A stretch of DNA of 64,000 nt. Source: Halichondria panicea. Its lineage: Eukaryota > Porifera > Demospongiae > Suberitida > Halichondriidae. The notes beneath the pieces are model-generated. The model was not told the DNA's origin and did not search any database. It saw only the letters and a list, made by a program, of their open reading frames with translations. The translations under genes and the position numbers were made by a program. The stretch covers positions 13,946,198-14,010,197 of the forward strand of contig NC_087377.1 of NCBI RefSeq assembly GCF_963675165.1. The letters run 5' to 3'. This document shows positions 1-64,000 of this stretch, piece by piece. Every line of letters starts with the position of its first letter. Position 1 is the stretch's first letter.

Positions 1-1705
1 AGTTGATTATCCTCGGGCAGTTCATGATGTATTCCCAGAAACCTTTCACGACGAGGTTGCTTGCATTGTTGGTGTGTTTATTGATATGGGGAGGGATTAT
101 CGAGCTGGAGTTGAACCTACCTGAGTCTAAAGAAAAGATTCAATGGATAGCTATCTCCCTGTGGTCTATTGAGACGTTTCCTCAGGTACATATGTATACA
201 TAAAGATTCTGTGGTTCTGCCTCATTTGATCACTAAAAGCTTTTGAATACCTCGGTTTGGAAAGCTTTTAGAATTGACTGCATGTGATTAGAGCATGCAT
301 GTGGGTTGGCTGAAACCTCAGACCATCACTACTCCAAACAGCTGTTCCCACATTGTGGTGTACATTTTATGGAGGTTCCACTGTAACAGTAATAATTATT
401 ACTTGTAACATTGAATGTTGATAAGGATGTTGATTCCCAATATAAGATGGGAATTGAGTGAACCAACTATACACTCACCTAGTAGGTAATCACTACTCAC
501 TATGACACTGCATGTATACTAGCTGTCATCCAATCTATAGGTGATACTGAACATGAAATTGCAGTCAACCGAAGGCCAGTCGACGATTTCGGTCATTATC
601 ACAGTTTTTGGGAAGACGACAGACTTTCTGGTTACGTATGGACTCAACATGCCTCTTCCTTACGTTGTCATGCGCTACTATTCTAGCTCTGTTGCTTTCA
701 TTAACGGATTCCAAGTAAGCAAATGAGCCGTAAAATTGAATCAGTGATTTGAGTACTGGAGCATTTTCTACATTTTAATCGGGATAATCTCACCAGAACT
801 TTACAAAAGGAGTGGCTCTAAGATATGTGAAGATGTGTACATGTGCCTCACCTTATGTTTGCTACCTTAATGGTTTGCCATGGTAATCTATAGCTAGACC
901 TTTGGTGACTATCTTTTGATAACGTTGCCTAGGAAAACACAAGGTAAAGTTGTTTACGTAAAAATCATACCGTATAGCGGGTAATTTTCGGGGACAAAAT
1001 ATTCGTGGTTCAGCAATATTGAGACATTTCGTGGGTAATATTTTCGTGGTTGTTGCTTGGATTGTAGGTAAAGGTATGGCAAGGTCGCTTCATTCGTGGG
1101 TAAAATATTCGTGGTCAGACCTCCAACCACGAAAACCACGAATATTTTGCCCCACGAAAATTACCCGCTATACGGTATCTGGTTAGATGTATGATTTCAC
1201 CGTGGGTAGCTATGAAAGCTTTCATGGTGTGTACATGTACTGGGGTATGTACTGTGCACTGTACTCATTAGCCTGTGGTCAACTACACATGTTTTGATGC
1301 CACCATGGTAACGTTTCATAATATTTACAGGTGGTATGGTACGGTCAAGACAGCTGGTTTTCCAATCACCCACTCACCTCTGTTAAAACGAGTGGTGAAT
1401 CGTCCACCGATGAAAGCACCAAACTTCTCAAAGACAGAGTATCGGATATGATGCTTGACCACCAAATCAACGCCAGTAAGAGAGAACTAAGTGAGACAAA
1501 CAGAACATGCAGATCCTGTTGTGTTAGCGTAACTCGTTTTATTAGTCTAAGCTATATTGTATTGGGGCTATTTGTATTCGCAGTGGGATTTTTCTTGAGG
1601 ACAATATCATTTTTTTCTCTGTTAGGACCTCTGTCCTGTTTCTGTGTGGTGTTTTGTGCAAACGAGTACTTTCGTCTTAGGCAAAGTAAAAAATGCTTTC
1701 AATAA
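1..1705 (+). CDS. 3' part of a multi-pass membrane protein (partial, function unknown)
   Basis: I read three phase-0 exons: 1-185 (open at the window edge), 541-714 and 1331-1705, with donors cag|gtacat and caa|gtaagc, acceptors tctatag and atttacag, and the stop at 1703-1705. The product has one hydrophobic segment in the first exon (around LLALLVCLLIWGGIIEL) and two close together in the last exon (about 70 residues before the end), then a short basic tail ending in KKCFQ. The hydrophobic pattern and joined frames support a real gene; the family is not recognised. It converges with the tyrosine-rich gene at 2675-1875, leaving about 170 bp between the stops. The second intron carries a palindromic MITE at 967-1178. 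The exon borders are my inference. Confidence 0.5.
967..1178. repeat. Palindromic MITE, TACCGTATAGCGGG family
   Basis: The ends are inverted copies beginning ataccgtatagcgggtaa, with an attcgtggtt-type core, giving a long hairpin of 212 bp. It lies in an intron. Other members are at 6601, 13624, 14689, 28936 and 46938. Confidence 0.8.
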
Positions 1706-1874
1706 AACTTGTGATAATAATTAATGTGATGATATAATGAAAGTATACGTATACATGCACAAATAGAAAACTACTGGGAAAAATTGGTACTGTGATACAC
1801 TTCGAGATTTTACGCTGATACTAAGTTTTTTTGTAAACTGCAGTCCCTAAGGGATTAATTGTTACGTGATAAGT

Positions 1875-2675
1875 TTATAATTTTTGAGTGTCGACGTAGT
1901 CATATTCGTGTAGTGGTTCTTGTGCCCCTAGCTGACCCATACTAGCCGTTAGCTGACCATACGACTGGTTAGACTCTAGCAGTACTTTATCATGGTCGAT
2001 AGCAGGGTGCTCGCTCATTCTCTTTGCTTTCGGTTTCAGTTTGATGTTACTGTACTGACGAGTTAACAAATCTTGTTGGCTTTTGCTCTCTGGAGTAGAA
2101 TATAGCGGGCAAGCAGTCATATTGCTCTTGGCAGTTGAAGACCTCTTGTCTGTGTGCCCGTAAGACTCGTTAGCTTTCAACTCAACTTCTGTCATACCCG
2201 AGACATTGCCTTTGACTTTCGCTAGATCCACCACATCATAGGAGACACTGTTGCTGCGCTGAACTGGTTCCGTTCGTTTAGTGGGTGTAGGTGGTAGACT
2301 CTTTCTGCTGTGCGTTCTCGTTAGCTGACCGCCGTGGGATAAGTTTTTCTCAATCTGTATTAAATTTTGCATTTGAGCTGTTTCAGCAAATGTTTCAGAG
2401 AGTGCTGGTTTTAAATTCTTGCTCGCTCGATGTTTGAGTTGTTGCTGAATTGTATCAGCTCTCGCTTTTTCATTACTCTCTGGAGATGACTGCTTCGGAT
2501 GTTCTTTGCAGCATTTCTTTTGATGCAGACATGCTCCTATTATCATTCCGAGCGGACATGAGAGTATCAATGTCACTACGAAGCAGGTGACGGCAGTAAT
2601 TGCAACCTCTGTGCTTCCAAAAGTCTCTCCACAAATGCAGTTAGTATAGTTAGTATAATTTGTAGTAGAGTACAT
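1875..2675 (-). CDS. Transmembrane adaptor-like protein with a tyrosine-rich cytoplasmic tail
   Basis: This is an uninterrupted 266-residue ORF; an in-frame TAA lies just upstream of the ATG, so the start is well placed if the gene has one coding exon. It has a very short N-terminus with N-glycosylation sequons (NYTNYTN), no cleavable signal peptide, one TM segment at about 23-50, juxtamembrane cysteines (CC at 55-56, possible palmitoylation), then a polar tail. Tail tyrosines sit in SYDVVDL (Y146), SYGHT (Y172), LYSTP (Y192), QYSNI (Y208), SYGQL (Y239) and EYDYVDT (Y258, Y260). A proline site KSLPPTPTKR (125-134) looks like an SH3 ligand. The layout resembles vertebrate transmembrane adaptors (LAT/PAG/LAX type), as analogy only. 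I infer it recruits SH2 proteins after tyrosine phosphorylation, possibly with the receptors next door. It could instead be the last exon of a longer gene. Confidence 0.7.
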   Translation of the reverse strand: MYSTTNYTNYTNCICGETFGSTEVAITAVTCFVVTLILSCPLGMIIGACLHQKKCCKEHPKQSSPESNEKARADTIQQQLKHRASKNLKPALSETFAETAQMQNLIQIEKNLSHGGQLTRTHSRKSLPPTPTKRTEPVQRSNSVSYDVVDLAKVKGNVSGMTEVELKANESYGHTDKRSSTAKSNMTACPLYSTPESKSQQDLLTRQYSNIKLKPKAKRMSEHPAIDHDKVLLESNQSYGQLTASMGQLGAQEPLHEYDYVDTQKL

Positions 2676-3497
2676 ATTCTTTCCGGATTATAGGTCTTGC
2701 AATTGAGTAACCAAGCGCTCGAAAATAGCAAGTACTACACTGAGTGCATGCATTTTGAAGTGTTGATGTATTATATAAATATCACGAAGTTGATAAGGTT
2801 ATGATTATAATTATTAAGGAGTTTCATTTTCTATGCATTGTGTTGTCTGCTGGTGGCACTTAGTGTGGCGTGTTTTCTTCTAATTATTAATTGAATTCCA
2901 CGAAGCTATATATAGCTGCATGCATGTGAATTGGAGATACTAAAGGAAGAGTAGATGAGTGGAATTCAATTGAAGCAGCTTTATAAGACCTTTTGACCCT
3001 GACGATTCTCCTCTGACCTTGGTGTTGATCTTAATCTATTTGGGACTAAAAGACTGAAGTAAAAACTAAAGCTGAAAGCTTACGCTTCTAAGACTGTTTA
3101 TACTACAGACATACATGCAGATTAGATTATTACATCTCTTATAGTGTGACACGAAAATAATTTTTTCCACTTGTGGAATTCCATTAGGTTAATTCTTAAA
3201 GTTGCATGCTTATGCACTTACTGGAAGAACTGCTAATTTTTTTGCAGCACATCATATATACCATGCAGATGATCCATACAATTACAAACAGACTACTTGC
3301 ATTTCTAGCATGCATGATTATCTTTGGCAGCCAGTGGTAACATAATATTTGTGTGCACATGTATGTACATCCTCCCACACCATGAATATCGAATAATAGA
3401 CAGTCAATGCTTAATAGGCCACACACAAGTGAATCGTTGTGAAACTGTAGCTGTGTAGCTAGATCTATAACTACTATAACTGACACTGTCTCTGAAG
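2676..3497. other. Intergenic, no gene seen
   Basis: This AT-rich stretch separates the minus-strand adaptor gene from the plus-strand receptor A. It should hold the promoters of both divergent genes, but I see no specific regulatory motif I can defend. Confidence 0.5.
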
Positions 3498-6306
3498 ATG
3501 GTCAAGTACCACCAATGTCCCAAGAGAAGGATTGTAAGTCTCATGCATTCATTCTGTTGTGTGTGCTATAATTATGATAGATCTACATTGATTAATGAGC
3601 TGCATGTAATTTATAATAGTCTAAGGGTATTATAAATCTAACTGTTTTTATAAACAATATTTCTTTTTGAGATGAGATATAAATCACAGTGTGATGGCAG
3701 CTAGTGTACTGTATGCAAAAGAATATTGGGCTGTTTATGTTCCATAGACCTACTAGCTTGCTCAAGAAAATTCAACATTAATTTGTCCCAACATGAAACT
3801 CAATCCTAGCCCTATATGAATCGAACATATATAATTATATACAGGAGTCATTGATTAACAATTCAAAATCTGCTTGATACTTAGTACATATAATTATAAT
3901 TATTATACATGTACATGTATTATTATGTAACTTGACAAATGGTGAAAGTTAATGTTGTTGTAGCTTCCTACCAGTGTAGTATTTCCCCACTTAGCTATAA
4001 TTAGTATAATCATAACAAGCACTGGCAAGGTTAATAGCACTCGGCTACGCCTCGTGCAATTAGTATCCTTGCCATTGCTTGTTACTCGCGCTATTAATCC
4101 CATATGCATGCATGCATGATATTCGCTATACAAATCTGTATAATTTATGTGTGTTCTTGTTTCCTATAGCTGCCCTCACTCATAATTGCCATCTTCTGGT
4201 TGCACCTATCTCAAGGCACGTTATCTGTATAGAAAAAGACAAGATACATAAATTACACTAATAAGCAATAATTATCTTTAATTGTTGTGCCTACTGGCAA
4301 TAAAGTATAACGTATACAGAGTATACGTGTAATAACAGACACATTTTCACAATAATTTATTGCTATAATTGTTTTTCACTGATTTCCAACATAATTTATT
4401 TTAGAAGCCAGTGTCAACCTAACTGTTGAGGGAGGTATCAATCTACTGGATGAGAACTGTCCTGGAATTGTCACACTGTTCTGTGAGGGGGTGGATATTA
4501 ATCAACTGCGCTGGAGATACAATGAAGTTATTAATATCGTCATATATTCTTCCGACAGTTCCCCGTCTCAAAGTCAGCCTTCACAAACTGCATTTTTATC
4601 TGTCGAATTGGTTGCAATATCACAGAACACAGTGGATACAAATCGAGCGAATTTCACTTCCATTCTCACTGCAAATTTATCTCGACTCCAATCTGATAAT
4701 GTAATGAATATTGAATGTGGTGATGCGGCTACATTTCAAATCGAACCAGTTAATGTGCAAATTATTGATCGAAGCAGACCCAGGGATCCAAGATTCTCTA
4801 TGGTGACAACAGAATATCAATCTGAGAGATTAAACAGTGTGCAAGTACAATGGAGAAAATCTGTAAGTTGACTCGATTTTGATGCATGCAGTAACTGTTA
4901 AGGTCTTACTGCTCATAAATTATGTTCTTCCAGGAAAACTTTTGTCCTGATTACGGTTTGATCTTTTTTTATCAAGTTAACCTTACGGCTGAGAGGTCAA
5001 TTTCTGAGTCAGTAAATCACAATGACTGCCCAAACAATTTCTGCAATGTTACTTTCAGTGAGGGTATTACCGAAGATAATAGAACAATAAAAGTTTCTAT
5101 TTTGGCAACAAGCGAGCTGGGGCCTAGTGAACTTATTTGTTACCCCTATAGTATTGGTAAGTTCATTCTACTGTCTATAATTATAACAACTGTAATTCTG
5201 ATCGATGTCTCATCTATTTTCACAGATTCTTCGGCTCAACAGTATTTTGTACCCCAGGTTTCCTTTATTAATAATCAGTTCCAAGTCCAGTGCATATCTA
5301 CAGCTCTAACCACTAGTAGTCAGAACTGCGGGGTGCGTTATACGACTGATCCACTTTTTAGAGAACTGTCAGATGAGATTACACCAATGTTGGACAAACC
5401 ATTCCACCTACCAGGACTTAGTGCTGATACCACGTACTTCTTTGAGTTTACACTGCTGGTTAATGGTAGCCTGCAAGTTGTGGACCGTATCGGTTTCACT
5501 GCTCAAACAAGTAATTAAAAATTTATGTCCTCACATTGTTTACGTATTTTTTTCAGGCACTGGACTACCAGACTGGGGGATCGCACTGATTGTGCTATTT
5601 GCGATATTTCTGGTTGCTTTAGTTATTATAATAATCGTTGTTGTTGTTGTGCTTTTGATTAAGACAAAAAAAGGTGAGTGAAATAACTGTATAATTATAC
5701 TGCTTTGTAATAACATTTCAGGTACAACAGATTTTGGCAATTTACATATGAGGTAATTTTGCTATAACCATGCATGCTATACTTACTTTCTGTATATATA
5801 CAAGCACTGTATTGCTTTTATTTGTGCAGGCTACCTGATCAGAAAGGTATGTAGATATTCACGATACCTTATATAGTACTACTATTCTGAAGGTAAATTA
5901 AATATGTAGCCTTGCTTTTGGTGGTTTTCACTTGTGTAATGACAATGTATCGATCAAAAACCGAATGTTTGTACACTGATAATTATAAGCTATCTTCACA
6001 GGACACTCCCTGGATGAAATTAAATCTAATGAAGACGTACAAAGTAATTGATATAAGCCTCAGGTATTACAGATATACATGCATATCCAAAAAACTTGTT
6101 CCTGTTAATTGTTATAATTATATAATTATATATACATTTGAGAATTTTAAGTTTGTTGTTAGATCAGCAGATGAACTGCAAAACTTACGTTGCCTGCATG
6201 TTATCATTATGATCGGGCTTTTAATAAGTTAATTTTCCCCTATATAGACGTAAAAAAGAAAATACCTGTATCGAATGACCTATTTTTATTTTTATTATTG
6301 CCATAA
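3498..6306 (+). CDS. Receptor A: Ig-like/FN3-like single-pass membrane protein, tail without tyrosine
   Basis: Exons: 3498-3533, 4170-4215, 4405-4862, 4934-5156, 5226-5510, 5557-5673, 5722-5752, 5830-5846, 6002-6043, 6248-6306 (1314 nt, 437 aa). The first two exons encode a signal peptide (MVKYHQCPKRRI then a hydrophobic run ending LHLSQ). Exon 3 is an Ig-like module: LFCEGVDINQLRWRY with its first Cys and Trp, and a second Cys in NIECGD. Exons 3 (end) to 5 look like two fibronectin-III-like modules. Exon 6 is a TM segment (IALIVLFAIFLVALVIIII) followed by KTKK. The tail is short and contains no tyrosine. Exon lengths match paralogue C (46 nt and 285 nt exons identical). Exon 2 seems to use a GC donor (caag|gcacgt) where C has GT. 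The last three small exons are the weakest part. Function is inferred: cell-surface recognition. Confidence 0.72.
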
Positions 6307-6600
6307 ATAATCTTAATTGCTGCATAATTATAAAATAATCACACTCACGCTAGATACAAGTGTTTTATGGTTACGATATAGTGTTTCCACCCACTCATTA
6401 AATGCTCTATGCATGAATATCATTATTTTGTGCATATTGGCATATTGTGTACATGCAGTTAAAAATCACAAAGCTAGCTCTGTCGGCAAATTTTAGCGTC
6501 AGTGCATGGGCCAGGAAAATGTTAAACTGAAATTTCTATCTATTTATACGAATGAATGGGTAGGGCGACACAAAGAGAAATAGTGCCCGCTACAGTACAC

Positions 6601-6804
6601 TACCGTATAGCGGGTAAGTTTCGTGGGGTAAAAAATTCGTTCAACTCGAGAAATTGTAGTTTTCGTGTGTAAAAATTTCGTTTAGTCTCGTGGCTGCACG
6701 GCATTCCTACGTTCAGATAAGCCACGCCTACGATAAAATTTCGTGGAGGTCAGCCTGCCCACGAAAATAACGAATATTTTACCCCACGAAAATTACCCGC
6801 TATA
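6601..6804. repeat. Palindromic MITE, TACCGTATAGCGGG family (3' end eroded)
   Basis: It starts taccgtatagcgggtaa and ends in the inverted form ttacccgctata; the last five bases of the terminal repeat are lost. Confidence 0.75.
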
Positions 6805-6993
6805 GACCTACCTACGGTAGTCGGTATTTTGTGTGCGGTCTTGCAGCTCTCTTTCTAGGCTTGGAGATGTAGATAAATATACCTTTCAGAGGGCGACACG
6901 ATGAATCAGCTTGTAAACTTCATACGGAAGAGCTAAAGCTGTAGTCTAAGAACTAGACTATAGGTAATTAAACAATTTTCACAGTGCCTATTA

Positions 6994-7172
6994 CAGTGGA
7001 ACCCCTCTATATAACGGACACCTTTGGGGAACAATGTTTTGGTCTTTATACAGAGGTGGCCTTTGTTGAGAGGTTGTTTTGTACACAAACTGTTCATTTG
7101 AGACCTGGGTGTCTGGCCATTATATAGCAACCCGCCTTTATTCAGAGGTGGTTGTTAACAGAGGTTCCACTG
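6994..7172 (+). repeat. 179-bp TIR MITE, cagtggaac family, TA target
   Basis: The ends are cagtggaacccctct and aggttccactg, flanked by TA on both sides (6992-6993, 7173-7174), as expected for Tc1/mariner-like insertion. An inverted copy of the same length is at 21216-21394. Confidence 0.75.
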
Positions 7173-8420
7173 TACGTACAGTGAAGTCATAGATAGTAGA
7201 GGGGAGGGATTGGAAACACAGGGATTTCACGCGGCCCATGCGTGTCGCACCGGAAATTGACAGGAAGTTAATTTAATGGGAAGAGATTGGGGGAAAAGCT
7301 GGATGCTGATCAACTACTTATAGCTACTGTAGTTGCTCTGGTTGTACATCCGAATGACTGACACTTTTCTCTTTGCAAATACTTGAGTGGAGATTACACA
7401 TTCTCAACAAACCTTGAAAATAACAAGGCATGCATTTACAAAAGAAATTAAATCTAGGAACTCGATAATTATTTATACTTATGGTACTAGTACTAGGCAC
7501 TGTTTATTATTATAGACTGCTTCATAACATTATGGCTTTCACACAATCACACAATTTTGATGTTTACATAAAAATGTTTACAAACACAAAACATAATTTT
7601 TATGAGCCTGACGCCCTTTTAGGCAATGGTGTATTCTTGTCATCGGTCACTGCATGTTTAGCTCTTGCAAAAGAATTTACTAATCATAATACATAACAGT
7701 GGGGTTATCATGTGTCCCTCCCCTCTGCCGTTGGCATACAAAATACAAAAGGGTCTTGGCAGATTTTCAGATTTTCTGAGTACCCCTGGGAAAAAGTATG
7801 GGTAAGTTTGAATTAGTATAATTATTTCCAAAACGATAAACGTTAGCAAGGAAAATCTTTTCTTACTGCACATCGGGATCATTAAGCAACATGTAGAACT
7901 AAACAATAGTGATGTACAATTTATTGTTAACCAGTAGCTCCCCCGCAAAACAAGTTACTTTTGAATCCTTGTTTTCACACTTAAAAGCAAAATTTAATAT
8001 TGAACATTAAACAGCATAATGCTCAACTTGGCTATGCCTACTGCATATTTCAATGCTCCCTCTACACTCTGATCACTCTCAAGCAACCATGACTACTTCC
8101 TAGCTCAAGATATCCCCCCACAAAGTTTCTTACTTACCAATTCTTAGCTAAATACATGTAAAACAGTGTAACATGGAGCTCTGATGATCAAATAAATTTA
8201 GGTAAATGATGTAAACCATACATTTACTATGGATAATGTACATACAGACTAGCTCTGCCAGTGCTTACTGCAGTTTTCTTCACTTTCTTCTCTTTTGTTT
8301 TTGCATCTGGCTCGCAATCAATCGCAATCAATACTTGCGGAATGCAACACGCATGATTTTTTTTTATTTTATTTTTTATTTAAGAAATTTTTATGCAAAA
8401 CCAGGGTATGCATAAGGGTA

Positions 8421-8545
8421 GGTCAGGTAGCTCAGATGGCTAGTGTGAAGACTTCCCCTGGACAACACAAAAACAGAGAAATAAAACAGGAGCTACGGCT
8501 AATTATAATAATTATTACACAAAAAGCTACTGAGGTTCGATTTAA
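8421..8545 (+). repeat. Possible tRNA-derived SINE head
   Basis: A good Pol III A-box-like word (tagctcagatgg, 8429) is followed about 105 bp later by a B-box-like word (ggttcgattt, 8534). The spacing is too long for a tRNA gene and no cloverleaf forms, so at best this is a decayed or interrupted SINE. Confidence 0.3.
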
Positions 8546-8704
8546 ATGATGAATCAGAGGAGCTGTTGATAACTTCTGGTGGTAAAGAATTCCATTTTGG
8601 TATTACATCCAGGAAAAAGGAATGTTTGTGGGATGAGGTGCCCACATGTAGTATAAAGAGTATTTGGCTGTGCGGATGACGGGGGGAAGGGGATGGGTGG
8701 GGTG

Positions 8705-8829
8705 AGAAGACAGTGGGAGGAATACAGGATTTGTTGTTGATGATTTTAAATCATACTTTAAGTTTTAGAAGACAGTGGGAGGAATACAGGATTTGTTGTT
8801 GATGATTTTGAATCATACTTTAAGTTTTT
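8705..8829. repeat. 62-bp tandem duplication
   Basis: Two nearly identical units start agaagacagtgggagg at 8705 and 8767. They sit beside, and may belong to, the LINE relic that follows. Confidence 0.8.
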
Positions 8830-9126
8830 GGATATTCCTGCGGTCTTTAAGTGATTTGAGTTGGAGTTTGTAAAGTAGAGAAGTCTAGTCAGATTTCCAT
8901 TCTTTGGTTATGATTTTGCAGGCAAATGATTGGGTGTTCTCCAGTTTCTTGGTGAGTGTTGATTGATGGGGGTCCCATACTGCAGCGCAGTATTCAAGTT
9001 TGGGCAGTAAAGTGCTCCAGGACCTGTAAATTGTATGCTTTGATTGCTGCATGTGATGCATCTTTTAACTTCCTGTGGAGCAATCCCAATTGTTGTTTGG
9101 ATGTCCTCACAGTGTTGGTAATGTGC
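8830..9126 (-). pseudogene. LINE reverse transcriptase C-terminal relic
   Basis: In shifting minus-strand frames I read fragments typical of the region after the RT fingers/palm of CR1/jockey-type LINEs: a KLEYCAAVWDPH block, then LTKKLENTQ and later LKDRRN. Stops and frame changes show it is dead. Only this segment is visible; no YADD palm motif lies next to it. Confidence 0.6.
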
Positions 9127-9312
9127 TGAGATCAGGACAGATTCTTAGAGATGGTGTCAGAATTCTCTAGGGCAATACATTGGTCACCTGAGATCGATGT
9201 TTCCAATCCCTCCCCTCTACTATCTATGGTGAAGTAGTCAAGTGACTGCATGCATTAATTTTGATGATTGATGACTGTACATAGCTCACATGATCAGCAA
9301 TACATTATTATA

Positions 9313-9586
9313 AGGCCACTCCAAGTGACACTCTGGTTTCTGGTCCTGAAGTTTTTCTAATTGCATGCGGGTGGGCGGCTTTTTTTATTTATGTCATTAT
9401 CATTTCACCTTATGAATCTCATTATTAATTTTTGGAAATGAATATCATTATCACACTATTTTGTGCCACATGGAACATTCTGCGCATGTGTAGTAGATAG
9501 AAATCCAATAGAAATCCAATAGAAATCCAAGAATAAATATGATGCGGGCGGTGGACCAGAAACCAGAGTATAACTTGGAGTGGCCT
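9313..9586. repeat. 274-bp TIR MITE, aggccactccaag family
   Basis: The ends aggccactccaagtgaca and (inverted) aggccactccaagttata pair over about 34 bp. The core includes three copies of an 11-bp tagaaatccaa unit near 9500-9530. Confidence 0.65.
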
Positions 9587-9666
9587 AACTGCATGCATGT
9601 TGTTAGTATTATATAATTATTGCAAAGGAAAAAAGCAGCCTGCAAAATACTAATAACTATATAGCT

Positions 9667-12600
9667 ATGATTCTTATCTGTCTTTTCTTCATTTGTTCTG
9701 CTGTTTACAGTCTTCCTGTTAAAGGTAAGTTGTGTAATTTTTCTGTGAGGCTCTATATAGACATGCTTATGTACAGCTAGTTATTTTCAGGGGCTAACGT
9801 GAGCCTATTTGTCAACAATAAAGTGAACATGGCTTGTTCGGTTAATGTCAGTGTGATGCTGATTTGTGAAGGAGTGAATCTTGCACAATTGCAATGGAGC
9901 TATAGGAGCTCTAATTCTCCTGAAATGATTAAACTCGGTATTCCGTTCCTTCCTGATTATCGTGCTAATATTACTGCTGTTGAGGCTATCAATAATCCTG
10001 CTGTTTTGGCAGTTCAACTAGTCACTGTTTCTAAATATGCTGATCAATCACGTGCAAATTTTTCATCCCTTCTTTTTGTTGATCTGTTGAAACTAGAAAA
10101 TCAGGAAATTACTAGCATAATATGTGGTGATGTTAGTACCTATGAGGAAAAGTTGGTATCTGATATTATAGTGTGGGATCTTGTTAATACGAAGATTACT
10201 GCCATGTACTGGCTAGGGGCTCTGACTAGTGTAGAAGTACATCTGAGGAGTTTAGTAAGTTGTTCATAAATACTGAATGCATACAATTTATGTAATCTCT
10301 TTAGTTAATGTGTTCTTCAGTTCTTGTGTACACCATGTCGATTAATGGATCAGATGAGATCAAAATTGTGAAGAGTTGTGTCGGTCCGTTCTGTGAGGTC
10401 AGATTTTCCTCCATAAGAACCATTGTGAGAGAGTACAACATTGAACTGAGTTTGTTTACTACTAGATTGTCTAGGAATAATACAAACCTGTACACATTTC
10501 TAATAGGTGAGACATAAATTATTATTACATCGTACTCTCTTATAATACAGCTATTTATATATAGGGCTCAAAAGTGCAGATTACTTTCATAATCAAGTTA
10601 ATTCAACTAACTGTCTCTATTCAGTCAGTTGTGCAGTTATTCAAAACGACTCTACTTGTACTATACGACACACAACACTGAGTAATCAGCCTATTAATAG
10701 CACGGGAATGTTGAAAATTCCACATTCAAATCCTGGTACAGTCCACACATTTGCGTTTTCAATGGAGGCAAACAAAAATTTACGTATCAAAGAAAACATA
10801 TCTGTTACAGGTATAATTATAGGTTTGGTTCATTTAATTGTTCTATAATTATCATGTTATTTACAGATGGAATCCCTTTTGGGACAAAACCAATTGCCAT
10901 TGTTATCACAACTTCACTGTTCCTCCTTTTGACAGCCATTCATTTCTTGTTACTACTTATAGGAGGTGAGTTACCATTGACTACACATGACCAATTCATC
11001 TCTAATATAATTGCCCGTGCAGCTTGTTGTAAGGTGAAGGCATTTGTCTATAGGAAGAAATATCTTGTTGCTTCCTTGGTGATCCTACTTGTGCTGCTTT
11101 TCATTTGCATTTCTTCATTATTTGCCTTTGGAATCATTTCGTATGGTAAATGTAGATAGTCTTAGTAGAATACGTCTTATTAGATCATGTTTGTCATAAA
11201 TACTGCAATCTGATTGGTTAGAGGAAATGTTCTATCCAATTTAGAAAATCATGTACTTCAATAGAAAATCATGTACTCCACTTAGAAAATCATGTAGCAA
11301 AGATTAGATAAGAACTTTCAAATCTGATTGGCTAAATACTCACAGTTGCTATGGTCTAAAATGCTTAGACACTGTTTAGGAAGTTTCCACATGATTTGGA
11401 AGTCCTCAGGGCTAGTAGAACCCTCACTGCGTTCGGGATACTACAACCAGCCCTTTGGGCTTCTAAATCATATGGAAACTTCCTAAACAGTGTCTAACTA
11501 TTATGTAGAATACTTTTATGCTATATAGCCAGTTGTCCTTACACATTTTCCCATAGGTACACAATGCAGTCAGATTAGGTTGACACTTCACAACAGTATG
11601 CTTGTTACAATGCTGATAATATCGTGTTTGGGAATAACAATTTTGATTACTATTTGGAGTTTTATTGGACACGGGGTGTACAAACATTGCAGTAAGTTTC
11701 ACTTTCTTTTTCCTAACTTGACTATAATACCTATTACGACTGGATATCATGGTATAACTTTATCCCATGTATGTGATTTCTTATTCAGAATCCACATTAC
11801 GATCAGAAAACAGAGATCTTAGGTATGCTCAAAGGAAACGTTTTGGTGCTTCATTATTTTTTCAAAACTACTTAGTAATTGTATATACCAAACTTGTATA
11901 GGAACACACAGCTGGATCATGACTCTAAAACGGATGCTTATTGCACAACACAAGGCAGGAATGCCTATCTTAATCAGGTTCAATGTCTTACTGATATTTT
12001 ACGCCATTTTTTATACAAGCTTGTGATTTAACAGACGGCAGCCAGCTCTAAATACCCTGGAAGGGATGTGAAGTCTAGAGACTGTCAAAAGGTAAAATAC
12101 TCAAACTGCTACTAATGTTTTAATTCCTTTGTGTTATAGAAAAGTCAGTATGATATGCTGGAGCACCCGTTGACAAACAGATTTTCATCCTATAGTTGTG
12201 ATGTAAAGAACGACTTTTATGGGACCCTAAATGAGGTAATTATTGCATGCGTAAGCAATTGAGCATGGCATGCATGCACTTGTGTTGTTAATGTGCATTA
12301 TTGCTATATATAGCTTTATATATTTGCAGGAAGCATTGATTGAGCTGAAGTTGGGAGGTGATCCCTATGAACAGCTGAGACCTGGTGAAAAGTCAAGACC
12401 CGTGCCAAACCTGACAGACACTAGCTACTCCCACAATCCAAAGAGAAAGTCCAAACAAATTTTAACTGCAGCACCTGATGTTGTTTTCAGAAGTAGAAGT
12501 GAGGTAAATAGTTAGTCTTATTGTGCCATTGGGTTTTGTGAAATTTCTTTCTTTTAGGATGAATATGATGTTCTTAGTCGGCAAAGCATTAACTTTCAAG

Positions 12601-12862
12601 ATGCAACCAACGGCAGCAGACTTCACTCCTTTTATGGAGAGCTCAGTCAGGTAAGCACAAACATTGTGTTGTAAATTTCAATCGCATCATCATGCATGCG
12701 CTGTAACAATTACAGGCATCCATTGAGCCTTCTGGAGCTGGACTCTATCTCCAGCTGCGCCATGGTGAGAAGTCAAAGCCAGTGCCCAATATGGACGATC
12801 CTACCTACTCACATGTGCATATCGAACCTGAAGTAGAAGGGTCGCAAGCGAAACCTAATTAA
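9667..12862 (+). CDS. Receptor B: Ig-like receptor, three TM segments, YxxL-rich ITAM-like tail
   Basis: Exons: 9667-9724, 9791-10254, 10305-10506, 10565-10810, 10867-10965, 11023-11145, 11557-11691, 11789-11822, 11902-11977, 12035-12091, 12140-12235, 12330-12503, 12558-12650, 12716-12862 (2004 nt, 667 aa). There is a signal peptide (MILICLFFICSAVYSLPVK), an Ig-like exon (LICEGVNLAQLQWSY; second Cys in SIICGD), two further extracellular modules, and three TM segments at about 328-355, 371-395 and 412-434, with a basic loop (CCKVKAFVYRKK) after the first. The tail of about 230 residues should be cytosolic. It carries YDML (502), YGTL (525), YEQL (543), YDVL (591), YGEL (614) and YLQL (630); Y614 and Y630 match YxxL-x12-YxxL. 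Y476 in AYLNQ fits a Grb2-type site. The 20-residue-spaced pairs Y543/Y563 and Y630/Y650 lie in a duplicated GEKS..PVPN module. Splice phases agree throughout and match paralogue D. The signalling role is inferred from motifs. Confidence 0.85.
11368..11495. repeat. Hairpin element in receptor B intron
   Basis: Inverted arms (gacactgtttaggaagtttc at the left, its complement at the right) enclose a GC-richer loop. Just upstream, agaaaatcatgtact is repeated three times (11240-11300). Paralogue D lacks this insertion in the same intron. Confidence 0.7.
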
Positions 12863-13623
12863 GAGATCCAAGACAACAAAGACTGCACAACATTAGTTTT
12901 GTTAAGACTATTATTGTACTCACAGTGTATAGTTTTCGTTATGTATAGCTATTATGTCTTGTATATAGTTATACTTAGTCTGTCAAATAACCCATGACCC
13001 TGCTGCGATGAAATGATCAACCCCATGTAGAATTTTGCTGCATGCATAGTTGAGTAATGACTTTCATAATGGGTCTTGCATGCGTGGATCATTCTTGTGG
13101 GGATTCTGGTGAACCCTCATGAATTCATATGAGTACCACCCTTTTCTAGGAAAACAAATCATGTGTTTGAGCTCATCAAAATTCCCTAGAGCTATACTGC
13201 TATAGGTGAATATCGTTGTCACTTGCATGTGCTTTGTACGTGTGTTTCATGCATGGGCATCCAATGTCATGTACATCTATCCATATATTATATCTACAAA
13301 CAATTACGGCATTGAATGATGTGAATTAGTTTGCTATACTTCTATAATTATATAGGTGAATATTAATAATTGCTTTCACATGCATGATTGTGTACTAAGG
13401 GGTAAAACACTGTTACAGTAACTACGGAACTCTGATGCTTATACACTGAACTTGCATATTCTCTTTGTTAGGTGGGTGTGGTGTGGGGGCTGGCATTTTT
13501 GCTTTGAGCTCCATGCAGTGCTTCCAAAATTGTCATAATTCTTTGAAAACACAGCTTACATCATTTGAAATAGCTATAGAAACTTTCATTTCCAAGTTCG
13601 TAAATTAGAAATAAATTATTACA
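12863..13623. other. Intergenic, no gene seen
   Basis: This is the 3' flank of receptor B, AT-rich and without a plausible ORF. Confidence 0.5.
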
Positions 13624-13869
13624 TACCGTATAGCGCGAAATTTTCGAGGCACTTATATTTCGTGGATTAGCCTCTAAAAGCATTTTGTTGCACAATGTTC
13701 GCGGAATGACTGCTTACCGGAAGCCACGCCTTTAAATTAAAATCTTTGCACGTTATAGCAGGTAATTCTAATTAAAGAACAATTTTCGTAGACTTTATTT
13801 TCGTGTAGGATTGCTAACCCACGAAATCCGCGAAAAATTAAGCCCCTCGAAAGTTTCGCGCTATACGGT
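13624..13869. repeat. Palindromic MITE, TACCGTATAGCGCG subfamily
   Basis: It begins taccgtatagcgcgaaat and ends with the inverse gcgctatacggt. The core includes ccggaagccacgcctttaaa, shared with the copies at 14689 and 28936. Confidence 0.8.
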
Positions 13870-14688
13870 CGGTATAACTGCTTAACGATTGAGTTTGAAG
13901 TGTTGGATCATGGTTGGATTATTATACTAACACAATATTTGATAATTAGCATTATTGTGTACGAGTTAATATACAGTTGTAATGGTGCTATAATTATATG
14001 CACCACACAATATTGATCTATAGATGTCACTGGCCTTTAACTTTTTATCTGCCATTGACTAATATTGGGTCAAACACGGTGCCCTGCACTACATACACCA
14101 GAAAATAATGTCACAGAGAGAGCACACTGTCAACAACTATAATCGACCCATGTATAGTAAGCATAATTATTTGGGGCGTTCCCCCTCCCTCGCCCAAGTA
14201 TACGTATATGCATGGAACAAAAGCCCCCTTAACCGGGGTTCACGGGCCCCTCGCCTTAATTGATTCGGTCCTTTTAAGCAGCTCGAGACGTCATTTGGTG
14301 GGTAGCCGAGGCCAGGGTGTATGCTACTGTACACGTTGGTATACGAACCTCATCATGTTCTGCTGTATAAATGTCATCCTGCAGTTCCAGGAGTACTTTG
14401 AGGCCACCGAAAACACCAAGAATCCCCTGCACAGCAGCACATTCCGGCCATTATGTGGGAAAAGGGGATAGGTTTCACGGGGGCATTTGATGTGGCTGGA
14501 TTGGGTTACCAATGGGAAAAAGTGAATATCTGCACATGAATTAATCGGGCGAGGTAGCAGATATTGAAATTTTTGCCAGAATCATTCGGCAGATAAAATT
14601 AATGGTTAACCCATCCTAACAATACAACACCCTCCTTGGTGTGATGACCATGAATCTTTTTGGGACTATAAAAGTGTAGCAAAAGTAA
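13870..14688. other. Intergenic between two MITE copies, no gene seen
   Basis: The only ORFs here are short and overlap on both strands with no recognisable protein. The stretch lies between the two duplicated receptor units. Confidence 0.4.
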
Positions 14689-14919
14689 TACCGTATAGCG
14701 CGAAATTTTCGAGGCACTTATATTTCGTGGATTGGCCTCTAAAAGCCATTTCGTTGCACAATGTTCGCGGAATGACTGCTATAACCGGAAGCCACGCCTT
14801 AAATCTTTGCACGTTATAGCAGGTAATTTAACAATTTTCGTGGACTTATTTTCATGTAGAATTCTAACCCACGAAATCCGCGAAAATTAAGCCCCTCGAA
14901 AATTTCGCGCTATACGGTA
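14689..14919. repeat. Palindromic MITE, TACCGTATAGCGCG subfamily
   Basis: This is a second copy, in the same orientation as the one at 13624, 231 bp long, with clean ends taccgtatagcgcg and cgcgctatacggta. Confidence 0.82.
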
Positions 14920-15322
14920 ACTGGATGGATAATAATTATACACTTTCGAGATTTAATGTGCATGCAGGCATGCAAATCAAACAAGTAATTATTATCGTTT
15001 ACAACATTTTACTCTTGACAGTAGCTATAGGTTTGTAGCACATTATACATTAATAGTCATGAACTCATGAATTCAATAGTCAATTGCAAACGCAACATTT
15101 CCCTCAACCAGATGTTATAGACTACAATCTGCTAGCTAGCTATGAATATTCATGAATGCATGGAAGTACATATAGTAGATATGATCTAGTCATGCATCCT
15201 CCTACCCACCCATGAATACATAATCATAATTATAGAGTCACAATACTATCATTATGACACACCCATCTAGTAGATCTCTCTACTGCATATAGTGCCTCTG
15301 TACTGTGTCACTGGCTCAAAAG

Positions 15323-18206
15323 ATGGTCAAGTGCCCTATGTCCCACCAATGTCCCACTAAAAGGATTGTAAGTATCATACATGCATGCATGCATGTATAT
15401 GCTGACTCCATGGCTGTTGTCATGCACTTCTCCTGCTATAATTACAGAGTATTCTACTTTACAAACTTATACTCCAACTATTATAGATGAAACTGAGCGA
15501 TCATCACGTACAGACCTAATATTAATGTGTACCATAATTATAAGTAACTGTTCTAGGTTGATGTATATACTTTAATGGAGCTATAATAATATAGATAATT
15601 ATATATACTGGGTAGTGAAAGTGGATTCTTATATAGCTAGCTGCGTCTACCTGCCATCGATCACATGCACGTATACAGTCATAATTATGTAAATACTTAT
15701 ATTGAAAGTAAATGTACTATAATATACCAGTGGTGGATCCAGGGGAGTTTCAGTGGTTTCAAATGAACCCCCTTAAGAGATCTAATCAGCAACTTACTAG
15801 TCACTGCTATAGCCTGCTGATGTGTGGTTTTAACGCAGATGCGTGACTATTGTGGCAAATATCAATAAAAAACACACATTTTGCCACAATCTCAAGCACT
15901 CTGCGTCAAAACCACACAGCACTTGTGACAGTGCTACATATTAAAACGCTGAGTTAGCAAAGAAACAGGATTTACACACACTCAAGTTCTTGCCACTGTG
16001 CGTGGATGTAAACACATTTTTTAAACTCCCTTTCTTATTTTAGATATGCCACACATTTTTGAAACCCCCTTTCTTATTTTAGATATGCCACTGTATTATA
16101 CTATAATTATGAAGCCATGCAGGGACTTATCCCAGGGTTTTCTACACTTACACGTAGGTATAGCTATACACGCACGTATACACGCTTTTATTTTATTGTT
16201 GCGGTTTTTGGTTAAAGTATAATATACATTCTTCTTGTATCCTGATAGCTGGCCTCGCTCATTGTGGTCACCTTCTGGTTGCAGTTATCTCAAGGTACGT
16301 TACATACTCGAGCAGTACTACTAATATTGCATTCGCTTTACTGTAGTGGTTTGTCAGCAATTAATTTCACTGATTTCCAAATGATTACAGGAGCCAGTGT
16401 CAACCTAACTGTTGAGGGAGGTGTTGATCTAGTGGATGAGATTTGCCCTGGAATTGTAACACTGTTCTGTGAGGGGGTGGACATTAATCAACTGCGCTGG
16501 AGATACAATGGAGATACTAACATTTTCATGTACTCTTCTGATAGTTCCCCATCCCAAAGTCAGCCTTCACAAACATTTTTATCAGTCGAATTGGTTGCAA
16601 TATCACAGAACACGGTGGATCCAGATCGAGCGAATTTCACTTCAATTCTCACTGCAGATTTGTCTCGACTCCAATCTGATAATGTAATGAATATTGAATG
16701 TGGTGATGCGGCTATATTTCAAATCGAATCAGTTAATGTGCAAATTATTGATCGAAGTAGACCCAGGGATCCAAGATTCTCTATGGTGACAACCGAATAT
16801 CAATCTAAGAGATTAAACAGTGTTCAAGTACAATGGAGAAAATCTGTAAGTTGATTTTGATGCCGTATTTGCAATTATTAATTTCTTGCAGGAAAACTTT
16901 TGCCCTGATTACGGTTTAACCTTTGTTTATCGTGTTAACCTTACGGCTGAAAGGTCAATTTCAATAAACCATGATAACTGTTCAAACAATTTTTGCAAAG
17001 CAACTTTTGTGGAGATGGACGGAGAAATTGGAACAATAAAACTTTCCGTTTTGGCAGCAAATGAGTTGGGATCTAGTGCACTCATTTGTTACCCCTATAC
17101 TATTGGTAAGTTTACTAACAACTGTAATTCTGATGGCTCATCTGTATTCTACAGATTCTTCGGCACAACAATACTTCACACCTCAGGTGTCCTTTACCAA
17201 TGATCAGTTCGAGGTTGAGTGCATATCTACAGTTCTAAGCGCTAGTGGGCAGTCCTGCAGTGTACGTTATACAACTAACCCACTATTTACTGGATTGTCG
17301 GATGAGATTACATCAATGCTTGACACACCATTTAGCATACCAGGACTTAGTGCTGATACTATATACTACTTTAAGTTCTCTCTGCTGGTCAATAGCAGCC
17401 TCCAAATCGTGGACCGTATCAGCTTTATTGCTCAAACAAGTATGTAAATTACGATAGTGTTGTTGTTATTACATTATTGTAGGCACTGGGCTACCAGGCT
17501 GGGGAATCGCCCTCATTGCAATTGTAGTGATTTTTTTTGGCATTTCTACTGTCATAATCTTTTCAATATGTGTCCTCCATGCCGTCAGAAAAAAACGTAA
17601 AGGTGAGTATATACTTGTTTAAATCAGTTCCTGCAGTTTGTTAATTTACACAGGAAACATACACTCTACGGATAATAATAATGGGTATGTAGCCAACTAT
17701 ACGGTATAGATCGTATAATTATATTCATGATATCATTCTCTCTTAACTGCAGATGCAAGGATAGTCAGCAGGATGAATCTGAAGTTAGTATAATTATAGT
17801 GCACTGACTATTTGCAGATAAAAGTGTCTTTCTATATACTAGCTGGTATATCTTAATTTCTCAGAAATGTACAGATGTACTCTTCAATGATGACCCTGCT
17901 CGTCGTTCATGTAATACCGAAGAAGTTGACCTTGAACCTGATCAGGTATAATGAATTTAGTCATGCAGTAACTTGAATTGTACACCATTGTTTCCAATGA
18001 AAGACGTTCATTATACCTTTAATTTTCAGCTTGTAACACGTTGTATTACGAGAAATCACAACCTAGCAAACGATATGACTATAAAAGAAGCAAGGGAAGA
18101 GGTATGGTTATAATTATTTTCTTACATATATACTTGCTCTGCGTGATCATAATCAGTGGATAATTCAGTATTTACCATCATGCAGAATTGCACAATTCTT
18201 GCCTGA
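15323..18206 (+). CDS. Receptor C: Ig-like/FN3-like single-pass membrane protein, paralogue of A
   Basis: Exons: 15323-15367, 16249-16294, 16391-16845, 16892-17105, 17155-17439, 17483-17602, 17654-17684, 17753-17783, 17865-17945, 18030-18101, 18186-18206 (1401 nt, 466 aa). There is a two-exon signal peptide (MVKCPMSHQCPTKRI, then LASLIVVTFWLQLSQ). The Ig-like exon (LFCEGVDINQLRWRYNG, later NIECGD) is very close to that of A. Two FN3-like modules are followed by a TM segment (IALIAIVVIFFGISTVIIF) and a basic stop-transfer (RKKRK). The acidic tail (DSQQDESE, NTEEVDLEPDQ) has no tyrosine. The exon layout equals that of A up to the TM exon; the tails diverge. Its first intron contains a candidate TIR element (15728-16093). 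The final 21-nt exon is the least certain. It probably arose with D by duplication of the A-B unit. Confidence 0.75.
15728..16093. repeat. Candidate TIR repeat with internal hairpin
   Basis: The outer words cagtggtgg and gccactg are inverted. Inside, a gtgtggttttaacgcaga arm pairs with its complement (15821-15920), and a block ending ttcttattttagatatgcca is repeated in tandem near 16040-16090. The termini are not certain. Confidence 0.45.
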
Positions 18207-19310
18207 ACAAATTGAATATACCTGCCGTAGTTAATTCATGGCTTGACTTCGTGCATATAAATGTTGCTAGCAGCTATAGTGTCTTATAATTATAATAGGC
18301 CAGATTGTAATTATATCGGTCATTGACAATGTTCACTTTCACTGTCAAAATAATGTTGCCCCTATACAGACGGAATTTTAAAGAGAAAAGGACAATTAAG
18401 ACTTATTCGTGTTTTCTGTACAATTATTTTTGTAGAGACACTAGCGAATGTGCCGTGTAAATAATATTTAAATTGTAGACCTTCTAATAATAATTATATC
18501 CATTATATAGCAGCCATTAAACTGTAAATGATTTAGGGCAGGGGGGGTGCACTGGATTATAATTATAGATAATTACGTATAGATTACATATTTCCAGGTA
18601 AATAATAATATACTTCGAGTCATGCACATCTAAAATTTGATGATACCTGCATGGTAATGCAATGTGAAATGTTGCTAGGATTGTCTGGGGGAAACGCCAA
18701 AAAGGGTAGAAACAAGAAATCCGGCGAGAGAATAACTCCAATCCGTTACAACATCATTCACACGTGCCCCAGACGAACCAGTTTGAGAGAAGAGATCCCA
18801 GATTTACTTTGACCTTTGATTGCATTCTTCGAAACTACAATAATTATACGGAAAATTAGCCTTCTGTAGCTAGGGTAACGATAGCTGCTATAATCCAAGC
18901 AAAGGCAAGAAACCAGGACAAGATGATTAATGTTTTCGTAGCCCTGTTGACCTTGGCTTTCCTCCTCTGGTTAAAGCCTATTGGTGGCTTTCACAATGAG
19001 CATATTATACATCCATAGCACAAATTATAAGACTATAGTATTGTAACACACCCATTAATTATGCACGCATAGACTTTGAATCCTTTTTAGCAACAATCAT
19101 GCATGCATGCATGGTTGATCGTTTCCAAGCATAATTATAATTATACCCTGCATGCGAATGTAAAACTTTACTTCGTTTATGACATAGAGGCAAAAAAACA
19201 GTAACAACAATTTGAACACAAATTTCCTGTCTTTTGCTGGGCTATATATATTTGCAGTTTTGATCAATATTTTGGAGATTTATTATGTTCTATTTTAGAC
19301 TAGTTAAATA
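18207..19310. other. Intergenic between receptors C and D, no gene seen
   Basis: This stretch is AT-rich. It should contain the 3' UTR of C and the promoter of D; no motif can be supported. Confidence 0.5.
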
Positions 19311-22300
19311 ATGTTTGCTACTTTTATATATATATTATCCATTGCCCTTTATATTAAAGGTAAGCTAGTCTTATTAAGAGTATTTTGCAGATTATAGCTC
19401 TAGCTATACTATTTTTTGTAGCAGCAGAAGTTTACCTCACTGTCAAAACTGAAGCAAACACGGTTTGCTCGGATAGTTCCAGTGTGATGCTCGTTTGTGA
19501 AGGAGTGGATCTCGAAGTATTACGGTGGAGTTACAGTAGTCCCAACTCTACTAAAGATATGGATTTGAAGTCGTTCCTTGCAGATGATTCTCCAGAACAT
19601 TATAGCATTGATAACAATCCTGCTTTCTTGACTGTTCAATTGATCGCTGTTTCTCGTTACCCTGATTCAAATGATTCCGCAAATTTTTCCTCTATTCTCA
19701 CCTTTGATCTGTTGGAGCTAGATAATCAAGGCATTACTAGCATAACATGTGGTTATGTTAGTACCTTTGAAGAAAAACAGGTAACTGATATAATAATGGA
19801 TCTTGTCAACACGAAGATCACTGCCAATTACCATATTGGGGCTCTGACTAGCATAGACGTACAACTGAGGAATTTAGTGAGTTTTTAAACCCATGCCTTA
19901 TTATTAGCACTATGGTATTTTCTTTTAGCTGACGTGCTCTTCAATTATCATGTACACACTAATAATCAGTGGACTAGAAGAGGTCAAAACTATGAGGAAT
20001 TGTGTCGGTCCATTCTGTGAAGCCAGATTTTCCTCCATAAGAATCTCTACGAAAGAATACACTGAGTTAACTTTGCTTACTACTATCACTGGAAATAAAA
20101 TAATATCCCGCACATTTCCAATAGGTATATAATTATATAGGATCCCTAGTTAACACATGCATGGTATTCCATTCTACTACTACTATTATAGGTCTCAGAA
20201 GTGACAACTACATTTTTACTCAAGTTAATTCAACTAACTGTGTCTACTCGGTTGGTTGTACAGTCATACAAGAAGATTCTACATGCTCTATACAACATAC
20301 AGTCCCTAGTGAGCAGCCTATAAATGGCATGGAAATGCTAAAAATTCCACATTCAATTCCTGGTACTGTTCATAAATTTAAGTTTTCAGCGATGGAAAAT
20401 AGAAATTTCCATATCAGAGACAATACCTCATTTACAGGTTAGGTTTGATTCATGCACTAATCAATAATGTTGTATCCGTTCTTATGCAGATGAAATTCTT
20501 TTTGGTTTAAGGTCAACTGCTATTCTTAGCACAACTTCACTGTACCTTATCTTTATGGTCATTCACTTCTTACTACTACTTATAGGAGGTAAGTTATATA
20601 CCGTCAACTCAAAATAATGACCAATTCTTCTCTGATAATAATGGAAATACAGCTTTTTGTAAGGTGAAGGTGTTGGTCTATAGAAAGAAATCTCTTGTTG
20701 TTTCTATGGTGATTCTACTCGTACTGCTTGTCATTTGCATTTCTTCATTATTTGCCTTTGGGATCATTTCGTATGGTAAACAGATCAGATAATTTATTCT
20801 TTTCATAGTAAAGTTATTCTTACAAACTTCTTTATTTAGGTACACAATGCAGTCAGGTTAGGATGACACTTCACGACAGTATGCTTGATACAATGTTGGT
20901 CATTTCATGTTTGGGAATAACAATTTTGATTACTATTTGGAGCTTTATCGGATACGGAGTGTATAAAAATCGCAGTAAGTTTCACTTTTATTATAGCCTT
21001 GGAAAATGTTTATTATCCCGAACATACACACCTTGTATTACCCTTCAGAATTCACATTGCGATCAGATATTAGGTAAGTCCTGAGATATGCATTCTGCTA
21101 GCCTCCTTCACACATGCCTCTAATGAAGAAATGCGGCCTGAGATCGAGGCTAGCATTCTGCATGCATGCATTCTTTAATAATGCAACTTTTGTACATACC
21201 TATACCGTAATACTACAGTGGAACCTCTGTTAATAACCATCTCCGAATAAAGGCTGCTATATAACGGCCAGGGCACCCAGGTCCCAAATGAACAGGTTGT
21301 GTATAAAACAACCCCTCAACAAAGGCCACCTCTGTATAAAGGCCAAAACATTGTTCCCCAAAGGTGACCGTTATAGAGGGGTAAGGTTCCACTGTATAAT
21401 GTTTTTGCAAGCTAGTGAGTGCATGGTATAATGGCTTTGCAAAATAAGATTGAAAAGACCTATACCATGCAGTACTTGTATGGCATCATGATCCTTTGCC
21501 TGATCGCAAAGTTAAATCACCAAGTGTCAAAATTAATTTTCTACTGATTTGGCTCAATTTGCAAATGTTTTCACTTGCCTTAATGTGGTAGTTAATTTTG
21601 CCATCTAATTCTATGTTTTTATAGGAACACTGAGCCCAACCATGATCTTAAGGACGCCTATTGCGAAACACAACACAAGAATGTGCATCTCCGTCAGGTT
21701 AAATTTCATATTTATCATTGATATACAAGCCTGCATGTGATTTTACAGACGGCAGCCAACTCTTCAAGTGAAGTTCCTGGGGTGAATATGAGATCTAGAG
21801 ATGGTCAAAAGGTATAATAATTATCATTGAAACAAACTACAGTACTATACTTTTAGTGACTCCATATCATTTCTATCCCTTTGCATTGTAGAAAAGTCAG
21901 TATAATATGCTGGAGCGCCCATTGACAACTAGATTTTCACATAGTTGCGATGTACGGAATGATTGTTATTCGACCGTTAATGAGGTAATTTTATTGTTAC
22001 GCTTGCATGCATTTGTGCTGGTAATGACATTATTGCTACCTTAATTCATGCTGTATAATTTTATAGGGAACATTGATAGAGCTGAAGTTAAGAGATGCTC
22101 CCTACAAACACGAATCAAGATCTGTGCCAAACCTGACAGATCCCAGTTACACTCATATTGCAAAGAGAAATTCACAGTCAATTTCAACTGTACCTGATGT
22201 TGTTTTCAGAAGTAAAAGTGAAAACACGAGGGTAAATATAGGCTTTGTGCTGTTGTACCATTGGGTTTTGTGTTCTTTTATATAGGATAATTATGATGTT

Positions 22301-22619
22301 CTTAGTCAGCAGAGCATTAACTTTCAAGATGCAACAAATGGCAGCAGGTTTCACTCCTGTTATGAAGACATCAGTGAGGTATATAGTAATAAAACTACGT
22401 TGCATCATCGCGCAGTATAGCTAACAATTTTTACAGGCATCCATTGAGCCTCTTGGAGCTGGACTCTACCTACATCTGTACCATGGTGAGAAGTCAAAGC
22501 CAGTGCCCAGTATGGACGATCCTACCTACTCACATGGGCATATCGAACCTGAAGTAGAAGAGCCGCAAGTGAAACCTAAAAGGTTTTCCTTGAAGAAGAC
22601 TGGACAATGCATGAACTAA
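19311..22619 (+). CDS. Receptor D: paralogue of B, three TM segments, tyrosine-rich tail
   Basis: Exons: 19311-19359, 19422-19876, 19929-20124, 20192-20437, 20490-20588, 20653-20775, 20840-20974, 21049-21073, 21625-21697, 21749-21811, 21892-21984, 22067-22231, 22286-22378, 22437-22619 (1998 nt, 665 aa). All 14 exons correspond one-to-one with B; the 246, 99, 123, 135 and 93-nt exons have the same length. The signal peptide is MFATFIYILSIALYIK; the Ig-like exon has LVCEGVDLEVLRWSY and later SITCGY. The three TM exons are conserved. The tail keeps YNML (492), YDVL (577), YEDI (600) and YLHL (616); Y600/Y616 keep the YxxI-x12-YxxL spacing of B. The B sites YGTL and YEQL are changed to YSTV and YKHE. 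The acceptor of exon 2 is ambiguous among three in-frame cag steps; I chose the one aligning with B. An intron holds a 179-bp MITE. Confidence 0.85.
21216..21394 (-). repeat. 179-bp TIR MITE, cagtggaac family, TA target
   Basis: This is the inverted twin of the element at 6994-7172: same length, TA on both sides (21214-21215, 21395-21396). It lies in an intron of receptor D. Confidence 0.75.
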
Positions 22620-22898
22620 ACAGCAGCTTACAGTATAGCTAGTGTGTGTTGGTACTAACATTTTACTTGCTTATAATTATTGAGTGTGACTATAGCTAGC
22701 TGAGACCAGTTTCTGGAGTGATGTATGTGGTGAATATACCCTTATGATGAACCCCACCCTCTCCAGGAAGGCCAAGTTTAAATTATAGTATTGGAACATT
22801 TATATGTACGAACATATAAACTTGCTCATTGAGCCTAGAGTTCATGAAGGTTGAAACAGCATTTTCATCGTTCTGAAGTATAGCATGTATATATATAG

Positions 22899-23222
22899 CT
22901 AGTCATTATTAGGCTTAATGACTCTATACAGGGCCATATCATCGGCAAACATAATTATGTTGTCCTGTGAAATAACTTCTGTTACTTGGTTGATATAAGA
23001 GATGAATAGTAGGGGCCCGGGGCCTAAGACCGAGCCCTGAGGAACTCCAGAAAGGACTCGTAGACTAGTGTATTCCAACAATTGCTCTCTGCCCAGTAGA
23101 TAACTTTTTATCCACTTTACAATGTACTCATTGACGTGCAGATACTGAAGGTGCTTCCGGCGAAAGAGCAACATGTGGGACAGAGTCAAAAGCTTTTTTG
23201 ACATCGAAAAATAATTTATGTC
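22899..23222 (-). pseudogene. LINE reverse transcriptase fragment
   Basis: The minus strand reads LFFDVKKAFDSVPH, then after a frame change a block with SGVPQGSVLGP and MFADDMALY, which are the RT palm motifs of non-LTR retrotransposons. It is truncated at both ends, with a frameshift between the first and second motif. It differs from the LINE at 35853. Confidence 0.8.
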
Positions 23223-24618
23223 GACAGCCCAGGGACAGAGATCAGTAGTGAGAATTGTTGAAGCATTAATCCGCCACTGTTTTTGTGTGCATTGACCTGT
23301 GTTAGCTGGAAATTAAGTGAAAATGCCTTAATTAAAGATATCATGATCAAATCGAAATGTACATGCACTGATCGGCACCGTTCATCACAAAAAGAAAGAC
23401 TTTGGTAACATTGCAGATTAGTTTAACAGTAGGACAGTATGGACCAGGAATTGTGTCTTTTTCATCATCTGTAATTGCACTTACAGACATTCCTATATAA
23501 TTTTGTTGTCGATGTATTCCTTTACTTGAGTACATGACTCCATAAAATAAACCCCATTTACTAACCTTGAGAAGCATACAAGGCTTACCTCGATCTGGAC
23601 AACAACCTGAGAGACGCTTGCCCTGAATGCTTATACTTGACTCAGCTGGACAACCCGCAGATCGCTTTTGGCGTGCAACAGAGGACACCTGCAAACCTGA
23701 ACGCCTCTGTTTCTGCAACCCTTGAGCTGGAGTCCCACCTGAGTCCCAGGGCCGCGATCACTGGAGCAGAGCTGGAGGAGGAAGCAACCATGGGTCAAGT
23801 TGGAGCTATATGAGTCCTAATAATTATGTCTGACCCAAAATTGATTACTCTGGTAGAAAAGCTTATTGACTGAGTGAAAAAACTGGAAGCAAATATAGCC
23901 GGATGCAGGGTTCTGGAACCACATAAGATTCCCATGTTTGGTGGGAGAGAACAGCAAAGAGATGTCCCTAATCGTGAAATTGTCAGTTGGAACTGTGGAA
24001 AGACAGGCCATGTGTCTATAGAGTATGTAGTGCCCCCCCAAAAGACAGCTCAGGAAATTTTCTACCCCCTGTGTGATGGCTCGCACGCAGGAGAGTAGAT
24101 GTACTGAAAATACTACTCACATGCATAAATGTGAGTTGTACATTTACAAAACACTCAATTGATAAACTATATAAACACCTACAGGCGGGTTTTGTGTCGG
24201 AGGCGAGGTGAAGGAAAAAGCACTATATATTCTTTCTTATCGACACAGGTACAACAGTCACCCTGATTCACGGGACGCCTGAGATGACATGCAATACGGA
24301 CAATTGGAGCCATGGGCTGAAGTACGACAGGTAGGAGTCGATGGGAGCCCGTTGACAGTGCATGGGCACGGGCACAGTTATCCAACAAGAGTTGTTTTGG
24401 TAAGTCTACTAACACAGAAACCATTTTTGGGTCTCAATTTTTGCAAGAATGTATAAGGTAAGCATCGATTTTGAGAAGGCATCTGTCAACAACCCCATGC
24501 ACGCAATTCCTTTGGAAAACCACAAGCAATAGGAAAGCCATGCGAAATTAATGACGAGAACTGCAGTTACACTATTATACATCTCGAGCCACTCTTGTTA
24601 ATTGATGTAAGCCAAGAG

Positions 24619-25190
24619 TAGGGCTTGGCAAATTATGCTAGCATAATTTTTGGAATAATAGGGAGACTTCTAGCAACAAGTATAATCAAGAATAATAGGG
24701 AGACTTCTAGCAACAAGTATAATCAAGAATAATAGGGAGACTTCTAGCAACTAGAATAATTGAGAATAATAGGGCACTAAATTAGCATTATTTGACCCTC
24801 AGAGTCTGATAGACCTAATTTCACATCTTATAATTATAATGTATAGCTAGATAGACATCTATTACTGTGCTGTAAGCACTAGCCACTATAGGCAGGCATG
24901 GAGGAGTATTTTATCTTTCGGCACTAGAGGATTATATTTCACTTTGAATTCTGTAATGCTACCTCAGGTATAGCCTTGGTCCTAGGCCGATTTTTTTTTT
25001 AATAGAACGAAGTTGAAAAATACTAGCTAGAGACAACGAGGCTGGGAACCGTCAGGTGTATAGTGCTATCAATACAACTACAAATAAATTGATGTCTTTA
25101 CACTGGAATATAATGGGTACATCAAACTGGAATAATATAGGCTGACTTTTTGAGAAAGAAATTAAAAAGCATAAGTTGCCAAGCCCTATA
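24619..25190. mobile_element. hAT-like MITE inserted in the gypsy remnant
   Basis: The inverted ends tagggcttggcaaattatgct (first 20 bases clear) and agcataagttgccaagccct are flanked by near-identical gccaagag (24611-24618) and accaagag (25191-25198), a possible 8-bp target duplication. The exact right end is uncertain by two bases. No coding capacity is seen. Confidence 0.6.
24653..24763. repeat. Three tandem 37-bp units
   Basis: The unit starts gaataatagggagacttc at 24653, 24690 and 24727, with a broken fourth start at 24764. It lies at the left end of the hAT-like MITE and may be an expanded subterminal motif. Confidence 0.85.
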
Positions 25191-25930
25191 ACCAAGAGCA
25201 GCTTCAGGACCCCATTATATTGGACCTGTATTACGGGCTAAACAAGAAATCAACTATTAAGTCACTGAGCAAATCGACAATACTTTTTTTTTAGATATGG
25301 ATGCAACAATATCTAAAAGAGACCTTGGATTGTTCACCTAGTCATTCCAACTAGCATCAAACGAGCTCAAAGAAGCACACGCAGGTGTACAAAGTAGACA
25401 TCTGGGGAGAATATGTTCTCAAGAGTACGTGATCGTTTCTACTAGCCTGGCTATCCCAACAATATTTGCAAATGGTGCAAGACGTGTCCGGATTGTGCAA
25501 CTACAGAAACTAAATCACAATCCAACCTCCAGGACAGACTCTACGAAGAGAAAGCACATGGAAACCGTATATGCCCAGGACGATCTTGTCTGGGTACAGT
25601 CCAAGGTAATTCCTCAGGGTGTCAGCAGAAAACTCCATGGACCATGCAAGACCGTACAGTATCCTCCGAAACAGCTTTCTGACTCAGTTCTCATCGATTG
25701 CAGAACCCATGCACGTTTACCTCGTCAATGTCCGATCATTCACTTTGATCGACTTAAACGATGTCCCCCAACCATTTGACTTGAACATGTCTGTAAAAGT
25801 AGATCGACCAGCCAATCCTCCCAGCAATACACCTGCCGGCACTCACTTATACAGTTGCTTGAGGACGATATGATGCTACAGCCTATAGCCGATAGCTCAT
25901 CACCGACGTTACCCTCACCGATCACGACAG

Positions 25931-26507
25931 CTCCCTGATCGATTCATGGGATATATATACCACATGAGAATTGTTTATATAATTTGGGACAAATTTTCTG
26001 TTTCGGAGGGGAACAATATATACAATTGTCACATGCCTGCATGTGAGCATACAGTATTAATTCACTATTATTCACTAGTGCAGACTTCTCGGCTTAACTC
26101 TCAAAGCAATTAAATGCAGTTTATTATTAGCGCAGACATAATTTAGTGTTAAACAATCGCAGATCTGTAGTACCTGTTTATAATAGTGTATATATACTCA
26201 TAATACTGTAACGTAATTTGTATTGTATTCTGACTGGCCACAGTAAATACTGTGTCAATCTCTAGGATTGTATAATAATTCAGTTTTGTCTCGTTGTGTG
26301 AGATAAGTTGTATATACAATGCTGAACTATGCATGGTGTTAAATGTAGCTGTTTGTGGAAACAATCAGAGGGCTATAGCACAGATAATTTGGGACTAAAT
26401 AATGTTGTGTAAACTGGATCCACACAGTCAATATAATTTGATTATAATAGCATCGAAAGTTAGTGAGAGTTATAAGTTGATTGTTTACTGTTACTACACT
26501 AATTAAA
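25931..26507. other. Intergenic, no gene seen
   Basis: AT-rich 3' flank of receptor E and right edge of the retroelement remnant; no LTR recognised. Confidence 0.4.
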
Positions 26508-28888
26508 TTAGGAGCGAGTATTGTAGTACACAGCCTCTTGAGTATAGCGTGCATATGCTTCATTTCTATTCACTTCGATTTGTTTGAAACGTAACTCGTC
26601 AATCTCTTCATACACAGGGCTCGGACTCCTCTCTGAATTATTGATCACCATGGAGATACCAGTATCGTTGCTGATTGTCTTGTTTCCACTTATCTTCTGT
26701 CGTTTAAGTACCACAGCAATAACCACAATTATGGCTGTCAACAAAAGACAGACCAAGCTTGTTAACCCAATTGAAATACCAATAATTATTTCTTTACTAA
26801 AGACAATTCCATTCATAGTTGTAGTAACAAATTCGTCCATTCCTAAAAATATATAAAAATAGTTATAAGCAATTCACCATAATTGTACCTATATATGTAT
26901 ACCTTGTGAGCATATATGACGGGTGTTGTACACGAATTCTTCTTGCAACTGCAGTGTGTCACTAACGTTCCATTTCAGAAGGAAATAGTGTGATGTGGTG
27001 GTCTCTTGCAATGTTAAAACATTATTAGAAATGAGGTCCTGAGTTGACTGAATTTGCTGGTACAATGGATCTCCTCCATAGTAGTTGCTTACACAGTGTG
27101 TATCATTTCGTACTCTTATTGAGCTAAAGCAGTTAATTTGCAAAGCTGCACAGTTTAGAAACTTAATACTGGGTCGATAGTACAGTGCACTGAATTGATC
27201 TATGAGTGTGTACAATTTCAATGATTATACATAATAATTATGGACTTACGAATAGGACTGATGAATTCATGTGTACTTGTGCCTCCACTGTTAGTTGCTG
27301 TTAGGAAAATCCTGAGACTGGTAGTTAAGAATTCTGTAGCAATAACAATCTTTGCAGTGCATATTGCTGACATGCACTCATTTGATTGGATTTCAGCTGT
27401 CAATAGTATTTCCATCTCATTGTATCTGATACTCAGATCATATTGTATTGGGCTGTAACCACACACAGAGGCAACGTTAACCTGCATTGTGTTATTAGTT
27501 ATAAATGCTAAGTTACACTGGTTATAAAACTCTCACCCAATCAACTTGAATTACTTTCAACTCTCCTCTGTTTGAGTACAAGACAACAACACTCAAAATC
27601 TCGGGATAACTAGGTTCTGTAGAGTTAGGTTGACACAAATTAAATTGCATGCATGCATGCATGGGCTTACCAATAGTGAAATTTCTCCTATTACTAACTT
27701 GATCAACTTCTGAATCATTGATTTCTACCCAGGCTTCGTAAAAATTAATATTTGTTGATGTTAAGGTGTATTGCTCATCAAGACTAGCATTTATCCGAAG
27801 TAAAATTTCGTATAAACTGTTTAGATAAACAACGGAACAAAAGGCGATTGTTGATGCGCTCAGTGGTGATGTACAAAATCCTCTCAATTTGCAACCATCG
27901 TATGTATGTGTAATAGAGAAGTAGTAGTCACTGTTACGAGCTATATATACAGTGTGCATGCGTGATGACCAATTTACATATGAAATTTTAAACTCACCTA
28001 TATATTTCACTGTTTTGTACGAATCTATGATTTGTGAATCACCTGATGGATGTGTATTTGTGAGCACGAGCGTTAAGTTGTGTTCACGATCCTCAATATT
28101 ACGTGCAATGTTTTCAAAGATTCCTATGCAAAACAGACTCCCACATGTGCTGTAATTGACTTGAATGGATTGAGATCCTGTTAAGCCAACTATATATACT
28201 ATTGATTCTAGCATGTGTTCAGGACAAGCAGGTTGCTGTGGGGCACGAATAATGCTGATGAGTGATATCTACATGCATGTATACAACTTTGAATTACCAG
28301 TTTGATCCATGATATTTGCAAGCTGTTTAGTAGACCAGAATGGTAGCAAGCACTGATCGAAGATACTTTAGGATTGTCAGGAGTTGTTTCTTGGGTAATT
28401 ATAGGGTCCACTTGTATAGTCTCAAAGGTGATAACATCTCCGCATGAGATGTCAATAATCCCTTGTGTCTGCAGTTGCTCCACATCTACTGTTAGGACTG
28501 AAGAAAAATGTGTCTGCCCTCGAGCTAAAAACTGAGAAGAAACATTTGTGAGCTGCACAGACAGAAATGCAGGGTAGGATGATAACTGGATAGGTGTAGA
28601 AGATATATCTGAATCAGATACAAAACTACAAATAAAATTATTCCCGTTGTATATCCATCGAAGCTGGACAAGGTTCACTCCTTCACAGAACAGTCTGACA
28701 GTTCCAGGACAGTGTTCACCAACCAGACTCACTCCTCCTTCAACAGTCAGAGAGACTGATGAATTCTGTAATGCCAAAATGTTGCAGCCACCTGGAGGGT
28801 TTCCATAATCATGAGATCACTCATGCCATGAGCTAAGTCTAGACAGCTTACATTCAATAATGAAAAGAAAAAGGTACAGATTTTTCAT
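26508..28888 (-). CDS. Receptor E: long Ig-like ectodomain, one TM segment, YEEI tail
   Basis: Exons in transcript order (plus coordinates): 28888-28852, 28791-28298, 28235-27998, 27940-27671, 27616-27537, 27481-27250, 27199-26903, 26842-26508 (1983 nt, 660 aa). Exon 1 gives a signal peptide (MKNLYLFLFIIE) joined in phase 1. The acceptor at 28792 was chosen because the nearer one would create a stop. The Ig-like exon has LFCEGVNLVQLRWIYNG and later DISCGD, clearly homologous to A-D. It then has more extracellular modules than the others, probably four FN3-like units in alternating exons. A TM segment lies at about 568-595 in the last exon. The tail has SPSPVYEEIDEL, with Y627 in the sequence preferred by Src-type SH2 domains, and further tyrosines at 646, 649, 655 and 656. 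It is placed opposite to A-D across a retroelement remnant. Confidence 0.8.
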
Positions 28889-28935
28889 TTTTTAAATCTA
28901 GACATAATATAGATCTACAAGCTAGAAACATCGTA

Positions 28936-29165
28936 TACCGTATAGCGCGAAATTTTCGAGGGGCTTAATTTTCGTGGATTTCGTGGGTTAGCAATCCTAC
29001 ACGAAAATTAAGTCCACGAAAATCGTTCTTTACCTGCTATAACGTGCAAGATCTAAAGGCGTGGCTTCCGGTAAGCAGTCATTCCGCGAACATTGTGCAA
29101 CGAAATGGCTTTTAGAGGCCAATCCACGAAATATAAGTGCCTCGAAAATTTCGCGCTATACGGTA
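28936..29165. repeat. Palindromic MITE, TACCGTATAGCGCG subfamily
   Basis: The ends are intact (taccgtatagcgcgaaat and its inverse). It is inserted just upstream of the receptor E start, about 50 bp from the ATG, so it may lie in the promoter or 5' UTR. Confidence 0.82.
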
Positions 29166-29205
29166 TATAGCTTAGATGGGCGTGGCCCGCCCATCTATAT
29201 ATAGC

Positions 29206-29983
29206 TAGCCTCGATTCCACGGTATACCTTGTATGCGCATGCGCGAAATAATGACAACAATTTCATCATACAAATTGTAAAAAACCGGACAAAGTTACAA
29301 AAAGGAATAATACGTATGACAATGTGACCACTGATCATTGGCAGCTCAGTTTCAGAGACACTAATCAAAGTAGACAGTAGAATAATTATGCTGCAGCAGT
29401 GTTGCTTCTTCTAGCTCTGTTTATCAAAGAGACAGTTCAAGAAAGCCTCCCAGACAGCTAGAGCTGCCAGCTAGGAAGAGTGGTGGACTCTTTAATACAT
29501 CAGTAGATCTTGAGTGAATAACTTCCTGAGTGTCGAGTTAAAGCTTATTAAAAGCTTTCAGGAGTAATCATTAGCTTCTTTATCTTCAGCAATGACTTCT
29601 TGTCGAACATAAAGGCAAGATTTAGTAACAGAACACTTGCCTGGTCTATATTACCACAGCCTCATCAGGACACAAACGGCACCCCATACATCAGGGGACC
29701 CACAGGAACACATCATGCCTTTCCTATAACATCTGTAGCCTTACAGTGTAGGGTATCGTTAAGTAGAGCTTGGCTTGATACAATAAAGGGCGTAAGAACT
29801 CAGTCATCTTTGCACAATACTTCTATGTAACGGACTGTAAAATCAGAATACAAATAGTATACGGTTTATTTTACTGACAGTATCCACAAATACACGGATT
29901 ACCCCCTTTTTGGGGTAATGTACACGCATGCGCATACAAGGTATACCAGGCCGCCTTTTTCAAGCGGCCTGGAATCTAGGCTA
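29206..29983. mobile_element. 778-bp TIR element with perfect 9-bp target duplication
   Basis: The ends are tagcctcgattccacgg and (inverted) tagcctagattccaggc, followed inward by catgcgcat-type words. The target duplication atatatagc is at 29197-29205 and 29984-29992. There is no transposase. It belongs to the TAGCCTCG superfamily. Confidence 0.85.
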
Positions 29984-29992
29984 ATATATAGC

Positions 29993-30443
29993 CATGATTC
30001 AAGGCCGATTAAAATTAGTCTGGCCCCAGACCACTCCCATGCACGTGATCTGACTTCCTACTAGTCTGCTGGGTCTGCCCAGCTCTCCAGAGTACCAGGG
30101 AAATGCTACTATCAAGGGCCCCCCGCCCCATGCTGTCTGCCTACACCTCCTCTCCAAACCTGCTAATAAGCTACTTTCTCGGCACATCCTGGCTTGATGA
30201 CCTCCCAACCCAAAAATTCGCAGTGAATTACATATACACGGGCTCAGAAAAGCCCCTGTGCAGACCTGATTATGCAATAATGACATAACCACCATGTTGC
30301 CAAACAAGAATACTCTCCTATCAGTGGAGGCAAGAAATACAAAGAAGAAGATCTGACATGTGCGGGAGGAATCTGGCCTCGAGACTAGATTAAAATACGG
30401 CCTGGTACCTATTGCAAGGGTGATAGTGCGCATGCGTATAGCG
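29993..30443 (+). mobile_element. Truncated TAGCCTCG-family end, split by a nested element
   Basis: The left part, attcaaggccgattaaaat (29996-30015), continues at 30397 with acggcctggtacctattgca and ggtgatagtgcgcatgcg. This is the same order as the intact element at 51492. No right end was found, so only the left terminus survives. Confidence 0.6.
30016..30387. mobile_element. 372-bp TIR element, TAGTCT ends, 9-bp target duplication
   Basis: The ends are tagtctggcc and (inverted) tagtctcgaggcc. The target duplication gattaaaat is at 30007-30015 and 30388-30396. It is inserted in the end of a related element, so it is younger. Confidence 0.75.
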
Positions 30444-31683
30444 TGCCGTGTGTTTTAATAACAATGTCTGCATGTACATAGGCGTGTCCTGGTGTGAATA
30501 TACCGAGATAGCATGCACATACAATGATCACAGTGATCATGTCTGCACATGCATGCAACCATTAGTCTCTGCGTGTGCAGTGATCATGTTTGCACATGCA
30601 TGCTGTGATAATTATCTACCCCTCCATTAGCTAAGCTATACTCTGCATCTGAGACCGAGTTGCATGCATGGCAGACAAAGGATTATAGACAAGCACAAGG
30701 CCTAGAGGAATTAAATCTACTATGACTTGAGGGATAGGTTGAAGACCTTAATAGTCTCCTATCATCAGAGTCTCATCTCAAGCAAAGTCAAAGGCCATGC
30801 ACTGTTACTTGGTACACGTAGATATTCAAAAGCTTCTGGTAAGTGCAATTAATGCAGCAAGACAATAATTATGAGCACTATAAATCAAATAGAACCCTTA
30901 GAAAAGGGTTGAGGGAAGTTAGTTATTTGTGTACACAATAACACAGATATATACAGATGACAGTCGCCCACTAGAATCGTGGACAGATGGAACGGAATAA
31001 CATCACTATTATGCATTGCTGAAACTTGGCAGTTGAATTGTCAGTTTGGTCATATACTACAAAGAGAAAAACACTACATGGTAGTAGGAATTAGGGTATA
31101 CGTGTACATGCTATGCACAGATTACAATCAAAAAATGCAACTTCGAGTATAAAGTTGAGCGGTAACTCAAGTGTACGATTCGCGACAAGAAAATGTTTGA
31201 TGGAAACTGACAGTGTGTAACAACGTGTACCCTCTATTTTGTTTCACTGCCGACAGAAGAATGCCACACTGGTCGTCCTATACAGGGGTAAGAGAATAGA
31301 TAAAATGGTATAGCTGCAGAAATAGTGAGTATATAAAGAATCACAAAAGTTCAAAGAACGACATTTCAGACATTATAATATTATGTAATGAAAAATCTAT
31401 GACTGTAGAGAATGCCTTCCATGACCCCAATGACAGAGTTTTAATACTTTCCTATCGACAATGACCTATAAAGATTAATATTTACATGCATGGCTTCAAT
31501 TTATCCATACAGGCTTGAAGCTATAGTGTAGTGTATACATTTGTACACTACTTGTACACCAGGGGCGGATCCAGGATTTAAGGAAGGGGGTTCTTATAGT
31601 ACTTCTTGGCGCGCAGCGCCGAATTTTTGGCCACGCCCCTTTAAAAGTACCACGCCCACTAATTAACCCTCATGTTCTCCCTC
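30444..31683. other. No gene seen
   Basis: There are local short repeats (cagtgatcatgt and tgcacatgcatgc, 30530-30610) and a repeat-type start caggggcggatccagg near 31560, also seen as caggggcgtagccagg at 35354. No ORF worth calling. Confidence 0.4.
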
Positions 31684-32748
31684 TAGCCTCGATCCCAGGC
31701 CGAGTTTTCGCTTTTATAGCGGTTAGGCGAACAACTGGGCCTGGTACTAGTTGTCTGCGCATGCGTCAAAATTTTAATTGTATTTGTGGTCGGCAAAAAT
31801 ATTTGAAATGAAAATGCACAGAGTGAGTACACAAAAGATGCACATAGGGAGCTGCTTCACAAAGGCCAGTTGCCAGTTGTGCTGCAGCACAATTACAGTG
31901 ACCCAGGGCAACTTCAGGATGATTGAATGCCTTCAAATTACGTTTCAAAAAGATTTAGCAGGCTGCTGGACTTCTCTGATTCTAGCCAACTCGTGACTCA
32001 ATTAAATTTTGCTTGAGAAAACGTAGATTCTCTTGATGCCTCTGAGATACCCAGTAACGCTCGAACGAGCAGGTCATACTCAGTCCTGTGAGTATAGGAC
32101 AATATTAAAAGAAACCAAAGACGGTTAAACCCTTACCTCAAACTGTCCAGTCTCGTCCGTTAGTATAGCCAAGAGGAGCACCGTTGGGATAGCTGGATAG
32201 TAGCCATTGCTCCTGCACAGAGAAGTTGACATTCTAAATACGTGTAGATCTATATACATATTAAATTTCTCGTATTAAACAGGTTATAGTGCCATTGTCA
32301 ACAAGCTGATGATGGCAGCACCAAGTTCTCTAGCTCACACCCTTCACTTGATCCACCATATTAATAATTAAACTATATATAGTCTACCTAGATCTTGCCA
32401 AACATGAACAAGACTTGATAGCATGCATAGGGCACACAAAAATATCTGACCTTAATAAGCTTGACAAAGCTTTATACCTCTTCCCTTGTTGTTCAGTCTT
32501 CAGAATAATGTGTTTTCTAAGCTTCAGAGAAGACAGAAGCTTCAGCTAAGAGCCATTCCAATCGATTCCAATAATGATAAAACGGGAACTGACTTCGTAC
32601 ACGATAGTACACGAATATAAATGTCACAAAAGTGAACGAGAATACACTAATAGCCAGAAATGGGCTAATTGGTTGACGCAACTAGTACCGGGCCCAGTTG
32701 TTCACCTAACCGTTATAAAAGAGAAAACTCGACCTGGGATCGAGGCTA
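31684..32748. mobile_element. 1.07-kb TIR element, 75-bp ends, 10-bp target duplication
   Basis: The ends start tagcctcgatcccagg and pair over about 75 bp with a few mismatches. The duplication gttctccctc is at 31674-31683 and 32749-32758. No protein was recognised inside. Confidence 0.82.
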
Positions 32749-33183
32749 GTTCTCCCTCATGATTTATAAACAGGAGATGGTTGTGACTGGAGGAGAGAAT
32801 AGTAGTGGTCTCCAGTGGAAAGACAGACGGTGGTGGCTGGTGAAGAGGAGACTTGTAGAACTTGACCATCAATAGATCTATATTAACGATTATAGCAATT
32901 ATACATGTAAGTATGCAGTGTCATTCAAGAATCAATATTGCAGTGTCACACTCTCCCTTACCTGAAACTTTCCTCTTCTTACACCAGGAGTCAAGGATTC
33001 ATGGCTAGATATAATTGGGGCGAGCGTAGCGAGCCCTATCTTAGTGACCTCGGTAGACAATTTCTCTGTATGTATGTATGTGTAATGGTACGTACGGTAC
33101 GGCCTGATAGCCGGTTTTTACACATGCACGCGGTCCTTACCAATTTCGTGTATTCGTGTATTTTGCACAACTTGGAGGCATAA

Positions 33184-33694
33184 GAAAAAGTTGCGAATCC
33201 TGACAACGAACGCAAACAAGAAAGACTTCGAATAAGGAGGGATCGAAACAGACAAGCAAGAGCCCAAGAAACACCTGAAGAGAAAGAAGTCAGGCTAGCC
33301 AAACGCAGAGAAAAGCACAGGGCACTCAAGATTCAAGGTAACCATTGCACTGGATGCCAATAGAGCATCCCAGCAACTGAGACGGGACACAGAGACTCCT
33401 GAGGCCAGGCAGGCACGCCTACAGCAAATGGCTGCTTCCACCCAAACCAGCAGAGCTTCAGGTAAGTACAGGCCGCGTACAGGTGATATAAGTCAGTGTA
33501 ATTTTCATTACAGATACTCCTGAGGCCAGACAGGCACGCCTACAGCAAATGGCTGCTTTAACTCAAACCAGCAGAGCCTCGGGTAAGTGCCACTGACAAG
33601 TGGCGTTCATGATGATAAGCCAGTGTTTTTTTTCTACAGAGACTCCTGAGGCCAGACAGGCACGCTTGGAACAAGATAATATTCACAACACATA
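33184..33694 (+). pseudogene. Repeat-exon fragment with ETPEARQARL units
   Basis: An open stretch after a TAA at 33181 encodes a highly basic segment (RIRRDRNRQARAQETPEEK). It is followed by three exon-like units, each containing (D/E)TPEARQARL and ending in a gt donor. The splice sites fit phase 1 to phase 1: cag|gtaagt near 33462, ttacag|at near 33515, cgg|gtaagt near 33582, ctacag|ag near 33640; stop at 33692-33694. Basic repeats of this kind are common in N-terminal parts of Helitron/Pif1-like invertebrate proteins, but no helicase follows. It is either a small gene or a transposon fragment. Related bases recur in the foldback at 43902. Confidence 0.45.
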
Positions 33695-33883
33695 GATGTG
33701 AACCACCTGTACTGCTAACACGCTCGCCCCATGACACCTTGTGTCACCCTAGTAATATTATCGCTTGACCACGGTGCAAATTATATCTCTCATGCGGATG
33801 GTGCTGAATCCTTCAGTTTTTAAAGTAGATGGAAACGAGGTACCCTCGAAGTACCATCCGTGTTTCCCCGCGGTTTTAATCGA

Positions 33884-34075
33884 GGCTTACTTCCAACGTG
33901 GGGTCTAAACATGAATAATTCATGAGAATTGTTTTTGCTGTCTGTAAAAAGTCCATGACGAGCAGTTCTGCTGCTAAACATCAACTTCATCAAATACTTG
34001 TGGCCATTTGGGACACAGTGTACTACTTAGTGACACAACCTTAGCTATATCAGCTAAACTAACACAAGCATGAAG
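33884..34075 (+). repeat. Dispersed repeat, inverted copy at 42130-42305
   Basis: The shared order includes tctaaacatgaataattcat, gctaaacatcaacttca and acttagt(g/a)acacaacctta. The copies face each other over 8 kb and might be ends of one old element. Confidence 0.6.
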
Positions 34076-34597
34076 AATCGCTCTGTGTTAGACTAGCTAC
34101 TTCACGACAATCAAGATTGTATTTTCTTCGTTTCCAAATGATACTCACCATCAGGGGGCATTGGTCAGTGTACATTTTAGCCAAACATTTTTCTTTCAAT
34201 ATTGAGGGAGTAATTTTGAAAGAAAAACATAGTTTGATTCGGTAACCATGCAAATTGAATATTGAATATTTGTCTTGAATTCATTATAATATTTTATATT
34301 TTGTTTTAGTTTATTATGCTGTTATAAAATATTAGCATTGAATAGGCAGAAACCTTTTTCAAATTTCATTCACTGCATGCATGCATAGATTGAAGAGTTA
34401 GAGGGATAGGAAACGGTTGGTATCTCGAGTAACATCCGCGCTACGCTGCGGTTTAATCGAGGCCATCACAACAATATCTATTTCTACACTCAGTGCATAA
34501 TAAACTACAAGTAACTGTGCTTAGTCCGTGCAACTCACTTATATTTCAAGGTCTATACCTATTGTAGTAGTCATAACCAGCACGCTTACACGTTATA

Positions 34598-35024
34598 CAG
34601 TAGACTCTCGCTATTCCGGCTCTCTGAAGTACGGCCACCTCGATATACCGGCCATTTGGTTTGGCACGGAATGCTACCTCTATGTTTACTCATGGTTTAC
34701 TGCACAAAACTCACCCTGAAGTACGGCCATTCGCTATTCCGTTTACCGGCCAGTGCTGGCTGTCCCAAATAACGTTTTCAATGTAATTTTATGTGTATTA
34801 CGGCCGGATATGATGTTTTGGGTGTGGTTTAGTAAATAAAATTGGATTACACTTAAATAGAGAGCAGAATGATTCATTATCCTCAAGACAAGAACTGAAA
34901 TCAGTGATTAGATTCGAGGTAAGGTCGTTTTTAAGCCGCGGCTAATTATCTGAAGTACGGCCACCTCGCTATTCCGGCCAAGCTGCATGGTCCCAAGGGT
35001 GGCCGGATTAACGAGAGTCTACTG
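34598..35024. mobile_element. 427-bp TIR element, cagtagactctcg ends, TA target
   Basis: The ends cagtagactctcg and cgagagtctactg are flanked by TA (34596-34597, 35025-35026). Subterminal words such as tattccggc and acggccacctcg repeat internally. The TIR resembles pogo/Tigger-type Tc1/mariner elements. Non-autonomous. Confidence 0.8.
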
Positions 35025-35852
35025 TATGTTCCAATACTTCTAAAACAGCCTTGGGAACATATAACTTTATTGGAAAGTATCTTTTTACTGGGTGTGGTCA
35101 GTCTTAGCAAGTATTACACGTGGCTCATGGACTAGGCGTGTTATAAATTGCTGAAAGAGATGATGTCTCAAGGAAACACAGCTTTGGCCGGCAAAAATGT
35201 GCTTAATAGCCTCGTAATGCGGATAATTTTCGAGGCTCCACTGTGTAAAATCATCACGTGCACCACTTCGTTTCCTATCCCTCTACAGACCTTTGTAGAG
35301 TTCTTGCAACCCTCTGTATTGTATTGTTAGGTCTAGTTTTAGTAATAGGAGCTCAGGGGCGTAGCCAGGATTTGAGAGAGGGGGGTGCTGGATGAATGGA
35401 TTTCTGAATTACCAGTGCGCTCCGGCGATGCAAAATGTGCCCCAACGGGGGGTGGGGGTCTGGGGGCACTCCCCCCAGAAAATTTTTGTTGTTACATGCT
35501 CTGAGATTGATTCTAAAGCAATCTGGCTAAAGAAATGAGGGTACTGCTGCTTTGAGGGTACTGGTGGTTAAGCCACATCTTCATCTGAATATGTCCTATA
35601 AAATGCATTGTTTTGAGTTGTGACAATTAAATCATGCAGCTGCTAACCACGTTCTGCTTGTGAATTAGCAGGACAGGGTGGCAAGCCACTTGCAGTTTTG
35701 CAGTGCTGCATGCTCTGTGAACTGGGCTCAACTGAAAGAGTGACATGATGATGATGGTGATAGCTGCTGAACAGTCTGCAACTCTGTGGGATCCGGGACC
35801 TTGGTCTGCTCAGCCCACGTGGCTTTGCGCATGTACCCTCATTTCTTTTCAA

Positions 35853-37391
35853 ACTAGCGTCAAACTACCGTCCGATCTCATTTCTATCGTTACTATCAAA
35901 GGTGCTGGAACGCATTGTTCATAATGAGGTAGTGGAGTATCTTACTTCCAACAACCTTCTTTCAACACTTCAATTTGGCTTCAGGCGGGGCAGTTTTACC
36001 CAGGAGGCAATCCTCCATGCTACTCATGGCTGGCACCGCTCATTGGACAATGGCTCTAGTGTAGCTGCTGTTTTCTTTGACCTGAGCAAAGCCTTCGACA
36101 GAGTCCCTCACCAAGGCCTCCTGAAAACTCTCTGGTCAGCAGGCATCTCGGGCAGCCTACATAAGTGGTTTACTAGCTACCTCACAAACAGGAAGCAGAA
36201 GGTAGTCCTAGATGGTCACTCTTCGTCGACCGCCAATGACACTTCTGGAGTACCACAGGGGTCCAACTTAGGCCCCCTTCTGTTCAGCCTATACATTGAT
36301 CCCCTAACAAGAATTCCTCTTTCTCCGGGCTCTCAGCTGTTATTGTATGCGGATGACATACTCCTGTACAGCCCCATTAGAAATGAATTTGACGTCTTGG
36401 ATCTTCAAGAAGATATTGATGCCATCGCCAACTGGGTCAACACTGCGGATCTCACTCTCAATCAGTCAAAAACCAAACTGCTACTCCTCTCTAGAAAGAG
36501 ACAGCCCCCGTCCATCATACTCTCTACAAACTCAGGTCAAATTACACAAGTGGACTCCTTGTCCTACCTTGGAGTTACCATCACAAAAGACCTAAAATGG
36601 AATAGCCACATCTCCAACACCTGCGCTAAGGCAAAATCTAAACTTGGCTTGTTATACAGGCACTTCAACCAAGCAGATCAGTCCACACTTTCCTCCCTGT
36701 ACAAATCACTGGTGCTCCCACTCCTTGATTACTGCAGCAGTGTGTGGGACCCCTCTTCTTCTTGTGCCATCAATCAGTTGGAGTCGGTTCAGAAGTTTGG
36801 AGCGCGACTCTGTACCAAACGCTGGTCAGATCAATACTTACCTCTGCTAGCTAGTTTATCTTGGCCCTCTCTGAGCACAAGACGGTCTCAACAGAAAGTA
36901 ACTCTGTGCCGCAGGATCATCAGGGGGGAATCAATTCTCCACTCGTCAAGGTTCACACTCTCAATCCGAAACCTAACCCTCGGCATTACCATCATGACCA
37001 ACCTCTACTTATCCCCTTTGCCAAAACACTGTCATATCAATCATCATTCTTCGTAAATGTGGTTCCACTCTGGAATTCCCTACCAAGCAGTGCTGTCTCT
37101 GCAAGTAGTTTAATTAGTTTTAAGGCTCATGTGCGGAATTGTTTCAATTAATTACTTACTTATAACTAATTGTCTGCTTGCCCTTACTTACAGTCTTGTG
37201 CCTGTTAATTAATTTGTACTTCACTGTCCTTGTCACTGCCTGCACTTTTTAGTTACTTGTTTTGTTTTTTTGTTGTTTTTTTGTTTTGCCTTTTGCTGTT
37301 TTTGTTAGGGCTACCTTAATATTAGCTCTCAGTTGCTAGTTGGTACGCACCTATGCTCTGCATAAAATTTTATAAAGAAAAAAAAAAAAAA
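35853..37391 (+). pseudogene. 5'-truncated non-LTR retrotransposon (LINE) reverse transcriptase
   Basis: RT motifs run in order: SNYRPISFLSLLSK at the broken 5' edge, then LQFGFRRG, FFDLSKAFDRVPH, SGVPQGSNLGPLLFSLYI, YADDILLY (catalytic DD) and LNQSKTK. These are followed by a thumb/connection block with LDYCSSVWDPSS. The first frame stops at 37056. The usual C-terminal block (FFVNVVPLWNSLPSSAV) is in another frame up to 37151, so a frameshift lies near 36930. An A-run near 37379-37391 ends the element. No endonuclease is present. The type is CR1/jockey-like, judged only from motif style. It is the best preserved LINE in the window, but a dead 5'-truncated copy. Confidence 0.85.
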
Positions 37392-37535
37392 TGTGCACTG
37401 GCTGGAATGAAATTTGGAGGTGGAGCTAGCTAGTTGGAGGTGGAGTTTTGAGTTGAATGCTGATTCAGCAAATAATTATTAATTCCAGGCGCACGGTGTC
37501 ATAGGCGCGAGTGACTCCCCCAAAAAAATGACTCC

Positions 37536-38701
37536 CGGTGTCATAAAATTTTAGGCCCCCCATGAGATTGGGCCCCCCGGGCCTAGAATTTTAACATTTT
37601 AGGCCCCCTCTTAAAATTTTAGGCGCAACATTATGTGACAAATTAACAGCGCAACAGCGGTAACATTATGTGACAGTGCATTCTCAAAATACACAATACA
37701 GTCTTCTATGGTCTTCACAGTCTATGCAGTGCCAGTTACTGAATGCAGCTCTCCTCACACACACACATTTCATGCATGTACAGTAGTATACCACAGGGCA
37801 CTGGTCTCACAGCCATCACACTGGACCATGTCATTCTATGAATCAGGCCTCATGCAGCACAAAGCACATATAGGTGCCAACTGTCCCGAATTGGTCAGAA
37901 GTCTGGACTGTCCAAGATTACCCTTGTCTTGAAAGGAAACTGCTTGTGATTCTACCATAGATACAACAGTTTCTCTCTTGACTTCTATCTATGATTCCAC
38001 ATTATACTTGAGATCTGAGCCAGTGATGCTATTGGAGCATCGGATCCCCACAACAATTTACATCTTCTATGTAGGCAAACATGGAGGAAGATATGAATTG
38101 TTGTCTTTGCACTGAAAATTGTGTGCTTTATACTTTATAATAATTATGAATTCACAAATTTTGCCTCCTTTGGCGGCCAGCCGCTTGGGGATAACGCCGC
38201 CATGTTTTGTCCTGAAATTTGGCAGAGAAAGTAAGCACGAAGTTGCCAATATGGCGATAGCTATGCACAACATTGATTATCTTACAGGCAGATCCAAAAT
38301 TGCAGAGCTGCATCAAAGCATTTAACTCTTATAGCTATAAGCATGAGTAACTCGAGGCTAGAGTATAACTTGAAAGGTAAATCTTCCTTCACTTTGAATT
38401 CCATGATAGAATAATAATGCAAACATTTTTGCTACTTTGATACAGAGTCTTTGCATGCATGCAGTCTCTTTGATGCTTTGTCAACTAATAGAGCTAACCT
38501 TACCATATTATTATATCTCTTTGACTTCGTTCATCGTGCAGAAAAGGATAGCAGAAGAGGGGGGCCTAGAATTTTAACAGATTGGACCCCCTGGGGGGCC
38601 TAAACTGTTAACATTCTAGGCCCGGGGGTCTCAAAATTTTAAAATTCAGTCTAGGCCCTGGGGGGGCCTAACATGGGGGGGCCCAAAATTTTATGACACC
38701 G
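37536..38701. mobile_element. 1.17-kb TIR element with C-rich ends
   Basis: The ends cggtgtcataaaattttagg and (inverted) ccggtgtcataaaattttgg are followed by alternating ggcccccc and aaaatttta blocks on both sides. Flanks contain repeated gactccc words. The core has no gene. Confidence 0.65.
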
Positions 38702-41700
38702 GTCACTCCTACCTAGTCACCAGTGACCCCCGGTCGCTCATGCCTAGGTCACTGACTCCTAGTCACGAATGACTCCCCCTAACTCCCCCCACAAATTGAG
38801 ATTTCAGCAGATCGAGGGCTACTAAGTATATCCTCAAAAGACTGCTGCCCATGCAGTGACTATATACTAGTCTATATACAATCAAGTTCATCACTGTTAT
38901 CTATGAGAGGCCTGTTATACAAGTGGTAGTTTTTTTGTCTATAGCTGTTCCTTATTAAACTATCGTTACTTCACTTAGTCAGCAATATAATTTTGAAACA
39001 ACAACATCCATCACAATAATTAGCATGAAAAACAAAAAATAACACAGTGCAAATAATTATAGTGCATGAAAAACAAAAACAGTAGTGGAAGATAACGAAA
39101 ACCTAAAAATGCTACAACTAGCTATATATATTCTCCAACTGAGTGAGATACTATAATGATACCACGAGTTGCACGTATCACACTGTATCATTTCATCGTA
39201 GGAGTCAGGGTGGAGACAAGGGGCAGTATAATTATATTAATCACAATGCTGGAAAATCTCTCTGTTCTCTTGCGACTATTCAGTTCTTTTGACTTCGAAA
39301 ATCTTCTTCAGTTTCTCATTTCAAAATAACGTACAAGGTGGTGCCTCATTTTGCATTTAGGATGATGTGATTCGAATTGTCTCTTTGCAATTCGTGGTAT
39401 GCAGCGCAGTGGAGTAGGAACAGGGGGGGGCCAGGGGGCCAGTGGCCCCCAACAACATTGAATCAGCCCACCCTTCCTGAGTTGGATAGGTGTTTTAACC
39501 AACCAATTGACAAGGATAAAGCATGAATTTGTAAGCAGAAATGAAGAACCGCTTTTTTTACGCTTCTGAATGATAATACTCTTGTTTTACAGTAACATGT
39601 TTTAGCAATTCTGCTGTATTATTATTAGGCTGCAGCTAATTATGATGTCATAATGAGGGTGTAGTTTCCTGTCTTAAAATTTCCAGCGCAGGGAGCGCCA
39701 CTTGGGTAGTGCTTCGCCGCACCACCACCCAAGTGGCCCCTCCAACCTTTTAACTGTTCCTACTACTGCAGCGGCAACAGCAAATAAACCACAGTTGTTG
39801 CTGCCACTGCATGTTCTGCTGCTGAATACAGGCCACAGACAGTACAACCCATTGTGTGCTTGTATATTATATTTGGGCGATTTGCAGCTCAGCATTTAGC
39901 TCCAGTTCTTTCCCATATTAACCTTGCAACCTTGCTCTTCATTCACATGCATATGTCTAGTATACATTCCAGCTGTCACTTGCTGTCTACTACTTCTACT
40001 ACCTTGCTATTATAACCTTGCTCTTTATCCTGGCTCTTTATTCTACTAGACCTATAATAATACTAAATTGTTATTAGATAGAAACATGCAGGTCACATTG
40101 GCCGGAACAAACAAGCATGTGCGTAGGGAGTCATTCACTCCTGGGGGAGTCCGCCACACCTTAGGCAGGAATGACCGGGGAGTCATTCATTCCTCTGACA
40201 ACGGTCCTCTGACACAATCATGTCTAGCTATACATAATTAGATAATGATGCTTATAGAGTTTGCAACATGAAACACATAGACTGGGGGCCAGACCTTTTT
40301 CTCAGAGGGAAGAGAGAAAGAGGTCTGCTTACTCGAGGCTGTCTACTCCAACGTGGAAAGAAAATCCAGGCTGAAAACGGTTGAGGAGACAAACGATTGT
40401 CTTACTGTCTATTAAAAAAAAAAACTGATGCTAAACTTACACTTTATTTCCATACTTTAGGACATATATGATCCAGGAGTCTACTTAGCTAGGCAGTTAG
40501 CTATATGTAACAAATGTTATTGGTACATAGCCTATATGGCAGTCCATCTCAAACGGTGAAAAAAATGCTATGTACCTCTAGCTCTTTCCCAACAACTGAG
40601 AATTTTTGTGTGTGTTTTTCACATGATCCACCAATCAAGGGGTATGGAAATCAAGTTTTGGGGGACCTCAGGAAGGTCTGCATAAGGCCTCAAACAAGCT
40701 TATTGTGTCTAATGCCTACTTCTCAAAGACCCCTCCAACACTTAAACACATTCCCCTTCATGGTAGGTATATCATTTAGAAATGACTAAAAAATAATCTT
40801 GATTTTCGTGAAGTAGCTAGAGGTAGAGATGTCAGACCGGAAGTAGTGCGTGGGCGTATTTTCGTACAGTAATTCAATGGTAAAAAACGGGACCAGAAAG
40901 TGAGTGAACAAGAAGGGCTTTCCGCAAGCCCTGGAAGAGTCTAGCAAACAACAGCTGTTCCCAGGGGTAAAAAATAGCGTAGAATTTGATTTTTATAACA
41001 GTTTTTTATGATTTTAGCATTTGATGCTTGTTTTGTGTGTGATTTTTTCTCAAAGGTGATCATCATTTTGGCAACCAAACATGAAAATGAACAAAAACAC
41101 AAGTGAGCATGTCTTTCATCTCTAACTCTCTCCAGATTATGCAAAAAGTTGCTACAATAAGCTTTTATTTCTTGCGGAATCACATATTGCATGGATAGAT
41201 GGGTGGAGCTGAGAATAGAAATGCAGTAAAATCAAGCCAAGTGTACCAATAGCTGTATTTATTTCTTAGAAGTTCTTAGAAGTTACTGAAAGTAATTATT
41301 GAAGCAATCTGAAAGCCTCTGTTGAAAAGAAACAAGAAAGATTGGAGAGAATTCCAGGGACAACAATGTAATCTACCAAAACTATTAAATTGCAAGAACT
41401 GATTCAATTTGCACACAAAAAAAGACAAGAGTAATCTACTGTATTAATTAGAAGCTGTCAACAGAGTTGTATATCATAGATTTATAGTTGTATAGCCTTA
41501 AATCTACATCACACTAAAAACGAATTATTTAGACCAAATGAAATTGACAGAAAAGTTGCTTATAAAGATCAAGAAACAGATAGCGTAAGGTGGACATTGA
41601 TGAGAGTTCTGAAACATGATACAATAATATACTGAAAAGATAGCATTGTTACTTTAAATCCAAAAGAACTCTCTGAAGCAGGAGACATCATACTATTATA

Positions 41701-42129
41701 GGGACATCATAAAGATATACATTACAGAAACATTATAAACTTCATAATAGATATCAAATGGTTACAATGTTAACTCCTGAGTCCTGAGTGTCCATTTCAT
41801 ACTTTTTTAAAAGAGAATAGACCAAGCGGTTCAGCAGATATGCTAACTTTAAGACCATTTCCGGTATTAACAACAAATTTCATAAGTCCCGCCCAAGTAC
41901 ATTAAAATGCGGTAAATTTTTGTACGAATTTTTCCCTGGCTAATGTTCTTCACAACGCTGTATCTCTGCATTCGCTTGACCAAATCCAGTGCAGTAAAGT
42001 TTTTCTGGTTTGCCTTGAGTGTTCAAAAGAGATAGTAATACATAGGAGTTAGAAATAGCAAAAATGAAAATCGGTCTGACATCGCTACTAGAGGTACACA
42101 GATTGAGCCTCTGTCAGAGGCTTTTTCAT
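38702..42129. other. Repeat-rich stretch, no gene seen
   Basis: I see a gccacttggg hairpin near 39697-39743, repeated gagtcattcactcc words near 40110-40200, and an inverted pair tagagatgtcagaccg (40821) and cggtctgacatcgcta (42073) that could bound a 1.25-kb element. No credible ORF. Confidence 0.4.
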
Positions 42130-42305
42130 GCTTGTGTTCCTATAGCACATAATTATGATAATTAGCTAAGGTTGTGTTACTAAGTAGTGTGCTATGTCCC
42201 AAATCGCCACACAAATGAGGTGAAGTTGATGTTTAGCAGTAGAACTGCTTGTAGAATTTTTTACAGCCGGCAAAAACAATTCTCATGAATTATTCATGTT
42301 TAGAC
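42130..42305 (-). repeat. Inverted copy of the repeat at 33884-34075
   Basis: This carries the same blocks in reverse order and orientation, about 85 percent alike by eye. Confidence 0.6.
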
Positions 42306-43239
42306 TCCCACGTGGATGGTACTGGAAGTGCACTCCGTTGCCAATCCCTTTCTCTTCTATCTATTGTTTAGGGACCCGCCCCCCAATGGAAAAATCACGT
42401 GCGTGGACTCCTGTTTCCTGTCATAAAGCTTTGGCGCCTCCACCGAGGCATCAGCACCGGGTGGTTTTGGTTAACGTTAATGGTTAAGAGTGCATTCAAT
42501 ATAATTATGGGATTAATAGCAAAAAGCAATGGCAAGGCTTTTAATTTGCCTCATGCACTATTAATCTCTTGTTGCAGGAGTAATGATACTAATTGTTACG
42601 ACAGTTTTATTAGTATTTTTAGCTGTGGCCGTTAATTATTTGAAAACATACGTTATTAATTGCACTGCTTCACTGTACAATTCTAGTGCACTAATTATTA
42701 CATCATACAATTATTATTACTGATACACAAATCTCCATATTTGTGGAAATTATAATAATGGTTTCTGTATTGTTTTCGATAATATGTAGGGCTCAAGTTC
42801 TGGAACTCACATCAAGGTGGGTAGCAGAAAAATTTATGCCGTCAAATCGTCAGACCTGGTCCACTTGCAAAAGGGAAAAGGCAAACAAAAATTCAAATTT
42901 TTTTGAATGGTGCTTGCTGGTGCATTCTGGTGCATTTTGAGTAATTATTTAATGAATTTGAAAATTGACATTTTAATTGAGACAATCACAAAAATTGATA
43001 TTGGTACAGGTATATGAGGTTGCACCTAAAACTTTCCTGAGACGGTGAATGATACCTTAGGGAAGGAGATGTTCTTCTGCTGGTTTGGAGAGGCGCATCA
43101 ATGTGAGGACACTGAAAGAAACTCGATTGCAGTTTGGAGAGAGACATTTTCTTCTGGGTTGCAGCTAGATCTGACACTGATCCTGCAGTACTACTAGTCT
43201 ATTACGTCTATTACTGTATCTAGCTATTACTGGAATTTA

Positions 43240-43895
43240 ATGGTATATTAAATGGGGTTAACAGGGCGGAGCAGGTCAAAGGGGCTTGCACATGCGCAGA
43301 AATGGGCAGTCAGTTACCTTGTGGCTTGCGCTCACATGGGAACTTAGACACATGCGCAGTAACATTCGTTACCTCGTGGCTTAAGTCAGCAGCAACCAGG
43401 ACGAGTGTGCTATCTCTTTCCCCAACCCATGAGCTCCCACCCATGCATTAGCGCCACAGCTTGGCCCATCTCTTATGTTTAGTTTACCTCTTATTTTTAA
43501 TATATTTTTCGTTAAACATTTTACTTTAATTTTCTCCAGTGCCCTTCCCTGGCGGAGGGCACTGTGACGGGGGCAGCTGGTTAGGCTTTCGCCTCGGCTC
43601 GTCTCAACTATTTCACCTGTAAATCAAACATTTATAGGCAGAGATCGGTTTGAACGCTAGGGCGGGCGTCTGCAGAGCCAGCTTGCTCCCAAAAGCCAAA
43701 CCACCGTGGCATTAGGTCATACTGGTTAGGACAGAACAGTATAGTGCTAGGGCTGTTATAGCCCCGACTCCAGCCCCTTGAATAGTGGGCCTGGTATTTA
43801 CTGTTGGCGCGTGGGTGGAAAATTAATTTATTATTTACCGTATTTTATCTCATTGAACGTTAAAGTGATAAAGAACAGAAAAAAGAAAAAGAAGA
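43240..43895. other. GC-richer stretch with local repeats, no gene seen
   Basis: A block ending catgcgcag...gttacctcgtggctt is repeated near 43290 and 43350. A compact GC-rich piece (43545-43790) contains agggcac hairpins and a B-box-like ggtttgaacgc; it could be a SINE, but a matching A box is not clear. Confidence 0.35.
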
Positions 43896-43901
43896 GGCTA
43901 C

Positions 43902-44822
43902 TATGGTGAGCCTTTTGTTTCAAAATGGCGATACAAGTTTTTCGCCTAACCGTTATAAAAGCGAAAACTCTGCCTGGGATCGAGGCTACAAAATACCATG
44001 TGTTGGTGTCCCAAAAATCAACTCGATTTGTTTTATCAACTCGATTTTATCGACTTTATCTGGTAGGGATCGACTCGATGTGTTATATCAACTCGATTTC
44101 AGATTTTATCCATTTCATCTGGTAAGGATCGACTCGATGTGCTTTATCCACTCGATTTCTTCTGGTGAGAGGATCGACTCGATTCCAGGCCGCTGGAGGA
44201 AAAGGCGAGTTTCGAGGGCGGCTTGATATCGAGGCTATCTATGGCTGTACTCTTGCAACAAAGGCGCTACTGCTAAGCTCAGACAAGGCACTGAGACTCT
44301 TGAGGCCACAGGCAGGCCTACAGCAGGTCAGAGTAGCTGACCTTCCAGGCACGCCTGCAGAAGGTCACAGCAGCTTACTTGTGCTGGATCACAGTAAATT
44401 AAATCACTAAATGCTTGTCTACTTGACTCTTGAGTTCATGACACATAGCAAGTAGCTGCTGTGTGATCTCAGGCTCAGAAGGTCCCCATCTGAGCTACTC
44501 TGAGCTGCTGTAGGCGTGCCTGTGGCCTCAAGAGTCTCAGTGTCTTGTCTGAGCCTAGCGCCTTCGTTGCACACTAGAGTGCAGCGACTACAGCCATATC
44601 AGGCCGCCCTCGAAACTCGCGTTTTCCCCGACCTGGAATCGAGTCGATCCTTACCAGAAGCAGTCGCCAAATCGAGTTGATAAAACACATCGAGTCGATC
44701 CTTACCAGATGAAGTCGATAAAATCGAGTTGATAAAACACATCGAGTCGATTTATCCTTCCAGTTTGGGACACCAACAGATGGTATTTTGTATCGCCATT
44801 TTGAAACAAAAGGCTCACCATA
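43902..44822. mobile_element. Foldback element with arms of about 400 bp
   Basis: The arms start tatggtgagccttttgtttc and continue with interleaved atcgactcgatgtg units, a cgagtttcgagggcgg block and an actcttgaggcc block, in mirror order on the right. The target repeat ggctac is at 43896-43901 and 44823-44828. The left arm carries a 50-bp insertion (43937-43986) identical in type to a TAGCCTCG-family terminus. Confidence 0.8.
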
Positions 44823-45176
44823 GGCTACCTCTCTGTATATACTGTAGACAGAGACAGCTAAGTAAAACATCAGCTCTGTAGATTTATTCATTAACTTGAG
44901 GCTCGGATCGGATACACACTCAGGCGACAAGTTAATCTCATAAGAAATTAGTTAAACCTGTGGGTAAAAAATAAATGTGGATAAGTACAGTGGCTGTGAC
45001 GTAACATAATGTGAGGACTACTTATTGATTTACACAATAGATTTACCATTGAAAGCACTATCCATTAATACACACTCAAGCAACAAGTCCCTCGGATTGT
45101 AAACACATTCAGGCCACACAGTTCTCGGATCAGATACCACGTACTTACTCTGCATGTGACCAATTTTCGGCAAATG

Positions 45177-45560
45177 TCACAACAATACTTCCTTCCAGAG
45201 AGAATGGCACTGAACGTCGAACAGACACACCAACACTTTAAAGATGGCTTCACTCAGAGAAACAAGAGGAGAAATCACCATCACAACACTTCTTTCAGAG
45301 AGAGGTGCACTGGTCCTGTCAAGCTTCACATCAATCAAGAAAGGGAGCCGTCTGGAAAGCAGATGGACTTTCTCTGGGACTTGCCATAGCAGGTCGGTAC
45401 GGTACCCACATAAACACCAGCGTACAGACACTTCAACGCCTCCAGCTGCTTGTCTTTCAAGACTAGACCTGGTTTTCCAACACAGGATAACGCGTACGCG
45501 AGAGCAGAAGAGAAGGTAGCAGCATAGATACTGTACACTCCGTGGATGTGAAACACTTTC
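45177..45560 (-). pseudogene. RecQ-like helicase N-terminal fragment
   Basis: On the minus strand: LKDKQLEALKCLYAG, then VPTCYGKS (a Walker A site with Gly replaced by Cys), and after a frame change LPFLIDVKL and MVISPLVSLSEAI. This order matches motif 0, I and Ia of RecQ-type helicases (usual PTGYGKS and SPLxSL). Motif II (DEAH) and all later parts are absent. The frameshift after GKS and the Walker change argue for a dead fragment, perhaps carried by a transposon. Confidence 0.55.
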
Positions 45561-45660
45561 GCCCACTACCAAAAGTCTTGAAACACTCATTGCAACGGAT
45601 GACACGGACGAAGTATCCGGAATTCCGTATAGTATACGGAATCTACTGCATGGATACAAT

Positions 45661-46937
45661 AATAACAGTAACTACGTGTGAGTGATTGGATAACTGAAGC
45701 TCCCAGTCCAAGTTCTTCCAGTGCTAACTGATTCTCTGCGCAGGGAGAGCCAAGAGAGATGTTCATGAATGAAAGTGGAAATGCAGAAATCATATTGGAA
45801 CCTGACAACTCTAGATCTAGCTACATGTACACTGCTGACTTAATTTTTGTGATGACATTGTATATAGCACAGCATGTATGCACACAGAATATTATATAGG
45901 CAGGCATCCATGCATGGAGATAGACCTTTAATAGACAACTAAATGGACAACTAAAACTGATTTAAAGTTGAAGGAGGATTCTTCTTTGTCTTATCGCTAC
46001 TTGTGCTCGTACACTTGTTTGTTAGTCTTGCATCAGGGAATAATTATGCTCCTTTCCGCTTCCTTTGGTGATAGAGCATTACCTAAATTAAAAAAGTATG
46101 TTAGAATGCACATAATAATTTACTCCGGCCGCTGTACGATCATGTATGCATTATCATCATACAGTATATTTGTATGAATAAACATGTTCACCACAAAAAG
46201 ACACGCTTTCCTGAAATAACAAAACATTTACTGAGGGTCAAAATAGATTCTCCCGGTATAAGGACATCTATATTATTGAATGACCACATCATTTAAGTGA
46301 TGGAGCTTTTTGTTGGCAAGATCGCCTAACCACAAGATAGGTACTGTTGAACACCTAATTTTGACCTATCATTCAGTTTACTGCTAGCCGTATACATTTC
46401 CTTAAGTGCTGAACACATTCTCCCGGTACTTCACTTCATAGACTAACAGAAAAGCAAAGCGAAATGTTCCAACTATAAACCCAACCAAAGATTGCCTAAC
46501 CACAAACTTGTCACCTAGTAAGTTACAGAAAAAAATGAGCTCCAAAAGGCTATCCACTAATGCAGGCTCAATATACATGCTCTATGATAGACTTACCTCC
46601 CACCTACGAGTACAGCAGACCTTCTCCTCAACTGAAGCCACAAGTGCGCAGCTGTACAAGAAAAACAACACTAAAAGTGGCCATTTCTGCAGCTGGGTGC
46701 CGTTGCAGTGAGTGAACACAAATACTCCGTAATCTACCCGTATACTACCTACGTTTCACATCCACGGAGTGTACAGTATCTATGGTAGCAGCCATTACAC
46801 AACTTGGACTAGATTTCTTTTTTCAATGACATCATTATAAATGAAACGGATATCAATGTTTTACAAGATACTGATAAATATACTGCAATTTACGATTACC
46901 CAGATTCTGGGTAATTCTGGCGCATGCGTAAACAGTG
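45661..46937. other. No gene seen; inverted pair
   Basis: The word atagatactgtacactccg, extending to 27 bp, occurs near 45529-45553 and inverted near 46757-46783. The right part also holds acccagattctgggtaat, a subterminal hairpin of the TAGCCTCG elements. Confidence 0.4.
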
Positions 46938-47187
46938 TACCGTATAGCGGGTATATTTCGAGGGTAGAAATGTTCGCGGTTTTTGCGGATTGAGCCTGTA
47001 CCGCGAAAATTTATACCCACGAAAATTTATGATGGATTCGAGGCTAACGGTGTGGAGGTACCTGCATGTTGATGTGCGCATGCGCCAGAAGGCTGGAACT
47101 CAGACCACGAAAATAAAATCCGCGAAATCCTTTGTAATGGTCCATCCGCGAAAATGTATACCCTCGAAATATACCCGCTATACGGTA
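46938..47187. repeat. Palindromic MITE, TACCGTATAGCGGG family
   Basis: Ends taccgtatagcgggtata and its inverse; 250 bp. It is inserted within the right end of an older TAGCCTCG-family element. Confidence 0.8.
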
Positions 47188-47190
47188 TAC

Positions 47191-47659
47191 TAGTCTCATG
47201 AATCAGCCGCCGTTCTTTTGGAACCACCGTCTGAGCACTCTTGTCATCGTTTTATGTGCCAAGACGGTATTCCGTCTTGACCAATAAAATTGCAGAAGTC
47301 CAGTCAGGTGATGAACTTGGAGGCAGCAAAGAACTGCACTTTGCTCAACGCATTTGGATAATCATTACGCATGCATTACGCATGGTAAACACTTCATACA
47401 TAGAAGCTGCTACGAAGCATAAGCAAGGCAAGCAGGGGTCCTTGGGCACAGATTTAGCACCACAGCAAAACACAAGTAGAGAGAGATGCCTTCGCTTGGC
47501 GATTTGTATAACAATTAGGAAATATGTGTGGGCGTAAGATCACGATTTAATTACATTCCATTGGTTTTGTGAGCAATCAACATTCCATTTTGAAATGACT
47601 TCATGACAAGAGTGCTCAGACGGTGGTTCCAAAAGAACGGCGGCTGATTCATGAGACTA
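47191..47659. mobile_element. 469-bp TIR element, TAGTCTCATGAATCAGCC family
   Basis: The perfect inverted ends exceed 50 bp, starting tagtctcatgaatcagccg. The target repeats acggtatac (47182-47190) and acagtatac (47660-47668) differ at one base. A shorter relative is at 58886. Confidence 0.85.
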
Positions 47660-47668
47660 ACAGTATAC

Positions 47669-47704
47669 CAGGCCGCCTTTCTCAGCGGCTTGGAATCGAG
47701 GCTA
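47669..47704 (-). repeat. Orphan right end of a TAGCCTCG-family element
   Basis: It reads caggccgcctttctcagc and ends cgaggcta, the same terminus as at 29949-29983. Its inward continuation is found left of the MITE at 46938 (cgcatgcgtaaacagtg), so two later insertions separated the parts. Confidence 0.6.
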
Positions 47705-48238
47705 GGGCTGTTGTAGAGTAAGCTGTTATATAACGATTATTATTATTATTATTATGTCAGTAACGATTATTACCAAACTGATTAATTTTTCATTTTTAAT
47801 GTTAACGACCGTTACCAAATAAATAAGTGAACGCGAGAAAAGTGGTCTCAAACATGCGTGGCTACACTGGCAATACATTCACCGATTTCACAATCGGGTG
47901 GGCAAGTGATAGTCATTGACTCAATGGACTGGACTCAATGTGTCAACATCTACATGTAAGTAACAGCAAAGAAACTTCCAAAACTGTTTTGTCAAACCAA
48001 GCAAATTCTAATCTGCCAGTCCTGTCGTAAAGCTGCAGGAAGTAATGACATTAGTACACTGTACTGGTATCATATCCAATCTTGCTACAGGGTGAAGAAA
48101 GCAATTCCCATTACCATTCTCACAAGCAATGCCTAGTGAAAGCTGATGCTACCTTTAACGAAGAAAGCTCACTGTGCCATCTGTGTGTTTGACAACCTGT
48201 AGTGTGTCGAGGGGTCAGACACTCCTTTAAATCTTGTA

Positions 48239-48320
48239 CACCCTTCGCCTAAATCTTTGGTAAATCTCTTTAAATCTTTTAAGTCTTGGGTAAATCTCTA
48301 AATCTCTATGAATCTTTATC
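48239..48320. repeat. Left subterminal taaatct array
   Basis: Several taaatct and aaatctct words in one orientation near the left TIR. They probably bind transposase by analogy with subterminal repeats of other large elements. Confidence 0.6.
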
Positions 48321-48723
48321 TGACCTATGAACCTTCTCCATGAACCTTGCATCGAGGTGCATGCACTATCTGCATGCACTATCTATTACATTATGCATAG
48401 ATACTAGTATCTATGCATTGTGCATCACTTTATAGCTATACAAAGACTGTACTGAGTGACTGAATCAAGGTGAACCATTGCTTTTAGAGCCTTGTATAGC
48501 ACTGTTTATAATACTGTAACATTTCATCATTTCACAAGTGTCTATTGTGGAATTCTGACTGGCAGATCTATTGCTACTGACATAGATATTATTATCTTAA
48601 TACTATAGGCTCTGCAGTAAGTCTTATCATACTCATTGCATAGTCTGTCATTGTAGCTGCCAATAATAGTTTATAGTGTAAAGCCACATGACATGTATAA
48701 TAATTATATGATCTATAGGAAAG

Positions 48724-51700
48724 ATGGCTACATGTGATGTTCACCTGGACCCAGCTTTACTCAGCGACGAAGATTTTCTCGCTCTCATGCATGATAAACT
48801 TCCACCGTATGTTGTAAAGTGTATGCTTGCTGCTGGATTCGATGTTGTTGAGGTGGTTACATCAATGGATCTCAGTGACAAGCCTGGGAATTCAATTAAC
48901 ATAATTGAGAAATTTATAAACCAACATTTTTCTGGTAACAATGAGTACACACTATCTCTAAAACCTTTTGTTTTCCCACCTGGTCACCGGATACGATTAT
49001 GTACTTTTTTGTCAGATATACAAAGGCAGGTTGAAACCACCAAAAAGGCAGCGCTAAAAGTGTCCGATCTAAGGCTGAAAATACTAAGGCACTAGTAGTA
49101 CCTGCCCGACCAGCAAGAAAACCAGCCATGACTGACAGCAGTGATAGTGACAGCACCAACTCCATAAATCATGCTTCCAGCTAAATTAGGCGTGCCATTG
49201 CAAAGTGGGTACGAAAGCAGCAGTCGACCTGTCCTTACCACAAAATAAGAGAGAGCGTCCATTTTTCTGTAAAAGTATCACATGTAGCAAAGAGTCACTT
49301 GTTGTCTGCTTTCCTTGAGTGCCGTGCATGCAAAGTAAAAATTAAACTACAAACTCATCCTAAATCCACCACTTATTCAGTATCAAATTGGACCAGACAT
49401 GCCAAAACATGTGCATTCCTCGCAAACCAGCTGTCTGGTAGCAGATCACAGCAAACGTCTATGCTAAATAATTATGTTGTCGCCTCCCTCATCTTCTTCA
49501 TGTGAAGCTGGTACACTCTCTAGAGCTAATGTGCATGCGAATGATCTTGCGCCAAGCGTATCTAACTATGAGGAGCAAACTCTCACAGATCACCCCAACA
49601 TTGATTTGGCTGGACCTGATAGCCATAACAATGAGACAGTAACTGCTGCAGTTGAGCCCGACTCGATCAAAGCACAAGCAGTCAATATGACTGAAAATAA
49701 CATGACACAAGAAGTGAGTATGTCGGAGGAATTGTCAATTGTAGAGCCAACTTTTGTCACAGAGCAACCAACTCCAGTAATTGAGCAGGCCAATACTAAG
49801 CAGGGTTTTCAAGGAGTCCCTCTCCACAGTGATCAGCAGAAACAAGATAGGAGAGGGGCTAACTTTTCTCTCTTCGACTATTCCCGTGATGCTCGACGAA
49901 AGCGCAAACTTGAAGCAGCCCAAAGTGACCCTGATCAAACAGCGATTACTGATTTCTTCTTTGTCATTGATGAGATTGACAGATTGACAAATGATAATAA
50001 GAAGCTACTTGATATGCTTCGACTACGTGACACCAGCGACTCTCAATCTACTCTGCAGTCATGTACTCCTATTCTACGACAGATTGTGGCAAATGCTGAA
50101 AGGAATGTATCCAGGTTACCACATGGTAGGAGACACTCAGAAATGTTGAAGAAGTTTGCAACTTCTCTGTTTATATATGCGCGTTCCTTAGCATATGACT
50201 TCCTCCAGAAAAACCTTTCCCAAGTTATGCCTTCTCTGCGAAGTGTACAGCGAATTGTTCACTCAGAATACAAGACTATCAATGAAGGTCAATTTCGTTT
50301 CGATGAACTTGCTGAATACATTGATCTTCACAATGCACCGAGATTGATATCTGTAGGAGAAGATGCCACAAGAGTCATTTCAAGAGTTGAATATGACCAT
50401 GAAACTGACAGGTGGCGTTGGTTTTGTACTACCTCTTAATGATTTTGGTCTACCTGAAGTTGACTCATTTCTAGCTGTTTTGTTTGAAGCAATTGAAAAA
50501 ATGTTCAGCAAACACAAAATGGCGAAGTACGCTTACGTGTATATGGCTAAACCTCTAGCACTTGGTGTGCCTGCATTCTGCTTGCATGGCATGTTTTGGT
50601 AGCGATTACTTGTTTAAGACATCTACCATAATGACTTGGTGGCAACATATTATAACGGAATGTCACAAAAGGAGTATTGTAGTGCTAAGTTTTGGCTCAG
50701 ACGGCGATTCTCGTCTCTTATCTGGTATGCAGATATGTGCAGGCCTACATGTGAGTGACTCTAGATACAAGGAAGAGATTAAACTGATTCCTAAGTATCC
50801 TTTAAGCAGCCCAAAGATCCCGTCAAAATGGACATGGTTTTGCTTAGAAAGACCATGCTCAGTAGCATACATTCAGGATATTGTCCATATCGCTGTAAAA
50901 TTGAAATGCAGGCTACTAAAACCATCAATTGTTTTGCCTATGGGCTCCTTTGTTGCAAGTGTTCAACATTTTAGACTATTGCAAGCTGCAGTTGGTAAAG
51001 ACTTACATGGGTTGAGGGAGAAGGATGTGGACCATAAGGATAAGCAAAACTATGATGCTGTGCTTAACCTTATAAAGGCTGCGAAACTACTTGCCAGTTT
51101 TCCTGATGCAACAGGCACAAGAATTTACATTCAAGTAATGCAATGCGTTATAGACAGCTATCTAAACAAATCTCTAACTCCTGTTGAGCGTATTGAGTGC
51201 ATTTGGTATGCGACATTTTTTGTCCGCTATTGGCGCAAATGGATCCAACTTCACCCTCACTATAACCTCACGAATAACTTTATCACATCAAATGCGTACA
51301 TGTGCATTGAACTCAATGCACACTCACTCATAACTCTTATTCTAACAATTCGAAACAAGTTAAACAAGCACAGCTCTGCCTTTCAACCATGGGTCTTTGG
51401 GTCACAAACATGCGAAGGATTGTTCAGAGCAGCTCGCAGTATGACTAGTATTTTCTCTACTGTTATCAGCTTTGGCATGCTTGGCCTGGTGTAGCCTCGA
51501 TTCAAGGCCGATTAAAATACGGCCTGGTACCTATTGCAGGGGTGATAGTGCGCATGCGCTTCAAATTACCCAGAATATGGGTAATCGTACTACGAACGTA
51601 AAACCTTAGTAAATTATACCGGAAATTAGTCCGTTTACTAAAATAAAAGATGCTCTCATCTACGTCTAGGACTGTCCTATAGCTGGGTTGTCTTCGCGAG

Positions 51701-52514
51701 TAGCAGTTTGAGGCACCATACACTTCCCATAGCCTGTACAGATCCATGGTAAGACATCCTGACCATACAACCGTCATATAGGTAGATGAGAGCCTCTCCT
51801 GGCTTCAGACTAGTGTGAAAGCCTTCTGGAACAACGCAATAGAGAGCTAACCTGATGTTTACGAAAATAGATGAGGGAAGAAAAGGGGATTCCCCAGATT
51901 TTGGTGAATAAACTAACGCATGCGCACTATCACCCCTGCAATAGGTATATACCAGGCCGTATTTTAATCGGCCTGGAATCGAGGCTAGGCCTGGTGAGAC
52001 GTGTGCATCGACTGCAAATTCAGAGTCAACTACAGGCTGAGTCAGCAAAGACTAACATAATCTTCCCGCAATTGCAGAAGCATCTAGCTAAAGAGGGTAG
52101 CAATTTGTTTGTCCCTGCAGAGCTAGAAAAAACGACCGATGATGCTATTGTTTTAGCTGTACAGAGAGCTAAACAAAGGGCACAAATAACTGTCAAGGAG
52201 CTGGGCATGGCTGACCTTTTGAAGACAAGAAATGAGTGGGATGAAAACATTCCAACAATAGACTGTGATAAAACAGATATTTTTGGAGACTCCTCTGATG
52301 ACAGCGATTATGAAGACAATACTGACTTTTTGATTCCAGAAGAAGACACAAATATATCGGAAGTAGACGTTGCAAGAGACATCGATATTCTGTCCAAAAA
52401 CAAATTGATATCGACAGATTTAGAATGTAAACTAAACCATATACAGCAGTCCCTCCCAAGACTGATAAAAGTGTCAACAGCTGATTCATTGCCTGTGTAT
52501 GAGCCTGTCAGCTT
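48724..52514 (+). pseudogene. Zinc-finger RNase-H-like transposase (broken)
   Basis: ORF segments run in changing frames. First is 48724-49095 (starting MATCDVHLDPALLSDED, a helical SAM-like domain). Next is 49180-49500, with CRACK ... NWTRHAKTC, a C2HC-type finger. Then 49474-50439, 50412-50600 and 50585-51491 follow, continuing after a 496-bp insertion at 51997 to 52514. Candidate catalytic acids are Asp in VGEDATRV (50362-50364), Asp in FGSDGDSR (50700-50702) and Glu in SQTCEGLFRAARSM (51414-51416). A QDIVHIAVKLKCRLLKPS block lies between the last two. The C-terminal part is acidic (DSSDDSDYEDN). Frameshifts lie near 49090, 49490, 50415 and 50590. The DDE reading is an inference from spacing and family feel, not an alignment. 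Confidence 0.7.
51492..51987. mobile_element. 496-bp TAGCCTCG-family TIR element inside the transposase
   Basis: The ends tagcctcgattcaaggccg and (inverted) tagcctcgattccaggccg have inward hairpins and tgcgcatgcg words. The 9-bp target duplication ggcctggtg is at 51483-51491 and 51988-51996. Removal of the element plus one repeat keeps the transposase frame open. Confidence 0.9.
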
Positions 52515-53063
52515 GGTAGAGTAAAGCATGGAAATTCAAGCTACATGAAAATCCGGACGATTTAGCATGACGGCTAGCAAAAACAGAAAGAGCTATGCAG
52601 AAACTAACTTGACACATAAAGAGAAACATACCTTGTAATCGATCTGGTGCGGTATCAGCTTCACAGCTTTCTTCATAATGAGGTAATGAGCATGCAAAAT
52701 AAACGTGCGGATAATTGCATTTTCGGAGAATGCGATGCAATTTCGAGTTGAGCTACTTAGAACATCAATTAGCTAAATCTGAGTTTGCCATCAGCTTTTT
52801 CATGTCCACTTTACTCTGGATCAACCTTTAGCTGAGCAGAAACAGCTGCACTGCTGCACAAAACTTGCTGAGAAGTATTCGCACAAAAAGTGCTAGGTCA
52901 GCATTAATACCATAGCAACAGCAAGGGTGCGGCTAGCCCTCGATAATTGACTTGTAGGTATTAATGCTGACCTAGCAGTTTTGTGTGAATACTTCTCAGC
53001 AAGTTTTGTGCAGCAGTGCAGCTGTTTCTGCTCAGCTAAAGGTTGATCCAGAGTAAAGTGGAC

Positions 53064-54402
53064 TAGCCTCGATCCCAGGCCGATCCGTCTCTAATTGAAC
53101 GCTAGGTCGCCTCCTCGGCCTGGTATTGATTGTATCTGGGCGTGACCGGAAACTGGTAAGTATCAGCTATGACTGTAAAATCTTCAGTTTATCACAGTTG
53201 GCTAAAAATACAGCGATATAATGATATAATGACATAATGACACTAGAAATTAATACTGTGCACAGCAGTACTGCGTCCATAATAAAATGCAGATGTTTAG
53301 AAGCGAAGATCTCAAACAAGAGCTTCCAGAAAGACTTAATAAATACTGCGTTGGATATGCCTGCTAAGCCTTCAGGTGGCATAACAAAGATTGTGTGTTC
53401 ACAGTGCATCAAGAGACAGTAGAATCCTGACGTCACTGGTCAGGATAGCAACCACAAGTGTTGAAAGAGCCATTCCACGTCCGTAGTTTTAGTGCAGGTA
53501 GTTCTATAAGATCGGACCCTTGGGAAGGACACGAGTGGCACTGGGGCATCCTCTTTCAATTAGTTGACACCCATCAGCTAGGAGGAGTACGACGGGGGTT
53601 GGAGGGGAAGGTTCCATTTTGCTCCTGTATACAAATTAGTATGAACTTAAATTCACCATTCCACTATACATTTTGTAACTCACAGTGATGGTCCACACAA
53701 ACTAGCCACGATCCCAGGCCGCACTTCCTTGAAGGTCGGTGAAGGAGGCTAACACAACACCAGTGTCAGTGCCGTAATGTCATATCTTGATCCAGATACC
53801 AAGGATTGGGCTATAGGCTATAGTGTACAATTTCCAATGATGAAAGGGGATTATTGATTTATATCGCTCACCTTGACAATACATCCCAGGCCCAGCCACT
53901 TGTGGACACCCCTGAGCATAGTATACAAGAGATCGATGGCCAGAGTCTGAGGATAGACTCTACCAAGTGTATCTGGCAATCAATGGTCTAATCAAGCGCT
54001 TGTATTAAATTGTGTAGTCAATCAAAGGTAGCCACTGATAGCAGAAACTTGAGAACCTAGGTCTGTTCTTTCACAAGAGTGATGCTCCTTCTTCCTTCGC
54101 ACAAGACAGCTCCTCACACTCTAGCTAGCTAAGCCTATATCTATGACAAACTAAATGAATAGACCTATGACACGGAGTTCTTTGTGATTTAACGGTGATT
54201 TTACGGAGTAAGTATGCTTACATACACTATTAGTGTTCTATTCGCTCCACCTTGCTCAGGTATTCGCTCTTTTTTAGCGAATACCTGAGCAACCACAGCA
54301 ACCACAGCACATGCCCAGATACACGCCCAGATACAATCAATACCAGGCCGAGGAGGCGACCTAGCGTTCAATTAGAGACGGATCGGCCTGGGATCGAGGC
54401 TA
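53064..54402. mobile_element. 1.34-kb TAGCCTCG-family TIR element with 9-bp target duplication
   Basis: The perfect terminal repeats exceed 70 bp, starting tagcctcgatcccaggccg. The duplication aaagtggac is at 53055-53063 and 54403-54411. The interior lacks a transposase; it contains a 49-bp mini-element at 53703. Confidence 0.9.
53703..53751. repeat. 49-bp mini-element made only of TAGCC ends
   Basis: It reads tagccacgatcccaggccg and closes with gtgaaggaggcta; the flanks cacacaaac and acacaacac could be a decayed 9-bp target repeat. Confidence 0.4.
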
Positions 54403-54704
54403 AAAGTGGACATGAAAAAAGCTGATGGCAAACTCAGATTTAGCTAATTGATGCTCTAAGTAGCTCAACTCGAAATTGCATCACATTCTCCGAAAATGCA
54501 ATTATCCGCACGTTTATTTTGCATGCTCATTACCTCATTATGAAGAAAGCTGTGAAGCTGATACCGCACCAGATCGATTACAAGGTATGTTTCTCTTTAT
54601 GTGTCAAGTTAGTTTTCTGCATAGCTCTTTCTGATTTTGCTAGCCGTCGTGCTAAATCGTCCGGATTTTTCATGTAGCTTGAATTTCCATGCTTTTACTC
54701 TACC

Positions 54705-55412
54705 TTTAGAGAAAAGACCCAAGAAATATACTTATGCTGCTACTCCATTTCTGAAAGTATCAGGTGAAGATGGCAAGTCCGTATTTATTAGAAAAACAAC
54801 AGCAGTTTGGCTTTTTCAAGAAGGTGAACGTGTTTCATCAGACAGGCTGTTTCGAGTAAGAAACAAGCAGCCTTTTCTTCTTTTATCAAAAAACCTAAAA
54901 GCACCATCGATGGAACTGAGAGCACACTACCACGGATAACTGACATGGTGAGTGTAGGAGATTTGTGTGTGTTTGAAACGGAAGAAGGCAAGTGGTCCAT
55001 TGGAAGAGTATTGCAGTTTGCTAAGCTAATCACCCATCACCCATACAAAGATATGTGTATCGATTTGTCTCTTGCTAAAGGGATGGGTGTTCTCTGCTCG
55101 TGGTTTCTGGCTCAAGAAGACTCAACGAGAGTGTTTAAACTGTTTCATAATCCAGGTGTAACACACACATACATTCCCCTTTCAAAGTATGTGTGCACAA
55201 TAACATTGCAGTGTGTTGATATTAAACAGTCCGTAGCTGATCCTACCTTACTTCAGAATGTAGTAAGCCATACTATCGGGGAGAGTAACTCTCATGAACG
55301 CAGACTCGCCTTGGCCCAGGAATTTCATCTTAAAGCTGAGAGTGAATCATTCATCAGCAGTAACCTAAAAACTGGCTCGACTAAGATAACGATATCCAGC
55401 AGTAGTGCATGA
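54705..55412 (+). pseudogene. Middle region of the transposon protein (BAH-like segment?)
   Basis: The first stretch, RPKKYTYAATPFLKV ... KTTAVWLFQEGERVSSDRLFRV, runs to about 54890. A frameshift then leads to DMVSVGDLCVFETEEGKWSIGRVLQF, a beta-rich segment reminiscent of BAH/Tudor-like chromatin modules, followed by a polar stretch and a stop at 55412. A possible overlap in another frame (VHDEDTEPCLKGTSIW) links it to the protease. The domain identity is a guess; the position between transposase and Ulp1 is clear. Confidence 0.55.
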
Positions 55413-56204
55413 TGAAGACACCGAACCTTGTTTAAAGGGTACAAGCATTTGGAAAAAAAATTGAGCAATTTCATTTGTACAAGGCTGATAAGGATGTACT
55501 CCTAAGCAGTAAAAAGTGGCTCAATGACAACCACTTGAACTGTGCACAAAAACTAATTCATAGCCAATTCCCTCAATATGGAGGGCTACGAAGTACACTA
55601 ACCCAAACCAAACCTCTAGAGCCTCTACCTCCAGATTCTCTCCAAGTTGTACACATTAATAGAAATCATTGGGCCACAGTCTCCACGATAGGAGTGGGAC
55701 AACTGCAAGACACTGACGTCTTCCTATATGACTCATTGTACTCTCATACAGAGATTAGTTTGACCACCAAGATTCTACTTGCAAAGTTGCTGAAATCAAG
55801 TGAACATTTCATTAGACTGTGTGTTCCACAAATGCCAAAGCAGTGGGGGGCATCAGATTGTGGGTTGTTTTCGATAGCCTATGCCACACACCTGGCATTT
55901 GGGAAGGACCCAAGTGGCGTCACATTCATACAACCTTCTATGAGAAACCATTTTCTTCATTGCATTGAAGATGAAAAGATGAAACCATTTCCAGTGGGAC
56001 CTGAGAGGAGGAAGAGAGGGGCTTCAAAGCAAATTATTATTAACATTGATCTATTGCTATTGTCGCTGCCCAGATGATGGAACCAAAATGATAGCTTGTG
56101 ATGGGACAAGTTGCCCACTTGGGGGTTGGTTTCACAGAAAATGCCTTGAAGTGAACACTAAAATTCCCGAGTTGTGGTATTGCAAACGATGCATCGTGCA
56201 CTGA
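55413..56204 (+). pseudogene. Ulp1-type cysteine protease followed by a PHD finger
   Basis: The protease ORF is open from about 55462 to 56077. Counting from 55475, it has the WLND motif (15-18), His65 in NRNHWATV, Asp86 in LYDSLY, Gln123 and Cys129 in PKQWGASDCG: the complete His-Asp-Gln-Cys set of C48 (SUMO-protease-like) enzymes. An A-run of eight (55453-55460) is the likely site of a frameshift from the upstream part. A second frame change joins to 56052-56204, a PHD finger: CYCRC, ACDGTSC, GGWFHRKC, WYCKRC (C4HC3), ending at TGA 56202. These belong to the transposon, not to a host gene. The enzyme might cleave a transposase polyprotein or remove SUMO-like tags; neither is shown. Confidence 0.8.
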
Positions 56205-56339
56205 AGTATGTATAATTATTATATAGCTAGAGGTATCTGTTTTTTATGAAAATAATGTTATATAGTTATAGTGATTATGCTTGACTGTATGTTGTCTATT
56301 ATACTTGCTATGTAAACCTTGTATAGACTATACTACAAG

Positions 56340-56545
56340 TTAGCTAGATTTACAGCACTAAATCTCGAGTAAATCTCTGCAAATCTTGCTAAATCTCTGT
56401 AAATCTTGCTAAATCTCTGCAAATCTTGCTAAATCTCGAGCAAATCTCCAAAATCTAGGTAAATCTGGGCAAAATCCGCAGTAAATCTGTAAATCTTGCT
56501 AAATCTGGGTAAATCCCGCTAAATCTTAGATCTTTGATAAATTTT
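56340..56545. repeat. Right subterminal taaatct array
   Basis: About fifteen (t)aaatct words, many spaced 10-15 bp as in ctaaatctctgcaaatctt, lie inside the right TIR of the large transposon. Confidence 0.75.
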
Positions 56546-56785
56546 CGGATCTTGTACACCATAATCCTAAGTGTCGGACCCCTCGGTATAGTGTGTGGAG
56601 GTGCCACTATAATTATATACTTGATAACTAAATACTTAGTCACCTACTAGCTTCTTGGCTGATACCAGTCATTACTTTTGTACATCTATATAATATTATT
56701 TAAACGATGTCATAATTACCATGGTGATTATCATAACCATAAATTATTCATTTCCTCATTTCCTATTTCTTCATTTCCTCATTTC

Positions 56786-57329
56786 ACAAGTGCAAAAAAC
56801 ATTTTGTGAAAAAATGGGAAGAGTAGGGTTGGAAGAGCATGTGCACTGAAATAACAAAAAGTTCGAAAACAAGATTGTGGGTTGGTATAGTCTTGCATGC
56901 TCCAACTAGTTGAGGGTGGGGCACGATCTTTAACAGTTGGGTCCAGCACTACTTCTCGTTACACCTCTTTCTTTATTTGAGACGCTCGATCACCTATTTT
57001 ACCATCAACTTGTATGTGTTTCTACATAATGACGCTTTGAATGAGGCTTTTTCAAACTAACGTTTCTTTCTGTTACAGCACCGAAACACTAGGTGTAAAA
57101 TTAATAAATTAATATTAAATTTGAGACTCTACAGATGAGCCCTGCCCACCCAAAACTCAAAGTAGTGCTGGACCCAACTGTTAAAGATCGTGCCCCACCC
57201 TCAACTAGTTGGAGCATGCAAGACTATACCAACCCACAATCTTGTTTTCGAACTTTTTGTTATTTCAGTGCACATGCTCTTCCAACCCTACTCTTTCCCA
57301 TTTTTTCACAAAATGTTTTTTGCACTTGT
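56786..57329. repeat. Long inverted repeat, arms about 168 bp
   Basis: The left arm (56786-56953, starting acaagtgcaaaaaac) is mirrored by 57162-57329 with a 200-bp loop. A partial third copy of the outer part lies at 57480-57545. Probably a foldback MITE. Confidence 0.8.
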
Positions 57330-57545
57330 TTGTAAAATTTGTTCACTGCATGCATGCGTTATTTTATAAATAGTCCTGGGAAACCACGTACAATATTTTA
57401 AGTAATTACGTTTTGTTGTGTCTATTCTAATGGGCGTTCCTTTTAGGGTTACCCATCTTGTTCACATCCTTTTGAGCGGCTCATCCAACATGCAACCCTA
57501 CTTCTCACCATTATTTTTTCACAAATGTTTTTTTACACTTGTTTG

Positions 57546-58885
57546 TATCTACACTTTTTTCTTCACAGGTACCATTTATCTATGGTGCTAGCTAGATCAA
57601 ATATCTTCAGAAGGTGGCAATCCACCTTTACTATGATAAAAAGAGCTAGATCTAGCTAACTGTACTGAATTTTTATTTGCACTGTTGCAGTTTGTGTCTG
57701 TTATGATAATTTTCATGAAGTTTTTTGGTCTTCAATAATTTATTATCACAAGCTAGCTCAGAGCAGGCGCGCTCAGAATGCAATGAAGAGCTTTACTTGC
57801 GAGCATTAATTAAGGTATAGCCAGCGATAGGCGAACTGACCTCTGCACCTAATAAAGAAGCCATATCATACACCCTAGCAAATTTAACTTCGAAGGAAAG
57901 CGATTAGTTCTGGACGTACCCAAGGCGACAGAGGACACTAATATGTGTCTAGTTTGTGCTGTGGAGCTACAGTTCTCTAGATTATCTCGCGGAAGAACGT
58001 GAGGAGAAGAATGACAAAAAGTTGTTGTTTTTTTACTTTTGCTGTTTTTATAACTTTTTCATACAATGTTCAATTCAGTTCATATTTCACACAAATGTCA
58101 CAAATGATATTGGCAACAGATATATAAACTCAAAATAACTTTGTCTTGCTTCTTGGGTGACATCCAGAGGGGGCCTTTTTGCTGTTTTCGACCCAACCCT
58201 ACTATTAGCACTACCGTGCTAATGATTTCCTTTCTCATTCCCTGTTTTATCACCACCCCACAAAGGCGGGGCAGCTCTGATGTACACGCCTATAATTATA
58301 ACTCCGTAAATAACACCGCCCACTTGTTCATCTCCGTATACTGGATTCTATTTTTAGTCTCTTGATACAAAGTCGGATGAGTACGTACGGTACATAGTAA
58401 TTTGCATGCCCTCTTCTCTTAGCTGTATACGCCCTTGGTAGAGTGGATAATTATATCAGAGTCACTATATGTTGCACTGTCCCAGATATAATTGTACCTC
58501 GATCTGAGCCAGGCCGTCTAAAAATGAAGGTGAGTTGAGAGGATGGCTCATAGACATGATAATGCCAGGTCTAAATGTAGCTAGCTAGCTTGGCTCTAAT
58601 AATAAGTCCAAAGTGCCTGGTCTAGAGATCTAGATTTTGTTACATGAAGAACAATAATCTAGCTTTGTCCTTTCATAGATATATGAAGAAAGAAAGGGGT
58701 TGGAAATGGAATTGGTGCACGTGACCATTTAACATTAATAGTTATACACAAAGGCCTCGAAAACTATCTGCTTTTCGTCCTATTTTTTGCCGAGTAATAA
58801 ACTCACTCGAAATAAGAAAGTAGATATTATTATCTTTTAGCAATTTTTAACACGCTTATTCAATGAGCCACGTGTAGTATGTTAA
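57546..58885. other. No gene seen
   Basis: Short ORFs only. The right part (58690-58870) matches, inverted and diverged, the stretch at 35104-35290 (acacgtggctcat and gcaattt...aacacgc blocks), an older dispersed repeat. Confidence 0.4.
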
Positions 58886-59205
58886 TAGTCTCATGAATCA
58901 GCCGTACCTTTGGTATCAGTCTGAGCACTCTTTACGTGAAGTCGTTTCACAATGGAATGTATTACGTCACTGTAAAAGCTAACAAAACCATAAAAATGCA
59001 ACCACATCCGCTATCTCTGCTCAGCCACATCACTGCTTGCTGCTCAACCGCATGTAAAGTTTCACTATTATTTGCTGCCTCCTATTCAAGCCACCTGATG
59101 CTTGTGAGCAATCTCATTGGTCACGTTGGAAATCCACCGTGGCCCATGAGTTCATGTAAAGAGTGCTCAGACGGACACCAAAGGTGCGGCTGATTCATGA
59201 GACTA
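58886..59205. mobile_element. 320-bp TIR element, TAGTCTCATGAATCAGCC family
   Basis: Inverted ends tagtctcatgaatcagccg; the possible 9-bp target repeats gtatgttaa and gtacgttat share seven positions. It is inserted in an older repeat with inverted cacgtg(g)-bearing flanks. Confidence 0.75.
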
Positions 59206-60869
59206 GTACGTTATAACACGTGGCTCAACTGACCACACCCATGACATGAAAGAAGCTTCATAGTGCTATTGGTCTTTAACATGTAAGCGTCCTGGTTCTA
59301 AAATAGGTATATGAGCACATTTACTAGACTAAGTGGTTTCTTCTCCACAGTGTGTAGAAATATAGGCATTAGCTTGGCTACCTTTCAAGCCACGCCCTTT
59401 ACAGATAAGGCAGCACAGCGGTTGTTCATTCGAGGGTACATCCGTTTTCAATTCCTCTCTTTTCTTTATCTCTGGTCTTTTTAATTACCCCGTGATCATG
59501 TATAATTTTGGTCACCTTATATCTATAAATGTGTACCGTAAAACCTCGATTTAAGGCGACACTTTTAAATAATTACGTTTTGTACCCTAGAGCAGTTCTA
59601 TGTGGGGTGTATATATATAGCTGTTGAATTTCAGTTATTTTGCTTGACTATTATGGTGCGCTTTCATAAGTTTTGGCTTGTTTATTGCGAAATATTCATT
59701 ATGCATGTGACTGTTGGCATGCAGGTGTTCATGTTAGTAATGCTATTCATTCATGTGCAGGTCGCTATGTTATAGTTAGATCCCATTTGAATGTATTTAT
59801 AGCTTATAGTACCGCAGTCTACACTAAGACTCCAAATTTGGCTTAAAATCATGTATTTGTGGTTATGTGTCATAATTTTTATAGTGAGTACTTGTTATGT
59901 AACAATCATGTTTGTGATTGTTCACTATAGTGTACAGAAATGCTCCGTAAACTTAATTATGGTTTATGTGATGTCACTGTTTACTGGATAAAGAAGCAAG
60001 TTTTTCAGCATATGTACCCAGAGTGCATCCCAGGTTCCAGAGTCACTGTATACTAGTAGCTATAGTGATCATGAGCTGACCACAGCAACCAGAACAGACA
60101 ACTAATTTTCCCAGAAATCAAAGTTGGACCAAACAGACAATATCCCATAAAAGTACTGATGTAAGTGCACAAGACTATCTATGAAAAAGGATTAGCAAGT
60201 GCTGGCTGCTTAGTTCTTAACTTCAAGTATGCTATTAGCTATCTATTTACTTTCAAGAAACTTTGGATACTCAAGTGGCAGGCAGGCAAGAATTTAAGTC
60301 ACTTATTTTTGTCAATGTCAATGTTTACTGTGTTTTATCTGATGTAAGCCTGAGTCATTGGTGCATGTTTTTAAGAGCTCTATATACTAGTTATACACAC
60401 ACGTACTCAGTGCACCATGCCATAATTATAGCTAGCTATTGCAGTGCAATATATGGTTGCTATGCAAGTGTTGTCTTATAGTCTAGCCTGTCTATACCTG
60501 TCCAGCACCCTCAGAACTATTTTGCTCAAAGTTGCTGTAAACAAAGAAATCATTTATTTTGTTTCTCTCTATTCTATAATGATCATTTTTAGAGCTTGAT
60601 TTCTGATCAGTAGCTTATTTATTGAGCATCAACTCTATATCATTCATTTCTTCTTGTTATAATTATTATTGTTGCATAGTAATTCTTCATAAAGAGACTA
60701 CCATTTTGTGTTACTACCGTTGACTATGAATATCATTAACGCCCATAAGGGCCTATATAAATTGTGATATGAAGTCATTATAATACCTTAGATCCCATGC
60801 ATTTGAGTGTATTTAGCAGGGAACTATGAGCTATAGTACCGGTACTATAGATTGCTCTGGGCTACAAAC
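59206..60869. other. No gene seen
   Basis: AT-rich, with a single MITE-like end (taccgtaaaacctcgattta at 59534). No ORF has recognisable content. Confidence 0.4.
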
Positions 60870-62050
60870 TACAACATTGTACATTGTATTGTGATTTACA
60901 AGAAGATACACATAAAAATTATTGTAGCTAGATGCTTTGTCTAGTAATAATTATAATAACAGAAGTAGAATGAAAGAGAGAAGCTCTAGTTTCTTTTTTT
61001 TGGCTTTGTTCGAGAGTAGTAGGAGACGCTCATTTTTTGGGCAGTGTGCTGTGCTTTTTTGCTGCAAGGCTGCATAGGGGAGGAGCTGGATGTATGGAAG
61101 TGCTGGGATTCTAGCTTTGGCTTCTTCCTATATAAAGTTCCTTTCGCTTTGTTCAAGAGTATAGTATAGGAGCTGCTCGTTTGCTGGGTGCAAATTATAG
61201 CTTAGGTGTCTTCCTTTCGCTTTGTGAGAGTAGTACGAGCCGCTCGTTTCTTGGGAAGTATGCTGGGCTTGTTTGCTGCAAAACTGGAGAAGGAGCTGGA
61301 TGTTTCCGTTTTGTGGGTGGAGCTAAGACTATAATTTTGTCCATCAAACTAAGGTGGAGGAACAGGGTTGACTTGAATAGAGACCACAGATTTAGTAGAC
61401 ACAGAGATGCCAACTTCAGATTTTTAGTTTTCAAAAGAATAATAATGCAGTTGCTAGGTTGGCTGTTTATATAGGTTGCATTTCTAGTAGCCAATAGGTT
61501 TTGGGATCTAAATCAGTTAGAACATGTGCATTCGGTATCTATGGTTATAGTGTCCCTCATCCCTCGGGCTAAAGCCCTCGAGCTTTGGGACACTATAACA
61601 CATAGATACCTCATGCCCATGGATGTTCTAACTATAACATAGATAAACGAACAGAAATACATACGCCCTTGACCGTTGTATTGTCATTTACAAGGAGATA
61701 CACATGTAAAACATAGCTAGATGCTTAGTCTAATAACATAATAACTTAACTAGGTTGGAAGAGAGAAGGTCTAGTTTCTTCTTTTGGCTTCATTCGAGAG
61801 CCGTTTGTTTCTTGCTGTGCTTGTTTGCTGTAAGGCTGCACGGGGGAGGAGCTGGATGTAGGGAAGTGCTGGGATTTTAACGAGCGGCTTCTATTTACTC
61901 ACGAAAAGAAGAAACCAAAGTAAAATCCCAGCGCTACATCCAGTTCCTACCCCCTAGTATTGCAGCAAACATGCAAGCAAGCTCAGCACACTGCCCAAGA
62001 AACGACTGGCTCCTACTCGAACAAAGCAAGCTGTCTATTACGTTTTTTAT
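60870..62050. repeat. Block of direct and inverted duplications
   Basis: A unit with ttcgctttgttc, gctcgtttcttgg, gctgcaaggctgca and gaggagctggatgt words is repeated about three times from 60990 to 61310. It recurs at 61780-61880 and is inverted at 61900-62035. A hairpin (gtgtccctcatccctcgggc, 61551) lies between. The flanks (60890-60990 and 61680-61790) are direct copies too. Confidence 0.7.
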
Positions 62051-63221
62051 AATAATTTTTAGTTATAATAATTACATGACTGTGTATATAATTATATCCT
62101 TGTAAAATAAATAATTTAAGTTGATTGTAGTTTGTAGCCCAGATGGGGGGGATTTGAACATACATAATTCAACTGCTATATCAAATCCCTGTCCATACTG
62201 CAAGTGCAATGATCAGCACATGCATGAGCAATAATTATGTCAAGTCAGCCCGTACTAGAGTATAGGTGGGGCTTGCCTTAATAGTCTATAGGTGCTAACA
62301 GGAGTACATGAATAGGAGTAAGCAACTACTATACAGCCCATACAAACGTGTTGTTAATATCTCACTGTGTCATGCCACGTCATACTATGCATGTGTAAAA
62401 TGCCCACATCTCAAGTGGCCTACGTACAACCACTGTGTGGTTAATACATGCATTGTGCAAGCACACTTGGTAGAATAGGTCCAGGTGGCTAGCTCTTGCA
62501 CAAAAGGAAGAAAAGCAAAGAAACATGAACACAGCAAAGCAACTGTGATAGAAGTTGCCAAAAGCTTGCTATACTGAATAAAATAATCTAGCATTGGTGA
62601 GAAAATTAACTGAAGAAGTAGAGAAGCTACCACAACTAGAGATGTACCCTGAGAGAAAACAGGTTTTTAATATAATCTCTAAGGAACAGGATGATGGCTT
62701 GGTGAAGCTTGCAGGCTGCCTGTGCAATTAATTTTACATCAAGTGTAAAGGCAAATTTAAATGCATACTTAAATTTTCAAATTCAGTGGTACGATTTCCT
62801 ACGTTGCATTGCATCTGGGGTAGAAATAAAGCTCTCATAGACTCACAAGTAATCGACTCAGACTATGAAGAAACTCCTACTTTTAGTGCATGGGCATCCC
62901 TTGTTACTGCTGTGTCTCTCAAGGTTGACGTTGTTTCCTCAGACACACAACTTGCAATATTCCATGACATTGCAAGTAAGAGATGGAGCAACTTTAGCAG
63001 CTTGTCGCACCTCTAGTTTAGTTCTCTCTATACACGGTAACCCGGCACCACACACAATGCTAACTGCTTTGCATTGCATCAAACATGTTATTCAGCAAAG
63101 ATTAGTTACCAATTTCATGGTGAACAGCCAATTCCGTCTTTTTCTAAGGTTAAGCATTCTCTAGATGCTGAGTAGATCTAGATCTATGCTATTCTCTAAG
63201 TCTTGTATATAGTTTCAGCCT
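62051..63221. other. No gene that I can support
   Basis: A short ORF at 62786-63016 contains VIDSDYEETPTFSAW and could be an exon, but no splice context or family supports it. Confidence 0.35.
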
Positions 63222-63230
63222 AGCCTGCAC

Positions 63231-63811
63231 TAGCCTCAATCCCAGGCCGCACTTCCCACTAGGGAAGTGGGCCTGGTATCGACTGCTTGCGCATGCGCTA
63301 ATATCCCCCCGGTATCTGGGGGCTTTGGATAACATCGTTTATGCTCAGTAAAACTATGACATCACAACGAAAGGAAGTGGATTGAAGGAAGTAGATAGAA
63401 AGTTCGATTGAAGGTTTCTAGCCCATCGGATAGCATTCTCTGATAGCTACCCTTAGCCTGCTATGTTAACAAAAGACTCACAGCCTGCAACAGTGTGGAT
63501 GACGATCGTCTGAAAGGAGTGACGGCTGATAAGAGCCTATATGGACAGACAGGCCACGCCCATTTAACACTAACTGTGGTGAAAGTCTACTATACTGCTA
63601 CTGATTCTATCAGAAGAAAATAGCAGTACAACAAACCTACACAGCTCTGTCTCTAGCTAGCTAGCTATATAGCTCTGTGTATGACTTTTAAGATATTTTC
63701 TCTGATGTATCCAGTATTATAGGAATATTTACGGGAAGAAAATCCAATAATTTGGCGCATGCGCAAGCAGTCGATAGCAGGCCTTCTTTCAAAGGCCAGT
63801 GAAGGAGGCTA
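63231..63811. mobile_element. 581-bp TAGCCTC-family TIR element with 9-bp target duplication
   Basis: The ends are tagcctcaatcccaggccg and (inverted) tagcctccttcact, then gcgcatgcg words at both sides. The duplication agcctgcac is at 63222-63230 and 63812-63820. Confidence 0.85.
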
Positions 63812-64000
63812 AGCCTGCACATGCACTTTCACTCTTGTTCTAAGTGAGCCTACCATGCAGCCATACATGGTCATGTGTACTGTACACAAAGTAACCACAA
63901 TTTACACTACTACATGTGTTTGTGACGTAGTGAGATAATAACGAATTTATATGGTGTACATACCGTACCCTCGCGAAAATACGCCCACCCTTTTTTTGCA

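Follow-up and report, generated by a model that had tools for sequence, protein, structure and literature searches.

Two genes, here called B and D, in a 64,000-nucleotide stretch of the genome of the sponge Halichondria panicea (the window, to which positions below refer) look like putative surface receptors whose inner tail carries a conserved tyrosine pair with a spacing that resembles that of vertebrate immune receptors and a putative role in signalling. Relatives with a similar outer part carry a second, different tail (T2, against the T1 tail of B and D), a possible sign of paired receptors in an animal lineage that arose very early. The first-pass annotation had called the receptors sponge-type, and the source is indeed a sponge, but it missed the three predicted membrane helices, the tandem cassette of the tail, the T2 tail and the reassortment of outer parts and tails.

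The exons of B and D were called by hand, and a custom spliced aligner was run with the B protein on D. The aligner recovers 14/14 of the hand-called D exons, 12 of them with both ends identical; the start of exon 1 lies 3 nt earlier, the end of exon 14 lies 42 nt earlier (the alignment is local), and one spurious 9-nt exon is added. The features of the two genes, all on the forward strand, are as follows.

9667-12862, +: gene B, 14 exons, 667 aa, with phase-consistent GT-AG splicing and an open frame
Exons of B, +: 9667-9724, 9791-10254, 10305-10506, 10565-10810, 10867-10965, 11023-11145, 11557-11691, 11789-11822, 11902-11977, 12035-12091, 12140-12235, 12330-12503, 12558-12650, 12716-12862
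9791-10810, +: ectodomain of B, exons 2-4, with a C...W...C pattern in exon 2 (fold unconfirmed, Pfam and PDB negative)
10867-11691, +: exons 5-7 of B, each with roughly one of three hydrophobic helices (hydrophobicity of 19-residue windows)
12140-12503, +: tail cassette 1 of B, exons 11-12, with YDML, YGTL-x14-YEQL and YSHN
12558-12862, +: tail cassette 2 of B, exons 13-14, with YDVL, YGEL-x12-YLQL and YSHV
12633-12644, +: codons of Y614-G-E-L of B (from the exon table)
12746-12757, +: codons of Y630-L-Q-L of B (from the exon table)
19311-22619, +: gene D, 14 exons, 665 aa, spliced by hand and with the aligner
Exons of D, +: 19311-19359, 19422-19876, 19929-20124, 20192-20437, 20490-20588, 20653-20775, 20840-20974, 21049-21073, 21625-21697, 21749-21811, 21892-21984, 22067-22231, 22286-22378, 22437-22619
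22361-22372, +: codons of Y600-E-D-I of D (from the exon table)
22467-22478, +: codons of Y616-L-H-L of D (from the exon table)

Splicing by hand gives the same residue numbers as had been claimed for the pair (YGEL at Y614 and YLQL at Y630 in B, YEDI at Y600 and YLHL at Y616 in D, with 12 residues between), and in both genes one motif of the pair lies in exon 13 and the other in exon 14. The T1 tail consists of a four-tyrosine cassette that has been duplicated in tandem, and the pair belongs to the distal copy. This tail occurs at six loci, which form two clades, and YxxL/I-x(11-12)-YxxL is kept in all of them, the spacing being 12, 12, 12, 12, 12 and 11 and both +3 residues being L or I. The proximal YxxL pair varies, with a spacing of 13-14 or in a decayed state (D and a third copy, F), and six further tyrosines besides the pair are conserved in the tail. 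A strict ITAM has a spacing of 6-8 and an acid upstream, a form seen in 0/6 T1 tails; an acid at -3 to -1 of the pair's first tyrosine is present in only two of them, and the equivalent of Y614 fits the ITIM consensus [SIVL]xYxx[IVL] in all six. The spacing of 11-12 lies within the broad ITAM range of 6-12, as given in PMC9731471, in every T1 tail. The earlier ITAM reading is borne out for the two YxxL/I motifs, for the broad spacing and for its constancy among paralogues, where variation would have counted against the reading, but not for the strict form, and its first tyrosine has a second possible reading.

Silent sites are saturated between the two T1 clades, and the nine between-clade pairs of T1 tails give dN/dS of 0.17-0.32 at dS of 1.8-3.4. 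Because the pair is kept in 6/6 tails over such a divergence, it is more than a chance occurrence. Eight of the nine tyrosines in exons 11-14 of B are invariant in all six tails, against 30/160 other residues (Fisher p 2.6e-5, uncorrected for tyrosine being a slow residue). It had also been claimed that between B and D the pair stays fixed while other sites drift; the drift is present (YGTL to YSTV, YEQL to YKHE), but the contrast is weaker than it looks because the silent divergence of exons 13-14 is itself low (dS 0.154, bootstrap 0.06-0.31; dN/dS 0.71). Gene conversion of these exons, considered in view of the low dS, is unsupported, intron 13 showing an identity of just 63.6% across 55 aligned sites.

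The best 19-residue means of the three helices predicted in B are 2.59, 3.02 and 2.41, and the 15 residues that follow them contain 5, 0 and 3 K/R respectively. In B and D this charge pattern (positive-inside) points to an inner tail, which is predicted to be cytoplasmic. The pattern is weaker in member G, with one K/R after helix 1 and one after helix 3, and P0002 and P0003, NCBI isoforms of T2 relatives, are without the second-helix exon, which could put their tail outside. The description of the receptors as Ig-like is not confirmed by profile searches. At E<=1, Pfam reports no Ig family in B, in D or in nine members represented by the first ectodomain exon, and no domain above cut-off in B or D; a PDB profile search of the ectodomain gives no Ig and one other match at E 0.13; and hhalign of the ectodomain with Ig domains from this genome gives a probability of 0.9%. 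C25, W35 and C111 are invariant in nine aligned members and match the Ig B-strand Cys, C-strand Trp and F-strand Cys, the strand names being used by analogy.

A search of the genome with the first ectodomain exon gives 75 matches, all on one contig, and sponge recognition loci may well be sought in this cluster as a concrete candidate. Besides B and D, the following related genes or frames lie in the window.

1875-2687, -: open frame with the T2 tail, a short N-terminal part and one hydrophobic stretch (by eye); T2 search match C1:13948084-13948458, and T2 alignment
4407-5670, +: gene A, related ectodomain and membrane exons with a short tail (by eye, ends approximate)
16391-17600, +: gene C, related ectodomain and membrane exons (by eye, ends approximate)
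26508-28765, -: gene E, related ectodomain, YEEI in the tail and no YxxL/I pair (ends approximate)

Gene C, which lies between B and D, is unmatched in the T1-tail and T2-tail searches. Copy F corresponds to the public NCBI model P0005 (LOC135351581); as this model fits wholly within the spliced exons 6-14 of the copy, its 13-14 junction is the one that we predict.

The T2 tail is conserved, dissimilar to T1 and found at about 20 related loci (24 search matches, with split ones merged into 20 loci and two on other contigs, at E ~0.6, dropped). We built an ectodomain tree from five T1 loci and 13/20 T2 loci, leaving out F and the seven T2 loci whose ectodomain exon is absent, interrupted or not fetched. 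Each of the five T1 ectodomains stands beside a T2 gene; four of these forks are supported, and that of D has only 49/44. A single clade of T1 ectodomains is rejected (p-AU 3.6e-5), and related ectodomains on different tails are seen both in the tree and in exon identities, with T1 and T2 tails occurring among members of two ectodomain groups. Since the T1 ectodomains each group with T2 genes, outer parts and tails have evidently been reassorted, and this hints at a resemblance to paired receptors. Counts on the T2 tail rest on ten tails (seven fetched loci, the window's own, P0001 and P0003), one of which, L059, is shortened. The T1-type pair is present in none of these ten and an ITIM-type site in all ten, the latter being suggestive of an output opposite to that of T1. 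The T1 and T2 genes are on the same contig, and in 4/6 T1 genes, B and D not among them, a T2 tail lies 3.0-7.9 kb downstream on the same strand, an arrangement that random placement gives in 0.8% under a model without tandem duplication.

Candidate partners are encoded in the same genome. Exon translations stitched by eye give a Syk-type gene whose tandem SH2 part matches SYK at E 2.3e-48, ZAP-70 at 2.4e-44 and SHP-2 at 1.9e-18, and whose kinase exons match SYK at 7.4e-69, the next family being TYK2 (3.5e-55) once a chain labelled EGFR (9p9u, 5.5e-102) is set aside. An SHP-2-type gene (E 7.6e-79) and an SH2-ankyrin-SH2-kinase gene (arrangement by eye) are also present. Syk-family kinases have been reported from sponges in PMC9601881, where an Amphimedon sequence is used as outgroup.

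The reading that we tentatively hold, giving it a little less than an even chance, is that B and D are members of a multigene family, arranged in a cluster, that encodes surface proteins with three helices, and that the distal T1 pair has a broad, long-spaced ITAM geometry, with activating Syk docking as our best guess for its role. A ligand or neighbour contact would cluster the receptor, a Src-type kinase would phosphorylate the tail, and the tandem SH2 domains of the Syk-type kinase would bridge the pair and give an activating signal; T2 relatives with similar ectodomains would give a different output, perhaps via the SHP-2-type phosphatase. Of this, the sequence itself shows the gene structures, the motif conservation, the tail reassortment and the presence of the Syk-type and SHP-2-type genes. 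A wider proposal, which is possible but doubtful, is a sponge paired-receptor system, that is, a large one-chromosome cluster of three-helix recognition proteins whose ectodomains would be shared by recombination (seen in B close to where exon 4 meets exon 5) between a Syk-coupled, ITAM-like T1 and an ITIM-bearing T2, and in which in-frame skipping of the second-helix exon could flip the tail across the membrane.

The T1 tail might instead be inhibitory or mixed, recruiting the SHP-2-type phosphatase in an ITIM-like manner with an incidental spacing to the next YxxL. The ITIM fit of the first tyrosine, the SHP-2-type gene and the several YxxL per tail, which permit two-site docking, speak for this; yet no other T1 tyrosine fits the ITIM consensus in all six tails (the equivalent of Y630 in 0/6), and T2 is at least an equal inhibitory candidate, so that we consider it unlikely. 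We are similarly sceptical of a LAT-like scaffold whose eight conserved tyrosines dock SH2 proteins singly: four of them lie outside both YxxL pairs (the YD/NxL and YSH/YTH sites) and the cassette is duplicated as a whole, but the distal pair alone keeps its spacing and both +3 residues while the proximal one varies.

Use of the YxxL/I sites unphosphorylated as AP-2 type endocytic sorting signals would suit them all, since each fits the YxxPhi consensus. A single site is enough for such sorting, however, and no particular spacing is required; at one site in D and F (YKHE, YEHE) the +3 residue is no longer hydrophobic although the tyrosine is kept, and the YSH/YTH tyrosines are conserved despite variable +3 residues. 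This explanation is improbable. Least credible, and in our judgment very improbable, is the view that the motif is convergent or due to chance and the gene unexpressed or decaying. When each of the six T1 tails is shuffled 5000 times, such a pair arises in 2.4-6.4% of the shuffles, which makes it weak evidence for a single tail, B and D are absent from the results of three protein searches (which covered proteins up to 1167 aa), and copy F has no recognisable ectodomain exons, but all 14 exons of both B and D read open, and the between-clade dN/dS is well below 1 with the pair kept throughout.

Vertebrate paired receptors such as KIR, PIR and SIRP have similar ectodomains, different tails, linked genes and mosaic sequence. 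The sponge genes share these traits with them and with the Xenopus FcR family described in PMC2413239, but both sponge tails are long and tyrosine-rich, and opposite outputs are only putative here. Like the FcgammaRIIA type, T1 has two YxxL/I in cis, set apart by a distance inside the broad range of 6-12 (PMC9731471), and a Syk-type kinase in its genome; it differs in its three predicted helices, unconfirmed Ig fold, spacing of 11-12, acid before the motif in only 2/6, and eight conserved tyrosines in two cassettes. A 2025 review (PMC12065747) reports ITAM-type motifs on receptors of the cnidarian Hydractinia, which gives such motifs on early-animal receptors a precedent; the Alr family is likewise multigene, with ITAM/ITIM-type motifs reported (PMC12065747, PMC11999971), whereas the sponge proteins have three predicted helices. 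The fester co-receptors (FcoR) of Botryllus are also multigene and, as that review describes them, have related ectodomains joined to one or other of several tyrosine motifs (ITIM, hemITAM, core YxxI/L/V), with splicing swapping motifs at some loci, but they are type I proteins with V-type Ig, sushi and C2-type Ig domains (PMC12065747). A protein search over 8000 scored candidates lists four matches, all from Halichondria, with no relation to Alr or FcoR among the matches listed. The engulfment receptor Draper/MEGF10 is a case of an ITAM in invertebrates, with the tandem-SH2 kinase Shark as its reader (PMC8092387), and the sponge genome likewise has the SH2-ankyrin-SH2-kinase gene, but Draper is single-pass with EMI/NIM domains (PMC8092387) and the sponge protein has no Pfam domain above cut-off.

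Among the literature matches listed, an ITAM-like docking pair is described for no sponge receptor. The two tails on shared ectodomains provide a defined candidate and make it testable whether ITAM/ITIM-style pairing is as old as the animals themselves or evolved anew in cnidarians, tunicates and vertebrates. If the paired-receptor reading is true, the cluster would be a candidate complex for the recognition of self and non-self or of microbes, working by activating/inhibitory logic in one of the earliest animal lineages.

A protein search with the T1 tail gives eight proteins at E<=1 among 3269 candidates, namely copy F and seven short frames of 96-159 aa, at least one of which (P0006) is apparently read through introns. 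P0011 and P0012, left out of the T1 counts, appear by eye to be diverged T1 exons 12-13, with YEEL and YCEI at the place of the first tyrosine.

We begin by considering the gene models of B and D, two putative receptor genes of the window (C1:13946198-14010197, C1 being contig NC_087377.1) in a genome of 131 Mb in 39 contigs. Spliced by hand, B encodes 667 residues and D 665, each in 14 exons whose borders are all GT-AG and whose phases agree. This splicing bears out the first-pass annotation in its residue numbering of a tyrosine pair in the tails (Y614GEL and Y630LQL in B, Y600EDI and Y616LHL in D) and in the gap of 12 residues separating the motifs in both genes; the pair is likewise divided over two exons, with motif 1 in exon 13 and motif 2 in exon 14. 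A custom splice-aware aligner recovered 14 of 14 exons of D from the B protein, the ends being identical in 12, and also added one spurious 9-nt exon. A further copy, F, at C1:14.27 Mb (L039, C1:14264500-14273500), is annotated by NCBI as LOC135351581 (P0005, 296 aa). This protein lies wholly inside the hand-spliced exons 6-14 of F with an identical exon 13-14 junction, so that an independent annotation shares the junction. Copy F is like D from exon 5 onward, with no recognisable ectodomain exons upstream.

We call the tail of B and D T1. Neither B nor D is among the results of a search with both proteins, which, among the 8000 candidates scored, returned four proteins, all with another tail. 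The B tail gave no match at E<=10 (198 candidates, proteins of 367-1167 aa), and five T1 tails together retrieved only F and seven short frames, B and D not among them. By eye, two entries from ENA contigs (P0011, P0012) hold diverged exons 12-13 of T1 type, perhaps from other sponges.

When six tails were shuffled 5000 times each, the pattern YxxL/I-x(6-12)-YxxL/I arose in 2.4-6.4% of the shuffled tails, and the pair seen once would be slight evidence. Six loci, every one on C1, carry the T1 tail, and the pair of exons 13-14 (the distal pair) is present in all six. It is listed here with its counterpart in exons 11-12 (the proximal pair).

T1 loci, with the number of residues between the two motifs of each pair
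Window 9667-12862 (+): B; distal YGEL-12-YLQL; proximal YGTL-14-YEQL
Window 19311-22619 (+): D; distal YEDI-12-YLHL; proximal decayed
C1 14.27 Mb: F; distal YEDI-12-YLHL; proximal decayed
C1 14.036-14.039 Mb: G; distal YGNL-12-YSQL; proximal YGKL-13-YEPL
C1 14.250-14.253 Mb: H; distal YGNL-12-YSQL; proximal YGKL-13-YEPL
C1 14.336-14.341 Mb: I; distal YGNL-11-YNQL; proximal YGKI-13-YEPL

Loss of the spacing among paralogues had been named as evidence against the motif; over the six loci the spacing held at 11-12. Between the clade of B, D and F and that of G, H and I, dS is 1.8-3.4 (saturated) and dN 0.55-0.62, with dN/dS of 0.17-0.32 in 9 of 9 between-clade tail pairs. Over the six loci, eight of the nine B tyrosines of exons 11-14 never vary; for the other residues the figure is 30 of 160 (Fisher p 2.6e-5, which takes no account of tyrosine being a slowly changing residue). 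Because D and F, and likewise G and H, are near-identical in the tail, the six loci perhaps amount to four informative lineages. Between B and D, dS is 0.154 (bootstrap 0.06-0.31; dN/dS 0.71) for exons 13-14 and 0.65 (0.49-0.88) for the ectodomain, so part of their likeness in exons 13-14 is simply low divergence, whatever the kind of site. For B and D alone, the claim that the pair stays fixed while other sites drift is thus weaker than it looks; the case for conservation is carried by the distant paralogues G, H and I. The tyrosine pair is real and conserved.

We turn our attention to the other tail. The four proteins returned among the 8000 candidates scored (one of which, P0004, begins inside the ectodomain) join a B-like ectodomain and helices to a different tail, T2, with the motifs VxYDxV, NESYxH, QYS(E/D/K/N)(I/L), NQSY(C/G/S)QL and EYDY(V/I). 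T2 occurs at about 20 C1 loci, some partial, including a frame at window 1875-2687 (-). By eye, this frame is short in its N-terminal part, holds a single hydrophobic stretch and lacks the usual ectodomain; it is possibly an adaptor-like relative. In the genome, the T1 searches missed the T2 loci and the T2 search missed the T1 loci. The T1 pair was found in 0 of 10 T2 tails examined, and an ITIM-type first tyrosine in 10 of 10. A tree was built from the first ectodomain exon at 5 T1 loci and 13 of 20 T2 loci, with 3 outgroup rows; the row of D in it is long, and the outgroup is joined by long branches. In this tree every T1 row adjoins a T2 row.

T1 rows and their T2 neighbours (position in Mb), with support
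B: 11.456-Mb gene, 100/100
I: 14.347, 99/100
H: 14.255, 98/94
G: 13.882, 96/93
D: 13.738, only 49/44

The T1 label takes 5 changes on this tree, the maximum for five rows (shuffled mean 4.5), and so is not clustered at all. A single clade of T1 ectodomains is rejected (p-AU 3.6e-5). The exon identities show a seam in B. With the 11.456-Mb T2 gene, exons 1-4 of B agree at 93-98% and exons 5-8 at 77-87%; with D, exons 1-4 agree at 63-75%, exons 6, 7, 13 and 14 at 86-91%, and exons 5 and 8-12 at 70-83%. D and its T2 neighbour have no clean step of this kind (65-79% in exons 1-4, 72-96% in exons 5-8). For G and H, identity is 89% over the first ectodomain exon and about 99% over the tail exons. 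Four of the six T1 genes (not B or D) are followed on their own strand, 3.0-7.9 kb away, by a T2 tail, an adjacency reached in 0.8% under random placement, a null without tandem duplication. Common outer parts with exchanged tails are, on these comparisons, the pattern of paired receptors, the likeness being that similar ectodomains of the sponge family are joined to swapped tails. In isolation the motif is of less interest than as one arm of a two-tail receptor family. The T2 genes at 11.456 Mb (L046) and 13.482 Mb (L045) have stops inside the ectodomain of their spliced models and are possibly pseudogenes or model errors.

The side of the membrane on which the tail lies can be predicted. Exons 5, 6 and 7 of B hold about one hydrophobic helix apiece (best means 2.59, 3.02 and 2.41), and K/R in the 15 residues that follow each helix, taken in the order 1 to 3, number 5, 0 and 3 in B, 5, 0 and 4 in D, and, more weakly, 1, 0 and 1 in G. 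With a signal-peptide-like hydrophobic start, this pattern predicts the tail of B and D to be inside. The second-helix exon, an in-frame 123 nt, is missing in P0002 (C1:13.737 Mb) and P0003 (C1:13.410 Mb), which are T2 relatives. Over the first 460 residues of P0002, isoform X4 of LOC135348219 (P0002) equals isoform X3 (P0001) minus exon 6; P0003 also goes without exon 6, and its ectodomain holds one more hydrophobic stretch. As some NCBI isoforms miss this exon, the family alternates between three helices and two. The two-helix isoforms, seen in T2 relatives, would have the tail outside if both helices insert normally.

The ectodomain had been described as of Ig type. Its C25, W35 and C111, unvarying among nine aligned members, agree with that description; the searches do not, since Pfam gives no Ig family at E<=1 in B, D or nine relatives, a PDB profile search of the ectodomain gives no Ig chain, and hhalign against Ig domains from the same genome gives a probability of 0.9%, with Cys and Trp in register in one short stretch. 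"Ig-like" is here a guess. Elsewhere the genome holds at least 150 ordinary Ig_3 domains (1082 candidates).

What the pair may do depends on its class and on its partners. Exons 11-12 and 13-14 are duplicate copies of one cassette, in the order Y(D/N)x(L/V), Y(G/S/E)x(L/I/V), Yxx(L; E in D and F), YSH or YTH, most copies having in common an EKSxPVPN-type stretch. PMC9731471 gives an ITAM as two YxxL with 6-12 residues between. On this broad spacing "ITAM-like" is a fair name; "ITAM" would not be, the strict pattern being present in 0 of 6 T1 tails. An acid lies within three residues before the distal first tyrosine in 2 of 6. That tyrosine has S or L two residues upstream in 6 of 6 and agrees with the ITIM consensus too, the second in 0 of 6. 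As to partners, two SH2 domains on contig C4 (about 4842461-4853620) give an end-to-end alignment with the tandem SH2 of SYK (E 2.3e-48; ZAP-70 2.4e-44, SHP-2 1.9e-18). The kinase exons after them rank SYK first (7.4e-69) and TYK2 next (3.5e-55), once the EGFR-labelled chain 9p9u, which scores higher here and for another kinase too, is set aside. Contig C9 has, by eye, an SH2-ankyrin-SH2-kinase (Shark-type) gene, to whose kinase part ABL and SRC-ABL chains are about as close as ZAP-70, and a PLC-gamma-like gene; contig C3 has an SHP-2-type gene (E 7.6e-79). Components for ITAM- and ITIM-type signalling are, to judge from these matches, encoded in the genome. We tentatively favor activating Syk docking as the most likely reading of the T1 pair, at somewhat less than even confidence; the tail may instead have an inhibitory, scaffold or sorting role.

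Several papers bear on these points: candidate allorecognition receptors of Hydractinia and Botryllus have ITIM, ITAM or hemITAM motifs (PMC12065747), oyster CgIgIT2 has an ITAM (PMC11999971), Amphimedon has a Syk-family kinase (PMC9601881), Draper and Shark are treated in PMC8092387, and sponges have Ig-like receptor kinases and adhesion molecules (PMC2248247). In the available portion of an H. panicea immune repertoire study, ITAM has 0 occurrences (PMC8242945). Among the papers listed by the literature searches, which reach few subscription journals, there is no sponge ITAM-type receptor.

The family is large. The first ectodomain exon of gene A (window 4407-5670, +) has 75 matches at E<=0.001, all on C1 at 11.46-14.54 Mb and 66 of them within 13.95-14.54 Mb; that of G has 70, all on C1. 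Some exon matches are fragments or contain stops, so the gene count is below the match count. Gene E of the window has a related ectodomain and, in its tail, a YEEI that we take to be a Src-SH2-type site by consensus. Kinase-domain arrays lie at C10:1.70-1.94 Mb (at least 15 matches) and at C1:15.5-17.4 Mb (many matches). Further features of the window, the last three lines judged by eye, are:

26508-28765 (-): gene E
13620-13870, 14690-14920 and 28940-29170: short palindromic repeats with ends in common, MITE-like
35764-37056 (+) and 22899-23312 (-): reverse-transcriptase-like frames
54828-56077 (+): frames resembling Ulp1/C48-type peptidase
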